A stretch of DNA of 47,318 nt from an uncultured Oscillochloris sp. (GTDB taxonomy: Bacteria > Chloroflexota > Chloroflexia > Chloroflexales > Chloroflexaceae). Location of the stretch: positions 1 through 47,318 of the forward strand of contig CAIXLU010000207.1 of the NCBI GenBank assembly GCA_903920315.1, in the 5' to 3' direction. The translations under genes and the position numbers were made by a program. The notes beneath the pieces are model-generated. The model searched no databases. It had not been told where the DNA came from and saw only the letters and a list, made by a program, of their open reading frames with translations. The stretch's first letter is position 1. Each line of letters opens with the position of its first letter. Below, piece by piece: positions 1 through 47,318 of the stretch.

Positions 1-250
1 ACCCCGACGAGTACGAGTACCTCGACCAATACGAGTACCCCGACCAATACCCCGACGAGTACGAGTACCTCGACCAATACGAGTACCCCGACCAATACCC
101 CGACGAGTACGAAAATCCCGACCAATACCCCGACCAATACCCCGACGAGTACGAGTACCCCAACCCGAACCAGCACCCCAACCAATACGCCAACCAGTAC
201 TCCAACGCGAACCAGCCCCCCAACCAATTCACCGGTCGTCCCGCCAACGG
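1..250 (+). repeat. 48-bp coding minisatellite, Thr/Pro/Ser linker
   Basis: Two identical 48-bp units occupy 1-48 and 49-96. They are followed by degenerate units built from the same accccgac and gagtac blocks to about 250. Each unit encodes 16 residues alternating Thr with Pro, Ser or Asn. The array probably continues upstream of the window. It acts as a flexible, likely glycosylatable linker in the C11 protease and is prone to copy-number change. Confidence 0.85.
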
Positions 251-3200
251 AGACGACGATTCCGACTCCCAATATCGAGCCACTGCCGCGCGGCTGCACC
301 AAAGTTACCCCTCCGGGTATGCCCGAGCCGGCCTGCTGCCTGAGCGGCTTCGTCTTTATGGACGGCCAGGCCATCGCCGGGGCCGAGGTGCAGGTGCAGA
401 GTCCGCGCGGCGATCAGGTCACGCTGATCACGCAGGTTCACAGCGGGGTTGAGCCGCGCCCCTACTATCAGGCCAGTCTAGACGAATCCCCGCTGGCGAT
501 CCATGCCGGTGAGATCATCACCGTCACCGCACGCTATAGCAGCCACGAGCGCAGCCTGACCTACAAGACTCTGCCCGGCAGCCAGCAGGTGGATGTGGTG
601 CTGTCCCGCAACCAGGCCGACGACTATATCGTCGATCAGCAGATCTGGGGCCAGGCCGAGACAGGGAAGTTGAATGAGTCCAGGGGTATGGCCATCGACA
701 GCAGCGGGAATGTCTACGTTGTCGACTCCCAGAACGCGCGCGTGCAGGTCTTTGATGCCAAGTACCAAGTTCTACTTTCGTGGGGGACGCTCGGCAACCT
801 GCCGGGAGAGTTTTCTTATCCTCTGGGGATTGCGATTGACGCCAGCGACAATATCTACGTTACCGACACCCGTAATCATCGCATCCAGAAGTTTACCAGA
901 CAAGGAATGTGGCTCACAACCTGGGGCGGGCTAGGGAGTGCGAATGGTCAGTTAAACTACCCCATGGGCATTGCGATTGATCTGTATGGCAATGTGTATG
1001 TGGTGGACACCTCCAACAACCGCATCCAGAAGTTTGATGGGGATGGCACATGGCTAAAGAGTTGGGGCACAGGTGGCAGCAACCAAAGCCAATTTCTTGC
1101 ACCCAGAGGCGTTGCCGTTGACACCAGCGGCAACGTGTATGTCACCGATGCAGGAAATAATCGTGTCCAGAAATTCAGTAGCGAGGGTACGTGGCTGGCG
1201 AGCTGGATCATACCTCCCGACAGTGGCAGCGTTCTGCTTGGAGATCCCTATGCCATTGCCGTCGGTGCCGATGGCGCGATCTACGTCTCTGATATCCGTT
1301 TCCATCGAGTCGTAAAGCTTAGCCCCGCTGGCACGGTGCTGACAACCTGGGGTGGCAATGGTTCCAGCGTGCAGTTTCTCGACCCGCAAGGGGTGATGGT
1401 TGACTCGGGTGGTGATGTTTATGTCTCAGAATCATACGGTAACCACATCCGAAAATTCAGCAGCAGCGGTGTTGTGTTAGCAGACTGGGGCACGACCGGG
1501 CAGGGCAATGGACAGTTTTTATGGCCCAAGGGGCTTGTTGTTGGTCCCGATGGCACGATTTATATTATGGACACCCACCATCATCGGATCGAGATACTGA
1601 GCGCCACTGGCGAGTGGCTTGCAAACTGGGGTGCTGCCGGGGCCGCCATTGGCAATTTTAATCATCCCCACCGAATTGTCCTTGCTGGCATAGGTACTTT
1701 CTATGTCGCCGATACAAACAACCATCGCATCCAGAAGCTCGATAGTAATGGGAACCCGCTTGCAAGCTGGGGGAGTAACGGCACGGGCAATGGGCAATTC
1801 TCCTTCCCCGTCGGCGTGGCGGCTGATCAGGTCAACAATCTTTTCTACGTTGCAGACACCTATAACCACCGCATCCAAAAGTTTACGAGTGCCGGGGTGT
1901 GGCTGTCCAGTTGGGGTAGCCTCGGCAGTGGGCCGGGCCAGTTCAACTACCCCTGGAGCGTTGCGGTTGACCACAACAGCAATGTCTATGTCGTCGATAA
2001 GGATAACCACCGCATCCAGAAGTTCGACCGCAACGGGACGTTACTGATAACCTGGGGCGGTGGCGGTTCTGCACGCGGACTATTCTCTAGCCCGACCGAT
2101 GTAACCATTGATAGCAGCGACAATGTCTACGTCACCGACTCGGGCAATCACCGCATCCAGAAGTTTACGAGCGCCGGGGTCTGGCTGTCCAGTTGGGGCG
2201 TTTCCGGTAGCGCCCTTGGTCAGTTCAACACACCCTGGGGAGTCACAACAAATCAGGTCGGCAAGGTCTACGTTGCGGATACGGTGAATGACCGCATTCA
2301 AATCTTCCGCCCGATGACCTACACCGACCCAATCGCGACGATCCAGCATCTCTCGGGGGTGACGCTTGATCCCGGCGATACGCTAGAGATACAGGGCTTG
2401 GGACAGGACAGTGATGAGACGCCGCAGATCAGCGCCTATGAGTGGACATCCAGCATTGATGGCGTGATCAGCACATCCGCCACACTCAGTCGCACCGCCG
2501 AAAGTCTGAGTCCCGGCGTCCACCAGATCAGCCTGCGCGTGCAAGATAGCGAGGGCCTGTGGTCTGAGCCGACCAGCGAGTTTGTGACGGTCAACGCCCC
2601 CGCACAGGTGCATTGGGGCATGCTGCTCTATCTGGATGGCGATTACGGACAGGGTAGTAATCTGCTCAATAACTATAATACGGTGATCAACGAGATGCGC
2701 AGCCACATGAGCAACCGCTTGGTGGAGATTGCAGTGCAGATCGACGGCCCAAAAAATAATGACACACGCCGTATCGTGATCCGCGCCAACCCCAGCGGGG
2801 GCCTCCCCCTAGTTGAGGACAAATCTTACCCTGAGCAAACGATGGACGACCCAGCAACCCTGGCGGATTTCATCCGCTGGGGCCAGACCAACATCGTCGT
2901 GCCACACTACTACTTGGCAGTTGCCAACCACGGCCAGGGACTGCAAGGTATTGCCTGGGACAAAACCAGCGACCCGAACGGCGGTGCCTATCTCACGATC
3001 CAAGAACTGGGACAGGCTCTGAACACACCGGGTCTTAAACCGATAGACATCCTGCACCTGGACGCCTGCTCGATGAATTTGTTGGAGGTTGCCTATGAGG
3101 TACGCGATCGGGTATCGATCATGATTGCCTCACAGTACCTGTCCTGGAGCTACTTTGCCTACAACGAGTACAAGGATCTGGTGAGCGAGACCACCACTCC

Positions 3201-3894
3201 GCAGGATCTGGCGTTGGGCATTACCAGAACGTACGCCGAGTTTGCCAAAGATGATTATCACCCCTTCACGATTGCGGCCCTGAATACCCAGCGGGTCGAA
3301 CCGATGTTCGCCGCTGTCGACCGGCTGGCGGCAGAGTTGAATGCACTGATCGAGAATGGCCAACTGACCACGCAGAAGCTGGCGGAGATCCGCCAAAGCA
3401 GCCAGACCTTCGAGAGCAACGGTGACTATCGCAATACCAACACCGATGTCTATGTAGACCTGCTCGACTGGGCGGACAACGTGCAAAAGGAGGTTCCTGC
3501 GGTTGAGTCCTGGGCGAATGCGCTGATCAACGAGCTAAAACTGACCTCGCCCTATGGTCTGATCCTCGATAATCGCTTCCGTAGCGGTACTTATCGGATC
3601 ACAAATAAATCCACGGTCTATGTTGATCTGACCGGGACTCACGGCGTGTCGATCTACTACCCGCTGGCGACGAACCCGCTGGCCTTCGAGATCTACGCGG
3701 GCCAGCGCAGCGGCGTGGCGTCCCTTCAAGGGGCGGCGACGGCTGGGACACAACAATTTGAGTTCGCCATCAGTTCACGCTGGAGCAGTTTCCTAGAGAA
3801 AACTGTGCCGACCGGACTGCCGGAGCCGCTGCCAGGGCCACAGACTCCGCTTCAGGATATTCCCTCTGTATTCTTACCGCTGATCAGACGCTAG
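1..3894 (+). CDS. Secreted NHL-repeat / clostripain (peptidase C11) protein, 5' partial
   Basis: The reading frame is open from the first base, so the gene starts upstream of the window and the ATG at 319 is probably internal. The first 80 codons are a Thr/Pro/Ser/Asn linker. Next comes a carboxypeptidase-regulatory-like stretch (about nt 320-620), then twelve NHL repeats (nt 650-2310; recurrent pattern N-x-Y-V-x-D-x-x-N-H-R-I-Q-K-F), enough for two six-bladed propellers. A PKD-like domain (nt 2340-2600) precedes a C11 protease domain with the catalytic His in A-N-H-G (codon 2929) and Cys in L-D-A-C-S (codon 3067). The protein ends after a Pro-rich linker with V-F-L-P-L-I-R-R. From family knowledge, C11 enzymes are caspase-fold cysteine proteases cutting after Arg or Lys. 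Surface or extracellular location is inferred from the linker and NHL array; the signal peptide is off-window. Product identity is confident, the substrate unknown. Confidence 0.88.
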   Translation, partial: TPTSTSTSTNTSTPTNTPTSTSTSTNTSTPTNTPTSTKIPTNTPTNTPTSTSTPTRTSTPTNTPTSTPTRTSPPTNSPVVPPTETTIPTPNIEPLPRGCTKVTPPGMPEPACCLSGFVFMDGQAIAGAEVQVQSPRGDQVTLITQVHSGVEPRPYYQASLDESPLAIHAGEIITVTARYSSHERSLTYKTLPGSQQVDVVLSRNQADDYIVDQQIWGQAETGKLNESRGMAIDSSGNVYVVDSQNARVQVFDAKYQVLLSWGTLGNLPGEFSYPLGIAIDASDNIYVTDTRNHRIQKFTRQGMWLTTWGGLGSANGQLNYPMGIAIDLYGNVYVVDTSNNRIQKFDGDGTWLKSWGTGGSNQSQFLAPRGVAVDTSGNVYVTDAGNNRVQKFSSEGTWLASWIIPPDSGSVLLGDPYAIAVGADGAIYVSDIRFHRVVKLSPAGTVLTTWGGNGSSVQFLDPQGVMVDSGGDVYVSESYGNHIRKFSSSGVVLADWGTTGQGNGQFLWPKGLVVGPDGTIYIMDTHHHRIEILSATGEWLANWGAAGAAIGNFNHPHRIVLAGIGTFYVADTNNHRIQKLDSNGNPLASWGSNGTGNGQFSFPVGVAADQVNNLFYVADTYNHRIQKFTSAGVWLSSWGSLGSGPGQFNYPWSVAVDHNSNVYVVDKDNHRIQKFDRNGTLLITWGGGGSARGLFSSPTDVTIDSSDNVYVTDSGNHRIQKFTSAGVWLSSWGVSGSALGQFNTPWGVTTNQVGKVYVADTVNDRIQIFRPMTYTDPIATIQHLSGVTLDPGDTLEIQGLGQDSDETPQISAYEWTSSIDGVISTSATLSRTAESLSPGVHQISLRVQDSEGLWSEPTSEFVTVNAPAQVHWGMLLYLDGDYGQGSNLLNNYNTVINEMRSHMSNRLVEIAVQIDGPKNNDTRRIVIRANPSGGLPLVEDKSYPEQTMDDPATLADFIRWGQTNIVVPHYYLAVANHGQGLQGIAWDKTSDPNGGAYLTIQELGQALNTPGLKPIDILHLDACSMNLLEVAYEVRDRVSIMIASQYLSWSYFAYNEYKDLVSETTTPQDLALGITRTYAEFAKDDYHPFTIAALNTQRVEPMFAAVDRLAAELNALIENGQLTTQKLAEIRQSSQTFESNGDYRNTNTDVYVDLLDWADNVQKEVPAVESWANALINELKLTSPYGLILDNRFRSGTYRITNKSTVYVDLTGTHGVSIYYPLATNPLAFEIYAGQRSGVASLQGAATAGTQQFEFAISSRWSSFLEKTVPTGLPEPLPGPQTPLQDIPSVFLPLIRR

Positions 3895-3913
3895 ATCTCC
3901 CCTTGTCGGACTC

Positions 3914-3948
3914 AGCGCCCTTGCATCTCTACAAGATGCAAGGGCGCT
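3914..3948 (+). terminator. Hairpin after the C11 protease gene
   Basis: A perfect 14-bp stem (agcgcccttgcatc, 7-nt loop, gatgcaagggcgct) begins 20 bp after the stop codon. There is no clear T-run after it, so it may terminate in a factor-assisted way or stabilise the 3' end. Confidence 0.6.
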
Positions 3949-3994
3949 GCTCATTCCTCGGCACATTGGGCTGATCGTCACGCCAAAAAACCAA

Positions 3995-4082
3995 CTCTCT
4001 CGTGTGTCTTTCTTCGAAGCCGCTAAACAACACCCAAAGCGGCATCTGAAACACCGTAATCAGACACACACGAGAGGGAGAG
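3995..4082 (+). promoter_or_regulatory. Structured 5' leader of the HPP gene that pairs its ribosome binding site
   Basis: The arm 3995-4009 (ctctctcgtgtgtct) is complementary, with a 2-nt bulge, to 4062-4080, which carries the purine-rich Shine-Dalgarno stretch (gagagggagag, 4072-4082) just before the ATG at 4090. A nested stem pairs 4019-4024 with 4038-4043. Pairing would hide the ribosome binding site. A regulatory role is inference; the complementarity is visible. Confidence 0.45.
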
Positions 4083-4089
4083 AACATCC

Positions 4090-4581
4090 ATGCATCTGAC
4101 ATTCCACACCCCACTGAGCAACCTGTCTGCGGAGCTACGCGATGGATCGCGGAACTGGAAGCACTACATCTTCCAGGGTCTCTTGATTGTCATAGCAATG
4201 CTCCTGGTCTTCCGGCTCCTGGACTGGCAGCACTTGGGTCTGGTCTCCTCTATCGGCGGCACGATCTTCAACCTCTTTGCCACACCGACGAGTACAGCAG
4301 CTAGCACCAAGAATGTGATCGTCGGCCATCTGATCGGGATGCTGATCGCCTTCGGATGCTCGTTCTTTCCCCACTCAGAGGTGGTCTCGGCCATCGCGGT
4401 CGGACTTTCGGTGGTGTTGCTGGCCATCACCCGTACGCTGCACCCGCCCTCATCGGGCACGGTACTGGGCGTCACCAGCAAGGGCTTCTCGCCCGAAGCA
4501 GCTCTGTCGCTGGCAGTGAGCGTGCTTATCCTGGTGGTGATCTATCGCCTCCTCAAGCCCTACCTGAAGGATTTGTTTTAG
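4090..4581 (+). CDS. HPP family integral membrane protein
   Basis: 163 residues. A short cytosolic N-terminus is followed by about four hydrophobic segments (roughly residues 28-45, 50-65, 75-95 and 135-155). The diagnostic H-P-P-S-S-G-T motif lies at about residues 118-124 and gives the family its name. HPP proteins are small inner-membrane proteins; some plant and cyanobacterial members take part in nitrite transport, but most have no known substrate. The start is supported by the purine-rich stretch seven bases upstream. The gene is monocistronic, lying between two hairpins, with a leader that can fold over the ribosome binding site. Family assignment is firm, function open. Confidence 0.85.
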   Translation: MHLTFHTPLSNLSAELRDGSRNWKHYIFQGLLIVIAMLLVFRLLDWQHLGLVSSIGGTIFNLFATPTSTAASTKNVIVGHLIGMLIAFGCSFFPHSEVVSAIAVGLSVVLLAITRTLHPPSSGTVLGVTSKGFSPEAALSLAVSVLILVVIYRLLKPYLKDLF

Positions 4582-4604
4582 ATAGAACCAACGTGTGAGG
4601 GAGC

Positions 4605-4643
4605 GCGTTCTGGGAAGGGGCCTGCGGCCCCTTCCCGGAACGC
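4605..4643 (+). terminator. Strong GC-rich hairpin after the HPP gene
   Basis: An 18-bp stem (gcgttctgggaaggggcc, loop tgc, ggccccttcccggaacgc) with one G-T wobble lies 23 bp after the HPP stop. It has no T-run and is symmetric enough to work on either strand. Confidence 0.65.
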
Positions 4644-4660
4644 CGATCTAACAGACACTA

Positions 4661-4795
4661 AAGGTTATTCCGATTTGTTTTGTCAAGTTGCGATTTAACG
4701 CTTTAGAGAGAGCTAAACGTGATGTGAGCGAAATTATGTACGGTTCTGACTTTACGGCTTTGTGATGCGGTCATTCTGCAAATCGGAATAGCCTT
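4661..4795. mobile_element. 135-bp MITE with 17-bp inverted ends and TA target duplication
   Basis: The ends aaggttattccgatttg (4661-4677) and caaatcggaatagcctt (4779-4795) are inverted with one mismatch, and each is flanked by TA (4659-4660 and 4796-4797). The interior is non-coding. TA duplication is typical of IS630/mariner-type elements, so this looks like a non-autonomous derivative of such an element. No matching transposase is in the window. Confidence 0.65.
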
Positions 4796-4905
4796 TACTA
4801 TCTTCGCCACTTATCCGGATGATGGCTCAGCAGGGAACGGATGGATACGCCCAAGCCCCGTGAAGAAGTCATTTTTGTTCGCGGTCAGTTTTGGTGAAGG
4901 TATTG
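4796..4905. mobile_element. Internally deleted relic related to the neighbouring IS4-type element
   Basis: The left part matches the left end of the intact IS at 5019. This includes a 26-nt identical run (4838-4863 against 5061-5086) covering the transposase C-terminal codons. It is joined directly to a copy of the IS right end (ttggtgaaggtattg, 4891-4905; the intact end is 6438-6452). The relic thus has both ends and almost no interior, a typical MITE-like deletion form. The 113 bp between relic and intact IS (4906-5018) show no gene. Confidence 0.65.
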
Positions 4906-5033
4906 TGAGGATGGTCATGGGTGTCCTATCACAGGAACCCGCAGGAGGCTCTTTCATATCCGATCCATATCAGGGGATGAAGAAGGGGATAAAGCGCATC
5001 ATATCCGTTCCACATGGGCAATACCTTCGCCAA

Positions 5034-6359
5034 TTATCCGGTGAGCCGGTCAGCGGGAAGCGGATGGATACGCCCAAGCCCCGTGACCTGCGCCAGAAGC
5101 CGACGCAATAAACCCGGCTCTGGTTTTTCCGGAAGGAGTTTAATCAATTCCTCGGCATAGGAAAGCCCTCGGTAGTGCGCCTTGAGATCCAGCACGCTAC
5201 GGTTCGGATCCGTATCCCGGCGATCCCGCATGAGACGACGACTGAGGTTCACCATGAAGAAGGCGAGGTTCATGGCATTCGTGACGGCGGTTTCTTTAAC
5301 GACCATGAAGTCATCCAAGCCCCAGTATTGCTTGGCATCGCGGAACACGAATTCGATCGGGAACCGCACGTGGTAGTCGTCACGAAGGACATCCCAGGCC
5401 AACGTATGATCCGTACTGAAGAGGTAGACATGGGCCTGCTTGCCCGTCGTCAGATGCCGCTTAACGATGACGACCACGTTCAGCGGTTGGTCAAACGTCT
5501 CATGTCGGGCCTCAATCTGATACATCCGCGTCTCAACACCATCCTCGACCGTCGTTTGTTTCAGGAAGCGCTCCGGGATGGCGGTCGGGTCGATCCGGTC
5601 GCCGTAGATTCGACGCGGGCCACGTCCGGCGTAGGGGCCATCATAGGGATAATACAGGGCGGAATCGTTCCGCACTTTGGAGATCAGGTGCAAACCGAGC
5701 CGACGGGCCATCAGCGCGGCATTCTGATTGCCAAAATGTCCATCAAGCACCAGATAGGTCACGGTGACGTACGGACGGATGCGGGCCAAGAGGCCCTGAA
5801 TCATCGTACTGATGCGGGTGTGTTCGGCGTTCAACGGCGCATCGGCTTTGGCCTGCGTGCTGCTCCCCTTCGGACGCCCAGGCTTCCGCTTGGCGGGAGC
5901 CGGACGTGGGGTGGGTGCCGTGACCGGCTCCCGCACCACCTGCTCAAGCGCAACGGGGAACGCCTGCCGGTCGCGCCGACTGACCAGGGCGAGCGCGAAC
6001 AGCGCGACCCCCGGCACGGGTTTCCCAGCGATGCTGGAGAAGAAACGATCCACCCCATACGTCTCCGTCCCCGCTTTGGTCGTGACACATTCATCGCCGA
6101 TCAGCAGCACGTCCTCACCCGGGGTGAGCAAATGGGTACATACGAAGCACCAGAGGATCGCCGCCCACGGCAAGGTCGTGTGAAAGAAGCGCTGAATGGT
6201 GCGATAGCTGCCACCGTCACCTGTCCAACGGGAAAGGCCCAACATGGTGATTCGTCCCGTCATCGCGAGCATCGCCAACACAATTCGGCTCAATTGACGT
6301 ACCGTGGTCATCGTCACCGCAGGATGGAGGCAGAGCACGAGTGATAGAATAGCGTCCAT
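5034..6359 (-). CDS. DDE transposase, IS4 superfamily
   Basis: 441 residues, intact. The first 60 residues contain a conserved hydrophobic region with M-T-G-R and S-Y-R-T-I-Q-R-F, usual in these transposases. Acidic catalytic positions are visible in L-I-G-D-E-C near residue 88 and V-L-D-G-H-F-G-N near residue 205. A C-terminal F-R-D-A-K-Q-Y-W-G-L motif stands where IS4 enzymes have Y-R...E...K. A basic A-T-hook-like insert (K-R-K-P-G-R-P-K-G) lies near residue 160. The gene fills the element, its 3' end running to within one base of the left inverted repeat. Its ATG lies in the stem of a long hairpin (6357-6419). The exact IS subgroup is not certain. Confidence 0.88.
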   Translation of the reverse strand: MDAILSLVLCLHPAVTMTTVRQLSRIVLAMLAMTGRITMLGLSRWTGDGGSYRTIQRFFHTTLPWAAILWCFVCTHLLTPGEDVLLIGDECVTTKAGTETYGVDRFFSSIAGKPVPGVALFALALVSRRDRQAFPVALEQVVREPVTAPTPRPAPAKRKPGRPKGSSTQAKADAPLNAEHTRISTMIQGLLARIRPYVTVTYLVLDGHFGNQNAALMARRLGLHLISKVRNDSALYYPYDGPYAGRGPRRIYGDRIDPTAIPERFLKQTTVEDGVETRMYQIEARHETFDQPLNVVVIVKRHLTTGKQAHVYLFSTDHTLAWDVLRDDYHVRFPIEFVFRDAKQYWGLDDFMVVKETAVTNAMNLAFFMVNLSRRLMRDRRDTDPNRSVLDLKAHYRGLSYAEELIKLLPEKPEPGLLRRLLAQVTGLGRIHPLPADRLTG

Positions 6360-6419
6360 GGCTTTTGTGGTTCTTCCGTTGTCGCGTTGTAATCACGCAA
6401 CGGTACCACAAAAGCCATG
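6357..6419 (-). promoter_or_regulatory. Hairpin enclosing the transposase start codon
   Basis: The arms 6357-6371 and 6405-6419 are perfectly complementary over 15 bp. An inner region pairs further (ccgttg with caacgg). The transposase ATG is the last three bases of the downstream arm. Transcripts entering from outside the IS would fold here and hide the start, a known way for IS elements to avoid activation by read-through. Confidence 0.6.
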
Positions 6420-6452
6420 CGCGTTCACGGTCAGTTTTTGGCGAAGGTATTG

Positions 6453-7449
6453 TCCAGTACGACCTGGATTTCTACTGGGGCGTGGGACGGCTCTGCTTCA
6501 CCGGCGCCCAGGGTAACCACCGCTACGACGCCTACACCGCCTACGCCGAGCGTCTGGTGGCGCTTGAGCACGGCGAAGTGCCGCCACCAGACGCTCGGTC
6601 GCCTACTTCGCAACGCACCATCCCAATGACCCCTCGACGAAGCTGATCGCCACCGAGTTGGTCGGCCCGCTGCTGCGCGGAGAGAATGGCCGCGAACCGG
6701 TGTCCACCCGCTTTGGGTTTACCGCCCACGACATGACCGAAGCGCGGGCGACTCGATTCGCTCTGGAGGGGCTGCTCACCGGGACGGCAAATACTGGACG
6801 GCCCGCTCTGCTCTTCAGCGCCACCCACGGCATTGACCTGCCGCCCGGCCACCCGGATCAGATCATGCAGCAGGGCGCGCTGCTTTGCCAGGATTGGGAT
6901 GAACTGGATCTTCCCCATCGGGCGCACTGGTTGGCCGGCGCGGATCTGCCGGCGGCGACGGATGTGGCGGGGCTGGTGGCGGTCTGTTTCGCCTGCTTCG
7001 GCCTCGGCTGCCCATCCCACGAGCAGTTTCGCTTCGAACGTGACAAGGCACGCCAAGAGATTGCGCCGTATCCATTTGTAGCCCAACTGCCGCAGCGGCT
7101 CCTTGAGCGAGGTGCACTGGCGGTGCTCGGCCATGTTGATCGGGCGTGGAGCTACAGTTTCCGCGACGAGATGCAGAAGGTTCCCGGACAGTCCCAGGCA
7201 TTTGAGGATCTGCTTGGTAGTATCCTCGACGGCAAACGCCTGGGAGAGGCGACCGACCAGTTCAACACACGCCAGGGGCAGACGGCGATGGATCTGACCG
7301 AACTCCTAGACAGCTACCGCTTTGCGGCTGCGAATGGAAGCCAAAACTTTGGGCTTGAAGGAATTGGGCCGCGCTGGGCCGCATTCAGCGACGCACGTGG
7401 ATACAGTTTGCTGGGCGACCCGGCCGTGCGGCTCCACGTACAGGATTGA
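6453..7449 (+). pseudogene. C25 (gingipain-like) cysteine peptidase, 5'-truncated and frameshifted
   Basis: Coding similarity starts directly at the IS right end (Y-D-L-D-F-Y-W-G-V-G-R-L) in one frame, then shifts by +1 near 6590 and continues to the stop at 7447. The frame upstream of the shift runs on out of frame to a stop at 6646; the new frame has a stop at 6565 and so cannot extend upstream. The remaining domain keeps the catalytic pair: His in A-T-H-G-I (codon 6826) and Cys in C-F-A-C-F-G (codon 6994). It also keeps the family blocks Q-G-A-L-L-C-Q-D-W, L-A-V-L-G-H-V-D-R-A-W and the C-terminal G-D-P-A-V-R-L. The N-terminal half is missing, apparently lost with the IS insertion. Two lesions make it non-functional as read; a sequencing error could explain the frameshift but not the truncation. 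Confidence 0.75.
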
Positions 7450-7536
7450 TGCAGAGACGAGCAAGGAAAAAACGGCGGCAAGGGATAGGGATCGCCTCGT
7501 GGCGCACGGACAGAAGGCGGATCTTATCGGATGAGG

Positions 7537-7594
7537 CTCCTTATCGGACGAGTTATGGGGGGGAGTTAATCCGGTGAACTCGACCGATAAGGAG
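7537..7594. terminator. Stem-loop after the C25 pseudogene
   Basis: ctccttatcgg (7537-7547) and ccgataaggag (7584-7594) pair perfectly, with a second stretch (gagtt with aactc) extending the stem inward. It lies 88 bp after the pseudogene stop, between it and the convergent radical SAM operon, and could serve both strands. Confidence 0.4.
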
Positions 7595-7627
7595 GCGGGG
7601 GAGGGGAAAACTGGAGGGAAAAGAGAC

Positions 7628-7808
7628 CTTTTGGTTGCAATGGCCCGTTTGCCGCAAATCCTGACGAGACCCTCGATGAAGGCATGCGCCTCGTCCTCAC
7701 ATCGGCAGATCTGAATGAAGAACCGGCCAGAGCCGAGGCATTGAGACGCCTCAGCGCTCGTGAACCTTCAGTTCAGATCTGCCGATGTGAGGGCGAGACG
7801 TGAGTCCC
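7628..7808. repeat. Diverged copy of a dispersed repeat containing a 21-bp inverted repeat
   Basis: The left piece (atggcccgtttgccgcaaatcctgac) and the right piece (tctgccgatgtgagggcgag..tccctgac) match the two halves of the dispersed repeat found at 26040 and 34961. Here they are separated by about 130 bp. The insert begins with an inverted copy of the right piece, giving a perfect 21-bp inverted repeat (7695-7715 with 7772-7792). Together with the hairpin before it, this fills the 400-bp gap; no gene is evident. Confidence 0.5.
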
Positions 7809-7847
7809 TGACGGTGTCGTCATGATCTAAACACAACAGTCGAGTAC

Positions 7848-9377
7848 TTAGCTATAGGACGAGAAGTCTAAGCTAAGCCCGTAGCGTAGAATCCGCAGCC
7901 CCTCGATCTTCATCGCCTGGGGGTATAGAGCCTTGTAGATGTTACAGCGTGGCGATTTGACATCGTAGCGCCTGGTGGCCCGGAATGTGTCGAGCGGGCA
8001 ACCCCCAGCACACCAGTATTTCCATTCGCAGCTCTTACATCCCTCTTTTTCTTCAACAGAGAGATTCTGTAAACTTGTCTGATCGGCCCGTACTAATGCG
8101 AGGGGGTCTTGAGCCGCTACCGTTGTGATCGGCTGACGGATCTGCATCTGGCATTTTGCAACACGCCCTTGATGGTCAAAGACCATATAGCTATCGCCGA
8201 CCCCGCAGGTTTTTAGATGTGGTCTCGCAAGATTCGCCCGGTCAATCAATGAACTGAGCAAACTACGGCGGGGGACGACACGCTCGATCACTGCGTACGC
8301 CGCTAGCATCCCGGCGATAATCGTCTGTTCTTCTATCTGTAGATCGTGAAAAGACGCCGATAGCTCATTCTCGCGGTAGAAATTGAGGCTGAATGGTAGG
8401 TTGCGTTCAAGAGCCCAGGCCACAACCTCCGGTAGATGCCCTGCGCTCTTCCCGGTCGCCGTGATCGAGATGTCGGGCACAAGGCCACTCTTGATAGCCA
8501 CATCAACGGCACGGGCCACATCGACGAAGGATCCGTGTCCGCCGGCGTAGCGTCGTTGTGCATCGTGGGTATAGCCGATGCCATCAACAGACACCATCAG
8601 GTGCAGGCCGAGGTCGCGTAGCGCCTGGGCTCTTTCGGGACTGAGCAGAGTGCCATTGCTGAGTACAACTCCGTCGATGGTAACACCTCGCGCCGCACCC
8701 TGCGCAAGTGCATACTGATGGAGGCACAATACGGTATCAAAGTGGAGCAGCGGCTCACCGCCAGCGTACTTCAGCTTCAGCACCGGGTAGCCGTGAGCTA
8801 CCGCTGAGCGCAGGGCCGCATCGATCGCCGCACGCCCTGTGGTGATCGACATATCGTGATGCAGGTGGGGCAGGTAGCAGTAGTCGCAGCGCAGATTGCA
8901 GCGGTCGGTCACGTGCATCCAGACGCTCAACGTCTGCGGTTGATGCATAAGGGTTGGCTGTTCTCCCGCACGATGGAGCAACCCCCGTACATGCATGGCG
9001 CGAACAGTTGGTTCTACCTGCTCGGTGCCATAGCGTTCGGAACAGCTTTGTAGGATCGCGAGAGTGCGCTCAGGCTGGGTGAAGGCAGTGTAGATGTTCG
9101 CCGCGTGCTCGTTAAGGATAACTGGCCGGTGAAATGGACCATACACGAGGCTGTGCCCATCATGGAGTAGTTGCTGCTGTGAGCCTAGCGATAGTGTGAG
9201 CTGATTGGGATGTGGCCATGTCGGTTGTGATCCGTCCGGCAACGATGATATGGAGGGGAGGCTGCATGCGCAATCCCCGCCGTCGCAATCACATTGTCCG
9301 GCTGGCTGAGGCGATACGTCGTCGCTATAGAGGATGACTGGAAGTGCAGCTTGCGGCTTTTCCATGAAGTTCGTCAT
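7848..9377 (-). CDS. Radical SAM/SPASM peptide maturase with N-terminal PqqD-like region
   Basis: 509 residues. A Cys-rich segment (Cys 29, 31, 36, 38) comes first, then a PqqD/RRE-like winged-helix region (about 55-140) of the type that binds RiPP leader peptides. The radical SAM core follows, with C-N-L-R-C-D-Y-C (Cys 160, 164, 167) and G-G-E-P-L-L. A SPASM domain with auxiliary Fe-S ligands (C-G-V-G..C-Q-M..C-K-S-C..C-A-G-G-C-P..C) closes the protein. Enzymes of this class install C-C, C-S or cyclophane links in ribosomal peptides. The final five residues are F-S-S-Y-S, fitting the F-x-S-x-x-COOH signature known from substrates of actinobacterial FxsB-type maturases. It is the third gene of the CHAT operon, overlapping the preceding stop by four bases (ATGA), so it is translationally coupled. 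No separate precursor peptide gene is seen. Enzyme class is firm; target is inference. Confidence 0.9.
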   Translation of the reverse strand: MTNFMEKPQAALPVILYSDDVSPQPAGQCDCDGGDCACSLPSISSLPDGSQPTWPHPNQLTLSLGSQQQLLHDGHSLVYGPFHRPVILNEHAANIYTAFTQPERTLAILQSCSERYGTEQVEPTVRAMHVRGLLHRAGEQPTLMHQPQTLSVWMHVTDRCNLRCDYCYLPHLHHDMSITTGRAAIDAALRSAVAHGYPVLKLKYAGGEPLLHFDTVLCLHQYALAQGAARGVTIDGVVLSNGTLLSPERAQALRDLGLHLMVSVDGIGYTHDAQRRYAGGHGSFVDVARAVDVAIKSGLVPDISITATGKSAGHLPEVVAWALERNLPFSLNFYRENELSASFHDLQIEEQTIIAGMLAAYAVIERVVPRRSLLSSLIDRANLARPHLKTCGVGDSYMVFDHQGRVAKCQMQIRQPITTVAAQDPLALVRADQTSLQNLSVEEKEGCKSCEWKYWCAGGCPLDTFRATRRYDVKSPRCNIYKALYPQAMKIEGLRILRYGLSLDFSSYS

Positions 9378-12300
9378 CCTTGTGCTTTAATCCGAAGCTT
9401 TGTTTGCTGTAGCTCGTTTTGGCACCAGAACACAAGGTCGTACCGATTGATTTGGGACCCTTTATACGTCTGTTCTTCCCATTTGATAAGCATCAGTTGG
9501 AGGTACTGCTCTGCCTCTGCTTGCGACAGTTGGCGCAGCTTCTGTGCAAGCTGGCGTAGCTCCTTCTCGACGGTGTAGGGGCCGAATCCACCGTGTTCAT
9601 TGATCAACGCGATGCCACTGGCATAGAGTTCAAATGCCTGTTGATATTCCCCGTGACGAAGGGCAAATTCAGCACGGATGCGGTGCATCCACCCATAGTA
9701 AAGCGGGAAGATCAACCCCCGTTGCTCGTAGATGTCCAAAAGACTGGCATATTCTGCCATATGGCGATCGTTATCGAGGTCGAGATCAAACTCGGCCTCG
9801 CCGAGCAGGCTATCCACATAGTAGCGATGATCGCCCAGTTCTTCGCTCAGATGAAACGCTATCTTGTTAAGCGCACGAGCGTCCTCACATCGGGTGGTAT
9901 CACTGCTCTCACGGCCCAAGCGCCAGAGTACGCTGGCTAACTGGTGGTAGATGCCTGGCTCGGCGCTCCTGATTTCATGTTCCTGGGCTAACTCAAGGCT
10001 GTGTCGTAGGAGTCGTTCGGCCAACTGGAGTCCTGTCAGACTCACCGCATCAGTGCGGTCAACCGCGTCAAACCACTCGGTCCAGCCAAGTTGGAAGTAC
10101 GCCTGGCAATGCATATCACTTCTATCAGTTGTGGGAAGCAGCGCAATTGCATGTTCGAGATGGCGGCGCGACTGCGCATAGTAGCCACGATCGCGGGTTA
10201 GGATGCCGAGTGTTGTCTCGCCGCGGGCACTCTCCGCCTCCTCGCCCATCTCGCACCAAATCGTGATCGCTTGGTTGATCATGGTCTCGGCGCGGTCATA
10301 GTCGCGATTCAGGCCGTAGAGATAGCCAAGGTTATTGTTCGTACTCGCGATCAGCCGCAGGTAGCGTCGCTGCTCAATGCCAGTCGATGCGCTTTGGGCC
10401 TCGGTGGCTAGCGTGCGCACATCTTCGTAATGCTTTTGGGCTAATTTCCGATAGCTCGGCTTCTCGTCCTCCTGGAGACGATAGCAGTAGCCAATCTGAT
10501 TGAGTACTGCAGCCCGATGGCCCTTTTGTTCAGGGGCAATCAGCTTCAGACATCGCTGCTGATAGTTTCTGGCCTTCGCGGGAAGGCCAAGGCGCAGATA
10601 CGCCGCGCCGAGCATGTTATAGATCGTCAAGCGGCGATCTTTGCTGCGGGAAAGGCCGTACAGCAACGACTCGAACTGCTTTGTACTGTCCTCAGCCTTG
10701 CCGGTATCGAGCAGAGCACGGGCGTAGCGAAACTGATATTCGTACTGCTGGTCGTTCGTGAACTGACTCTTGTAGGCATCGATGCTTTTGCAGAGCCGTA
10801 AGGTAAGGCTAAAGTGCTTCCCTCCGCGCACCTGATCCACGATCTCACTCCAAGTTGCAAATGCCTGCGTATCGTTCGACTCGAACATATGAAAAACCCA
10901 TGCCTCGGTGACAGCCTGACGGCGGTTACGCGTTGCACGGCGCTCGATAGTGAGCCGGAGCTGTCGCGCACGCAACGTATTGCGTTGGCTATCATCGGAT
11001 GATGGCTGCGCCTCTTGTGCGCTGATCTCACGATCTAGATTGCCGATCTGAACTGTGTAGTCCTTGATCTTCTCGTTCAATTGGCTATCCTGGTTACGAT
11101 AGAACTGCACTGCCCGCTGGTGTTCACGGCACCGCTGTGAGCCATCGGGATCAAAACCTGCCCAGAGATAGGTTCCGATCAGCCGCTTCATCTCATCGTG
11201 GAGTTCAATTTCTGTGCCACCGTAGCGCGAGACTTCGCGGATGAAGGCGTAGGTTCTCGCCTCGTCAAACAGTGCCTGTGCATCATCGGGTGAGGTTTGG
11301 AACAGAGCGGCGATTGCTTCGACGGAGAGCGGGGCAATCAGCGATAGACGGAGCACCATGCGATCCATGCGGTTGCGCAGCCGACGGATATGCTGCACCA
11401 GGTTGCTCTCAAATGAAGTCGCGGCGACCCTGAGTTGCGCTGGCGACATTGCCGCAAGTATCTGACGATCCGGCAGTGGGTCGAGCTGAATCTTGCGGAA
11501 GACATATTCGATCGCTAGGTCGAGCAAGATGGGCTTGCCTAGTGCAAGCATGGCGAGCGTGTCGGCCAGATCGTCAGATAGCTGAAGCGGCATTGTGCGC
11601 TGCTTCTCACTGAGGTACTGCTGACTAAAGTTGAGATCAAAGGGCTGTAGATTCAGGAAGATGATCTCAGTATCAGATTGTTTTTGGTGTTCAATTTGTG
11701 TCGCCAGACTCTCCATCATTGCGCCGTCTGGGCGCCCGGCAAAGACTACAACGGTGTTCTCGAACGCGCAGAGCATTTTGATGAGATCCTGATTCAGTAG
11801 ATCTTTTCCGGCGCGCTCCGTTGTATCAAAGCACAGTAGCAGTCGCTGATCGTGGGTGCGCTTATTGATCGCGCTGACAAGATCCCGATGCACCTGCTCA
11901 CGCTGCCGCTCTGTGGCATCGGTCTGCAAAAGCCGTGACTGTACGGTGAGTTGATGCAGATTCATCGCCAGTGAATCGGGTGCCGTACCCGCAGTGACAT
12001 CGGCTAACCGCTGCTCTAGGTTTCCTTCGATAACAAGATCGGGATCGGCGAAATCGATGACATCACTCAAGGTGTAGAGTGACGCAGCATGAACCCGAAT
12101 ATGGGCCGCAATCGCGTGTAGCTCTGAACTCCAACCAATCAAATCTGTGTGATGCCATCTCCACTGGCTATCACCGGATGCGACCAGACTTTCTTGCGTG
12201 ACAAGTTCGAGAGGGAGTGAGTAGTAGTGTTCGCCAGGGGTGGAATTTGTGATAGCCTGCTTGAGCGCTAACCGTACAAGGAGGCGTCCAGCTTCAACAG

Positions 12301-13213
12301 GATCAATCGCAGCTGTTGCTCGCCAGGGGCTATCATCCATGAGCATTAGTTTTTTGTCCGAGGGGCAGAGATCAAAGCTGTACACCTTGATGTCTGTGCG
12401 GTCTATATTGACCAGGGTTTGTACTACGCCACGAGCATACTCATCGAAAATGCACCAGACAGCCTTCGTGTCAGGGTACAGTTCTATGTGGGCGCGGATC
12501 TGCTCTGCAGCGCTCTCATGAGAGTGTTGGCTCATCTCACAGTAAACATCGATAACATTGACAAGGTTATAGTTGACCAGAAGGCGGCTCAGATCACCCC
12601 TGCGGCGCTGCTGAAGCAGGTTTTCGGGCGTCCAGACGACGGCGACGTTTCCGCGGTAGTTGATCTGTTTCAGCATTAATGTGCTAACCAACTGAAGGCC
12701 ATTGAGATCATCCTGAAAGACCTTAACGGTCTTACCTTCGATCGATTCGATATGTGTATCGAAGGTCAGCACCGGAATGTCCAAGTCAATTGCCCGACGG
12801 ATCTGAGCTTCCACTTCATCGTACGACCCCAGACTTACGATGATCGCATCAGGCTGTGTGTCAATCTGCTGGGCAAGCTGCTCAGCCATACGTATCGGGT
12901 CATACCGCGCGTCGGTAGACTCCAAGGTGACACCAAGTTCGTAGGCCATAGCCTTGACACCGCGATAAAACTCGTGTGACCACTCGGAGTCGGTGAACTC
13001 CTGTACCAGTGCGATGCGGTGGTTAGCGTAAAGATTGTCCGGCTCGAAGCGCCCCGATTTGATGCGATCACGCAACTCTTTAAGTAGCCTCGTTTTACCG
13101 ATGCCGCCGTCGCCGCTGATGAACAGGAATCGCGATGTGCCAAAATCTAGCAGCAGGCGGCGAATAGCCACTAGTTCGGTCTCTCGCCCAATAAATGTCA
13201 CAGGCGTAGGCAT
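9374..13213 (-). CDS. STAND NTPase with inserted periplasmic-binding-protein-like domain and C-terminal TPRs
   Basis: 1279 residues. It opens with F-I-G-R-E-x-E-L and a Walker A (G-D-G-G-I-G-K-T, about 34-41), as in AAA/STAND ATPases. From about 64 to 345 the NTPase fold is interrupted by a domain that reads as a type-I sugar-binding protein (RbsB/LacI style). Its marks are an opening R-I-A-L-V-Q-E-F-T-D, D-A-I-I-V, I-P-V-L-T-F-D-T, D-D-L-N-G, G-N-V-A-V-V-W and D-P-V-E-A-G-R. The NTPase resumes with V-I-D-F-A-D and reaches Walker B (L-L-L-C-F-D-T-T-E-R, about 458-467). A helical middle with coiled-coil character (about 700-790) leads to TPRs (about 830-1250). No signal peptide, so the binding domain is cytosolic. 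The gene starts 5 bp after the CHAT stop (AAGGGG ribosome binding site) and overlaps the radical SAM gene. Likely a ligand-gated sensor and scaffold (inference). Confidence 0.82.
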   Translation of the reverse strand: MPTPVTFIGRETELVAIRRLLLDFGTSRFLFISGDGGIGKTRLLKELRDRIKSGRFEPDNLYANHRIALVQEFTDSEWSHEFYRGVKAMAYELGVTLESTDARYDPIRMAEQLAQQIDTQPDAIIVSLGSYDEVEAQIRRAIDLDIPVLTFDTHIESIEGKTVKVFQDDLNGLQLVSTLMLKQINYRGNVAVVWTPENLLQQRRRGDLSRLLVNYNLVNVIDVYCEMSQHSHESAAEQIRAHIELYPDTKAVWCIFDEYARGVVQTLVNIDRTDIKVYSFDLCPSDKKLMLMDDSPWRATAAIDPVEAGRLLVRLALKQAITNSTPGEHYYSLPLELVTQESLVASGDSQWRWHHTDLIGWSSELHAIAAHIRVHAASLYTLSDVIDFADPDLVIEGNLEQRLADVTAGTAPDSLAMNLHQLTVQSRLLQTDATERQREQVHRDLVSAINKRTHDQRLLLCFDTTERAGKDLLNQDLIKMLCAFENTVVVFAGRPDGAMMESLATQIEHQKQSDTEIIFLNLQPFDLNFSQQYLSEKQRTMPLQLSDDLADTLAMLALGKPILLDLAIEYVFRKIQLDPLPDRQILAAMSPAQLRVAATSFESNLVQHIRRLRNRMDRMVLRLSLIAPLSVEAIAALFQTSPDDAQALFDEARTYAFIREVSRYGGTEIELHDEMKRLIGTYLWAGFDPDGSQRCREHQRAVQFYRNQDSQLNEKIKDYTVQIGNLDREISAQEAQPSSDDSQRNTLRARQLRLTIERRATRNRRQAVTEAWVFHMFESNDTQAFATWSEIVDQVRGGKHFSLTLRLCKSIDAYKSQFTNDQQYEYQFRYARALLDTGKAEDSTKQFESLLYGLSRSKDRRLTIYNMLGAAYLRLGLPAKARNYQQRCLKLIAPEQKGHRAAVLNQIGYCYRLQEDEKPSYRKLAQKHYEDVRTLATEAQSASTGIEQRRYLRLIASTNNNLGYLYGLNRDYDRAETMINQAITIWCEMGEEAESARGETTLGILTRDRGYYAQSRRHLEHAIALLPTTDRSDMHCQAYFQLGWTEWFDAVDRTDAVSLTGLQLAERLLRHSLELAQEHEIRSAEPGIYHQLASVLWRLGRESSDTTRCEDARALNKIAFHLSEELGDHRYYVDSLLGEAEFDLDLDNDRHMAEYASLLDIYEQRGLIFPLYYGWMHRIRAEFALRHGEYQQAFELYASGIALINEHGGFGPYTVEKELRQLAQKLRQLSQAEAEQYLQLMLIKWEEQTYKGSQINRYDLVFWCQNELQQTKLRIKAQG

Positions 13214-13218
13214 CAGGA

Positions 13219-15858
13219 TTACCCCTTGTTCATCGTAGCCGGGTTATAGTGATCACGCTCGGCGAGTAAGGCTTTGCGCAGCACCTTAATCGGTGTGTTG
13301 CCATACTCCTCAGCGCGGAAGAGATAGTTGAAGAGAAAAATGAACTCCCAGAAGCCATACTGCGGTGAACGCTCATCGCCCAATTTCTCATCGATGATCT
13401 GGATGAGATCACGGAAATTCAGCCACCTTGGACGAATTTCGTAGATAGCCTTGACGACCAGCGGGACTTCTGTATGCAGGTATGCGAGCATCGCTTCACT
13501 ACGGTCATCGGCTCGCTCCAAATGTGCAGTGGTCATAGCCTGAAGCCGCTGGAAGAGGTACTCGAGTGCCCACATGCTGGAACCAGTGCCTTCTCTGATC
13601 TGTTGGAGGCACATGTCGGCAGCGGACGAACAGAGGGTGCGGAAATGATCAGGGTGCTCATAGCGGAGCTTTAGCGTAACAAGCTGTCTGCCGATGCCAT
13701 CGGACAAATATGCCCCTCCCGTGAACAGGTATGATTGGGTCAGTTTATCAGCGAGTTGTTCACCGTCAGCGCATCCCTGGGGCTTATAGATGTCACAATG
13801 CTTCTGGAGGATGTCGTAATCAACGTAGCGAAAGACACAGATCGCCTCGACCACATGGTGCAGATTCGGTAGCTTCTCTTTGATTTCTCGCTCAAAGTCA
13901 TCGGCAGCAAAGCGAATTACCGTATCCCACAGGTGGTTGCCCTGCTCGGGCGTAAAGTAGCGATCCGGCAGAAGACCCTGCTTATCAAACTGCGTCAGTA
14001 ACTCGGCCATACACCCGGGGTGGCCGCCGGTTAGGTAGAGCACATGGGATGCTGCCTTGGCCACATCGGCTTTTTTTTGCTCCGGCAGGTACATCTGCGC
14101 GGTCTCTTTGACTGACTCGTAGGTGAATGGTGTAAGTACTATTGGCTCAGGGTTATTCGGCAGGCCGAGGGTCTCGATCGCACGCCCGGCCATGATCAAG
14201 AACACATGAGGTGGATCCTGCAAATTTTTCAGGTTATCCCAGCAATCTTTGATGAACGACCCAGTGAACACATCGGTCAAGTGCTTTGCAGGGATATCAT
14301 CAAAATCGACCAAGATGACAAGGCCAGGTAAATGTTTTTTCTCAATGGACATCTCTTTATAGCGTTTCTTCCAGCGGCTTATAAACAACTCGCCTGGAGC
14401 CATCCTTACGGGTGTATATTCCTCGCTTACGTCGGCCTGAAGTCCTAATTGAGTACTGAGCTTATCCACAATTTGATAGATGTTAGTATGTCGATCCACC
14501 TTGACCAGGGCACAGTCATAGTTCTTATCGAAAAAACGAGTAGACACTTCTTGGAGTAGTGCGCTTTTGCCGAAACCGGACGGTGCGCTAACATAAACTG
14601 GGCGCTCGATCCTCAGATCCGCCAGTTCCATGATTTTCTGAATTTCCTCTTTACGGTTGGCAAAGTGGATAGCTGGTTGTGATGTTGTTCTATGAGCCGA
14701 TGAGGTTGCTTCTCCAGCAGGCGGAGGCGAAGATGGTGACATATTAGGCATCTGCTGGCTCCCTGGAAGATGATTTGTTTGGGCAGACAGTGCTGGTAGT
14801 TCTTGCGCATCCTCTGTCCAGAGCACCCCCTGAGTGAGGCTGGTATAGAGTACGGGCATCCACCAATCGGGGTAATTCTGCACGGCGTGCCGTGCCCCGT
14901 TGACGGCGCGGTCAATGGCACCATCGCGCAGGAGTTCGCGGAAGAAGATGGGTACGAAGCGCTGGTTAGTAGCGATGCTGAACGAGCCCTGCATGGCTAG
15001 CACGGATGGCACACCGGCCTGAGCAAGCAGTGGGCCGAGGGAGGACAGCACATCGCTGTAGCCGTCCCCCGCACCCTCACAAGAGCTTAGGACGACTAGG
15101 CGCGGTCGGCGCTCGTCAAGGCTCCGCAGTAGATCTACCAGCATTGTGCCGCTCTGGAGGGCGACCCGATTCTCGGCATCAACCAAGTAGAGCCAGGATT
15201 GCCCGTTGATTAGCTTGCCGTGGGCTACCAGATAGAGGATGTCGCAACCCTCACGTAGGTTGTCAGAGAGGCAATCCCAGGTGGCCAACTGACCTCCGGC
15301 GGTGCCGAGGGAGCGATGGCTAACGCACTCCAGGGCCGACACAACATGCGCAGTTTCTGCTTCAGCCGTGATCTCAGCCAGCCGGTAGCTTGCGACGTTT
15401 ATTGGGGCCGCCACCGCGATCAGCGCACGGATCTTGCCCTTTGGCCGTAGCTGTACCGGCCGGTAGCCATCGCCACTGAGGTAGCGCGAGAGTAACAGGT
15501 CTCCCTCACACGCTATGGGCCGATTACTGGAGGGAGATAGCAGAGTCTCCCAGTACAGCGATTGGAGATTCCGGGGAAGCAGCAACTGCACGCGGAGCTT
15601 CTGCCCAGACCCTGTTGTGGCAGCGTAGCACTCGCGGAAGGCAATCTCTGCCTCGCCGACAAAAATAGCAGTACGCAGCGTGGCACCATAGGCCACCGGG
15701 TCGGGCCACGAGGCAAGTAACTCTTTCGAGTCAAGTGTCATTGCGAAAGGGCCGTGGCGGACATTTCTCACAGAACCCGTTAGGCACAGTGTGAGTGCAA
15801 ACCCTTCGACGGAGGGGGTGATAGTCATCTCCAGGTTTGCATAGGGAGAAGATGTCAT
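13219..15858 (-). CDS. CHAT-domain protease fused to a P-loop NTPase
   Basis: 879 residues. A CHAT-associated N-terminal region (1-150) is followed by the caspase-like CHAT domain with catalytic His213 (Y-L-V-A-H-G) and Cys260 (L-S-S-C-E-G-A-G). A Ser/Pro-rich linker (about 355-395) leads to an ATPase with Walker A (S-G-F-G-K-S, near 427) and Walker B (V-I-L-V-D-F-D-D, near 512), then an alpha-helical C-terminus. CHAT enzymes are cytosolic cysteine proteases used in bacterial conflict and cell-death systems. This is the first gene of a three-gene operon; the next gene follows after 5 bp. The CHAT half is paralogous to the divergent CHAT-SIR2 gene at 18520. No strong Shine-Dalgarno precedes this ATG, so residue 11 (Met) is a possible alternative start. 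Both catalytic residues are present, so it is probably active. Confidence 0.9.
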   Translation of the reverse strand: MTSSPYANLEMTITPSVEGFALTLCLTGSVRNVRHGPFAMTLDSKELLASWPDPVAYGATLRTAIFVGEAEIAFRECYAATTGSGQKLRVQLLLPRNLQSLYWETLLSPSSNRPIACEGDLLLSRYLSGDGYRPVQLRPKGKIRALIAVAAPINVASYRLAEITAEAETAHVVSALECVSHRSLGTAGGQLATWDCLSDNLREGCDILYLVAHGKLINGQSWLYLVDAENRVALQSGTMLVDLLRSLDERRPRLVVLSSCEGAGDGYSDVLSSLGPLLAQAGVPSVLAMQGSFSIATNQRFVPIFFRELLRDGAIDRAVNGARHAVQNYPDWWMPVLYTSLTQGVLWTEDAQELPALSAQTNHLPGSQQMPNMSPSSPPPAGEATSSAHRTTSQPAIHFANRKEEIQKIMELADLRIERPVYVSAPSGFGKSALLQEVSTRFFDKNYDCALVKVDRHTNIYQIVDKLSTQLGLQADVSEEYTPVRMAPGELFISRWKKRYKEMSIEKKHLPGLVILVDFDDIPAKHLTDVFTGSFIKDCWDNLKNLQDPPHVFLIMAGRAIETLGLPNNPEPIVLTPFTYESVKETAQMYLPEQKKADVAKAASHVLYLTGGHPGCMAELLTQFDKQGLLPDRYFTPEQGNHLWDTVIRFAADDFEREIKEKLPNLHHVVEAICVFRYVDYDILQKHCDIYKPQGCADGEQLADKLTQSYLFTGGAYLSDGIGRQLVTLKLRYEHPDHFRTLCSSAADMCLQQIREGTGSSMWALEYLFQRLQAMTTAHLERADDRSEAMLAYLHTEVPLVVKAIYEIRPRWLNFRDLIQIIDEKLGDERSPQYGFWEFIFLFNYLFRAEEYGNTPIKVLRKALLAERDHYNPATMNKG

Positions 15859-15955
15859 GGCTTGGCACGAGTTTCTGCTTGGAGCTTCGGATGGGAATGG
15901 CAGAGACTAAGCGGTTTCGCTAATTGTTTTAGGGCAGTAGAGCAGAAGTAACACT

Positions 15956-16028
15956 GTCACGCTGAGCGAAGCGAAGTGTCCCAGCGTGCATCACCATCGC
16001 TGGGACGCTGAGCGAAGCGAAGCGTGAC
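15956..16028. repeat. REP-like palindrome with two cgctgagcgaagcgaag copies
   Basis: The 17-bp sequence cgctgagcgaagcgaag occurs at 15960-15976 and 16006-16022. Between them a hairpin (cccagcg/cgctggg, 15980-15986 and 15998-16004) forms, and outside them gtcacgct pairs with agcgtgac (15956-15963 and 16021-16028). Just after it (16035-16055) lies gcgtgacttatgcggtattgc, nearly identical to the right end of the IS at 16378, suggesting a lone IS end left from an earlier copy. Confidence 0.6.
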
Positions 16029-16165
16029 ACTATGACAGCGTGACTTATGCGGTATTGCGTTTTAGGGTAATTATAACGATTTAATGTAAACCAAGTCAAT
16101 CTTTAAATTTGAGATCAACAGTGAAGGTATTGCAACTTTCGGCGTATAGCGATCCTAGGCTAGTT

Positions 16166-16345
16166 GTGCGCGTTATGGCCCACAGCGGGCGATTGTGGCG
16201 ACCGCCCATAAGGTGGCCCGGTGGTGTACCATCTGCTGACCCATCGCGAAGCGTTCGACCCGAAACGGGTCGAGATCGATGACGCCGTACGGCGCGAGCG
16301 TGAACACAAGCGGCTGGTGTTAAATGTCGGCTCTTCCGCATCTCC
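16166..16345 (+). pseudogene. C-terminal remnant of an IS110-type transposase
   Basis: In one frame it reads A-T-A-H-K-V-A-R and, after a one-base shift, Y-H-L-L-T-H-R-E-A-F-D-P-K-R followed by a basic tail. This resembles the C-terminal end of IS110-family transposases (A-H-K-L-A-R-x-V-Y-x-x-L). There is no start, no catalytic part, and the frame is broken. The nearby IS inserted just downstream of it, at 16370. The assignment rests on a short stretch. Confidence 0.4.
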
Positions 16346-16377
16346 CGTGATGCCCCGCGACCGGCAAATCTAATTAT

Positions 16378-18289
16378 GCAGTACCGCAAAAGGTACGCTG
16401 TGACGTAAACAGGGGTATCATCGGTTCGTACCCAAACAAAGGAGGAACCGATGAAGACCCCGAAGCGATTATATCCGAGTGCGCGCATCATCTTCCATCC
16501 CGAAGTATCCACCTGCCCGGTCTGCGGAGGGTCGCTGATGTTGGTCAACACGTTGCTCTGGGATAAAACGGTGCAGACGCTGGCGGGGGTTCAGGCGGTC
16601 GCTAGCCGTCCCGCGCGCTGTGCCGACCCGCAGTGTGCGGGTTCCACCATGCGGCTGCGCTCGCTCGCCGGGCAACAGGTGGCCGTGCCGTATACGACCT
16701 ATAGCTATGATGTGGTCGTGCGGATTGGCTGGCACCGTCAGACGCGCTGTGCCACCTACGCCGAGATCCATGCCGACCTGACCCCGCAGATCCAAATCGC
16801 GGAGTCGCAGGTGCGCCACCTCTATCAGCATGTCTACCTCCCGTTGCTGGCCTGTCACGAACGGCAGCACCGGGAACGCCTGACGCAGGCGGTCGAACGC
16901 CATGGCGGGCTGGTGATCGCCCTCGACGGCCTCGCCCCCGAAGGCGGCGAACCCCAGTTGTGGTGCATCCGGGAACTGCTCACCGGCGTGGTGTTGCGCT
17001 GTGGCTGGCTGAGCCGCCAGGATCACGCGGCGTTTGAGGGCTTCCTGCAGCCGTTGCGCGATCTTAGCTGGCCGATTCGGGTGATCGTCAGCGACAAGCA
17101 GCGTGGGCTGGTGCCGGCCATCGCGACCGTGCTGCCGAGCGTCCCGCACCAGTTTTGCCAGAGCCACTACCTGCGCAATCTGGCCGACCCGCTGGCCGAG
17201 GCGGATTCGGCGCTGACCGTCACCCTGCGCCAGGCCGTCCGACTCTCCCTCGGGCCACTGCTGCTGCACGACCAACCGCCCGAACCCACCCATCCCGGCG
17301 TCTTGACCGTGACCGGGCTGCTCGCACCATCGCCCCTCGTGCCGGCAGCGATCACCACCCCACCGGAACACCTGGCATCGGACGTGGTGACGACCACCCC
17401 TCCGCTGAGCACCCCTGCCCCTGAACTCCCCACGCCAGCGGTGTGCCCGGTCGCCGAACCGGCAGCGGTTCCTCCTGTCGGAAGCGCCGACCCAGATGCC
17501 CAGGTCGCCGCTACCATTGTGACCCAGGTGCTTCGCCGCACGCGCTACCTGCTGACCATCAAGGGCCGTCCGCCGCTGCGCCTAGCCGGAATGGAGCTCG
17601 TCGCCGGGCGGGAGGAACTCATCACCCGGGGCCAGCGCTGGCTGACCCATCGGGAGAACCCACAACTCGCCCACCTCGTGCGTGGGCTTCAGGACGCCGT
17701 GAACCAGGTTGCGCCCACCGCCGCCGTGATCCAGACGGGGGCAACCTGGATGGCGCAGATCCGCGCGATCCTGGCGCCCGCACCGGAAACGGCTCCCACG
17801 GCCGCGCAGGTGGCCCAGCAGTTGCAGGACTGCCTCGACCAGCTCGATCCGGACGTGACCACGCCGCTGTTGATCGACTTTCAGCAGCATTTGCGGAAGG
17901 TCAGTCGGAGCTATTGGCCAGGATTGTTTCATTGCTATGACCACCCGGACATCCCCCGCACCAACAATGACATGGAACGCCACTTCCGCACCACGCACAG
18001 TCGCATCCTACGTACCACGGGACAGAAAGGGCGCACCCGACGCATCCTGCATCGGAGCGATGCCTGGGAGCTCCTGGGCCATCCCCCGACCGAAGCGGCC
18101 AGCCTAGAGGCGCTGTGCCAGATTGCCCCAACGGATCTCGCAGATGAGCGGCTACGGCTACGGCAGCATCGGAATCGCTTTCTCCTCCATACGCGCTCAC
18201 CACGACAGACCACGGCGCAGATGGATCGACTGGAGCAGGAGTGGTTGGCCCTGCCGCCAACCGCTACAGCGTGACTTTTGCGGTATTGC
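16378..18289 (+). mobile_element. Insertion sequence with 8-bp target duplication (MULE/IS256-like)
   Basis: The ends are gcagtaccgcaaaag (from 16378) and cttttgcggtattgc (to 18289), inverted with one mismatch over the terminal 15 bases and with similarity continuing inward (acgctgt). The element is flanked by the direct repeat ctaattat (16370-16377 and 18290-18297), an 8-bp target duplication. At 1912 bp with one full-length transposase, it appears recent and possibly active. It separates the two divergent CHAT operons. Confidence 0.88.
16451..18274 (+). CDS. MULE-type DDE transposase
   Basis: 607 residues, with a strong ribosome binding site (aaaggagg) before the ATG. A zinc-binding-like N-terminus (C-P-V-C near residue 22, a second Cys pair near 56-60) precedes the catalytic core. 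Acidic motifs are V-I-A-L-D-G (about 157) and V-I-V-S-D-K-Q-R-G (about 218). C-Q-S-H-Y-L-R-N-L (about 236) is the CxxH block of MULE/IS256 relatives, and N-N-D-M-E-R-H-F-R (about 505) carries the Glu. A Pro/Thr-rich insert (about 275-340) separates the second Asp from the Glu. The 8-bp target duplication agrees with the IS256 group. Exact IS family not resolved. Confidence 0.85.
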   Translation: MKTPKRLYPSARIIFHPEVSTCPVCGGSLMLVNTLLWDKTVQTLAGVQAVASRPARCADPQCAGSTMRLRSLAGQQVAVPYTTYSYDVVVRIGWHRQTRCATYAEIHADLTPQIQIAESQVRHLYQHVYLPLLACHERQHRERLTQAVERHGGLVIALDGLAPEGGEPQLWCIRELLTGVVLRCGWLSRQDHAAFEGFLQPLRDLSWPIRVIVSDKQRGLVPAIATVLPSVPHQFCQSHYLRNLADPLAEADSALTVTLRQAVRLSLGPLLLHDQPPEPTHPGVLTVTGLLAPSPLVPAAITTPPEHLASDVVTTTPPLSTPAPELPTPAVCPVAEPAAVPPVGSADPDAQVAATIVTQVLRRTRYLLTIKGRPPLRLAGMELVAGREELITRGQRWLTHRENPQLAHLVRGLQDAVNQVAPTAAVIQTGATWMAQIRAILAPAPETAPTAAQVAQQLQDCLDQLDPDVTTPLLIDFQQHLRKVSRSYWPGLFHCYDHPDIPRTNNDMERHFRTTHSRILRTTGQKGRTRRILHRSDAWELLGHPPTEAASLEALCQIAPTDLADERLRLRQHRNRFLLHTRSPRQTTAQMDRLEQEWLALPPTATA

Positions 18290-18469
18290 CTAATTATCGT
18301 TCAACAGGAAGTGTCCCCTCGAACTGGCCGGCTACGATGTGGCCAGCCTGCCGATGGCGCAACTCTGTCGCGGCCAGATGCTCCATTGGCCCTCTGAGGC
18401 CCTTGGCACAGTAGTCCCCAGGACGTAACGGTCTCTCCTCCCTATGTCCCCATCTTGCATCGTATCCGC

Positions 18470-18475
18470 TATACT
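18470..18475 (+). promoter_or_regulatory. Possible -10 box of the CHAT-SIR2 operon
   Basis: tatact lies 44 bp before the chosen GTG start of the CHAT-SIR2 gene. No matching -35 box at normal spacing is obvious (ttgcat at 18455 is too close). The rest of 18298-18469 shows no gene. Weak call. Confidence 0.25.
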
Positions 18476-18519
18476 TACGGGTGACACCTCTGGTGCGAGA
18501 GAGTGACGAGGGGAACACG

Positions 18520-20649
18520 GTGAACGACCCCGCCGACCTAGAACTCAGCCTGCACCGCCGCGATGCCGTACGCTACACGGTTGATCTCGTCTTCAGCCAG
18601 CCCGGCAGCGAGGCCGATGTGCGCCCGCTTGGTCAACAGTCCGTCTGCGTCATCTTTGAGATGGATCGGCTCCAGGAGATGGCCCTCGATCCGGTAGGCT
18701 ACGGGCGGGCGCTGACGGAGATGCTCCTGGACGATCCGGCCCTTGCCTCCGCATTCGCCGAGTGTCGCACTGCGGCGCAGAGAGACCGGATATCACTGCG
18801 CCTGCGTCTGGCAATTGCCCCCGACGCCCCCGAGTTGCACGCCATCCGCTGGGAGACTCTGCGCGACCCGAAGACCAACCAGCCCCTCGCCCTCAGCGAG
18901 CAAATCCTGCTTACCCGCGCCCTGGGCAGCGCCGACTGGCAGCCGGTGACGCTGCGCGCCAAGGGCGATCTGCGTGCCCTCGTGGTGATCTCCGCACCCG
19001 CTGGACTGGATCGCTTCAATCTGGCGCATATTGATGCGGACGTCGAGAGACATGTGGCGATCACCGGCATGAGCAAGATTCCCACCACCGTGCTGGCCGC
19101 ACCAGGCCAGGCCAGTCTGCGAACACTCATCAGCCGTCTGCGCGATGGCTACGACATCCTGTATCTGGTGGCCCACGGGACGATGGTGGATGGCGAACCC
19201 CAGATCTTTCTCGATGATGGGCAGGGCCGGGTGACCTGCATCCGGGGTGAGGATGTCGTGGCGCACATCGCGGATCTGCCCATTCGCCCGCGCCTCGTGC
19301 TGCTATCCAGTTGTCAGAGCGCCGGTGACGGGAGCCACAATGCCCTGGCATCCCTCGGCCCACGATTGGCGACCGCCGGTATTCCTGCGGTGATCGCCAT
19401 GCAGGGACCGCTCAGCATCGCGACCAACACCACCTTCGCACCGGCTTTTTTTCAGGAATTGCACCGCGACGGGCGAATTGACCGCGCCCTCGCCGCTGCT
19501 CGTCAGACGATTGCCGACCAGCCTGACTGGTGGGTACCGGCCCTCTTCACACGCCTGCGCAGCGGGCGGATCTGGTACGAGCCGGGCTTCGAGGACGATG
19601 ATTTCAAGAAGTGGCCGACCCTTGTTAGTAGTATCGCCCAGGGTCGCTGCACGCCCATTCTTGGTCCGGGTCTGCTCGACCATCTGATTGGCTCAACCCG
19701 CGATGTGGCCCGTAGCCTCGCCGCGCAGCATCATTTCCCCCTGGCTCCCTTCGCCCGCGATGACCTGCCCCAGGTGGCGCAGTACCTCGCGGTGAACGCG
19801 GATGTCCATTTCATGCGCGACGAACTGGAGGCGGCTTTGCGCGCCAACCTAGCCAGTCGCGTCGGTGCCGCAGGTCTGCCTCCGGGGACGCTTGATGATC
19901 AGCTTGCCGCTGTGGGTGCCGAGTGGCGGGCGCACCAGCCTCACGATATGTACCGCATTCTCGCCCGTCTGCCCCTGCCGATCTTCCTCTGCGCCACACC
20001 CGACCGCTTGCTCACCGACGCCCTGCACGAGGCGGGGAAGGCTCCCCAACTCCAGATCTGCCCCTGGAATCGTCACGGCGAACTGCGGCAGGCGCGGCTC
20101 GATCCGCCCACGCCGGAGCGTCCGCTGGTCTATCATCTCTTCGGACGCCTCAACGACCCTGAGTCGCTGGTGCTGACTGAGGACGACTACTTCCGCTACC
20201 TGATCGGCGTCACCCGCAACCAGGATCTCTTGCCCGAGGAGGTTGCCAGTGCCCTGGTGGACACCGCACTGCTCTTCCTGGGCTTTCGCCTGGATGATTG
20301 GAACTTCCGGGTCCTCTTCCAGAGCGTGATGAATCTAGCGGGGTCGGAACTCCGCCGGCGCTACACCCACGTCGCGGTGCAGATTGACCCGCAGGAGGGC
20401 ACGTCGCTCAACCCGCAGGCTGCCCGCGAGTATCTCAAGACCTACTTCGGCGCGGCCAGTGCGCTCCAGTACCAGACCAACATCAGCATCTACTGGGGCA
20501 GCGCCGAGGATTTTCTGCGCGAGCTATTTCCCCGTGTGGCAAAGAAACTGGGTGTGCCGCTGCCATCCGCGCAGACTGGTGGCGGGATCGTTGAGACCAC
20601 AGAGGACGTTTTTATTGGCGGCGTCCGCATCCCGAAGGCACCACGATGA
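18520..20649 (+). CDS. CHAT protease - SIR2-like fusion
   Basis: 709 residues from the GTG at 18520, chosen because gagggg lies seven bases before it; an upstream in-frame GTG at 18481 has no such site. The CHAT-associated N-terminus (1-150) is followed by CHAT with His219 (Y-L-V-A-H-G) and Cys265 (L-S-S-C-Q-S-A-G-D-G). The C-terminal half (about 377-690) is a SIR2-like domain: T-P-I-L-G-P-G-L-L at its start, C-A-T-P-D-R-L-L, V-Y-H-L-F-G, and L-F-L-G-F-R-L-D-D-W. SIR2-like domains in defence proteins hydrolyse NAD; CHAT cleaves proteins. It overlaps the next gene by four bases (ATGA), so the pair is co-translated. The N-terminal half is paralogous to the divergent gene ending at 13219. NADase activity is inferred from the family. 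Confidence 0.88.
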   Translation: MNDPADLELSLHRRDAVRYTVDLVFSQPGSEADVRPLGQQSVCVIFEMDRLQEMALDPVGYGRALTEMLLDDPALASAFAECRTAAQRDRISLRLRLAIAPDAPELHAIRWETLRDPKTNQPLALSEQILLTRALGSADWQPVTLRAKGDLRALVVISAPAGLDRFNLAHIDADVERHVAITGMSKIPTTVLAAPGQASLRTLISRLRDGYDILYLVAHGTMVDGEPQIFLDDGQGRVTCIRGEDVVAHIADLPIRPRLVLLSSCQSAGDGSHNALASLGPRLATAGIPAVIAMQGPLSIATNTTFAPAFFQELHRDGRIDRALAAARQTIADQPDWWVPALFTRLRSGRIWYEPGFEDDDFKKWPTLVSSIAQGRCTPILGPGLLDHLIGSTRDVARSLAAQHHFPLAPFARDDLPQVAQYLAVNADVHFMRDELEAALRANLASRVGAAGLPPGTLDDQLAAVGAEWRAHQPHDMYRILARLPLPIFLCATPDRLLTDALHEAGKAPQLQICPWNRHGELRQARLDPPTPERPLVYHLFGRLNDPESLVLTEDDYFRYLIGVTRNQDLLPEEVASALVDTALLFLGFRLDDWNFRVLFQSVMNLAGSELRRRYTHVAVQIDPQEGTSLNPQAAREYLKTYFGAASALQYQTNISIYWGSAEDFLRELFPRVAKKLGVPLPSAQTGGGIVETTEDVFIGGVRIPKAPR

Positions 20650-23600
20650 GTCAATCCGACGAGCGTCCCACAAATCCCTATGTCGGCCCACGGGCCTTTG
20701 AGGAGGACGAGGCAGCCCGCTTCTTCGGGCGTGAGCGCGAACGCGAGAAGCTCTTCCACCTGCTACTGGCCCGTCGGCTGGTGCTGTTGCATGCACCGTC
20801 CGGGGCGGGTAAGAGTTCGCTGGTGTGCGCCGGACTCATCCCGCGCCTGCGCGAGCGCGACTTCCTGGTGCGCCCGGTCATTCGAGTGGGCCTGGAGGCG
20901 GCGGCGGGAGTGGGGACAAACCGCTTCCGCGTGGCAACTTTGCTGAGCCTCGACGAGGGCCGCCCGCCCGCCGAGCGGCTGACCGCTGACGAGTTATCTA
21001 CCCTCAGCCTGAGCGATTACCTGGCCCGTAACCCAGCCCCTGACGATGGCGAGGAGGTACTGATCTTCGACCAGTTCGAGGAACTCCTGAGCGCCGACCC
21101 CGCCGACCGCACCGCCAAGGATGTATTTGTTTCCGAGGTGGGTGCGCTGCTAGAAAACCCGCGCCGCTGGGCGCTGTTTGTCCTGCGCGAGGATTACCTG
21201 GGTGCGCTCAAGCCCTTCCTGCTGCCCATCCCCACGCGACTAGCGGCGACCTACCGACTGGATCTGCTCGACCCAGAGCAGGCTGGTCAGGCGATGCAGG
21301 GGCCGGCGCGGGCGATGGGGGGTGACTTCAGTGACGCGGCGGCGACCCGACTGGTGGACGATCTCCGCCAGACCAGCGTGCAGCGTCCTGACGGCAGCAG
21401 CGAGACGGTGCTGGGCCAGAGTATCGAGCCGGTGCAACTCCAAGTGGTCTGCTACCGGCTGTGGGAGCGGGTGGCAGGAGGCAGGAGACAGGAGGCAGGA
21501 GGCGGGTGGCAGGGGACGGGGAGCGAAGGTTCGATCACAGTGGATGATCTGGCCGAGGCGGGCGATGTGGACACGGCGCTGCGGGACTACTACGCGGAGC
21601 ATGTCGCGGCGACGGCGAACGCGAGCGGCGTGGGTGAGCGACGCATCCGTGATTGGGTCGAGGAGCATCTGATCACTGAGAGCGGGCTGCGCGGCCAAGT
21701 GCTACGTGCGCCGAATGCGACCGGCGGGTTAGCGAACGCGGCCATTCGGCAGTTGGTAGACACACACCTCCTGCGGGCCGAAGAGCGGCGCGGAGCGACC
21801 TGGTACGAACTGGCCCACGACCGGCTGATTTCACCGGTGCGCCAGGACAATGCCGCGTGGTTCGAGGCCCACCTCAGCACGTTGCAGCGCCAGGCTCGTC
21901 TGTGGGATCGCGCCAACCGACCCGATGGCCTGTTGCTGCGCGGCGAGGCACTGCGGCAAGCTGAGTGCAATTTGGTTGAGATGGAACTGAGCGAGGGCGA
22001 GCAGACATTTCTGGCGGAATGCCGAATCGCCAGGGAGTCCGAGGATCGCGAGCGATGGCAGAGTCGACGCATTCACATCCTCGCGGGGATCGCGGGCCTG
22101 GTCGGGGTCGTGGCGATAATCCTGGCTGGGGTGGCTTGGAGTTTCTATGGGCAGGCAAACACGGCTCTGGGGAATGCAGAGCAATCGGCGAACCAGGCAC
22201 AAACGGCTGAGGCACAGGCAGTGGATCAGGCGAATGCCGCACGAACCGCACAGGCCGCTGCCGAGATCCAGCGTCAGGTTGCTCTGATTCGCCAGATCGC
22301 TGCTCAGTCTATAACCGAGCTTGAACTCCAGCCCCAGCGCAGTGTCCTGTTGGCAGTGGAGGCCGTGGCTCGCGCCGAGCGACTGCCATCAGTGCATCTG
22401 CCCGAGGCGGCGAGTGCTCTCCACCAGGTACTGGCAACGCTTGGCGGCGCACCGCTCGCTGGCCATAGCGGGGGCGTCACCGATGTGCGATTCAGTCCGG
22501 ATGGCCGCTGGCTCGCTACGGGGAGCTGGGACACAACGATTAGGCTCTGGTCAACAGACGTACTCAGTACCACGCTCGGCCCCATCACACAAACGCTGGA
22601 TCTGTTACACACACCGCTGGTACTTCGCGGTCATACGGAGCAGGTTTCGTCTCTCGCCTTCAGCCCCGATAGCAAATGGCTGGCCAGCGGCAGCAGCGAT
22701 GACACGCTGCACCTATGGAATCTCACGAGCGCAGACCCCACCCACGGCAACGCACCGGCAAGTGTGGCGCTCCCGATGGGCGCGGATATCAGCACGCTTG
22801 CTTTCAGCACGGGAGATGGGCGCTGGATCGCCGCTGGCACACAGACAGGCCGTGTCGCGGTCTGGGATCTGACATCCGATGCGCCAGTCGCACTGTTCAG
22901 TAATGATCGCGGTTGCCCAGGGAGCGACCGTGGCGGGCAGCGCTGTGCCATCACCGCCCTGGCCTTCAGCCCGGATGGCCGCTGGCTTGCCTCAGGTAGC
23001 GTTGATCGCACCATCCGGCTTCACCACCTCGACCAGCCCGACCAAACACCCATCGTCCTCGGGGAACACGATGACGAGGTGCGCGTGCTTGCCTTCCAGG
23101 TCAATGGCTCGCTGCTCTTCGCTGGCGATCAGGCCGGTATGCTCTGGGCATGGGACACCGCCGCCGCCGATCCCACTCAGCCACTCTTTCGCACAAAGGC
23201 CCACGCCTCGGCCATTCGGGCTATGGCGATAAGTTCGGATGGGCGCTGGCTTGCGACCGCAGGCTGGGATAACACCGCCCATATTTGGAGCGCCCTGGCC
23301 AGAAAACCGACCGATATGTTTACGCTGAGTGGCCATGTCCAGGCGATCTCCTCCCTCGCGTTTAGCCCCGACGGGAGTCAATTGGTTACGAGCAGCGAAG
23401 ATAAGACCATCCGTCTGTGGGATTGGGATAACCCTGCCGCTTCCCCCCTGGTGCTGTATGGCCACGAGAGCTACGTCAACAGCGTCGTGTTCTTCCCTTA
23501 CGGCAACTGGCTGGTGTCAGCCAGCAGCAATGAAGAATCAGCGCGCCTCTGGAGCATCGCCTTTCCTAGCGGCGAGCCAATGGTGCTGCATGGCGGGACG

Positions 23601-24653
23601 GGCGTCATTGATGATCTGGTGTTCAGCCCCGACCAGCGCTGGCTTGTCGCAACGACATCGTGGGAGCGCAAGGCCCTTCTCTGGAAGGCGTCCCCACAGG
23701 GGATGAAGCAACCGCCGCATGAACTGCTCACCCCAGATGGCTGGGCGCAGGCAGTTGCGCTGAGCCCGGCCCAGCCCACATCGCGTTGGCTCGCCCTTGT
23801 GGTGCAGCATAAACCCCTGGAGCCGGTTGGAAAGACCGGCGTTCAGATCTGGGATCTCACCGCTGATCCGCTGCGTATGACCACCGTGATAACCGGCAGC
23901 ACGGGTAACCCAGAGGCCGTCGCTTTTCATCCCAGCGGCGATCTGCTTGCGATAGGCGGTGAGGATGAGGTGGTGCGGCTGTGGCACATCACCGATACGG
24001 GGGAAGCAACGCTCGTCCGCTCGTTGAAGGGCCACACGGATAACATAAAGGTGATCGCCTTCAGCCCGGATGGGCGCTGGCTGGTTACCGGCAGCAGCGA
24101 CCGTACCCTCCGACTCTGGGACGTGCAGGATACTAACGCGACCGACCCCGTTGAGATCCTCTCTGATCACGGTGCGGCGGTTGTTGCGGTGGCCTTCAGC
24201 CCTGATGGACAGTGGCTCGCGACAGGAAGTGATGACACGAAGATTCGGCTCTGGCAGCTTACGGAGGGGAGGGTGCGCAATGCTGTCCCTCAGATTCTGC
24301 TCGGACACGAGGGCTCGGTCGTTGACGTGGCATTCAGCCCCGATAGCCACCGCCTCGCAACGGTAGGAAATGATGACCGTAGCATCCTGATCTGGGATCT
24401 CACCAATCCGATCCGCCAGCCAATCAGCTTCCATAGCCATGTGCCGCGTGTTCGGACCGTGGCCTTCAACCCATCGGGCACGACCCTGTTGACGGGTGGA
24501 TGGGATGGGGATATCCGCCTATGGACACTCGATCTTGCCTCCATTCGTGCGTATGCCTGCGCCATAGTAGGACGGAATCTGCATGAGCCGGAGTGGCAGC
24601 GCTTTTTAGAGGGCGAACCCCGCCAGCGAACCTGCGCTGAGTTTCCGCTGTGA
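20646..24653 (+). CDS. Membrane-anchored nSTAND NTPase - WD40 protein
   Basis: 1335 residues. It begins N-P-Y-V-G-P-R-A-F, the usual opening of nSTAND1 NTPases in this architecture. Walker A is P-S-G-A-G-K-S-S (51-58) and Walker B L-I-F-D-Q-F-E-E-L (139-147). A helical winged-helix region follows to about 460. One transmembrane helix (about 475-498) is followed by an Ala/Gln-rich coiled coil (500-556) and about 14 WD40 repeats (605-1320; recurrent F-S-P-D-G-R-W-L-A-T-G-S and R-L-W). A 14-residue insert at about 276-289 comes from six heptanucleotide repeats. The protein probably senses a trigger through the propeller and oligomerises to activate the CHAT-SIR2 partner, with which it overlaps. 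That role is inferred from gene coupling; the domains are clear. Confidence 0.9.
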   Translation: MSQSDERPTNPYVGPRAFEEDEAARFFGREREREKLFHLLLARRLVLLHAPSGAGKSSLVCAGLIPRLRERDFLVRPVIRVGLEAAAGVGTNRFRVATLLSLDEGRPPAERLTADELSTLSLSDYLARNPAPDDGEEVLIFDQFEELLSADPADRTAKDVFVSEVGALLENPRRWALFVLREDYLGALKPFLLPIPTRLAATYRLDLLDPEQAGQAMQGPARAMGGDFSDAAATRLVDDLRQTSVQRPDGSSETVLGQSIEPVQLQVVCYRLWERVAGGRRQEAGGGWQGTGSEGSITVDDLAEAGDVDTALRDYYAEHVAATANASGVGERRIRDWVEEHLITESGLRGQVLRAPNATGGLANAAIRQLVDTHLLRAEERRGATWYELAHDRLISPVRQDNAAWFEAHLSTLQRQARLWDRANRPDGLLLRGEALRQAECNLVEMELSEGEQTFLAECRIARESEDRERWQSRRIHILAGIAGLVGVVAIILAGVAWSFYGQANTALGNAEQSANQAQTAEAQAVDQANAARTAQAAAEIQRQVALIRQIAAQSITELELQPQRSVLLAVEAVARAERLPSVHLPEAASALHQVLATLGGAPLAGHSGGVTDVRFSPDGRWLATGSWDTTIRLWSTDVLSTTLGPITQTLDLLHTPLVLRGHTEQVSSLAFSPDSKWLASGSSDDTLHLWNLTSADPTHGNAPASVALPMGADISTLAFSTGDGRWIAAGTQTGRVAVWDLTSDAPVALFSNDRGCPGSDRGGQRCAITALAFSPDGRWLASGSVDRTIRLHHLDQPDQTPIVLGEHDDEVRVLAFQVNGSLLFAGDQAGMLWAWDTAAADPTQPLFRTKAHASAIRAMAISSDGRWLATAGWDNTAHIWSALARKPTDMFTLSGHVQAISSLAFSPDGSQLVTSSEDKTIRLWDWDNPAASPLVLYGHESYVNSVVFFPYGNWLVSASSNEESARLWSIAFPSGEPMVLHGGTGVIDDLVFSPDQRWLVATTSWERKALLWKASPQGMKQPPHELLTPDGWAQAVALSPAQPTSRWLALVVQHKPLEPVGKTGVQIWDLTADPLRMTTVITGSTGNPEAVAFHPSGDLLAIGGEDEVVRLWHITDTGEATLVRSLKGHTDNIKVIAFSPDGRWLVTGSSDRTLRLWDVQDTNATDPVEILSDHGAAVVAVAFSPDGQWLATGSDDTKIRLWQLTEGRVRNAVPQILLGHEGSVVDVAFSPDSHRLATVGNDDRSILIWDLTNPIRQPISFHSHVPRVRTVAFNPSGTTLLTGGWDGDIRLWTLDLASIRAYACAIVGRNLHEPEWQRFLEGEPRQRTCAEFPL
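21471..21512 (+). repeat. Six heptanucleotide repeats (gaggcag type) inside the nSTAND gene
   Basis: Units gtggcag, gaggcag, gagacag, gaggcag, gaggcgg, gtggcag follow without gaps: exactly 42 nt, so the frame is kept and 14 residues rich in Gly, Arg and Gln are added to the NTPase. The same period-7 organisation with different units occurs at 27444, 32034, 34403 and 36401. Confidence 0.85.
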
Positions 24654-24660
24654 TCAGAGC

Positions 24661-25044
24661 ATGGTTCAGGCGCTACTCGATACGGTCAGAGCGTCCGCTC
24701 GTGCGGGGGACATCGACGACGCTACGGCGGTAATCAACACCGACCTCCTGCCACTTGGCCCTGATGATCGGCAGCGTGCGCAAGCATGGAACCTCGTCTG
24801 TTGGCAAGGAACTCTCGCTGGTAAAGCGGAGATGGTCGGCTGCGCATGTGATCATGCCGTCGCGCTTGCCCCAGATGATGGCGGATTCCGCGACTCACGC
24901 GGCATCACTCGCACGATCACGGGTCATTTCCTGGAGGCAATTGAGGACTTTCGTGCATTTGTCACGTGGGTACCAAGTCATGGACAAGGCAACCTCCTCA
25001 AACGGCCAGGGAGTCATACCTTGTCCGTGAACCCGCAGATCTGA
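24661..25044 (+). CDS. Small TPR-like protein after the WD40 gene
   Basis: 127 residues starting eight bases after the WD40 stop. It contains helical-pair motifs: N-L-V-C-W-Q-G-T-L, A-C-D-H-A-V-A-L-A-P, and D-S-R-G-I-T-R..A-I-E-D-F-R-A-F-V. In related Chloroflexota and cyanobacterial proteins such a block often sits at the C-terminus of the WD40 protein itself, so this may be a detached domain of that gene. The last 25 residues look unrelated to the repeat and may follow an old frameshift. It is the last gene of the operon, ending just before a hairpin. Confidence 0.6.
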   Translation: MVQALLDTVRASARAGDIDDATAVINTDLLPLGPDDRQRAQAWNLVCWQGTLAGKAEMVGCACDHAVALAPDDGGFRDSRGITRTITGHFLEAIEDFRAFVTWVPSHGQGNLLKRPGSHTLSVNPQI

Positions 25045-25046
25045 AA

Positions 25047-25089
25047 ATGAGTACTCCACGACTGTTTGGGGCATCAGTGGGGTACTCAT
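25047..25089 (+). terminator. Hairpin ending the CHAT-SIR2 operon
   Basis: atgagtactccac (25047-25059) pairs with gtggggtactcat (25077-25089) with one wobble, starting three bases after the TPR stop. It lies between convergent genes. No long T-run. Confidence 0.55.
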
Positions 25090-25133
25090 GTCAGATGTGT
25101 CGCCGGTAGTGCGCTAGCTCACGATCCTGATCC

Positions 25134-25739
25134 TCACGTCACGATGTAGAACTGAAGCTCGGGGCCGTCTACGCAGTCGGTCTCCGAACCGGGAAGACCC
25201 GTGGCCTTCTGGTAGGTTATCGGCGCAATCAGGGCGAAGTTCGATTGGAAGGAGAGAGCCTCAACACCGCTCGTCAGTGGAACCATCGGAAAGCGCGGCG
25301 CAGTGTAGGTGACGGTCACAACCAGCCGGTATGATTTACTCGCTTCACCCTCGTCGAACGTCACCGTATTGGCCGGGATTTTCACCCACGCGGCGTAGTC
25401 AACCGGGCCGTGTCGAGGGGTCAGGGCAATCGTCGTGTCCGAGGTCAGCGCAATCCGTTCCTTCGTGCCGGGCTGTAGCGACTCCAGGGCGGCACTGACG
25501 TGCCACGTCCCCATGATGAAGGGGTTCAGGTCGCCAAACATGCTCCAGCTTACGCGAACCTGAGCATTCGTATCCGCTGCGATGGTGTTCTTGGATGTGA
25601 TGTCGGTGAACTCATGCACGTGCGCGTGCATCGTCGGGTCTTCAGCCTGTCGGCGGGTGATACCATCGAAGCTATCCAGATGGGTGTGGACGCTGCCATT
25701 GAGCTGGCCGTGGCGGGGTTGAGTGTTCTTGTACAGCAT
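25134..25739 (-). CDS. Hypothetical protein, duplicated as a fragment at 34.8 kb
   Basis: 201 residues from the ATG at 25739, preferred over an upstream ATG at 25862 because agaaggaac precedes it at good spacing. The N-terminus is His-rich (H-T-H-L-D, M-H-A-H-V-H-E-F). The remainder alternates polar and hydrophobic residues as in a beta-sandwich, with a conserved-looking C-terminus (T-D-C-V-D-G-P-E-L-Q-F). No signal peptide or membrane segment is visible and no family was recognised. It stands alone, convergent with the WD40 operon. A 136-bp copy of its 3' end lies at 34791, and a dispersed repeat precedes both. Confidence 0.65.
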   Translation of the reverse strand: MLYKNTQPRHGQLNGSVHTHLDSFDGITRRQAEDPTMHAHVHEFTDITSKNTIAADTNAQVRVSWSMFGDLNPFIMGTWHVSAALESLQPGTKERIALTSDTTIALTPRHGPVDYAAWVKIPANTVTFDEGEASKSYRLVVTVTYTAPRFPMVPLTSGVEALSFQSNFALIAPITYQKATGLPGSETDCVDGPELQFYIVT

Positions 25740-25923
25740 GACCGTGTTCCTTCTGGATGTGATGATGGATATCAGTGGGTCGAGTGACGGAGTGTATCGT
25801 GGTGGTGAGATGGTGTGCTTCGTTGTGTCTGTTGTGATGTTTCGTGTCCTCAGTATAGCCACCGAGACCGAGACTGTCTCTCCGGAGAGAAGACGAGAAT
25901 TGTGTACGGGAACACGACGGGCA

Positions 25924-25992
25924 GACTACGGGGGACTACGGGGGACTACGGGGGACTACGGGGGACTACGGGGGACTACGGGGGACTACGGG
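25924..25992. repeat. 10-bp tandem repeat (gactacgggg), about seven units
   Basis: Seven perfect head-to-tail copies with no spacers. The flanks themselves repeat a short cacgacggg motif on each side (near 25911 and 25995). The array lies 185 bp upstream of the hypothetical gene that reads leftward. Ten bases is close to one helical turn, so all units face the same side of the DNA. Confidence 0.9.
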
Positions 25993-26039
25993 CACACGAC
26001 GGGGCGGGTGCGATTCGCGACGACCACATGTGCCACATT

Positions 26040-26146
26040 TGTTCGATATGGCCCGTTTGTCGCGAATCCTTACCTACCCCACGTACTTCTGCCGATGTGA
26101 GAGCGAGGCGCGAATCCCTGCTCTATGGTGTTCAGAAAAACGACCG
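26040..26146. repeat. Dispersed repeat, copy A (about 107 bp)
   Basis: From gttcgatatggcccg to aaaaacgaccg it is almost identical to 34961-35068, with one substitution and one single-base indel. It is non-coding as far as can be seen. It lies upstream of the hypothetical gene at 25134, as copy B lies beside that gene's truncated duplicate. An inverted gattcgcgac/gtcgcgaatc pair overlaps its left end (about 26012-26069). Confidence 0.8.
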
Positions 26147-26194
26147 ATACTTCTGATAGCCGAGAAAGTGGTTACAGGATGATTCCCCGGTGCC

Positions 26195-27442
26195 CTACTC
26201 GAACTTGAACCGCCAGAGCGCCAGCCCGAAGAAGGCCAGTGCATACACCAGTAAGAGACCGGCCGGAAACAGAACCGAGCTGAAACCCATTCCGCGCAGG
26301 ATGATATTCTGGAACCCATCCATCGCCCAGGCCGACGGCAGCACGTGGCCAATGGACGAGAATGCCTTGCCGGCCACATCCAGCGGGAACCAGGCGCCGC
26401 CCAGCGCGGAGAAGAGGAACATGGCGACGAGGCAGAGGACGATGACCTGGTCTTCTTTCCCGGCCAGGGTGCCGATCAGGAGGCCAAGGCAGGCCGCCCA
26501 GAAGGCCAGGGCCAGCATCATGATCAGAATGGCGAGCGGCTCGCGCAGATAGTTTACGCCGAAGGCACACTGGCCCAGTACGATCAGGATTGCTTCCTGG
26601 ACAAAGACCACCAGGAACATGGCCAGGAGGTGCCCGCCGATGACTTCTGCGCGACTGATCGGCGTGGTCAGCAGGCGCTGGAGGCAGCGGTTCTTGCGCT
26701 CCAGGACAAGGAGCATGGCCGAGGTGATCAGGCCGAAGACCGAGAACTGCACGATCATGCCCGCCGATGATTGGGTGAACCCGTTGATGGTGACGCCCTG
26801 GCCGCCCGGAGCAGGCGTTCCGGTTGCCTGCTCGACCTGTACCGTAAGGGGTGGATTGCTCCAGGCCAGAACCGCACGCTGAAACGCCTCCTGGAACGCA
26901 GTCTGGCGGGCGGCGTCACCGTCGAACCCGATCCGAGACTGGTAGGCATCCACACTGATGTGCGCGCTCTCTACGGCGCCGAACAGCCGCCCCGTCACGG
27001 TATCAAGGGCGGTGAGGGCCGTCCGGCCCGACGGCGTCTGCTGATTCGTGATCACCTCCAGGCTGATCGGCTGGTCGGCGCTGACGGTCTGGCTGTACCC
27101 GACGGGAACGCGAACAACAGCCACCAGGTCACCCTTCTCGATGAGATCAACTGCCTGCTCCGCCGCTTCCTGGTCGAGGCGGATGGGGCGGATCACCTCG
27201 GACTGTCCTATGAGCTCCTCCAAGCTGTCGCTCAGTTGCCCACCCGGATCCTGGTTGATCAGCCCGATGGGCAGGCGCGGGTCGCGCTGACGATCCCCGC
27301 TCATGACGGGGCCAAAGACCAGGCCAAAGAAGATGGTAAAGAGCACCGGCATAATCAGGAGGAAGAGCGCTGATTTCCCATCCCGCAGGATCTGTTGGAT
27401 ATCTTTGGCGGCAATATCAAGGATACGCATGATGATCCTCAC
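26195..27442 (-). CDS. ABC-2 type transporter permease
   Basis: 415 residues. An N-terminal transmembrane helix (about 22-45, after D-I-Q-Q-I-L-R-D) is followed by a long extracytoplasmic region (50-215), then five C-terminal transmembrane segments (220-410) with the R-K-N-R-C-L-Q-R-L-L-T-T-P signature of ABC2_membrane_3 permeases. These proteins form exporter channels, often for lipids, drugs or antibiotics. It is the last gene of the exporter operon, 23 bp after the previous permease, and probably pairs with it as a heterodimer powered by the ATPase at 28743. Confidence 0.88.
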   Translation of the reverse strand: MRIIMRILDIAAKDIQQILRDGKSALFLLIMPVLFTIFFGLVFGPVMSGDRQRDPRLPIGLINQDPGGQLSDSLEELIGQSEVIRPIRLDQEAAEQAVDLIEKGDLVAVVRVPVGYSQTVSADQPISLEVITNQQTPSGRTALTALDTVTGRLFGAVESAHISVDAYQSRIGFDGDAARQTAFQEAFQRAVLAWSNPPLTVQVEQATGTPAPGGQGVTINGFTQSSAGMIVQFSVFGLITSAMLLVLERKNRCLQRLLTTPISRAEVIGGHLLAMFLVVFVQEAILIVLGQCAFGVNYLREPLAILIMMLALAFWAACLGLLIGTLAGKEDQVIVLCLVAMFLFSALGGAWFPLDVAGKAFSSIGHVLPSAWAMDGFQNIILRGMGFSSVLFPAGLLLVYALAFFGLALWRFKFE

Positions 27443-27443
27443 A

Positions 27444-27471
27444 ATCAGGCATCAGGCATCAGGCATCAGGC
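27444..27471 (-). repeat. Four heptanucleotide repeats (atcaggc) between the two permease genes
   Basis: Four perfect 7-bp units fill the junction; the stop codon of the upstream permease lies inside the last unit. Heptamers upstream of the next start may affect the translation coupling of the two permeases. Confidence 0.85.
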
Positions 27472-28746
27472 AAAGCGTCTGCGGAAGAGGACGATACCCA
27501 CGGCGAGGAAGGCAGACCCCATCACTAGCATCACGACCACCGGTACGAGGGTCTGGCCAACCCCGGCGCCGGATAGAGCAAGCTTCCATCCCTGCAACGC
27601 CCAGCCCTGTGGTGTCACCAGGGCCACGCGATTAAAGCTTGCCGGGATAGTGGGAATAGCCGTTGTGAACAGGCCGCCCAGCATACCCGTCAGGGTCATC
27701 ACCCCGCCGAGCACCGGGCCGGTCTGGCGGGAGCTCGTGATGAGGGACATCAGCATTACTCCGAAGCCGGCCGATGCGACAATCAGGCCGAGCGAGACCA
27801 GAATGACCGTCGCAGCCTGGCCCCACTGGATGCCAAACAGGAGGAGCGATGCCAGCACCAGGACGGCAACCTGGATACACAGGGAGACTATGACACCAAT
27901 GAACTTGCCGCCGAGAATGGCTGCCAAGGATGTCGGGGTGCTGGTCAGGCGCGCCAGGGTGCCCTGCTCTGCTTCGCGGATGATGCTTTCCGCGCCGTTC
28001 CCGCCCATAAAGAAGACGAAAAAGACCAGCATACCCGCCATGATCGGGCCGATAAGGTCCGCGCCCTGACTCTTCGGCTGGGCCGCTCCGGTGGGCGCGA
28101 CAACTGTCAGCCGGGGAACCGCCGCACCTTCGGCGCCATGCTCATCAGATTGGAGCCAGGCGGTGTACTCATGAACAATAGTGTCCTTGAGGGCCTGGTC
28201 TGCCTCTGCTCCGGCCGCGCTCAGCCCGTCCGCCGTCACCTGGCCGGCAATCTTCGCCCCCGAGAATCCATCCATAACGTGGCGAACCAGGTCCTTCACG
28301 ATGCCTGGACCAATCGTTCGCGTAGGATCTCGGTAGATGACGACGGCGGCGCTGCGATCGGGAGAGGTGGCGGCTGCCGTAAAGTCAGGCGGGATGATGA
28401 TTGCCACACCCGCCTGCTGCTCGTCGACCGCCGTGCGCGCACTGGCTTCGTCAGAAACGAGGGTGACCGCGAGTACGTCGGAGAGGGATTGACCCTGAAG
28501 AACATCGACCAGCAGCTTGCCTGCCGCGAAGCCGGGGGCGGCCCCATCGGGCTGGTCAAGGTTCACCACCTGAACGCGGGTCACAGGTAAATTGAACGTG
28601 CCGGTTCCGCTGGTTCGCCCGCCAAAGGCAAAGGAGAGCAGCCCGGTGATCATCAGAGGAGCGCCGAACATCATCACCAGAGAGAAAACGCTCTGGAAGA
28701 TGTGCGTGAGATCTTTGGCAGCGATCGTGAGCGTCTTCATTGTCAA
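27466..28746 (-). CDS. ABC-2 type transporter permease
   Basis: 426 residues. One N-terminal transmembrane helix (about 20-45), an extracytoplasmic domain (50-225), and a C-terminal bundle of five helices (230-420) including I-R-E-A-E-Q-G-T-L-A-R-L-T-S-T-P, the coupling segment seen in ABC2_membrane_3 permeases. It starts inside the stop of the ATPase gene (ATGA, four-base overlap) and ends in a heptamer repeat tract just before the second permease. Likely one half of a heterodimeric exporter. Confidence 0.88.
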   Translation of the reverse strand: MTMKTLTIAAKDLTHIFQSVFSLVMMFGAPLMITGLLSFAFGGRTSGTGTFNLPVTRVQVVNLDQPDGAAPGFAAGKLLVDVLQGQSLSDVLAVTLVSDEASARTAVDEQQAGVAIIIPPDFTAAATSPDRSAAVVIYRDPTRTIGPGIVKDLVRHVMDGFSGAKIAGQVTADGLSAAGAEADQALKDTIVHEYTAWLQSDEHGAEGAAVPRLTVVAPTGAAQPKSQGADLIGPIMAGMLVFFVFFMGGNGAESIIREAEQGTLARLTSTPTSLAAILGGKFIGVIVSLCIQVAVLVLASLLLFGIQWGQAATVILVSLGLIVASAGFGVMLMSLITSSRQTGPVLGGVMTLTGMLGGLFTTAIPTIPASFNRVALVTPQGWALQGWKLALSGAGVGQTLVPVVVMLVMGSAFLAVGIVLFRRRFA

Positions 28747-29687
28747 TCCCGTAATGCTTTGCCGGTCAGGTGCAGAAAGACCGCCTCGAGGTTCGGCTCT
28801 TCGATCGTGACGGAGGTGATACGCACTCCAAACTGTGAGGCAGTCTCAAACAGGCGCGGCAGGACAAGGTTGCTGTCGTCAACCAGTAAGGTGAGTCGGC
28901 CGTGGTCTGCCGAGAGGCTGTGAACACCCGCAATGCCCCGCCAGCACTCTACCAGGGCATCAGCCTCGGTATCCAGCGTAAGATCGAGGCGGGTTCGCTC
29001 GCCGACGAGTCGGATCAACTCGGCGTGGGTGCCACAGACGATAACCTTACCCTGGTCCATGATCGCGATCTGGTGGGAAAGTTCCTGAGCCTCTTCCATA
29101 TAGTGGGTGGTGTAGAGAACGGTCATCCCCTGCCGGTTCAGTTCCTTGACGTTATCCAGGATGTGCCGCCGGCTCTGCGGATCGATGCCCACGGTCGGCT
29201 CGTCCATGATGATCACGTCCGGCCGGTGCAGCAGGGCCGCCCCGATGTTCACCCGACGCTTCATCCCGCCCGAAAACGTTCCGACCGTGTCTTTCTGGCG
29301 CTCGGTGAGGCCGATGATCTCCAGAACCTCAGCCACGCGCTGACGCAGGGCGGTGCCACGCAGTCCATACATCTTGCCCCAGAACTCCAGATTCTCGCGG
29401 GCAGACAGATCCAGATAGAGGGCAATATCCTGAGGAACAACACCAAGACATGCCTTCACACGCTGAGGGCTCTGGCGAATGGAATGCCCATAGACAGAGG
29501 CATCGCCCTGAGTCGGCGGGAGCAGGCACGAAAGCATTGAGATCGTCGTGCTCTTCCCTGCGCCGTTCGGCCCCAGAAGGCTGAAGATCTCGCCTGCACG
29601 AACCTCAAAGCTTACCCCACGAACCGCAGAGACCGTGCGGAACTGCTTCTGCAGATCCTGGGCGCGAATGGCTACTCCGTCAGGCAT
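28743..29687 (-). CDS. ABC transporter ATP-binding protein
   Basis: 314 residues. Walker A G-P-N-G-A-G-K-S-T (about 39-47), Q-loop V-P-Q-D, signature F-S-G-G-M-K-R-R-V, Walker B V-I-I-M-D-E-P-T and the switch His in Y-T-T-H-Y-M-E-E are all present. A C-terminal extension of about 80 residues is typical of DrrA/CcmA-like exporters. It energises the two permeases downstream, with which it overlaps. The substrate cannot be read from the sequence; drug or lipid export is the usual role of this type. Confidence 0.93.
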   Translation of the reverse strand: MPDGVAIRAQDLQKQFRTVSAVRGVSFEVRAGEIFSLLGPNGAGKSTTISMLSCLLPPTQGDASVYGHSIRQSPQRVKACLGVVPQDIALYLDLSARENLEFWGKMYGLRGTALRQRVAEVLEIIGLTERQKDTVGTFSGGMKRRVNIGAALLHRPDVIIMDEPTVGIDPQSRRHILDNVKELNRQGMTVLYTTHYMEEAQELSHQIAIMDQGKVIVCGTHAELIRLVGERTRLDLTLDTEADALVECWRGIAGVHSLSADHGRLTLLVDDSNLVLPRLFETASQFGVRITSVTIEEPNLEAVFLHLTGKALRD

Positions 29688-29750
29688 TGATGCTCTCCTT
29701 CAGCAGAATGAAACTTCTCTTGTTGATTCGTTGGTACCGGCCTCATGCCC

Positions 29751-30473
29751 CTAGAGATGGGAAACAACGGCTGCTGCGGTGCGGGCCGGGCGGGCCGGCC
29801 GTCTGCGGATGATCCATTCCGCCACGGCGAGGTTGATCACCCAACTGGCACCCATCAGCAGTGCACGGAGGATCTCGCTCGGCGGGCCGGCGATCATTTC
29901 CCCGGCCATCAGGATGAGTGCCTGCGTGCCCGCGCCCATGCCGATCGCGTAGCCACGTAGCATCCAGTCGCCGTGCGCGGCAAAGTCTCGCTGCCAGATC
30001 GCAGCGACACCGAGGAGAATCGAGAGGAACATCGCCGACCCGAAGAGCAGCCGCAGGCCATAGAGGATCACCCCGTCGCCCACCGGCCAGGGATAGAACA
30101 GGGTCATCCACAACCCGGAGAGTGCGGCGATCAGACTACAGGGGATTAGCAGCCATCCGGCGATGCGGTGCCATGCATGCCGCCGCCGGCGCAAGCCGGG
30201 GACGAACTGGAACGCACCTAGGATGGCATAGAGGCTGACGCTGATAATGTGCAGCACCACCGGCAGGGGCGAGGCGAAGAACCGGGCGTTGGCCGGCGTG
30301 ATCGCCGTGCCGCCAGCCAGTTGGCTCAAGCGGTGTGCGCCGCCGGCAAGCGGAATACTGCTGAGCAGTATCAGCGCGGCGACGACCCACGGTGCCTGAC
30401 CTACCTTTGCCGGCGCTCTGGGTTTCGGGGGCACAGCCGGGCCTCGACCTGCATCGGAGACATTCGTGTTCAT
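29751..30473 (-). CDS. DUF2306-like membrane protein
   Basis: 240 residues from the ATG at 30473, chosen for its aaggag site; an upstream ATG at 30524 lacks one. A Pro-rich N-terminus precedes seven or so hydrophobic helices. Conserved-looking blocks are L-H-I-I-S-V-S-L-Y-A, H-R-I-A-G-W and H-G-D-W-M-L-R-G-Y-A, whose His residues are typical of DUF2306 proteins. Function unknown. It lies between a second membrane protein and the ABC exporter, in the same direction, and may belong to one transcript with them. Confidence 0.72.
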   Translation of the reverse strand: MNTNVSDAGRGPAVPPKPRAPAKVGQAPWVVAALILLSSIPLAGGAHRLSQLAGGTAITPANARFFASPLPVVLHIISVSLYAILGAFQFVPGLRRRRHAWHRIAGWLLIPCSLIAALSGLWMTLFYPWPVGDGVILYGLRLLFGSAMFLSILLGVAAIWQRDFAAHGDWMLRGYAIGMGAGTQALILMAGEMIAGPPSEILRALLMGASWVINLAVAEWIIRRRPARPARTAAAVVSHL

Positions 30474-30561
30474 GGGTAGCTCCTTGGGCTGATGATCGAG
30501 ATCACCGATGCGACATGCGGCCACACGCCCGCGTGTCGCATCGGTGCCGTCTCACGCGACA

Positions 30562-31281
30562 TTACTCAGCTCCGGCCTGGCGGAGCTGGGGGCTTCCCTT
30601 GCCATACGCAGGCTCCGAAGCTGGCACACGCTGCTCCGACCAGAGCGAATATCCCAGCCAGATCAGGGCGATTCCCATCGGCACTGCCGCGATCCGATTG
30701 ATCGGGTGCCCTATTATTGTCAGGACGATGGCCAGAGGCCCCGATACGGCGAGCAGGCCAGCCGCCCCGCGCGATAGGATGCGGGCGCGGAAGATCGCGA
30801 TGCCAAACAGCAGGGTGCCAACCAGATACAGAACCGCAAGGAATCCATTTATCGTAGGGATGGCGCCGAGGTTCACCTCGCTGGGTGTACTACTGAGGAT
30901 CCCCAGGAAACCCGCCACAAACTTCGGTGACTCGGTCGCCAACAGCGGCAGGATCAGGGGTTCGGTGAATGCAAAGCACATTTGGACGGCATAGAAGATG
31001 GTTAACAGGAGATAGCCGACCAGACCCAGCCAACCGGTTTCTTCCACCTGTCGGGCGTAGAGCCCGGCAATGCCGAACAGGCCAAAGAGGCACATGACCG
31101 TCTTTAAGGTGGTGATGATGGCCCATGCGCTCGTGGTGACTGACGCAAGCACGTCGGGCGGGTGGATCGGTTGAATGCCCGCGAAAATGATCCCGGTCAC
31201 CATCGCCGATAGACCCCCCCAACGGATGAGATTCACGGCAGTTATCTTCACGGTGCGCTCCTTCTGGCGAGTGGTGTTCAT
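30562..31281 (-). CDS. Multi-helix membrane protein of unknown function
   Basis: 239 residues from the ATG at 31281 (aaaggag site; the ATG at 31311 lacks one). About six hydrophobic helices: roughly residues 15-35, 48-70, 85-105, 130-155, 165-185 and 190-215. No family was recognised; the overall plan resembles small DUF4386-like membrane proteins, but I cannot confirm that. It is followed after 88 bp by the DUF2306-like gene and preceded by the small 90-aa protein, all on one strand. Confidence 0.6.
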   Translation of the reverse strand: MNTTRQKERTVKITAVNLIRWGGLSAMVTGIIFAGIQPIHPPDVLASVTTSAWAIITTLKTVMCLFGLFGIAGLYARQVEETGWLGLVGYLLLTIFYAVQMCFAFTEPLILPLLATESPKFVAGFLGILSSTPSEVNLGAIPTINGFLAVLYLVGTLLFGIAIFRARILSRGAAGLLAVSGPLAIVLTIIGHPINRIAAVPMGIALIWLGYSLWSEQRVPASEPAYGKGSPQLRQAGAE

Positions 31282-31323
31282 ATGGTCGTCTCCTTTGTCT
31301 TTGTCGAACAATGGTGATCAGAA

Positions 31324-31596
31324 TCACGGATTGACCGCAGGCCGATGCGCCGATACGGGCTCAACGCGAAGGACGGAAACCAGTGGGAGACCGAGGTCGC
31401 GTACCCTCCGCAGCAGGCCATGCAGCGCGGCCTGATCGGCCACCGGGCCGGTGAGCAGCGTCTCGCCGCTGTCTTCCCACGTAATACTCAGTCCCGCAAA
31501 CCAGTCGGCCCAGCGGTCATCCAGGTGTCCCTTGAGGCGTATCTCGTACCGTCCCGGTTCGTCCTGATCGCTCGTTGATATGTGGATGTCATTCAT
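31324..31596 (-). CDS. Small conserved protein, paralogue of the one at 40266
   Basis: 90 residues, soluble. The core reads G-H-L-D-D-R-W-A-D-W-F-x-G-L-x-I, then L-L-T-G-P-V-A-D-Q-A-A-L-H-G-L and R-x-R-D-L-G-L-P-L-V-S-V. The protein at 40266 shares each block. I have no named function for this family. Both copies sit downstream of a MalT-type LuxR regulator on the same strand, so a role in that regulatory setting is suggested by position only. Confidence 0.7.
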   Translation of the reverse strand: MNDIHISTSDQDEPGRYEIRLKGHLDDRWADWFAGLSITWEDSGETLLTGPVADQAALHGLLRRVRDLGLPLVSVLRVEPVSAHRPAVNP

Positions 31597-31682
31597 GTGG
31601 TGCCTCGTGTACGTCCCTCCTGTGGATGAGTCTCACCTTGTTGTCTGTGTTCGTTTCGTGTACCCACACAATACAGATGAAT

Positions 31683-31797
31683 GTGGGGAGGTGTCCTCCC
31701 CACATGTGGGGATTGATGTGGGGATATTTTGGGTTGGGTGTTGGCGGATTCGCGCCAACACCCAACCCGAAACGAGCCTGGGGGCTGCGCCCCAGGC
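31683..31797. terminator. Cluster of three strong hairpins between regulator and small gene
   Basis: Stem 1: gtggggag/ctccccac (31683-31703). Stem 2: a perfect 16-bp stem (31731-31746 with 31753-31768). Stem 3: gcctgggg/ccccaggc (31776-31797). They lie after the regulator stop and before the small gene on the same strand. They probably separate the two transcription units, so the genes below 31596 likely have their own promoter. Confidence 0.65.
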
Positions 31798-31834
31798 TGT
31801 TGCATCAGTCGTGAGATACGGGGAAGCTACGTGG

Positions 31835-34645
31835 CTAGATCAACCCAAGCGCTTCTGCCCGTTTGACAGCCGCCCGGCGCGTGTTGACGTTCAGCTTGCC
31901 GTAGATACTCTTGGTATAGGTGCGAACCGTACTCACGGCGATCACGAGCTCACGGGCGATCTCCGGCCCAGACAGTTCGGTTTTGAACAAGCGAAGTACG
32001 GCAAGCTCGCGCTGGCTGAGCGGCTCGATCAAGGGATGAGGGATGAGGGATGAGGGGTGAGGGGTGAGGGATGAGGGAAGAACAGCTTCTTGGGTTCCAG
32101 AGGCGGCCAACAATCGGGCACCATACTCCGTCATCCTTCCGCCTTCATCCGTCATCCTTCCCAGGAGCGCAGCTATGGGCGGGCCTTCGTCCATAAACAG
32201 TCGGACGTAGCCCTCTGGCTCTGCCAGCGTCAGGGCGCGAGAGAGTAGCACAAGGGCAGTCGGAGTATCGCCCTGCGTCTGGTGCGCGAGCGACTGGAGT
32301 ATCAGGATTTCGATCACGCTTCCCACCCGATCCCCGGCTTCCGCCTCGTGTAGAAGGCGCTCCAGGAGTCCGATTGCCTCACGCACGGAGTGGTCGGTAC
32401 GGTCGCTCGTCGCACGGGCCACGAGCACTCTGGCCAGAGTGATGTGCGCGAACTCGCGCAGGTAGCTGAGATCATCCTCGACGGAGAGACCCTGATCACG
32501 CACCCATCCGAGAGCTTCCCCCAACCTCCCCTGAGTCACCCACATGCGTGTCTTCAACGCTGCCACAGGACGCACATGGGGAGAAAACGCCTGCACATAT
32601 CGGCGCTCGGCCTCCTGGAGCAGATCGAGCGCGCCGTCATGATCTCCTTGGGCATCCCGGATGCGCGCCATCGCAATACACCAGCGATACCGGTCTGGCG
32701 GGAACCCGGTGCGCTCGCCCAGATCCTGGCTGCGAAGCAGGTGCTGCGTGGCGGCAGGCAGATCGTTCTGCTCACGCTGGATCTCGCTCATGCCGACATA
32801 CAGATCTGCGGTCCCTCGCAGGATAGGGGCGCTCTGCTCCGCTGCCAGATGCAACGCCCGCTCATAGGTACGCATGGCCTCACGCAGACAACCTTGCGCA
32901 ATTCGTATATCCGCCAATGTGATGGCACCACCGATGACGTCAGCAATATTCCCGGCCATCTGTAAATGCACCATGCCCTCGGCATACGCACGGTGGGCGG
33001 ACGCGAGATTTCCACTCGTCCAGGCTGCGAGCCCCAGGAACCCCGCTGCCCCTCCACGGTTGAGATGGTCGTCCGCAGGTACGAAGTCAAGTACCTGCTG
33101 AGCATATCTCGCTGTGTCGGCTACATCGCTCCGCGCGAGGGCCAATCCGGCACGGGCAACAGCGATCGCACCCGGAAGCCGACGAAATGCCTCTTCGTCC
33201 ACAACGACCATCGCGGCCGCTGGGGTGTCTGGCTGCGCACGGCGGTCAGCCCTCGTGTTCAGCCACCATTCGGCATCCCGCAGGCGGGATTCAACGCCAT
33301 CGATCTCGCCGCCATCCAGTAAGAGATGGGCATACGTCACGCTGAGGACGGGCCTGGCGCGGATCACCTCGTCGGGGAGCACCGTGAGCCAGCCCCGCAG
33401 CGTGGCCCCCTGTCTCCTCTTGCTCATGGCGGGCACGGCCAGTTCAACCAAGTCCGCCGCACGTGCGAAGTCCTCAGCGACCAGCGCGTGGCGGATTGCA
33501 TCAGTTGCCGAACCATGCTGCGCGTACCAGGCGCTCGCCCGCCGATGCAGAGACGCAACCTGATCGGGCTGCTCCGCCCGCAGATGCGCGGTGAGTACGT
33601 CGGCAAAGAGGTGGTGATAGCGATACCAGTGACGCTGATCATCCAGCGGGACAACAAAGAAGTTGCCACGCTCCAGAGCCTCCAGCCGTGCGCTGCCGCC
33701 CTCCTGGCCAGTGACGGCATCGCATAACGGGCCGTTCAGCCGGTCGAGGATGGCGGTCTGACGTAAAAAGGTGCGGAGCGGTGCAGGTTGACGCTGCAAA
33801 ACCTCCTCGACCAGATAGTCCACGATGTAGCGGTGGTCGCCCGCGAAGGATCGGATGAATCTCGGGACATCCTGGTGGCCCTGCATGGAGAGCGCGGCAA
33901 GCTGCAAGCCGGCGATCCAACCTTCGGTGCGGTCTTCCAGAGCAGCGATGTCATCCACCGAAAGCTGTAGTCCCATCACCGGGTTGAGAAATTCGGTCGC
34001 TTCGGCGGGGGTAAATCGCAAGTCGGCAGCGCGCAGTTCGGTCAATTGCCCGCGAGCGCGCAATCGGGCCAGGGGCAGCGGGGGATCCTCACGGGTAACA
34101 ATAACGAGGTGCAGATGCGGCGGCAGGTGTTCGACCAAAAAGGCGAGCGTGTTGTCAACCAGCGTAGAATCGATGACGTGGTAGTCATCAAGGACGAGAA
34201 CGACATGGTTCGGGATCGCCGTGATCTCATTGAGCAGGGCGGTCAGAATCACGTCGGGCGGCGGCAGGTGCGGGGATTGGAGTACCGCCAGCACCTCTTC
34301 CCCAATCGTCGGGGCAATCGTCTGGAACGCCGCCACAAGGTACGCCAGAAAGCGCGAAGGGTCGTTATCCGCTGCGTCCAGCGACAGCCAGGCAAGGGCT
34401 AAGGGCGGAGGGTTGAGGGTTGAGGGTTGATGCTCAGAGCCCTCAGCCCTCAGCCTTCCGCCCTCAGCCTTCTCAGAGAGCCAGCTTGCGACCAGCGTGG
34501 TTTTCCCAAAGCCAGCGGGGGCAGCGACGAGGGTCAGCTTATGGTGCAGGCCCGCATTCAGCCGCATGATCAGCCGTGGGCGAGCGACTGCGCTCGGGCG
34601 AGGCGGAGGGATAAACAACTTTGTCACGATCACTGGGGTCGGCAT
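31835..34645 (-). CDS. MalT-type LuxR family transcriptional regulator (ATP-dependent)
   Basis: 936 residues from the Met at 34645 (M-P-T-P-V-I-V-T-K-L). Walker A is A-P-A-G-F-G-K-T-T, followed by A-W-L-S-L-D and a Walker B V-L-V-L-D-D-Y-H. A long TPR/helical region spans about 400-800. A C-terminal LuxR helix-turn-helix (L-S-Q-R-E-L-A-V-L-R-L..S-G-P-E-I-A-R-E-L..S-T-V-R-T-Y) closes it. MalT-like proteins are activators gated by ATP and an effector. Two stretches are heptanucleotide-derived: one between Walker A and A-W-L-S-L, one in the linker before the HTH. It is paralogous to the regulator at 36224. Likely targets are the exporter genes downstream (inference). Confidence 0.9.
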   Translation of the reverse strand: MPTPVIVTKLFIPPPRPSAVARPRLIMRLNAGLHHKLTLVAAPAGFGKTTLVASWLSEKAEGGRLRAEGSEHQPSTLNPPPLALAWLSLDAADNDPSRFLAYLVAAFQTIAPTIGEEVLAVLQSPHLPPPDVILTALLNEITAIPNHVVLVLDDYHVIDSTLVDNTLAFLVEHLPPHLHLVIVTREDPPLPLARLRARGQLTELRAADLRFTPAEATEFLNPVMGLQLSVDDIAALEDRTEGWIAGLQLAALSMQGHQDVPRFIRSFAGDHRYIVDYLVEEVLQRQPAPLRTFLRQTAILDRLNGPLCDAVTGQEGGSARLEALERGNFFVVPLDDQRHWYRYHHLFADVLTAHLRAEQPDQVASLHRRASAWYAQHGSATDAIRHALVAEDFARAADLVELAVPAMSKRRQGATLRGWLTVLPDEVIRARPVLSVTYAHLLLDGGEIDGVESRLRDAEWWLNTRADRRAQPDTPAAAMVVVDEEAFRRLPGAIAVARAGLALARSDVADTARYAQQVLDFVPADDHLNRGGAAGFLGLAAWTSGNLASAHRAYAEGMVHLQMAGNIADVIGGAITLADIRIAQGCLREAMRTYERALHLAAEQSAPILRGTADLYVGMSEIQREQNDLPAATQHLLRSQDLGERTGFPPDRYRWCIAMARIRDAQGDHDGALDLLQEAERRYVQAFSPHVRPVAALKTRMWVTQGRLGEALGWVRDQGLSVEDDLSYLREFAHITLARVLVARATSDRTDHSVREAIGLLERLLHEAEAGDRVGSVIEILILQSLAHQTQGDTPTALVLLSRALTLAEPEGYVRLFMDEGPPIAALLGRMTDEGGRMTEYGARLLAASGTQEAVLPSSLTPHPSSLIPHPLIEPLSQRELAVLRLFKTELSGPEIARELVIAVSTVRTYTKSIYGKLNVNTRRAAVKRAEALGLI
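32034..32157 (-). repeat. Opposed heptanucleotide arrays in the LuxR linker
   Basis: Six units of the ggatgag type (32034-32075, exactly 42 nt) and four of the gtcatcc/ttcatcc type (32130-32157) lie in opposite orientation, 54 bp apart, and could fold back on each other. They encode a Ser/Pro/His-rich stretch just before the helix-turn-helix. Confidence 0.8.
34403..34472 (-). repeat. Opposed heptanucleotide arrays after the Walker A of the LuxR gene
   Basis: gggttga-type units (34403-34430) are followed by agccctc/agccttc-type units (34438-34472), with boundaries ambiguous by a unit. The insert adds a low-complexity stretch between the Walker A helix and the A-W-L-S-L strand without breaking the frame. 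Confidence 0.75.
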
Positions 34646-34695
34646 AGCGCCATTATAGAACACGCGCCGTGTCCACGGAGCCGGGTTCGCTCTGT

Positions 34696-34759
34696 CACAC
34701 GAAACAGCTTGATGGACACGGGCCTCACGTGGTCAGTGTCCATCAAGCTGTTTCGTGTG
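34696..34759. terminator. Perfect 24-bp inverted repeat upstream of the LuxR gene
   Basis: cacacgaaacagcttgatggacac (34696-34719) and its exact complement (34736-34759) are separated by 16 bases. It ends 51 bp from the regulator's start. It may terminate transcription entering from the mobile zone, or may be a small palindromic element. No T-run. Confidence 0.6.
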
Positions 34760-34790
34760 TGCCACGATTATTCACTTCTGAACCACATTC

Positions 34791-34926
34791 TCACGTCACG
34801 ATGGAGAACTGAAGCTCCGGGCCGTCCACGCAGTCGGTCTCCGAATCGAGAAGACCCGTAGGCTTCTGGTAGGTTATCGGGGCAACCAGGGCGAAGTTCG
34901 ATTGGAATGCCAGAGCCTCAACACCG
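34791..34926 (-). pseudogene. 3' fragment duplicate of the hypothetical gene at 25134
   Basis: In frame it encodes the last 44 or so residues of that protein (from G-V-E-A-L to the stop) with a handful of substitutions, then ends abruptly. It is followed closely by copy B of the dispersed repeat, which in the intact locus is 300 bp beyond the gene start. This is therefore a duplicated gene-plus-repeat unit that lost its middle. No start codon remains. Confidence 0.8.
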
Positions 34927-34960
34927 ACTGCATGCGCCACGTCGTAAAGAAACGTACCTA

Positions 34961-35068
34961 TGTTCGATATGGCCCGTTTGTCGTGAATCCTTACCCTACC
35001 CCACGTACTTCTGCCGATGTGAGAGCGAGGCGCGAATCCCTGCTCTATGGTGTTCAGAAAAACGACCG
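34961..35068. repeat. Dispersed repeat, copy B (108 bp)
   Basis: Nearly identical to 26040-26146 (one substitution, one indel). The 167 bp between it and the recombinase gene (35069-35235) show no further gene. Confidence 0.8.
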
Positions 35069-35235
35069 TTTAGCTGGTATCGTCCCTACGACGCAGAAAC
35101 ACCCGCATGCGGAGCCTATCGCCCCATGTGGCGTACCATAGAACTGGTCTATCATATCTATGTACCAGCCGAGGGTAACGCAGATGAGTTTCGTGGGATC
35201 GATGCCCGACGACAACAAGCGGAGGGGTCCAAACC

Positions 35236-35790
35236 ATGCGAATCGGCTATGCCCACGTTTCGACAGATGATCAGAACCTGCATCTCCCACATGATGCGCT
35301 CCAGTCCGCAGGATGCGAGCGCCTGTTGAGCGACACAGTGAGTGGAGCCCGCGTGGATCGACCGGGGCTGGCCGCAGCGCTCAGCGCATGTCGGGAAGGC
35401 GATACGCTCGTGGTATGGAAACTCGACCGGCTGGGGTGCTCACTCCCACACCTCGTGGAGATTGTGCAGGATTTATACGCGCGCGGTGTGGGATTCACGA
35501 GCGTGCAGAAGCAGATGGATACGACGACCTCGGGCGGGAAGTTGATCTTCCCTATCTTTGCGTCACTGGCCGCGTTCGAGCGCGACCTGATCCGGGAGCG
35601 AACCAACGCAGGATTGGCGGTGGCACGAGCGAAAGGCAGGCATGGTGGGCACCCGAAAGGCGTCGTCCAGAAGAAGCAGAAAGCGGCGTTGGCACTGAAG
35701 AAGGATGCCGGATACAGCATCCGCGAGATGTGCGAGATTGTGGGAGTCTCGCGGAATACCTCCTACAAATATACGCAAGATGGGGAGTAA
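35236..35790 (+). CDS. Serine recombinase (resolvase/invertase), probably catalytically impaired
   Basis: 184 residues with a good ribosome binding site (ggagggg). The resolvase fold is complete: nucleophile Ser9 in V-S-T-D-D-Q-N, S-G-A-x-x-D-R-P-G-L, E-R-D-L-I-R-E-R-T, the linker G-R-H-G-G-H-P-K-G and a C-terminal helix-turn-helix. Two positions normally Arg are changed. The Arg before V-S-T (Arg8 of gamma-delta resolvase) is His, and the second Arg of L-D-R-L-G-R-S (Arg71) is Cys. Both fit single CpG transitions. Tn3-type resolvases need these arginines for catalysis. It stands alone with no transposase beside it, in a zone of duplicated debris. Confidence 0.88.
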   Translation: MRIGYAHVSTDDQNLHLPHDALQSAGCERLLSDTVSGARVDRPGLAAALSACREGDTLVVWKLDRLGCSLPHLVEIVQDLYARGVGFTSVQKQMDTTTSGGKLIFPIFASLAAFERDLIRERTNAGLAVARAKGRHGGHPKGVVQKKQKAALALKKDAGYSIREMCEIVGVSRNTSYKYTQDGE

Positions 35791-35840
35791 ACGCTCCGAA
35801 CACATGGTCGCTACAATCTTTCGGGGCGCGCTGGATTAAA

Positions 35841-36026
35841 CCCAATACCTTTCAAATAAGGAATCCATTGACGCACAGCCCTCACCCCCCAGCCCCCTCT
35901 CCCAGAACGGGAGAGGGGGAGCCGAACGCACTCTGATGCGGAATTTCCCCTCTCCCCTGGTGGGAGAGGGGCAGGGGGTGAGGGGGAAAGGTCGGCATAG
36001 GATCTGCTTATTTGAAAGGTATTGGG
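35841..36026. mobile_element. 186-bp MITE with 20-bp perfect inverted ends
   Basis: cccaatacctttcaaataag (35841-35860) and its exact complement (36007-36026), flanked by attaaa (35835-35840 and 36027-36032), a likely 6-bp target duplication. The interior carries two inverted C-rich/G-rich blocks (ccctcaccccc.. against ..gggggtgagggg) that can form a long stem. No coding sequence. The remaining bases to the regulator at 36224 show no gene. Confidence 0.75.
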
Positions 36027-36223
36027 ATTAAACCCCATGATCCGGCATACGACGGGCATTTACGAATGCCATCGATCCTGGTAAGATCTCCGGCGAAACG
36101 CTACGCACCTACCATGTGTTCGTTCGTTGTGCCTCACCTATGCCCCGGCAGCCGTGATATCCTGGTAGGGTCGGGGCTGCAGGCGGCACGCCGGCGCACT
36201 GCGCCGCTCTGAGGACTGCGCCC

Positions 36224-38983
36224 ATGCCTGAATTGTTGCTTGCCACCAAGCACCACTGTCCCGCGCCTGCGCCAGATCTCATGCTGCGCCCGCAGGTCAC
36301 CGGGCTGCTCGACGCTGGCCTGCGCGGCCGACTCACCCTGATCTCGGCGCCGGCTGGCTTTGGGAAGACAACGCTTGTCGCGCAGTGGCTCGCTTCAAGG
36401 ATGAAGGATGAAGACGGAAGGATGGATGATCCGTCTTCATCCTTCATCCCTCATCCTTCATCCTTCGCCTGGCTGTCGCTCGAGGCGGAAGACAACGCCC
36501 TGCTGCGATTCTGGGCCTATGTCATCGCCGCGCTGCAATCGGTCGCGCCAGACGTCGGGCGCGTCGCTCAGGCGGCCCTCCAGGCGCCGCAGGCCCTCCC
36601 CATCGAGCCGGTGCTGACCGCCCTTGTCAACGACCTGGTCGCGCTCACCACGCCGCTGCTGCTCGTCCTAGACGACTATCACCTGATCACCCTCCCCGAG
36701 ATCCACCGCAGCGTAGATCTCATGCTTGACCATCTTCCGCCAACGGTGCGCTTGGTGATCAGCACGCGTGAAGACCCGCCCCTAGCGCTGGCGCGGCTGC
36801 GCGCCCGTGGCCAGCTCACCGAGATCCGAGCAGCCGAGTTGCGCTTCTCCGCTGGTGAGGCGGCGGTGTTTCTGAACACCGCTCTAGCGCTACCCCTGCC
36901 CGATCCAGATATCGCCACGCTGGTGGCGCGTACTGAGGGCTGGATCACCGGGCTGCGGCTGGCCGCCCTCTCGCTGCAGCACACCACCGACCAGCACGCC
37001 TTCGTGGCCGCGTTCAGTGCGAGTGACCGCTTTCTCACCGACTATCTGGTTGACGAGGTGCTGAGCCAGCAACCACCCCATCGCAAGGCATTTCTCCTCC
37101 AGACGGCCATCTTGCACCAACTCTGCGGCCCGCTCTGCGACGCCGTGCTAGGCATAGGGCAACCTGGTTCTGCGGCTCATATCGAGCGCAGCTCCTACAG
37201 CCAGCAGATCCTCGACGATCTGGACCGGGCGAACCTGTTCCTCATCCCCCTCGACCGCGAGCGCCGCTGGTTCCGCTATCACCATCTGTTCGCCGAGTTC
37301 CTCCACCTGCGGCTACAGGAGGCGGAGCCTGAACACGTACGGGTGCTGTACCATCGGGCGAGCGCCTGGTACGCGGCGAAGGGGTTGTCGCGCGAGGTGC
37401 TTCGCTACGCCCTTGCGGCTGCGGACTATGCTCAGGCGGCTGATCTGCTTGAGTTCCTGATCCCAGAGGCCCTCGGCCAGGAGGCACCGGAGGTCGTCCT
37501 TGACTGGCTGACTGCCTTGCCCGTGCCGGTGCTGCGGCAGCGTCCCTGGTTGTGTGTGCAGTTCGCCTGGGCACTGACCTTCACCGGGCGGATGGCCGAG
37601 GCCGCCGTCTACCTTGCCGTGGTTGAAAACGGCGACCGCGTGGCAGACGGGCCAACCCGTGATCGAATCGCCGGGCACGTGGCGGCCCACCGCGCCTACT
37701 TGCATTTTTTCCAGGGCGAGTTCGCGGCGGCGCATCAGGCGGCGCAGCAGGCGTTGACCCAGCTTCCCGCGAACGATCACGTACTCCGCGTACGCACCGC
37801 CGTGATGCTCAGCAGCGCCCTGCGCCTCATCGGGGAGCTCCAGGCCGCCGAGGATGTGCTGATTCCGCTGGCGGAGCGTATCGAGACGACTGGCAGCATC
37901 TATACGGCGATGCTCTACTACGCCACTCTGGGCATGATCCACCAGGATCGGGGGCAACTCCACCGGGCGATGGAACGCTTCAACCGAGCGCTGGCCTTTG
38001 CCACACGTGTGACAGGTCGACCGGATACGCCCTTCACGGGGTTCGCCTACCTGGGGATTGGCCACGTTCAGCGCGCCTGGAATGCGCTGGAGGCGGCGGC
38101 GGCATCGGTCGCCTGCGGAATCGCCCTCTGTCGGGAGTGGCAGCAAGCTGACGCGCTCGCGATCGGGCTGATCGAACACGCCGAGTTGCAGCAGGAGCGC
38201 GGCGAACTCGTGCTGGCCCAGCAGGCTCTCGACGAGCTGCACCAGCTCGTCACGGTGATGGCCTCGCCCTGGGGGCAGGCTGCGGTACAGGTGGCGCAGG
38301 CCCGGCTGGATCTGGCACACGGCGATCTGGCCGCCGTGGACGACTGGACGCGGACGAGCGGAGTTACCGCCGACACGGTCGCCTCCGGCACCCGTCTCGA
38401 CGACGTCCAGACCTTCGGACAGCTCCTGGTCGCTCGCGGCGACCACGCCGGCGCCGCACGCTGCTTCGCACGCCTGGCCGACCAGCTCCGCGCCGTCGGG
38501 CGCAATGATCGCCTCCTGACCGCCCTCGTCTGGTGGTCACGTGCGCTCGCGGATCTGGGGCACCGCGAGGAGGCCATGGCCACGCTCAACGAAGCGCTCG
38601 CCCTCGGCGAAGCCGGGGGGTATGTACGAGTGTTTATCGCAGGCGGGCCGCCGGTCGCCGCTCTCCTGGGTAGGACGAAGGATGCAGGCGGAAGGATGAG
38701 CAGCTACACCGCACGGCTGCTGGATGCCTTCTCTCAGCCGCCCCAGCCCGATCTGCGTCCTGCATCCCTCACCCATCACCCTCCGGTTGAGCCGCTGCAT
38801 CCCCGCGAGCTGGCGATCCTGCGCCTGATGGCCGCCGGGCTTTCCAACCAGGCCATCGGCTCCGAGATGGCCCTCTCGGTCAACACTGTCCGCTGGTACG
38901 CCAGCCAGCTCTTCGCCAAGCTGGATGTGAGCGGACGCGGCGCTGCCGTAGCGCGCGCCCGTGAACTCCGATTGCTGGCGTGA
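36224..38983 (+). CDS. MalT-type LuxR family transcriptional regulator, second copy
   Basis: 919 residues. L-L-A-T-K-H-H..P-A-P opens it; Walker A is A-P-A-G-F-G-K-T-T (about 41-49) and Walker B L-V-L-D-D-Y-H-L. TPR-like helices span about 400-800, and a LuxR helix-turn-helix sits at the end (H-P-R-E-L-A-I-L-R-L..N-Q-A-I-G..N-T-V-R-W-Y). A 21-residue insert from nine heptamers lies between Walker A and A-W-L-S-L, exactly where the other regulator at 31835 also has one. It is the first gene of a rightward set of six and likely controls them (inference from position). Confidence 0.9.
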   Translation: MPELLLATKHHCPAPAPDLMLRPQVTGLLDAGLRGRLTLISAPAGFGKTTLVAQWLASRMKDEDGRMDDPSSSFIPHPSSFAWLSLEAEDNALLRFWAYVIAALQSVAPDVGRVAQAALQAPQALPIEPVLTALVNDLVALTTPLLLVLDDYHLITLPEIHRSVDLMLDHLPPTVRLVISTREDPPLALARLRARGQLTEIRAAELRFSAGEAAVFLNTALALPLPDPDIATLVARTEGWITGLRLAALSLQHTTDQHAFVAAFSASDRFLTDYLVDEVLSQQPPHRKAFLLQTAILHQLCGPLCDAVLGIGQPGSAAHIERSSYSQQILDDLDRANLFLIPLDRERRWFRYHHLFAEFLHLRLQEAEPEHVRVLYHRASAWYAAKGLSREVLRYALAAADYAQAADLLEFLIPEALGQEAPEVVLDWLTALPVPVLRQRPWLCVQFAWALTFTGRMAEAAVYLAVVENGDRVADGPTRDRIAGHVAAHRAYLHFFQGEFAAAHQAAQQALTQLPANDHVLRVRTAVMLSSALRLIGELQAAEDVLIPLAERIETTGSIYTAMLYYATLGMIHQDRGQLHRAMERFNRALAFATRVTGRPDTPFTGFAYLGIGHVQRAWNALEAAAASVACGIALCREWQQADALAIGLIEHAELQQERGELVLAQQALDELHQLVTVMASPWGQAAVQVAQARLDLAHGDLAAVDDWTRTSGVTADTVASGTRLDDVQTFGQLLVARGDHAGAARCFARLADQLRAVGRNDRLLTALVWWSRALADLGHREEAMATLNEALALGEAGGYVRVFIAGGPPVAALLGRTKDAGGRMSSYTARLLDAFSQPPQPDLRPASLTHHPPVEPLHPRELAILRLMAAGLSNQAIGSEMALSVNTVRWYASQLFAKLDVSGRGAAVARARELRLLA
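36401..36463 (+). repeat. Nine heptanucleotide repeats forming an inverted array in the second LuxR gene
   Basis: Units of the atgaagg type (36401-36428) run into complementary ttcatcc-type units (36436-36463). The total is exactly 63 nt, adding 21 residues rich in Asp, Ser and Pro. The two halves can pair as one long hairpin. Confidence 0.88.
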
Positions 38984-39032
38984 CCGCTCGCTGAACCCGG
39001 CGCACCACGGAGGGCAGGAGACTATCCTCGGC

Positions 39033-39080
39033 GCTTTTCCATCCTCCGCTCCATCCGGATGGATGGAGCTTTTCCATCCT
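39033..39080 (+). terminator. Hairpin between direct repeats after the second LuxR gene
   Basis: gctccatcc (39048-39056) pairs with ggatggagc (39061-39069). A 13-bp direct repeat gcttttccatcct lies at 39033-39045 and 39068-39080. It separates the regulator from the DUF6544 gene and is followed by about 50 bp of leader. Confidence 0.45.
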
Positions 39081-39133
39081 GCCCTGCGCTATCCTTTAGG
39101 TGACGACACGCCACTATCACCGCTGGAGGCGCC

Positions 39134-40237
39134 ATGAAATACCTGCTCATCGTCATTGTCGCGGTTCACGGCCTGATCCACCTGATGGGCTTTGCTAAAG
39201 CCTTCAACCTCGCGTCGTTCGAGCAACTCCGCGTGCCAATCGCCCAGCCCCTCGGGCTGATCTGGCTCGCCGCCGCGCTGCTATTCTTGCTAAGCGCCAT
39301 CCTCCTGGTCGCCGCGCCCAATTGGTGGTGGGCGCCGGCCCTCGGGGCGATCCTGATCTCGCAACTGGTCATCGTCGCCGCCTGGAGTGATGCAAAGTTC
39401 GGCACCCTTGCCAATCTGATCGTGCTGGTTCCCGCCGTGATCGCTGGCCTGGGGTACGCCCCGTGGAGCTACCGGGCACAGTATGAGCGTGATGCCGCGA
39501 CCGCTCTGGCCGCAGCACCCGCACAAGCCGCCCCGGTGACTGAGGCAGACCTCACCCATCTGCCGCCGAGCGTGCAGCGATACCTGCACTTCGCCGGGGT
39601 CATTGGGCAGCCCAGGATTGTCAACTACCGGCTCCACTTCCACGGCGCCCTGCGCAGCGGCCCGAACGACGCCTGGATGCCAATCGAGGCTGACCAGCAG
39701 AGCGTGGTCGCGCCAGCCGAGCGGCTGTTCATCGTCGATGCGCCCATGTTCGGCCTGCCCACCACCGCGTACCACCGCTACAGCGGCCCCAGCGCCACCT
39801 TCGTGGTGCGCGTCGCCTCCCTGGTGCGCGTGGTCAACGCCCACGGGCCAGAGATGAACCGCAGCGAGACGGTCACGCTCTTCAACGACATGGTACTGCT
39901 GGCCCCGGCGACGCTGATCGACCCGGCTATCGTCTGGGAGGAGATCGACCCGCAGACGGTGCGGGCAACCTTCACGAACCAGGGCAACACGATTGCGGCG
40001 GTGCTGACCTTCGCGGAGAACGGCGCGCTGACCAACTTCGTCTCCGACGACCGCGCGCGCACCCTGGACGGCACAACCTACGAGCAGATTCGCTGGTCAA
40101 CGCCGGTGAGCGGCTGGCGCAGCGTGAACGGGCACACGATGCCGGATGCCGAGGCCCGCTGGCAGTTGCCGGGCGGCGAGTTCACCTACGCCCGCTTCGA
40201 GGTAGTCCACGTCGCATACGACGTTGCGGGCCGCTGA
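39134..40237 (+). CDS. DUF6544 family membrane protein
   Basis: 367 residues, start supported by ctggagg eight bases upstream. Four N-terminal hydrophobic segments (about 2-20, 45-62, 68-85 and 92-110) are followed by a soluble C-terminal domain (130-367). It has L-P-P-S-V-Q-R-Y-L near 140, and a conserved beta-rich region ending in W-Q-L-P-G-G-E-F-T-Y-A-R-F. This matches the DUF6544 (formerly DUF6920) pattern, whose function is unknown. Second gene of the rightward set after the LuxR regulator. Confidence 0.75.
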   Translation: MKYLLIVIVAVHGLIHLMGFAKAFNLASFEQLRVPIAQPLGLIWLAAALLFLLSAILLVAAPNWWWAPALGAILISQLVIVAAWSDAKFGTLANLIVLVPAVIAGLGYAPWSYRAQYERDAATALAAAPAQAAPVTEADLTHLPPSVQRYLHFAGVIGQPRIVNYRLHFHGALRSGPNDAWMPIEADQQSVVAPAERLFIVDAPMFGLPTTAYHRYSGPSATFVVRVASLVRVVNAHGPEMNRSETVTLFNDMVLLAPATLIDPAIVWEEIDPQTVRATFTNQGNTIAAVLTFAENGALTNFVSDDRARTLDGTTYEQIRWSTPVSGWRSVNGHTMPDAEARWQLPGGEFTYARFEVVHVAYDVAGR

Positions 40238-40265
40238 GGCGAGGCTCAGTTCCACAGGCACGGCG

Positions 40266-40505
40266 ATGACGAGCTACACCTTCCAACTCACGGGGCATCT
40301 GGATCGGCGCTGGGAAGCCGCCTTCGATGGCTTCACCATCACCCACACCTTCGCCCCGGATCAGCACCCGGTCACCCTGTTGACTGGCCCGGTGCCTGAC
40401 CAATCAGCCCTGTATGGCATGATCAGCCGGCTGCGCGATATCGGGGTTACGCTGATCAGCGTGCAGCCTGCCGCTCCCGAGTCTACCGACGGTGCCGTGA
40501 CGTGA
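40266..40505 (+). CDS. Small conserved protein, paralogue of the one at 31324
   Basis: 79 residues from the ATG at 40266. It contains G-H-L-D-R-R-W-E-A-A-F-D-G, T-L-L-T-G-P-V-P-D-Q-S-A-L-Y-G-M and L-R-D-I-G-V-T-L-I-S-V, block for block like the minus-strand copy. An ATG at 40224 would add 14 residues and lies inside the DUF6544 stop region; the shorter form matches the paralogue's N-terminus better. Function unknown. Confidence 0.7.
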   Translation: MTSYTFQLTGHLDRRWEAAFDGFTITHTFAPDQHPVTLLTGPVPDQSALYGMISRLRDIGVTLISVQPAAPESTDGAVT

Positions 40506-40544
40506 CGGTATCCGCTTTCTGTTTGGCTATTAAGGATCATCACC

Positions 40545-41684
40545 ATGAACACAACCCCCTCTCGCGCGCGTCTGAGCCGCCGCAGCTTCCTGAAGCTTCT
40601 TGCCGCTGGAGGTGCAACTGCGGTCGGCGGCGCTGTGTTCTACGAGACCACGCCGTGGCTCAACTACGATCAGGACGTCGCCTTGTCGCGGCAGACCATT
40701 GCCGTGGGAGCCACCGGCCAGGCTCGCATGCGTGATCTCGTCCGCGCCGCGACGCTGGCGGCCAATGGGCACAACACTCAGCCCTGGCGCTTCGCCATCA
40801 CTCCTGACGCGATCACGATCCTGCCCGACGCGGCACGCCGGTTGCCAGTTGTCGACCCCCACGACCGCGAGCTCTGGATCAGCCTCGGCTGCGCGCTCGA
40901 GAACCTGCTGGTGGCGGCGCGGGCAATGGGGTATGCGCCGGAGGTTACCTACCCGGAGGCCACCGACGCGATCACCGTTCGCCTGCTGCCGGGGGGCGCG
41001 CAGGCCAGCCCGCTGTTCGCGGCGATCCCGTTGCGTCAGAACACGCGCGCGCCCTATAACGGGCAACCCATTCCCGTGGCCGACCTGGATCGGATCCAGG
41101 GAATGCCTCGGGAGCCGGGTGTCACTCTCCAGGTGCGAACCGGCGCTGCGGAGCGGGAGATGGTGCGGGAGTATGTCACGCTTGGCAACCTGCGGCAGTA
41201 TGCCGACACGGCCTTCGTCGATGAGCTGATCACCTGGCTACGGTTCAACAAGCGCGAGGCCCTGGCGACGCTCGACGGGCTCTACACCCGCTGCGCAGGC
41301 AATCCCGAGGTGCCGCGCTGGATCGGGCAGCGCGTTGTGGCAGGGACGCAGCCGCAGCAGCAGGCCGACGCCGATGCCGCAAAGCTACGCAGCGCGCCGG
41401 CCGTGGCGCTGATCGCGTCGGCGACGGATGACAAGGTGGCATGGGTGCGCACCGGCCAGGTGTATGATCGCCTGGCGCTCACAACCACGGCGCTGAACAT
41501 CAAGTCGGCGTTCCTGAACCAGCCGGTCGAAGTCGCCGCGCTGCGCGCACAGTTCCAGCAGGCGTGCGGTCTGGGCACCGCGACGCCGCAACTTGTGGTT
41601 CGCATGGGCTATGCCGACACAATGCCCCGCTCGCCACGTCGGCCGGTCGAGCAGGTGTTGGCCGAACCGAGCCCTCAGATCTGA
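40545..41684 (+). CDS. Tat-exported Acg/nitroreductase-like oxidoreductase
   Basis: 379 residues with a twin-arginine signal (S-R-R-S-F-L-K-L-L, residues 11-19, then an Ala/Gly hydrophobic stretch). The body resembles Acg-type nitroreductase-fold proteins: A-T-L-A-A-N-G-H-N-T-Q-P-W-R-F near 65-79 is the FMN-site segment, and P-L-R-Q-N-T-R-A-P-Y is near 165. Such proteins bind FMN and may store or reduce substrates; the physiological role is unsettled. The Tat signal implies folding with its cofactor before export. Start supported by aaggatcatcacc. Part of the set after the second LuxR gene. Confidence 0.82.
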   Translation: MNTTPSRARLSRRSFLKLLAAGGATAVGGAVFYETTPWLNYDQDVALSRQTIAVGATGQARMRDLVRAATLAANGHNTQPWRFAITPDAITILPDAARRLPVVDPHDRELWISLGCALENLLVAARAMGYAPEVTYPEATDAITVRLLPGGAQASPLFAAIPLRQNTRAPYNGQPIPVADLDRIQGMPREPGVTLQVRTGAAEREMVREYVTLGNLRQYADTAFVDELITWLRFNKREALATLDGLYTRCAGNPEVPRWIGQRVVAGTQPQQQADADAAKLRSAPAVALIASATDDKVAWVRTGQVYDRLALTTTALNIKSAFLNQPVEVAALRAQFQQACGLGTATPQLVVRMGYADTMPRSPRRPVEQVLAEPSPQI

Positions 41685-41724
41685 TGCACATGGGTATCGG
41701 TTGAGCTGACACTGGGGAAGACAG

Positions 41725-42639
41725 ATGAACCGCACATCGCTACGCACCTTCTTGCTTATCTCCTTCGGCCTGGCCTGGGCGTTGTTCAGCCTGCCGTTGG
41801 CCTTCAAGAACGACTCCTCACCAAACCTGTATCTGGCTGCCATGCAGGTCTGTTTTATGGCCGCCATGTGGGCGCCGGGGATTGCCGCAATCGTAGCCAT
41901 TCGCCTGGTGGAGAAACAACCCGTCATCCAAACCCTGCGCCTGAATACGCTTGGCCCCAAGCGGTTTTACCTGGCAGCCTGGTTTCTGCCTGCGCTGATA
42001 ACAATCGCCGGCATCGGCGCCAGTATCCTGCTCGGGACGGGAACGCGTGACCCCAACTTTACCTTTATGCGCGAAACCTTAGCCAACGCTCCTGCGGGTA
42101 CCAATGTGCCTGCGGTTGAAATCGTAGTCCTGGCACAGGTCGCATCGGCGCTGACCTTCGCCCCTTTCATCAACATGCTTTTTGCGCTGGGTGAAGAATT
42201 GGGCTGGCGCGGTTTCCTGCTGCCCAGGCTCATGCCCCTGGGTCAGTGGAGAGCCATGCTGCTTAGCGGCGCGATTTGGGGCCTCTGGCATGCTCCCAGC
42301 ACCTTGCTGCACGGCTACAATTTCCCGCAGCACCCCTATGTGGGCATGCTGATTATGACCATTGGCTGTATGTTGCTGGGGGTCATCCTGTCCTGGCTGA
42401 CCGTACAGACTCGCAGCCCTTGGGCGGCTGCGCTCGGGCATGGTGCATTCAATGCCGTTGCCGGCCTGGGCTTCTTACTCCTGACACCTGGTTTTGATAC
42501 CGCTCTGGCTGGGTCGCCCCTCGGCCTCGCCGGCTGGATTCCGATGATCGTTGTGATTGCTTTGTTGCTCTGGGGAAAACAATTGCCAATCCCCGAGCGC
42601 AACGTATCACGCGCAGAAGGATTTCACCATGAAGCGTAG
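41725..42639 (+). CDS. CPBP family intramembrane metalloprotease
   Basis: 304 residues, about seven or eight transmembrane helices. The three CPBP (Abi/CAAX) motifs are present in order: E-E-L-G-W-R (about 157), W-G-L-W-H-A-P-S (about 186) and H-G-A-F-N-A (about 238). These Glu and His residues bind the catalytic metal in Rce1-like proteases. Bacterial members act in bacteriocin immunity or envelope processes. The stop overlaps the next gene's start by 11 bases, so the two are coupled. Confidence 0.88.
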   Translation: MNRTSLRTFLLISFGLAWALFSLPLAFKNDSSPNLYLAAMQVCFMAAMWAPGIAAIVAIRLVEKQPVIQTLRLNTLGPKRFYLAAWFLPALITIAGIGASILLGTGTRDPNFTFMRETLANAPAGTNVPAVEIVVLAQVASALTFAPFINMLFALGEELGWRGFLLPRLMPLGQWRAMLLSGAIWGLWHAPSTLLHGYNFPQHPYVGMLIMTIGCMLLGVILSWLTVQTRSPWAAALGHGAFNAVAGLGFLLLTPGFDTALAGSPLGLAGWIPMIVVIALLLWGKQLPIPERNVSRAEGFHHEA

Positions 42640-43744
42640 CGCTATGCTCATCCTCGGCGGTTACGGCAATGCCGGCTTGGCAATCGCCCGCCTGCTGGTC
42701 AGTCAAACAAGGGTTGGGATTATCCTGGCGGGTCGCAACGGCACGCGAGCCCAACGTGCAGCGGAGCAGCTCAACGCTGAATTCCAGACGGGTTGTGTCA
42801 GTGGCGTACAGGTCAACGCCGCCAGTCATCAGTCGCTCGTGGCGGCGTTCAGGCAGGTCGAACTGGTCGTCGTTGCGTCAAGCACCATTGAATTTACCTC
42901 AATTGTCGCCCAAGCCGCCCTCGACGCTGGCATCGACTATTTTGATGTCCAAATCTCGACCACGACGAAGCGTCAGGCGCTGGAAGCCCTGCATGAACAG
43001 ATTCTCAGTTCCGGGCGATGTTTTATCACCGATGGCGGTTACCGTCCTGGGATCCCAGCTGCAATGGTCCGTTACGCCGCCACCCAAATCTCGGAGCTGG
43101 AATCGGCACCGGTCGCCACAGTTTTTCAGGTCAACTGGAAAGAACGTGAATTTTCTAGATCAACTGCCGCCGAATTTGTGGATGAGTTACAGAGTCTCAA
43201 TCCGCTGGTTTTGAAAAACGGGAGGTGGGAGCCCGGCAACATGAGCGAAATGCGGGAAGTTGACTTCGGCGAACCCTTTGGCCGCAAATACTGCATGCCG
43301 ATGTTTATGGAGGAGTTCCGAGCCTTGCCGGAATGCCTCCCTTCGCTCAAAGAAACGGGCTACTACTCTGCCGGTTTTGGCGGCGTGGTCGATTATCTGA
43401 TCGTCCCGCTGGCGTTCATTCTGCTTACCATTGCTCCACATCGTTCCCGCAGGTTGATCGCCCGCCTGGTGGAATGGGGGCTGAAGCATACGACCCGGCC
43501 GCCCTACGGAGCGGTCGTGCACATGAAGGCACAAGGTGCAGGAGGCTCGCTGGTGATGACTATTTTCCACGAGGATTCGTATCTTTTCACCGCCGCACCG
43601 GCCGTCGCCTGCCTGCTGCAATATCTGGATGGCAGCCTTCCGAAACCCGGTTTATGGCGGCAGGCCACGCTGGTTGAGCCGGTTCGCTTTTTCGAGGATC
43701 TTGCCCGCTTTGGGGTGCAGGTCAAAAAGGAACGACGCGGATGA
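42629..43744 (+). CDS. Saccharopine dehydrogenase-like NAD(P)-binding protein
   Basis: 371 residues from the ATG at 42629 (agaagga site). Rossmann motif L-G-G-Y-G-N-A-G at residues 7-14 and a second-strand L-A-G-R-N. The C-terminal region has a hydrophobic helix (about 258-280), as in the membrane-bound trans-acting enoyl reductase-like relatives of saccharopine dehydrogenase. Substrate unknown. Last intact gene of the rightward set; after it only remnants follow. Confidence 0.8.
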   Translation: MKRSAMLILGGYGNAGLAIARLLVSQTRVGIILAGRNGTRAQRAAEQLNAEFQTGCVSGVQVNAASHQSLVAAFRQVELVVVASSTIEFTSIVAQAALDAGIDYFDVQISTTTKRQALEALHEQILSSGRCFITDGGYRPGIPAAMVRYAATQISELESAPVATVFQVNWKEREFSRSTAAEFVDELQSLNPLVLKNGRWEPGNMSEMREVDFGEPFGRKYCMPMFMEEFRALPECLPSLKETGYYSAGFGGVVDYLIVPLAFILLTIAPHRSRRLIARLVEWGLKHTTRPPYGAVVHMKAQGAGGSLVMTIFHEDSYLFTAAPAVACLLQYLDGSLPKPGLWRQATLVEPVRFFEDLARFGVQVKKERRG

Positions 43745-43919
43745 AAAAATGTGCCATTCGTTTGGGCACCTGGGATCCACGGGTTGCGCAACGAGCATCA
43801 GGGCGTCGAGGTGGACGGTAGCCCGAGGGAGGCGGCTAGCGCCGAGGAAACGCCCACTCCAGACACCCGATTCCAGATCTAGGGATCGAGAATGCGCGGT
43901 AGTGTTCATAAGCATGCGT

Positions 43920-43956
43920 AGAGGGCCAGGACGCTACATAACCGTCCTGGCCCTCT
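43920..43956 (+). terminator. Strong hairpin after the rightward gene set
   Basis: agagggccaggacg (43920-43933) and its exact complement (43943-43956), 9-nt loop. It is 176 bp after the saccharopine dehydrogenase-like stop. An ATG overlapping that stop (43741) opens only 26 codons and looks like the start of a lost gene. Confidence 0.65.
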
Positions 43957-43968
43957 GCGTAACCTCGA

Positions 43969-44447
43969 TTACAAGCCGATCGCAGCCGCAGCATTCTCAC
44001 GGAAGACCGAACCCTCGCGGATGTAGCGGCGCAGGACGGCAGGGTCTCGCGCCTCAGCAACGGGAATGCAGAACTGAATTACGTGCCACCGGGATGCCCA
44101 CGGACAGCACCAACTGCCGGCCGTCCGGGAGGTGTGGGGCATGGGCGTGTACGCGCTCGCAGAGGGCCGTCAGGTCGCGGGTGAGCCAGAAAGTGTTCGA
44201 CGTGCCGGTAGCCATAGGCCCAGCCGCGTCCGATGAGCAAGGCCAGCGTATCACCGGTGTAGCTGCGGAGATCCCAGGTGCGGCGTAGCCCCACCACGGG
44301 GAGAAAGAGCAGGGTCAGGAGTACGGCGCGGAGGACGGCGTGCCCCATGCGTCCGAAGTGCGTCGTCGGCGCAGCGGTCGGTAGTGCCATCTGGAACGCG
44401 GAGATAAGCCCGCATGGCATCATCAATAATGTTACCCGTGTGTACAC
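43969..44447 (-). pseudogene. Broken remnant of a DDE transposase N-terminus and adjoining fragment
   Basis: Reading leftward from 44447, R-T-W-D-L-R-S-Y-T-G-D and W-A-Y-G-Y-R-H-V-E-H-F-L resemble the N-terminal part of a transposase-like protein common in Chloroflexota. The frame then breaks near 44190, continues out of frame, and a last piece (R-R-Y-I-R-E-G-S-V-F-R-E-N) ends at 43969. No catalytic region remains. Identity is from memory of similar proteins. Confidence 0.45.
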
Positions 44448-44669
44448 TATTTCTCAGTACAGTAGCTTATATAGGCTGTTATTTATAAGAATCTCAACGG
44501 AGAGTCGCGACCATCATTGTGTTAATCTGAATGCTATGTGTCACATATCAGCCCCTATGTTTCACATAGACCCCGTTCGCGGGGTGTTCGCACGGCGTTC
44601 GCGGTGTTCGCGAACGCCATGAACGGCCTCATGACTCTGCCGCTTAGTGGACAGTGACGACGACATGAC
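44448..44669. other. Intergenic stretch with small palindromes
   Basis: AT-richer than its surroundings up to about 44560. It contains two tatgt-ttcacata-type half repeats (44535-44573) and then ttcgcgg-rich hairpins (ccccgttcgcgggg near 44570-44583, ggcgttcgcg/cgcgaacgcc near 44593-44617). No gene seen. Confidence 0.5.
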
Positions 44670-45362
44670 CTATCGCCAACGGGGATCTCCATCCTCAAAC
44701 GGCCTATCACCCGCCTCGGGGTTGCCGTACCAGCTATAGGCCAGTCGGCGCGCCGGGTCGCTAAAGCGCACCGCGATCGGGTCGAAGTGGGCAGGATCGT
44801 AGCCCGATGGCAGCCACGTGCGGATGTCATCATCGAGGGTACCGGCCGCGATGTCCGCGAGGATCTCGCTTAAGCGATGCCGTCCACCGCAGTCCTCCGG
44901 CGGACAGGCCCGCGCACCGCCCGTGCAGCGCGGGTAGCTGCGCGTGAAGTCGCGGCGCAGCACATCGACTAGCCGCACGGTGTGTTGCCAGTTGTCACCG
45001 AAGTCGTACTCATAGCGTGCGGTGTCATTGCGCAGGGTAAACATTGTTGCGACTTGGTGCGCACAGCTCGGCGGGTCGTCGCAGTCTTGGTTCAGGTTGT
45101 GGATGCCGAAGATGCGCGCCTGTTTCGTGCGCGGGTGTGGGATGGTGAACCGGTGAAGGTGATAATCGAGCCAGCCCATTGCGTCTTGAATAGCGACGTG
45201 AAGATCCCAGAAGGTGACATCGCCTGACACCTCGATCTCCCGCCAGATCAGCGGGTTGCTCTCCTCAAGCTCAATGCGAAAGCGAAGAATCAGTGCCTGG
45301 GTGGGGAGAAGCATCTTCCGCCTGCCCCGGCGGATCTGTGAGCGGCCATCGGTCGTCGTCAC
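44670..45362 (-). CDS. Plasmid pRiA4b ORF-3 family protein
   Basis: 230 residues from a GTG at 45362, chosen for the aaggaagg/aaggag site upstream. Family blocks are visible: L-R-I-x-L-E-E-S-x-P-L-I-W-R-E-I near the start, D-A-M-G-W-x-D-Y-H-L-H-x-F, Y-x-Y-D-F-G-D-N-W-Q-H-T-V and C-P-P-E-D-C-G-G-R-H. Biochemical role unknown; the family is common on plasmids and in accessory regions. Neighbours are transposase remnants and an orphan antitoxin, consistent with acquired DNA. Confidence 0.88.
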   Translation of the reverse strand: MTTTDGRSQIRRGRRKMLLPTQALILRFRIELEESNPLIWREIEVSGDVTFWDLHVAIQDAMGWLDYHLHRFTIPHPRTKQARIFGIHNLNQDCDDPPSCAHQVATMFTLRNDTARYEYDFGDNWQHTVRLVDVLRRDFTRSYPRCTGGARACPPEDCGGRHRLSEILADIAAGTLDDDIRTWLPSGYDPAHFDPIAVRFSDPARRLAYSWYGNPEAGDRPFEDGDPRWR

Positions 45363-45583
45363 GGCATCTCCTTCCTTTCTATCTGCGTCATTGAACCTGA
45401 TGACACACCACCATGGGGCAGTTCCCATGTGTGTATCATTGGGCGACAGAACATGACAGTTTCTGGCACCGATAGCATACGACATGGCAGTCGCCGGGGT
45501 GCCGATGATGAGGCGACCGCATCGGCCTTCGCGACCGTGCGGCGGCGCGAGAGGGGTGTGGCGCTGCGGGGGCGACACCATCT

Positions 45584-45871
45584 TCAGTCGTCGTTTATCG
45601 CAGACTCCTCGGGCCGTTCGTCTTCGATTGCATCGCTGGCCGTTGAGGGAGGAAGCACGAAGGGCTCGCCCGTCGTATCGGCGAGGTCTTTGAGAGTACT
45701 GAACAGATCGATGGAGAGCAGTACCCCAACAGGGTATCCCTTCTGGGTCACAATAACCGGCTGGCCGGTCGAACGGGCGCGCATGATCAGCGCGGCCAGC
45801 GATGAGGCCGCCTTGGAGATGGGAACCACACCCCGTTGGAGATCCACAGTCAGGTTTATTCGGGTCGGCAT
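45584..45871 (-). CDS. Orphan Phd/YefM-type antitoxin
   Basis: 95 residues. The N-terminal Phd fold is recognisable: V-P-I-S-K-A-A-S-S-L-A-A-L, then Q-P-V-I-V-T-Q-K-G-Y-P-V-G-V-L-L. The acidic, flexible C-terminus (D-E-R-P-E-E) would normally clamp a toxin. No RelE, Doc or PIN toxin gene lies on either side: downstream 221 bp lead to the pRiA4b ORF-3 start, upstream is a small unknown gene. It may repress transcription alone or be left from a decayed module. Confidence 0.8.
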   Translation of the reverse strand: MPTRINLTVDLQRGVVPISKAASSLAALIMRARSTGQPVIVTQKGYPVGVLLSIDLFSTLKDLADTTGEPFVLPPSTASDAIEDERPEESAINDD

Positions 45872-45944
45872 TGAGAGAATCCTCTCACCATGTACCGCAT
45901 GGTGCGGTGCGCCGGTCGCTCCGTATTACGTTACGCGCATACGT

Positions 45945-46214
45945 TCAGCATAGCATGAATAGACGATGGTCATTCATCGATGGATTGCTCGGGCACGGTG
46001 GCGGTCGATCGGAACGGCGGATCTGCCATCGCTGGGGCGTACCACCAGGGTGATGAGCCATCGTCGTACGGTGACCGATCTGACAGACGTATGTACCGTC
46101 GCTGAGGCATGGGGACGCACTCGTGGCAAGTACGTCTGTCAGATCTGCCATGTACTCGTATGGCGCGACTCCCTGCTCGTAGCGCTCAACGAGGTGCCGC
46201 GCCCGCACATCCAT
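45945..46214 (-). CDS. Small doubtful reading frame
   Basis: 89 residues; the ATG lies 29 bases inside the 3' end of the helix-turn-helix gene. The first 30 residues (R-A-R-H-L-V-E-R-Y-E-Q-G) look protein-like; the rest crosses a palindrome and is Pro/Ser/Arg-rich, unlike a folded protein. It may be the start of a truncated gene. Confidence 0.25.
   Translation of the reverse strand: MDVRARHLVERYEQGVAPYEYMADLTDVLATSASPCLSDGTYVCQIGHRTTMAHHPGGTPQRWQIRRSDRPPPCPSNPSMNDHRLFMLC
46077..46145. repeat. Inverted repeat, gatctgacagacgt type
   Basis: gatctgacagacgtatgtac (46077-46096) pairs with gtacgtctgtcagatc (46130-46145), with a small bulge. It lies downstream of the helix-turn-helix gene and may act as its terminator, or be a palindromic element. 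Confidence 0.55.
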
Positions 46215-46905
46215 GCGATTGGCTCAACGCCAGCACGAACGCTTCCCAGTGGTTTGGGGTCATCGTGATGACCTCGCCCGTATCGGGCCAGACGCGGCAT
46301 AAGAGTGACTGAGCATCGTCGCCCGTGCCCACAGGTTGGCTCACGACATAGGCGGGTACCCCATGCTGTCGAATGGCGACATCCATCAACCGACCGTAGG
46401 CGAGCAATCCCTCCGTGTCGGTGGCGTGGTCGCCGAAAATCAACAAGAGCAGCGGTTGAGTACATCGCGTGCAGGTGTGAAGAACCATCTCGGTGTGGTG
46501 GGGGGCACGAAAGGGCAGGCGGTACTGTACTTCAACCGCTCGCTCTTGCGCGAGAATGTTATCGAGCAGAAACGACACCCCCATGTCCTCACGGCTCACC
46601 CCACGCGGTCGACGGGATCGTGGTGGTGCGTTGGTGGCGCGTGTCTGTTGCCGTGGCTTCGGTCGTTTCGGCGGCAAACCCTGAAGTCGACGATGATCTC
46701 GCTCCATGCGCTTACGTTGGGTGATCGCCGTCGCCCGATCCTCGCGTTCGCGCATGACTCGCCGCACCTCCGCCTCCGAAAACATCCAACGGCCCGCCAC
46801 CTTTCGGCCCAGATCACCGTTCCGCGCCAGTTCCGTGACCCGGCTTATGCGGAGACCCAGACGTTCGGCTGCTTCCTCTGCGGTGAGACGACGTGTTCGT
46901 GTCAT
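46186..46905 (-). CDS. Helix-turn-helix (excisionase/MerR-like) protein with an unknown C-terminal domain
   Basis: 239 residues. The first 55 form an excisionase-type HTH: L-T-A-E-E-A-A-E-R-L-G-L-R-I-S-R-V, then G-R-W-M-F-S-E-A-E-V. A highly basic linker (55-105) precedes an unknown domain with C-T-R-C (Cys pair) and an L-L-L-L-I-F-G-D strand, ending in W-P-D-T-G-E-V. It probably binds DNA and may control nearby accessory genes. No family for the second half was recognised. Confidence 0.7.
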   Translation of the reverse strand: MTRTRRLTAEEAAERLGLRISRVTELARNGDLGRKVAGRWMFSEAEVRRVMREREDRATAITQRKRMERDHRRLQGLPPKRPKPRQQTRATNAPPRSRRPRGVSREDMGVSFLLDNILAQERAVEVQYRLPFRAPHHTEMVLHTCTRCTQPLLLLIFGDHATDTEGLLAYGRLMDVAIRQHGVPAYVVSQPVGTGDDAQSLLCRVWPDTGEVITMTPNHWEAFVLALSQSHGCAGAAPR

Positions 46906-46939
46906 CAGTTCGCTCCGTATTCCATTGTCCTACGTGGTA

Positions 46940-47278
46940 TCAGGTGACAGCCGGCGGCGGCGGTGGCGGCGGACGCTGCGCCTTCTGGAGCAGTTTCGTC
47001 GTGCAGGTGGTGCAGAAAACGGTCAGCACCTGATACTGCGCATCCCAGAACTGAATTCCCTCGCAAATGAGTACGTCTTCGGGATTGCGGATGGCCTCTG
47101 CGACCTTCCGCCACTGCTTGCCCCCAATGTACAGCACATAGGGTGTCGCCGGTGCCTTTGCGGGGATGGGAAGTCCCTTGGGCAAACTGTCCAACTTCGG
47201 GGTGTGGATCATCCGCACCAGCGTGAAACCCTGCCGCTCGACAGGCTTGCCCGGCCTGCCCACAATTGTGACCTTCAC
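46940..47278 (-). CDS. Hypothetical accessory protein
   Basis: 112 residues from a GTG at 47278 with ggagagg at suitable distance. Sequence blocks are M-I-H-T-P-K-L-D-S-L-P-K-G, Y-V-L-Y-I-G-G-K-Q-W-R-K-V and F-C-T-T-C (a Cys pair near the end), followed by a run of seven Pro. Not recognised. It precedes the helix-turn-helix gene by 34 bp on the same strand and probably shares its transcript. Another overlapping frame (46905-47315) is Arg/Gly-rich and looks like a shadow. Confidence 0.55.
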   Translation of the reverse strand: MKVTIVGRPGKPVERQGFTLVRMIHTPKLDSLPKGLPIPAKAPATPYVLYIGGKQWRKVAEAIRNPEDVLICEGIQFWDAQYQVLTVFCTTCTTKLLQKAQRPPPPPPPAVT

Positions 47279-47318
47279 TGTCGTTGCCTCTCCGTTCTCT
47301 AACGTTTCCGTCCACTCT

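Follow-up and report, generated by a model that had tools for sequence, protein, structure and literature searches.

In this study, we describe a gene family of Chloroflexota and some cyanobacteria, not described before, whose conserved core consists of an NTPase, a STAND-TPR protein and a radical SAM/SPASM enzyme, and to which a CHAT protease and a periplasmic-binding-protein (PBP) domain are added as exchangeable modules. The family is more general than the preliminary description of this DNA had supposed, and its most interesting part, which that description had passed over, is a putatively self-modifying cysteine tail at the N-terminus of the radical SAM enzyme. We lean towards reading the system as a modular NLR-like conflict or stress-response operon, in which the radical SAM tail, modified by its own enzyme, would act through the STAND complex. 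A literature search, which covered open-licence papers only and is therefore weak evidence of absence, found no paper describing the family.

Operon organization

The window, meaning the whole 47,318-nucleotide stretch of DNA that was analysed, belongs to a Chloroflexota genome of 5.5 Mb in 716 contigs. Three ORFs follow one another on its minus strand: one of 879 aa at 15858-13219, one of 1279 aa at 13213-9374 and one of 509 aa at 9377-7848. Between the first two lie 5 bp (13214-13218), and the last two share the four bases ATGA (9374-9377). This coupling had been reported in the preliminary description with every coordinate exact, and the domains named there (CHAT-NTPase, STAND-TPR with a periplasmic-binding-like domain, radical SAM/SPASM) are borne out by matches to domain models. 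The features discussed below, with their basis in brackets, are:

13219..15858, minus strand: gene 1, CHAT (caspase-like) plus NTPase, putative effector/adaptor subunit (domain matches)
9374..13213, minus strand: gene 2, STAND NTPase that contains a periplasmic-binding-type domain and has C-terminal TPRs (domain matches, model)
13091..13114, minus strand: Walker A GDGGIGKT, residues 34-41 of gene 2 (sequence)
12197..13018, minus strand: inserted type-I periplasmic-binding-protein domain, residues 66-339 of gene 2 (AF2 model, Foldseek)
11816..11836, minus strand: Walker B LCFDTTE, residues 460-466 of gene 2 (alignment)
9983..10627, minus strand: TPR region, about residues 863-1077 of gene 2 (domain matches)
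7848..9377, minus strand: gene 3, radical SAM/SPASM enzyme preceded in the same chain by a Cys tail and an RRE-like domain (domain matches, model)
9264..9293, minus strand: substrate-like acid-Cys motif CDCDGGDCAC, residues 29-38 of gene 3 (sequence; disordered in model)
8970..9200, minus strand: predicted RRE-like bbb-aaa domain, residues 60-136 of gene 3 (model secondary structure)
8448..8930, minus strand: radical SAM core of gene 3, CNLRCDYC at residues 160-167 (domain match, alignment)
7944..8207, minus strand: SPASM domain of gene 3, seven Cys C391-C478, auxiliary Fe-S clusters (alignment)
L175:2494-5708, minus strand: NTPase of locus L175 whose N-terminus holds three ASDCxC repeats in tandem (sequence)

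Transposase genes flank the operon on both sides, at 16451-18274 and 5034-6359 (IS256/IS66-like ORF; DDE_5). The window also encodes another caspase-clan protein, a C11 clostripain-family peptidase fused to NHL beta-propeller repeats (319-3894, plus strand), and two nearby MalT-like STAND-LuxR regulators in opposite orientation (31835-34663, minus strand; 36224-38983, plus strand). An Rfam search of the window gave no match.

Conservation and linkage of the core

The radical SAM enzyme was searched for in 400 Chloroflexota genomes and, by an alignment-based search, in named genomes; once near-copies had been removed, 58 non-redundant family members were retained. ORFs were taken from a simple longest-ORF script, so that start codons are approximate. 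Members from named genomes are mostly Chloroflexota, Dictyobacter, Roseiflexus and Anaerolineales among them, and the family is also found in Nostoc, Pseudanabaenales and an actinomycetote MAG. A plasmid search gave no match at E<=1e-40, and no relative was found in viral contigs.

A STAND-TPR homologue lies within two genes of the radical SAM gene in 53 of the 58 loci; among the other five, two radical SAM genes are at contig ends and one (L061) has its STAND gene about 2 kb away. Conversely, a STAND profile built partly from the radical SAM loci themselves returned 34 matches at E<=1e-60, 30 of them adjoining a radical SAM gene of the family, and one of the remaining four has such a gene elsewhere in its genome. 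Pairwise distances of the two proteins are correlated (r=0.69; permutation maximum 0.14), and in five loci the radical SAM gene is inverted yet still adjacent to STAND. A co-oriented upstream gene is present in 47 of the 53 linked loci, usually another NTPase in those inspected. Because the pair recurs in this way, the operon core is not a product of chance. There is only a negligible probability that three unrelated genes came to lie side by side by local accident: the exact combination of CHAT, PBP domain and radical SAM was indeed seen in the window alone, but linkage in both directions refutes this explanation for the core. The preliminary description had named rare adjacency as what would reduce the operon to such an accident, and adjacency is the rule. 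Its three-gene set holds as a conserved operon type, but not in its particulars, as CHAT and the PBP insertion each occur in only three of the 58 loci and their pairing remains lineage-specific.

Exchangeable effectors

Gene 1 contains a CHAT domain at about residues 50-350 (PF12770, E 3e-17), whose sequence has the His-Cys dyad (His213, Cys260) expected of a CHAT peptidase, followed from residue 399 by an NTPase of ATPase_2/AAA_16 type. The NTPase part is common to L051_2, L052_6, L054_1, L091_6, L094_2 and others, but the CHAT part is not. Within the window's clade, the effector slot or an adjoining gene carries FGE in L051, TIR in L054, CHAT in L056, trypsin in L091 (with EAD9) and L097, and bDLD1 in L094, while L052 and L093 have an EAD-like N-terminal region that is also found on a small neighbouring gene; EADs are accordingly common to a standalone gene and the NTPase in L052, L093 and L091. 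Outside this clade, we found TIR in L096 and L100, CHAT with EAD7 in L067 and caspase C14 in L099, and SIR2 or SIR2-TIR genes occur in one clade of seven. On a radical SAM tree built by a quick method, CHAT, TIR, trypsin and EAD require two or three independent placements each. Swapping of effectors on a conserved switch, as these sequences show, is typical of NLR-like conflict systems, and it supports the signalling or defence role that had been proposed for the operon at the outset.

The closest relative of the window's CHAT among the CHAT domains of the same genome is 48% identical to it, and the CHAT of the divergent neighbouring operon is 42-43% identical; in view of this resemblance, the domain may have been recruited locally. 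The genome (G000) encodes 24 CHAT domains, including some at C191 and, away from the FxSxx TPR-type gene mentioned below, on C319. The divergent operon itself (18481-24653, plus strand), in which a CHAT-SIR2_2 fusion (722 aa) overlaps an nSTAND1-WD40 gene (1335 aa), is likely another conflict system.

No effector domain was recognised in 38 of the 58 loci. Several of these carry extra NTPases with a C-terminal OmpR-type winged helix, and for this reason the output may be transcriptional there; one or two further NTPases of this kind are found in many related operons, such as those of the L053, L057, L062, L081 and L087 loci, which suggests a transcriptional branch. A signalling or transcription system as a whole (MalT-like inducer sensing, development or a nutrient response), as opposed to defence or cell death, appears rather unlikely to us. 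It would account for the winged helices of these related operons and for an inserted PBP domain closest to sugar-binding proteins, but not for the TIR, trypsin, death-like/EAD and SIR2 domains carried by relatives in the window's clade, nor for the CHAT-SIR2 and nSTAND1-WD40 operon that the window's operon adjoins.

A binding-protein domain within the STAND NTPase

In gene 2, domain matches place an AAA_16 P-loop at residues 6-54 and Peripla_BP_4 at 67-320 (E 8e-25), and the protein has the elements of a STAND NTPase, namely GDGGIGKT, LCFDTTE, a conserved GxP (GKPILL) and TPRs. In the AF2 model (767 residues, pLDDT 90.9), a P-loop strand at 28-33 and a helix at 40-52 come first, followed by a complete two-lobed binding-protein fold (66-339) and by the remaining NTPase, with Walker B at 457-463. 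The model thereby predicts that the PBP domain interrupts the STAND NTPase, with the Walker-A helix on one side of it and the remainder of the fold on the other. By alignment, the NTPases of L052, L091 and L093 are continuous across the insertion point; besides the window, only two loci, L051 and L094, have the insertion. The top Foldseek match to the inserted domain is 4RY8, a 5-methylthioribose binding protein (TM 0.89), and the acidic residues of the segments that match it are kept (FDTH at 151, FDEYARG at 256, SFDLC at 279). A link of the PBP domain to SAM salvage is speculation.

The radical SAM enzyme and its N-terminal tail

Gene 3 matches Radical_SAM (E 4e-13) and has a complete seven-Cys SPASM pattern (C391-x12-G-x4-C409; C447-x2-C450-x5-C456-x3-C460; C478). 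This pattern and CxxxCxxC are invariant in 31 aligned members, as is characteristic of radical SAM/SPASM peptide maturases. The model matches the fold of CteB (5why/5wgg) over about 450-460 columns with a TM of 0.7, and residues 60-136 are predicted to adopt the bbb-aaa fold of an RRE. On the N-terminal side of this predicted domain lies the tail with CDCDGGDCAC, which is modelled as disordered (pLDDT 41-57). Three shorter relatives (L094, L097 and L112) lack the RRE and keep the motif.

Across the family the tail is hypervariable except for its acid-Cys motifs, mostly DCAC and present in one to four copies, with acidic residues at -1 and -3 before the cysteine. In 52 tails, 53 copies of DCxC were counted, where shuffling gives a mean of 0.85, and [DE]C is found in 54 of the 58 tails against a shuffled mean of 22; these shuffles ignore the relatedness of the radical SAM proteins. 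CX3[DE], present in 28 tails, is within the chance range (shuffled mean 21, maximum 30). Near the N-terminus is a short hydrophobic stretch (e.g. PVILY, PIILT), which includes a short strand at 15-17 in the model and, on both sequence and model, resembles a leader strand. Single-Cys variants exist in L079 (NDCRLP), L077 (NDCM) and L095 (EDCK), and the L076 enzyme has no motif. L066 keeps the tail, its STAND gene being elsewhere in the same genome. The distantly related L108, which lacks both a nearby STAND gene and the motif, forms a natural contrast. L064 had seemed to lack the motif because its radical SAM frame (L064:8076-9434, minus strand, in a complete genome) is shifted in the tail, such that the leader-like stretch and PETDCACP fall in different frames.

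A modified peptide had initially been proposed as messenger or effector, and short conserved ORFs beside homologous loci were the place to look for it. No conserved precursor was found there, neither a separate one with a DCxC motif nor one ending in FxSxx, the number of FxSxx-ending short ORFs (52) being close to the chance expectation of about 46. It is this absence of a separate precursor, together with a conserved acid-Cys motif ahead of an RRE-like domain, that leads us to propose the tail as the enzyme's own substrate, in place of a messenger peptide with its own gene. Sequence and model together suggest that leader, core, RRE and maturase reside in one chain. It is improbable that the enzyme is a conventional RiPP maturase whose precursor is encoded far away and unlinked, the fused tail serving as a decoy or leader mimic. 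The RRE-like domain and CteB-like fold would suit this reading, but among the short ORFs of the loci no acid-Cys or FxSxx type is conserved, and the motif is retained in the RRE-less relatives.

Alternatively, the Cys tail might be a metal or Fe-S ligand, a redox sensor or an autoinhibitory plug, with the STAND protein, the NTPase or the effector as true substrate. In its favour, CxC motifs are capable of metal binding, the tail is anchored close to the radical SAM active site and the loci offer no separate peptide. Yet we think this alternative doubtful, since several variants have a single cysteine, the tail is disordered and hypervariable with one to four motif copies, and the seven SPASM cysteines are already complete. 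Locus L175, the most informative one, also speaks against it: here STAND is followed by an NTPase with N-terminal ASDCDC-ASDCDC-ASDCAC and then by a radical SAM/SPASM enzyme of a different family. In this one locus, the repeats on the NTPase would suit a movable substrate, able to sit on more than one protein, better than they would suit a ligand of a cofactor. The second radical SAM/SPASM family was found in two of the 400 genomes (L175, L171), in both cases adjoining a STAND gene of the window's family.

Proposed mechanism

Sequences or models show the gene linkage, the domain content and the exchange of effectors, as well as the inserted PBP domain and the acid-Cys tail with its predicted RRE-like domain; the mechanism that we build on them is conditional. 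The STAND-TPR protein would be an NTP-driven switch, and the companion NTPase would bear or recruit the exchangeable effector, in the window the CHAT protease. The radical SAM/SPASM enzyme would modify cysteines of its own RRE-tethered N-terminal tail, and the resulting self-made modified peptide would work within the STAND complex by licensing it, by holding it back or by being released as a signal. In the window's lineage, the sugar-binding-type domain in the STAND NTPase would act as ligand sensor, adding a ligand input where it is present. What we infer is the tail's part as substrate of the enzyme, gating of the NTPase by the bound ligand, an output through CHAT, and a role in defence or regulated cell death; the order from ligand to STAND to CHAT is plausible. 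More tentatively, the family could represent a new, self-substrate class of radical SAM enzymes, whose modified Cys tail serves an NLR-like switch as its internal signal. In the window's lineage, this switch would also be gated by the PBP domain, perhaps in response to 5-methylthioribose or another sugar of SAM salvage.

If the tail is the substrate, the family would present the unusual case of a radical-SAM RiPP-type core that forms one chain with its maturase and is wired into an immune-like STAND switch; we know of no earlier example. It would also provide a concrete route to the role of modified peptides in bacterial conflict systems, a question that is open for FxSxx. A PBP domain inside a STAND NTPase offers, in turn, a ready opportunity to ask whether a ligand can gate an NLR-like protein directly.

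Comparison with known systems

The FxSxx-COOH peptide-processing systems (FxsA/FxsB/FxsC/FxsT) are the nearest described arrangement. They comprise a radical SAM/SPASM enzyme, a TPR AP-ATPase, a TIR effector, and a separate small precursor and metallopeptidase alongside vWA-MoxR-VMAP components (PMC7159879 section 24). In both systems, a radical SAM/SPASM maturase has an AP-ATPase/STAND-TPR protein and a TIR-type effector as neighbours, and a conflict-linked modified peptide is predicted; they differ in that the putative core is here fused to the maturase, and in that the operons scanned here showed no precursor, metallopeptidase or vWA-MoxR-VMAP component. The comparison drawn in the preliminary description stands as a good analogy but not as membership: gene 3 scores 51-56 bits against the FxsB family (TIGR04269, cut-off 370 bits), gene 2 is not among the matches to the FxSxx TPR model (NF040586, cut-off 300), and no short precursor ending in FxSxx is conserved in the loci. 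Two other genes of the same genome (on C319 and C191) exceed the NF040586 cut-off.

With SCIFF/CteB, PapB and related SPASM thioether maturases, gene 3 shares the combination of RRE, radical SAM and SPASM, its best solved relative being 5why/5wgg. PapB (NF047865) is its best NCBIfam match, although at 119.8 bits it stays far below the cut-off of 340, and the Cys-X3-Asp/Glu pattern of such ranthipeptide maturases is not enriched in the tails. PapB requires the cysteine to come first and the aspartate second, and leaves the opposite order unprocessed (PMC9413430). In the tail the acid precedes the cysteine, the reverse of Cys-X3-Asp, and the putative substrate is in cis, so that the PapB thioether analogy is not directly transferable. 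Gene 3 does not reach the viperin (pVip) model either (49 bits against a cut-off of 180).

A core peptide fused C-terminally to its own modifying enzyme is known from the borosin methyltransferases (OphMA). The putative fusion in our family is similar, but borosins belong to a different enzyme class, have no STAND partner and carry the core at the C-terminus. MalT, in turn, is a STAND protein switched by a small sugar-like ligand that is sensed through C-terminal repeats; a small sugar-like ligand is likewise proposed here, whereas the PBP domain is inserted in the NTPase and MalT has no radical SAM enzyme. With the STAND/NLR-like conflict systems (PMC7159879, PMC8195603), the family has in common a STAND switch, exchangeable CHAT/caspase, TIR, trypsin and SIR2 domains, and shared EADs, and it is set apart from them by a radical SAM enzyme as conserved core partner and by a PBP domain inside the NTPase.
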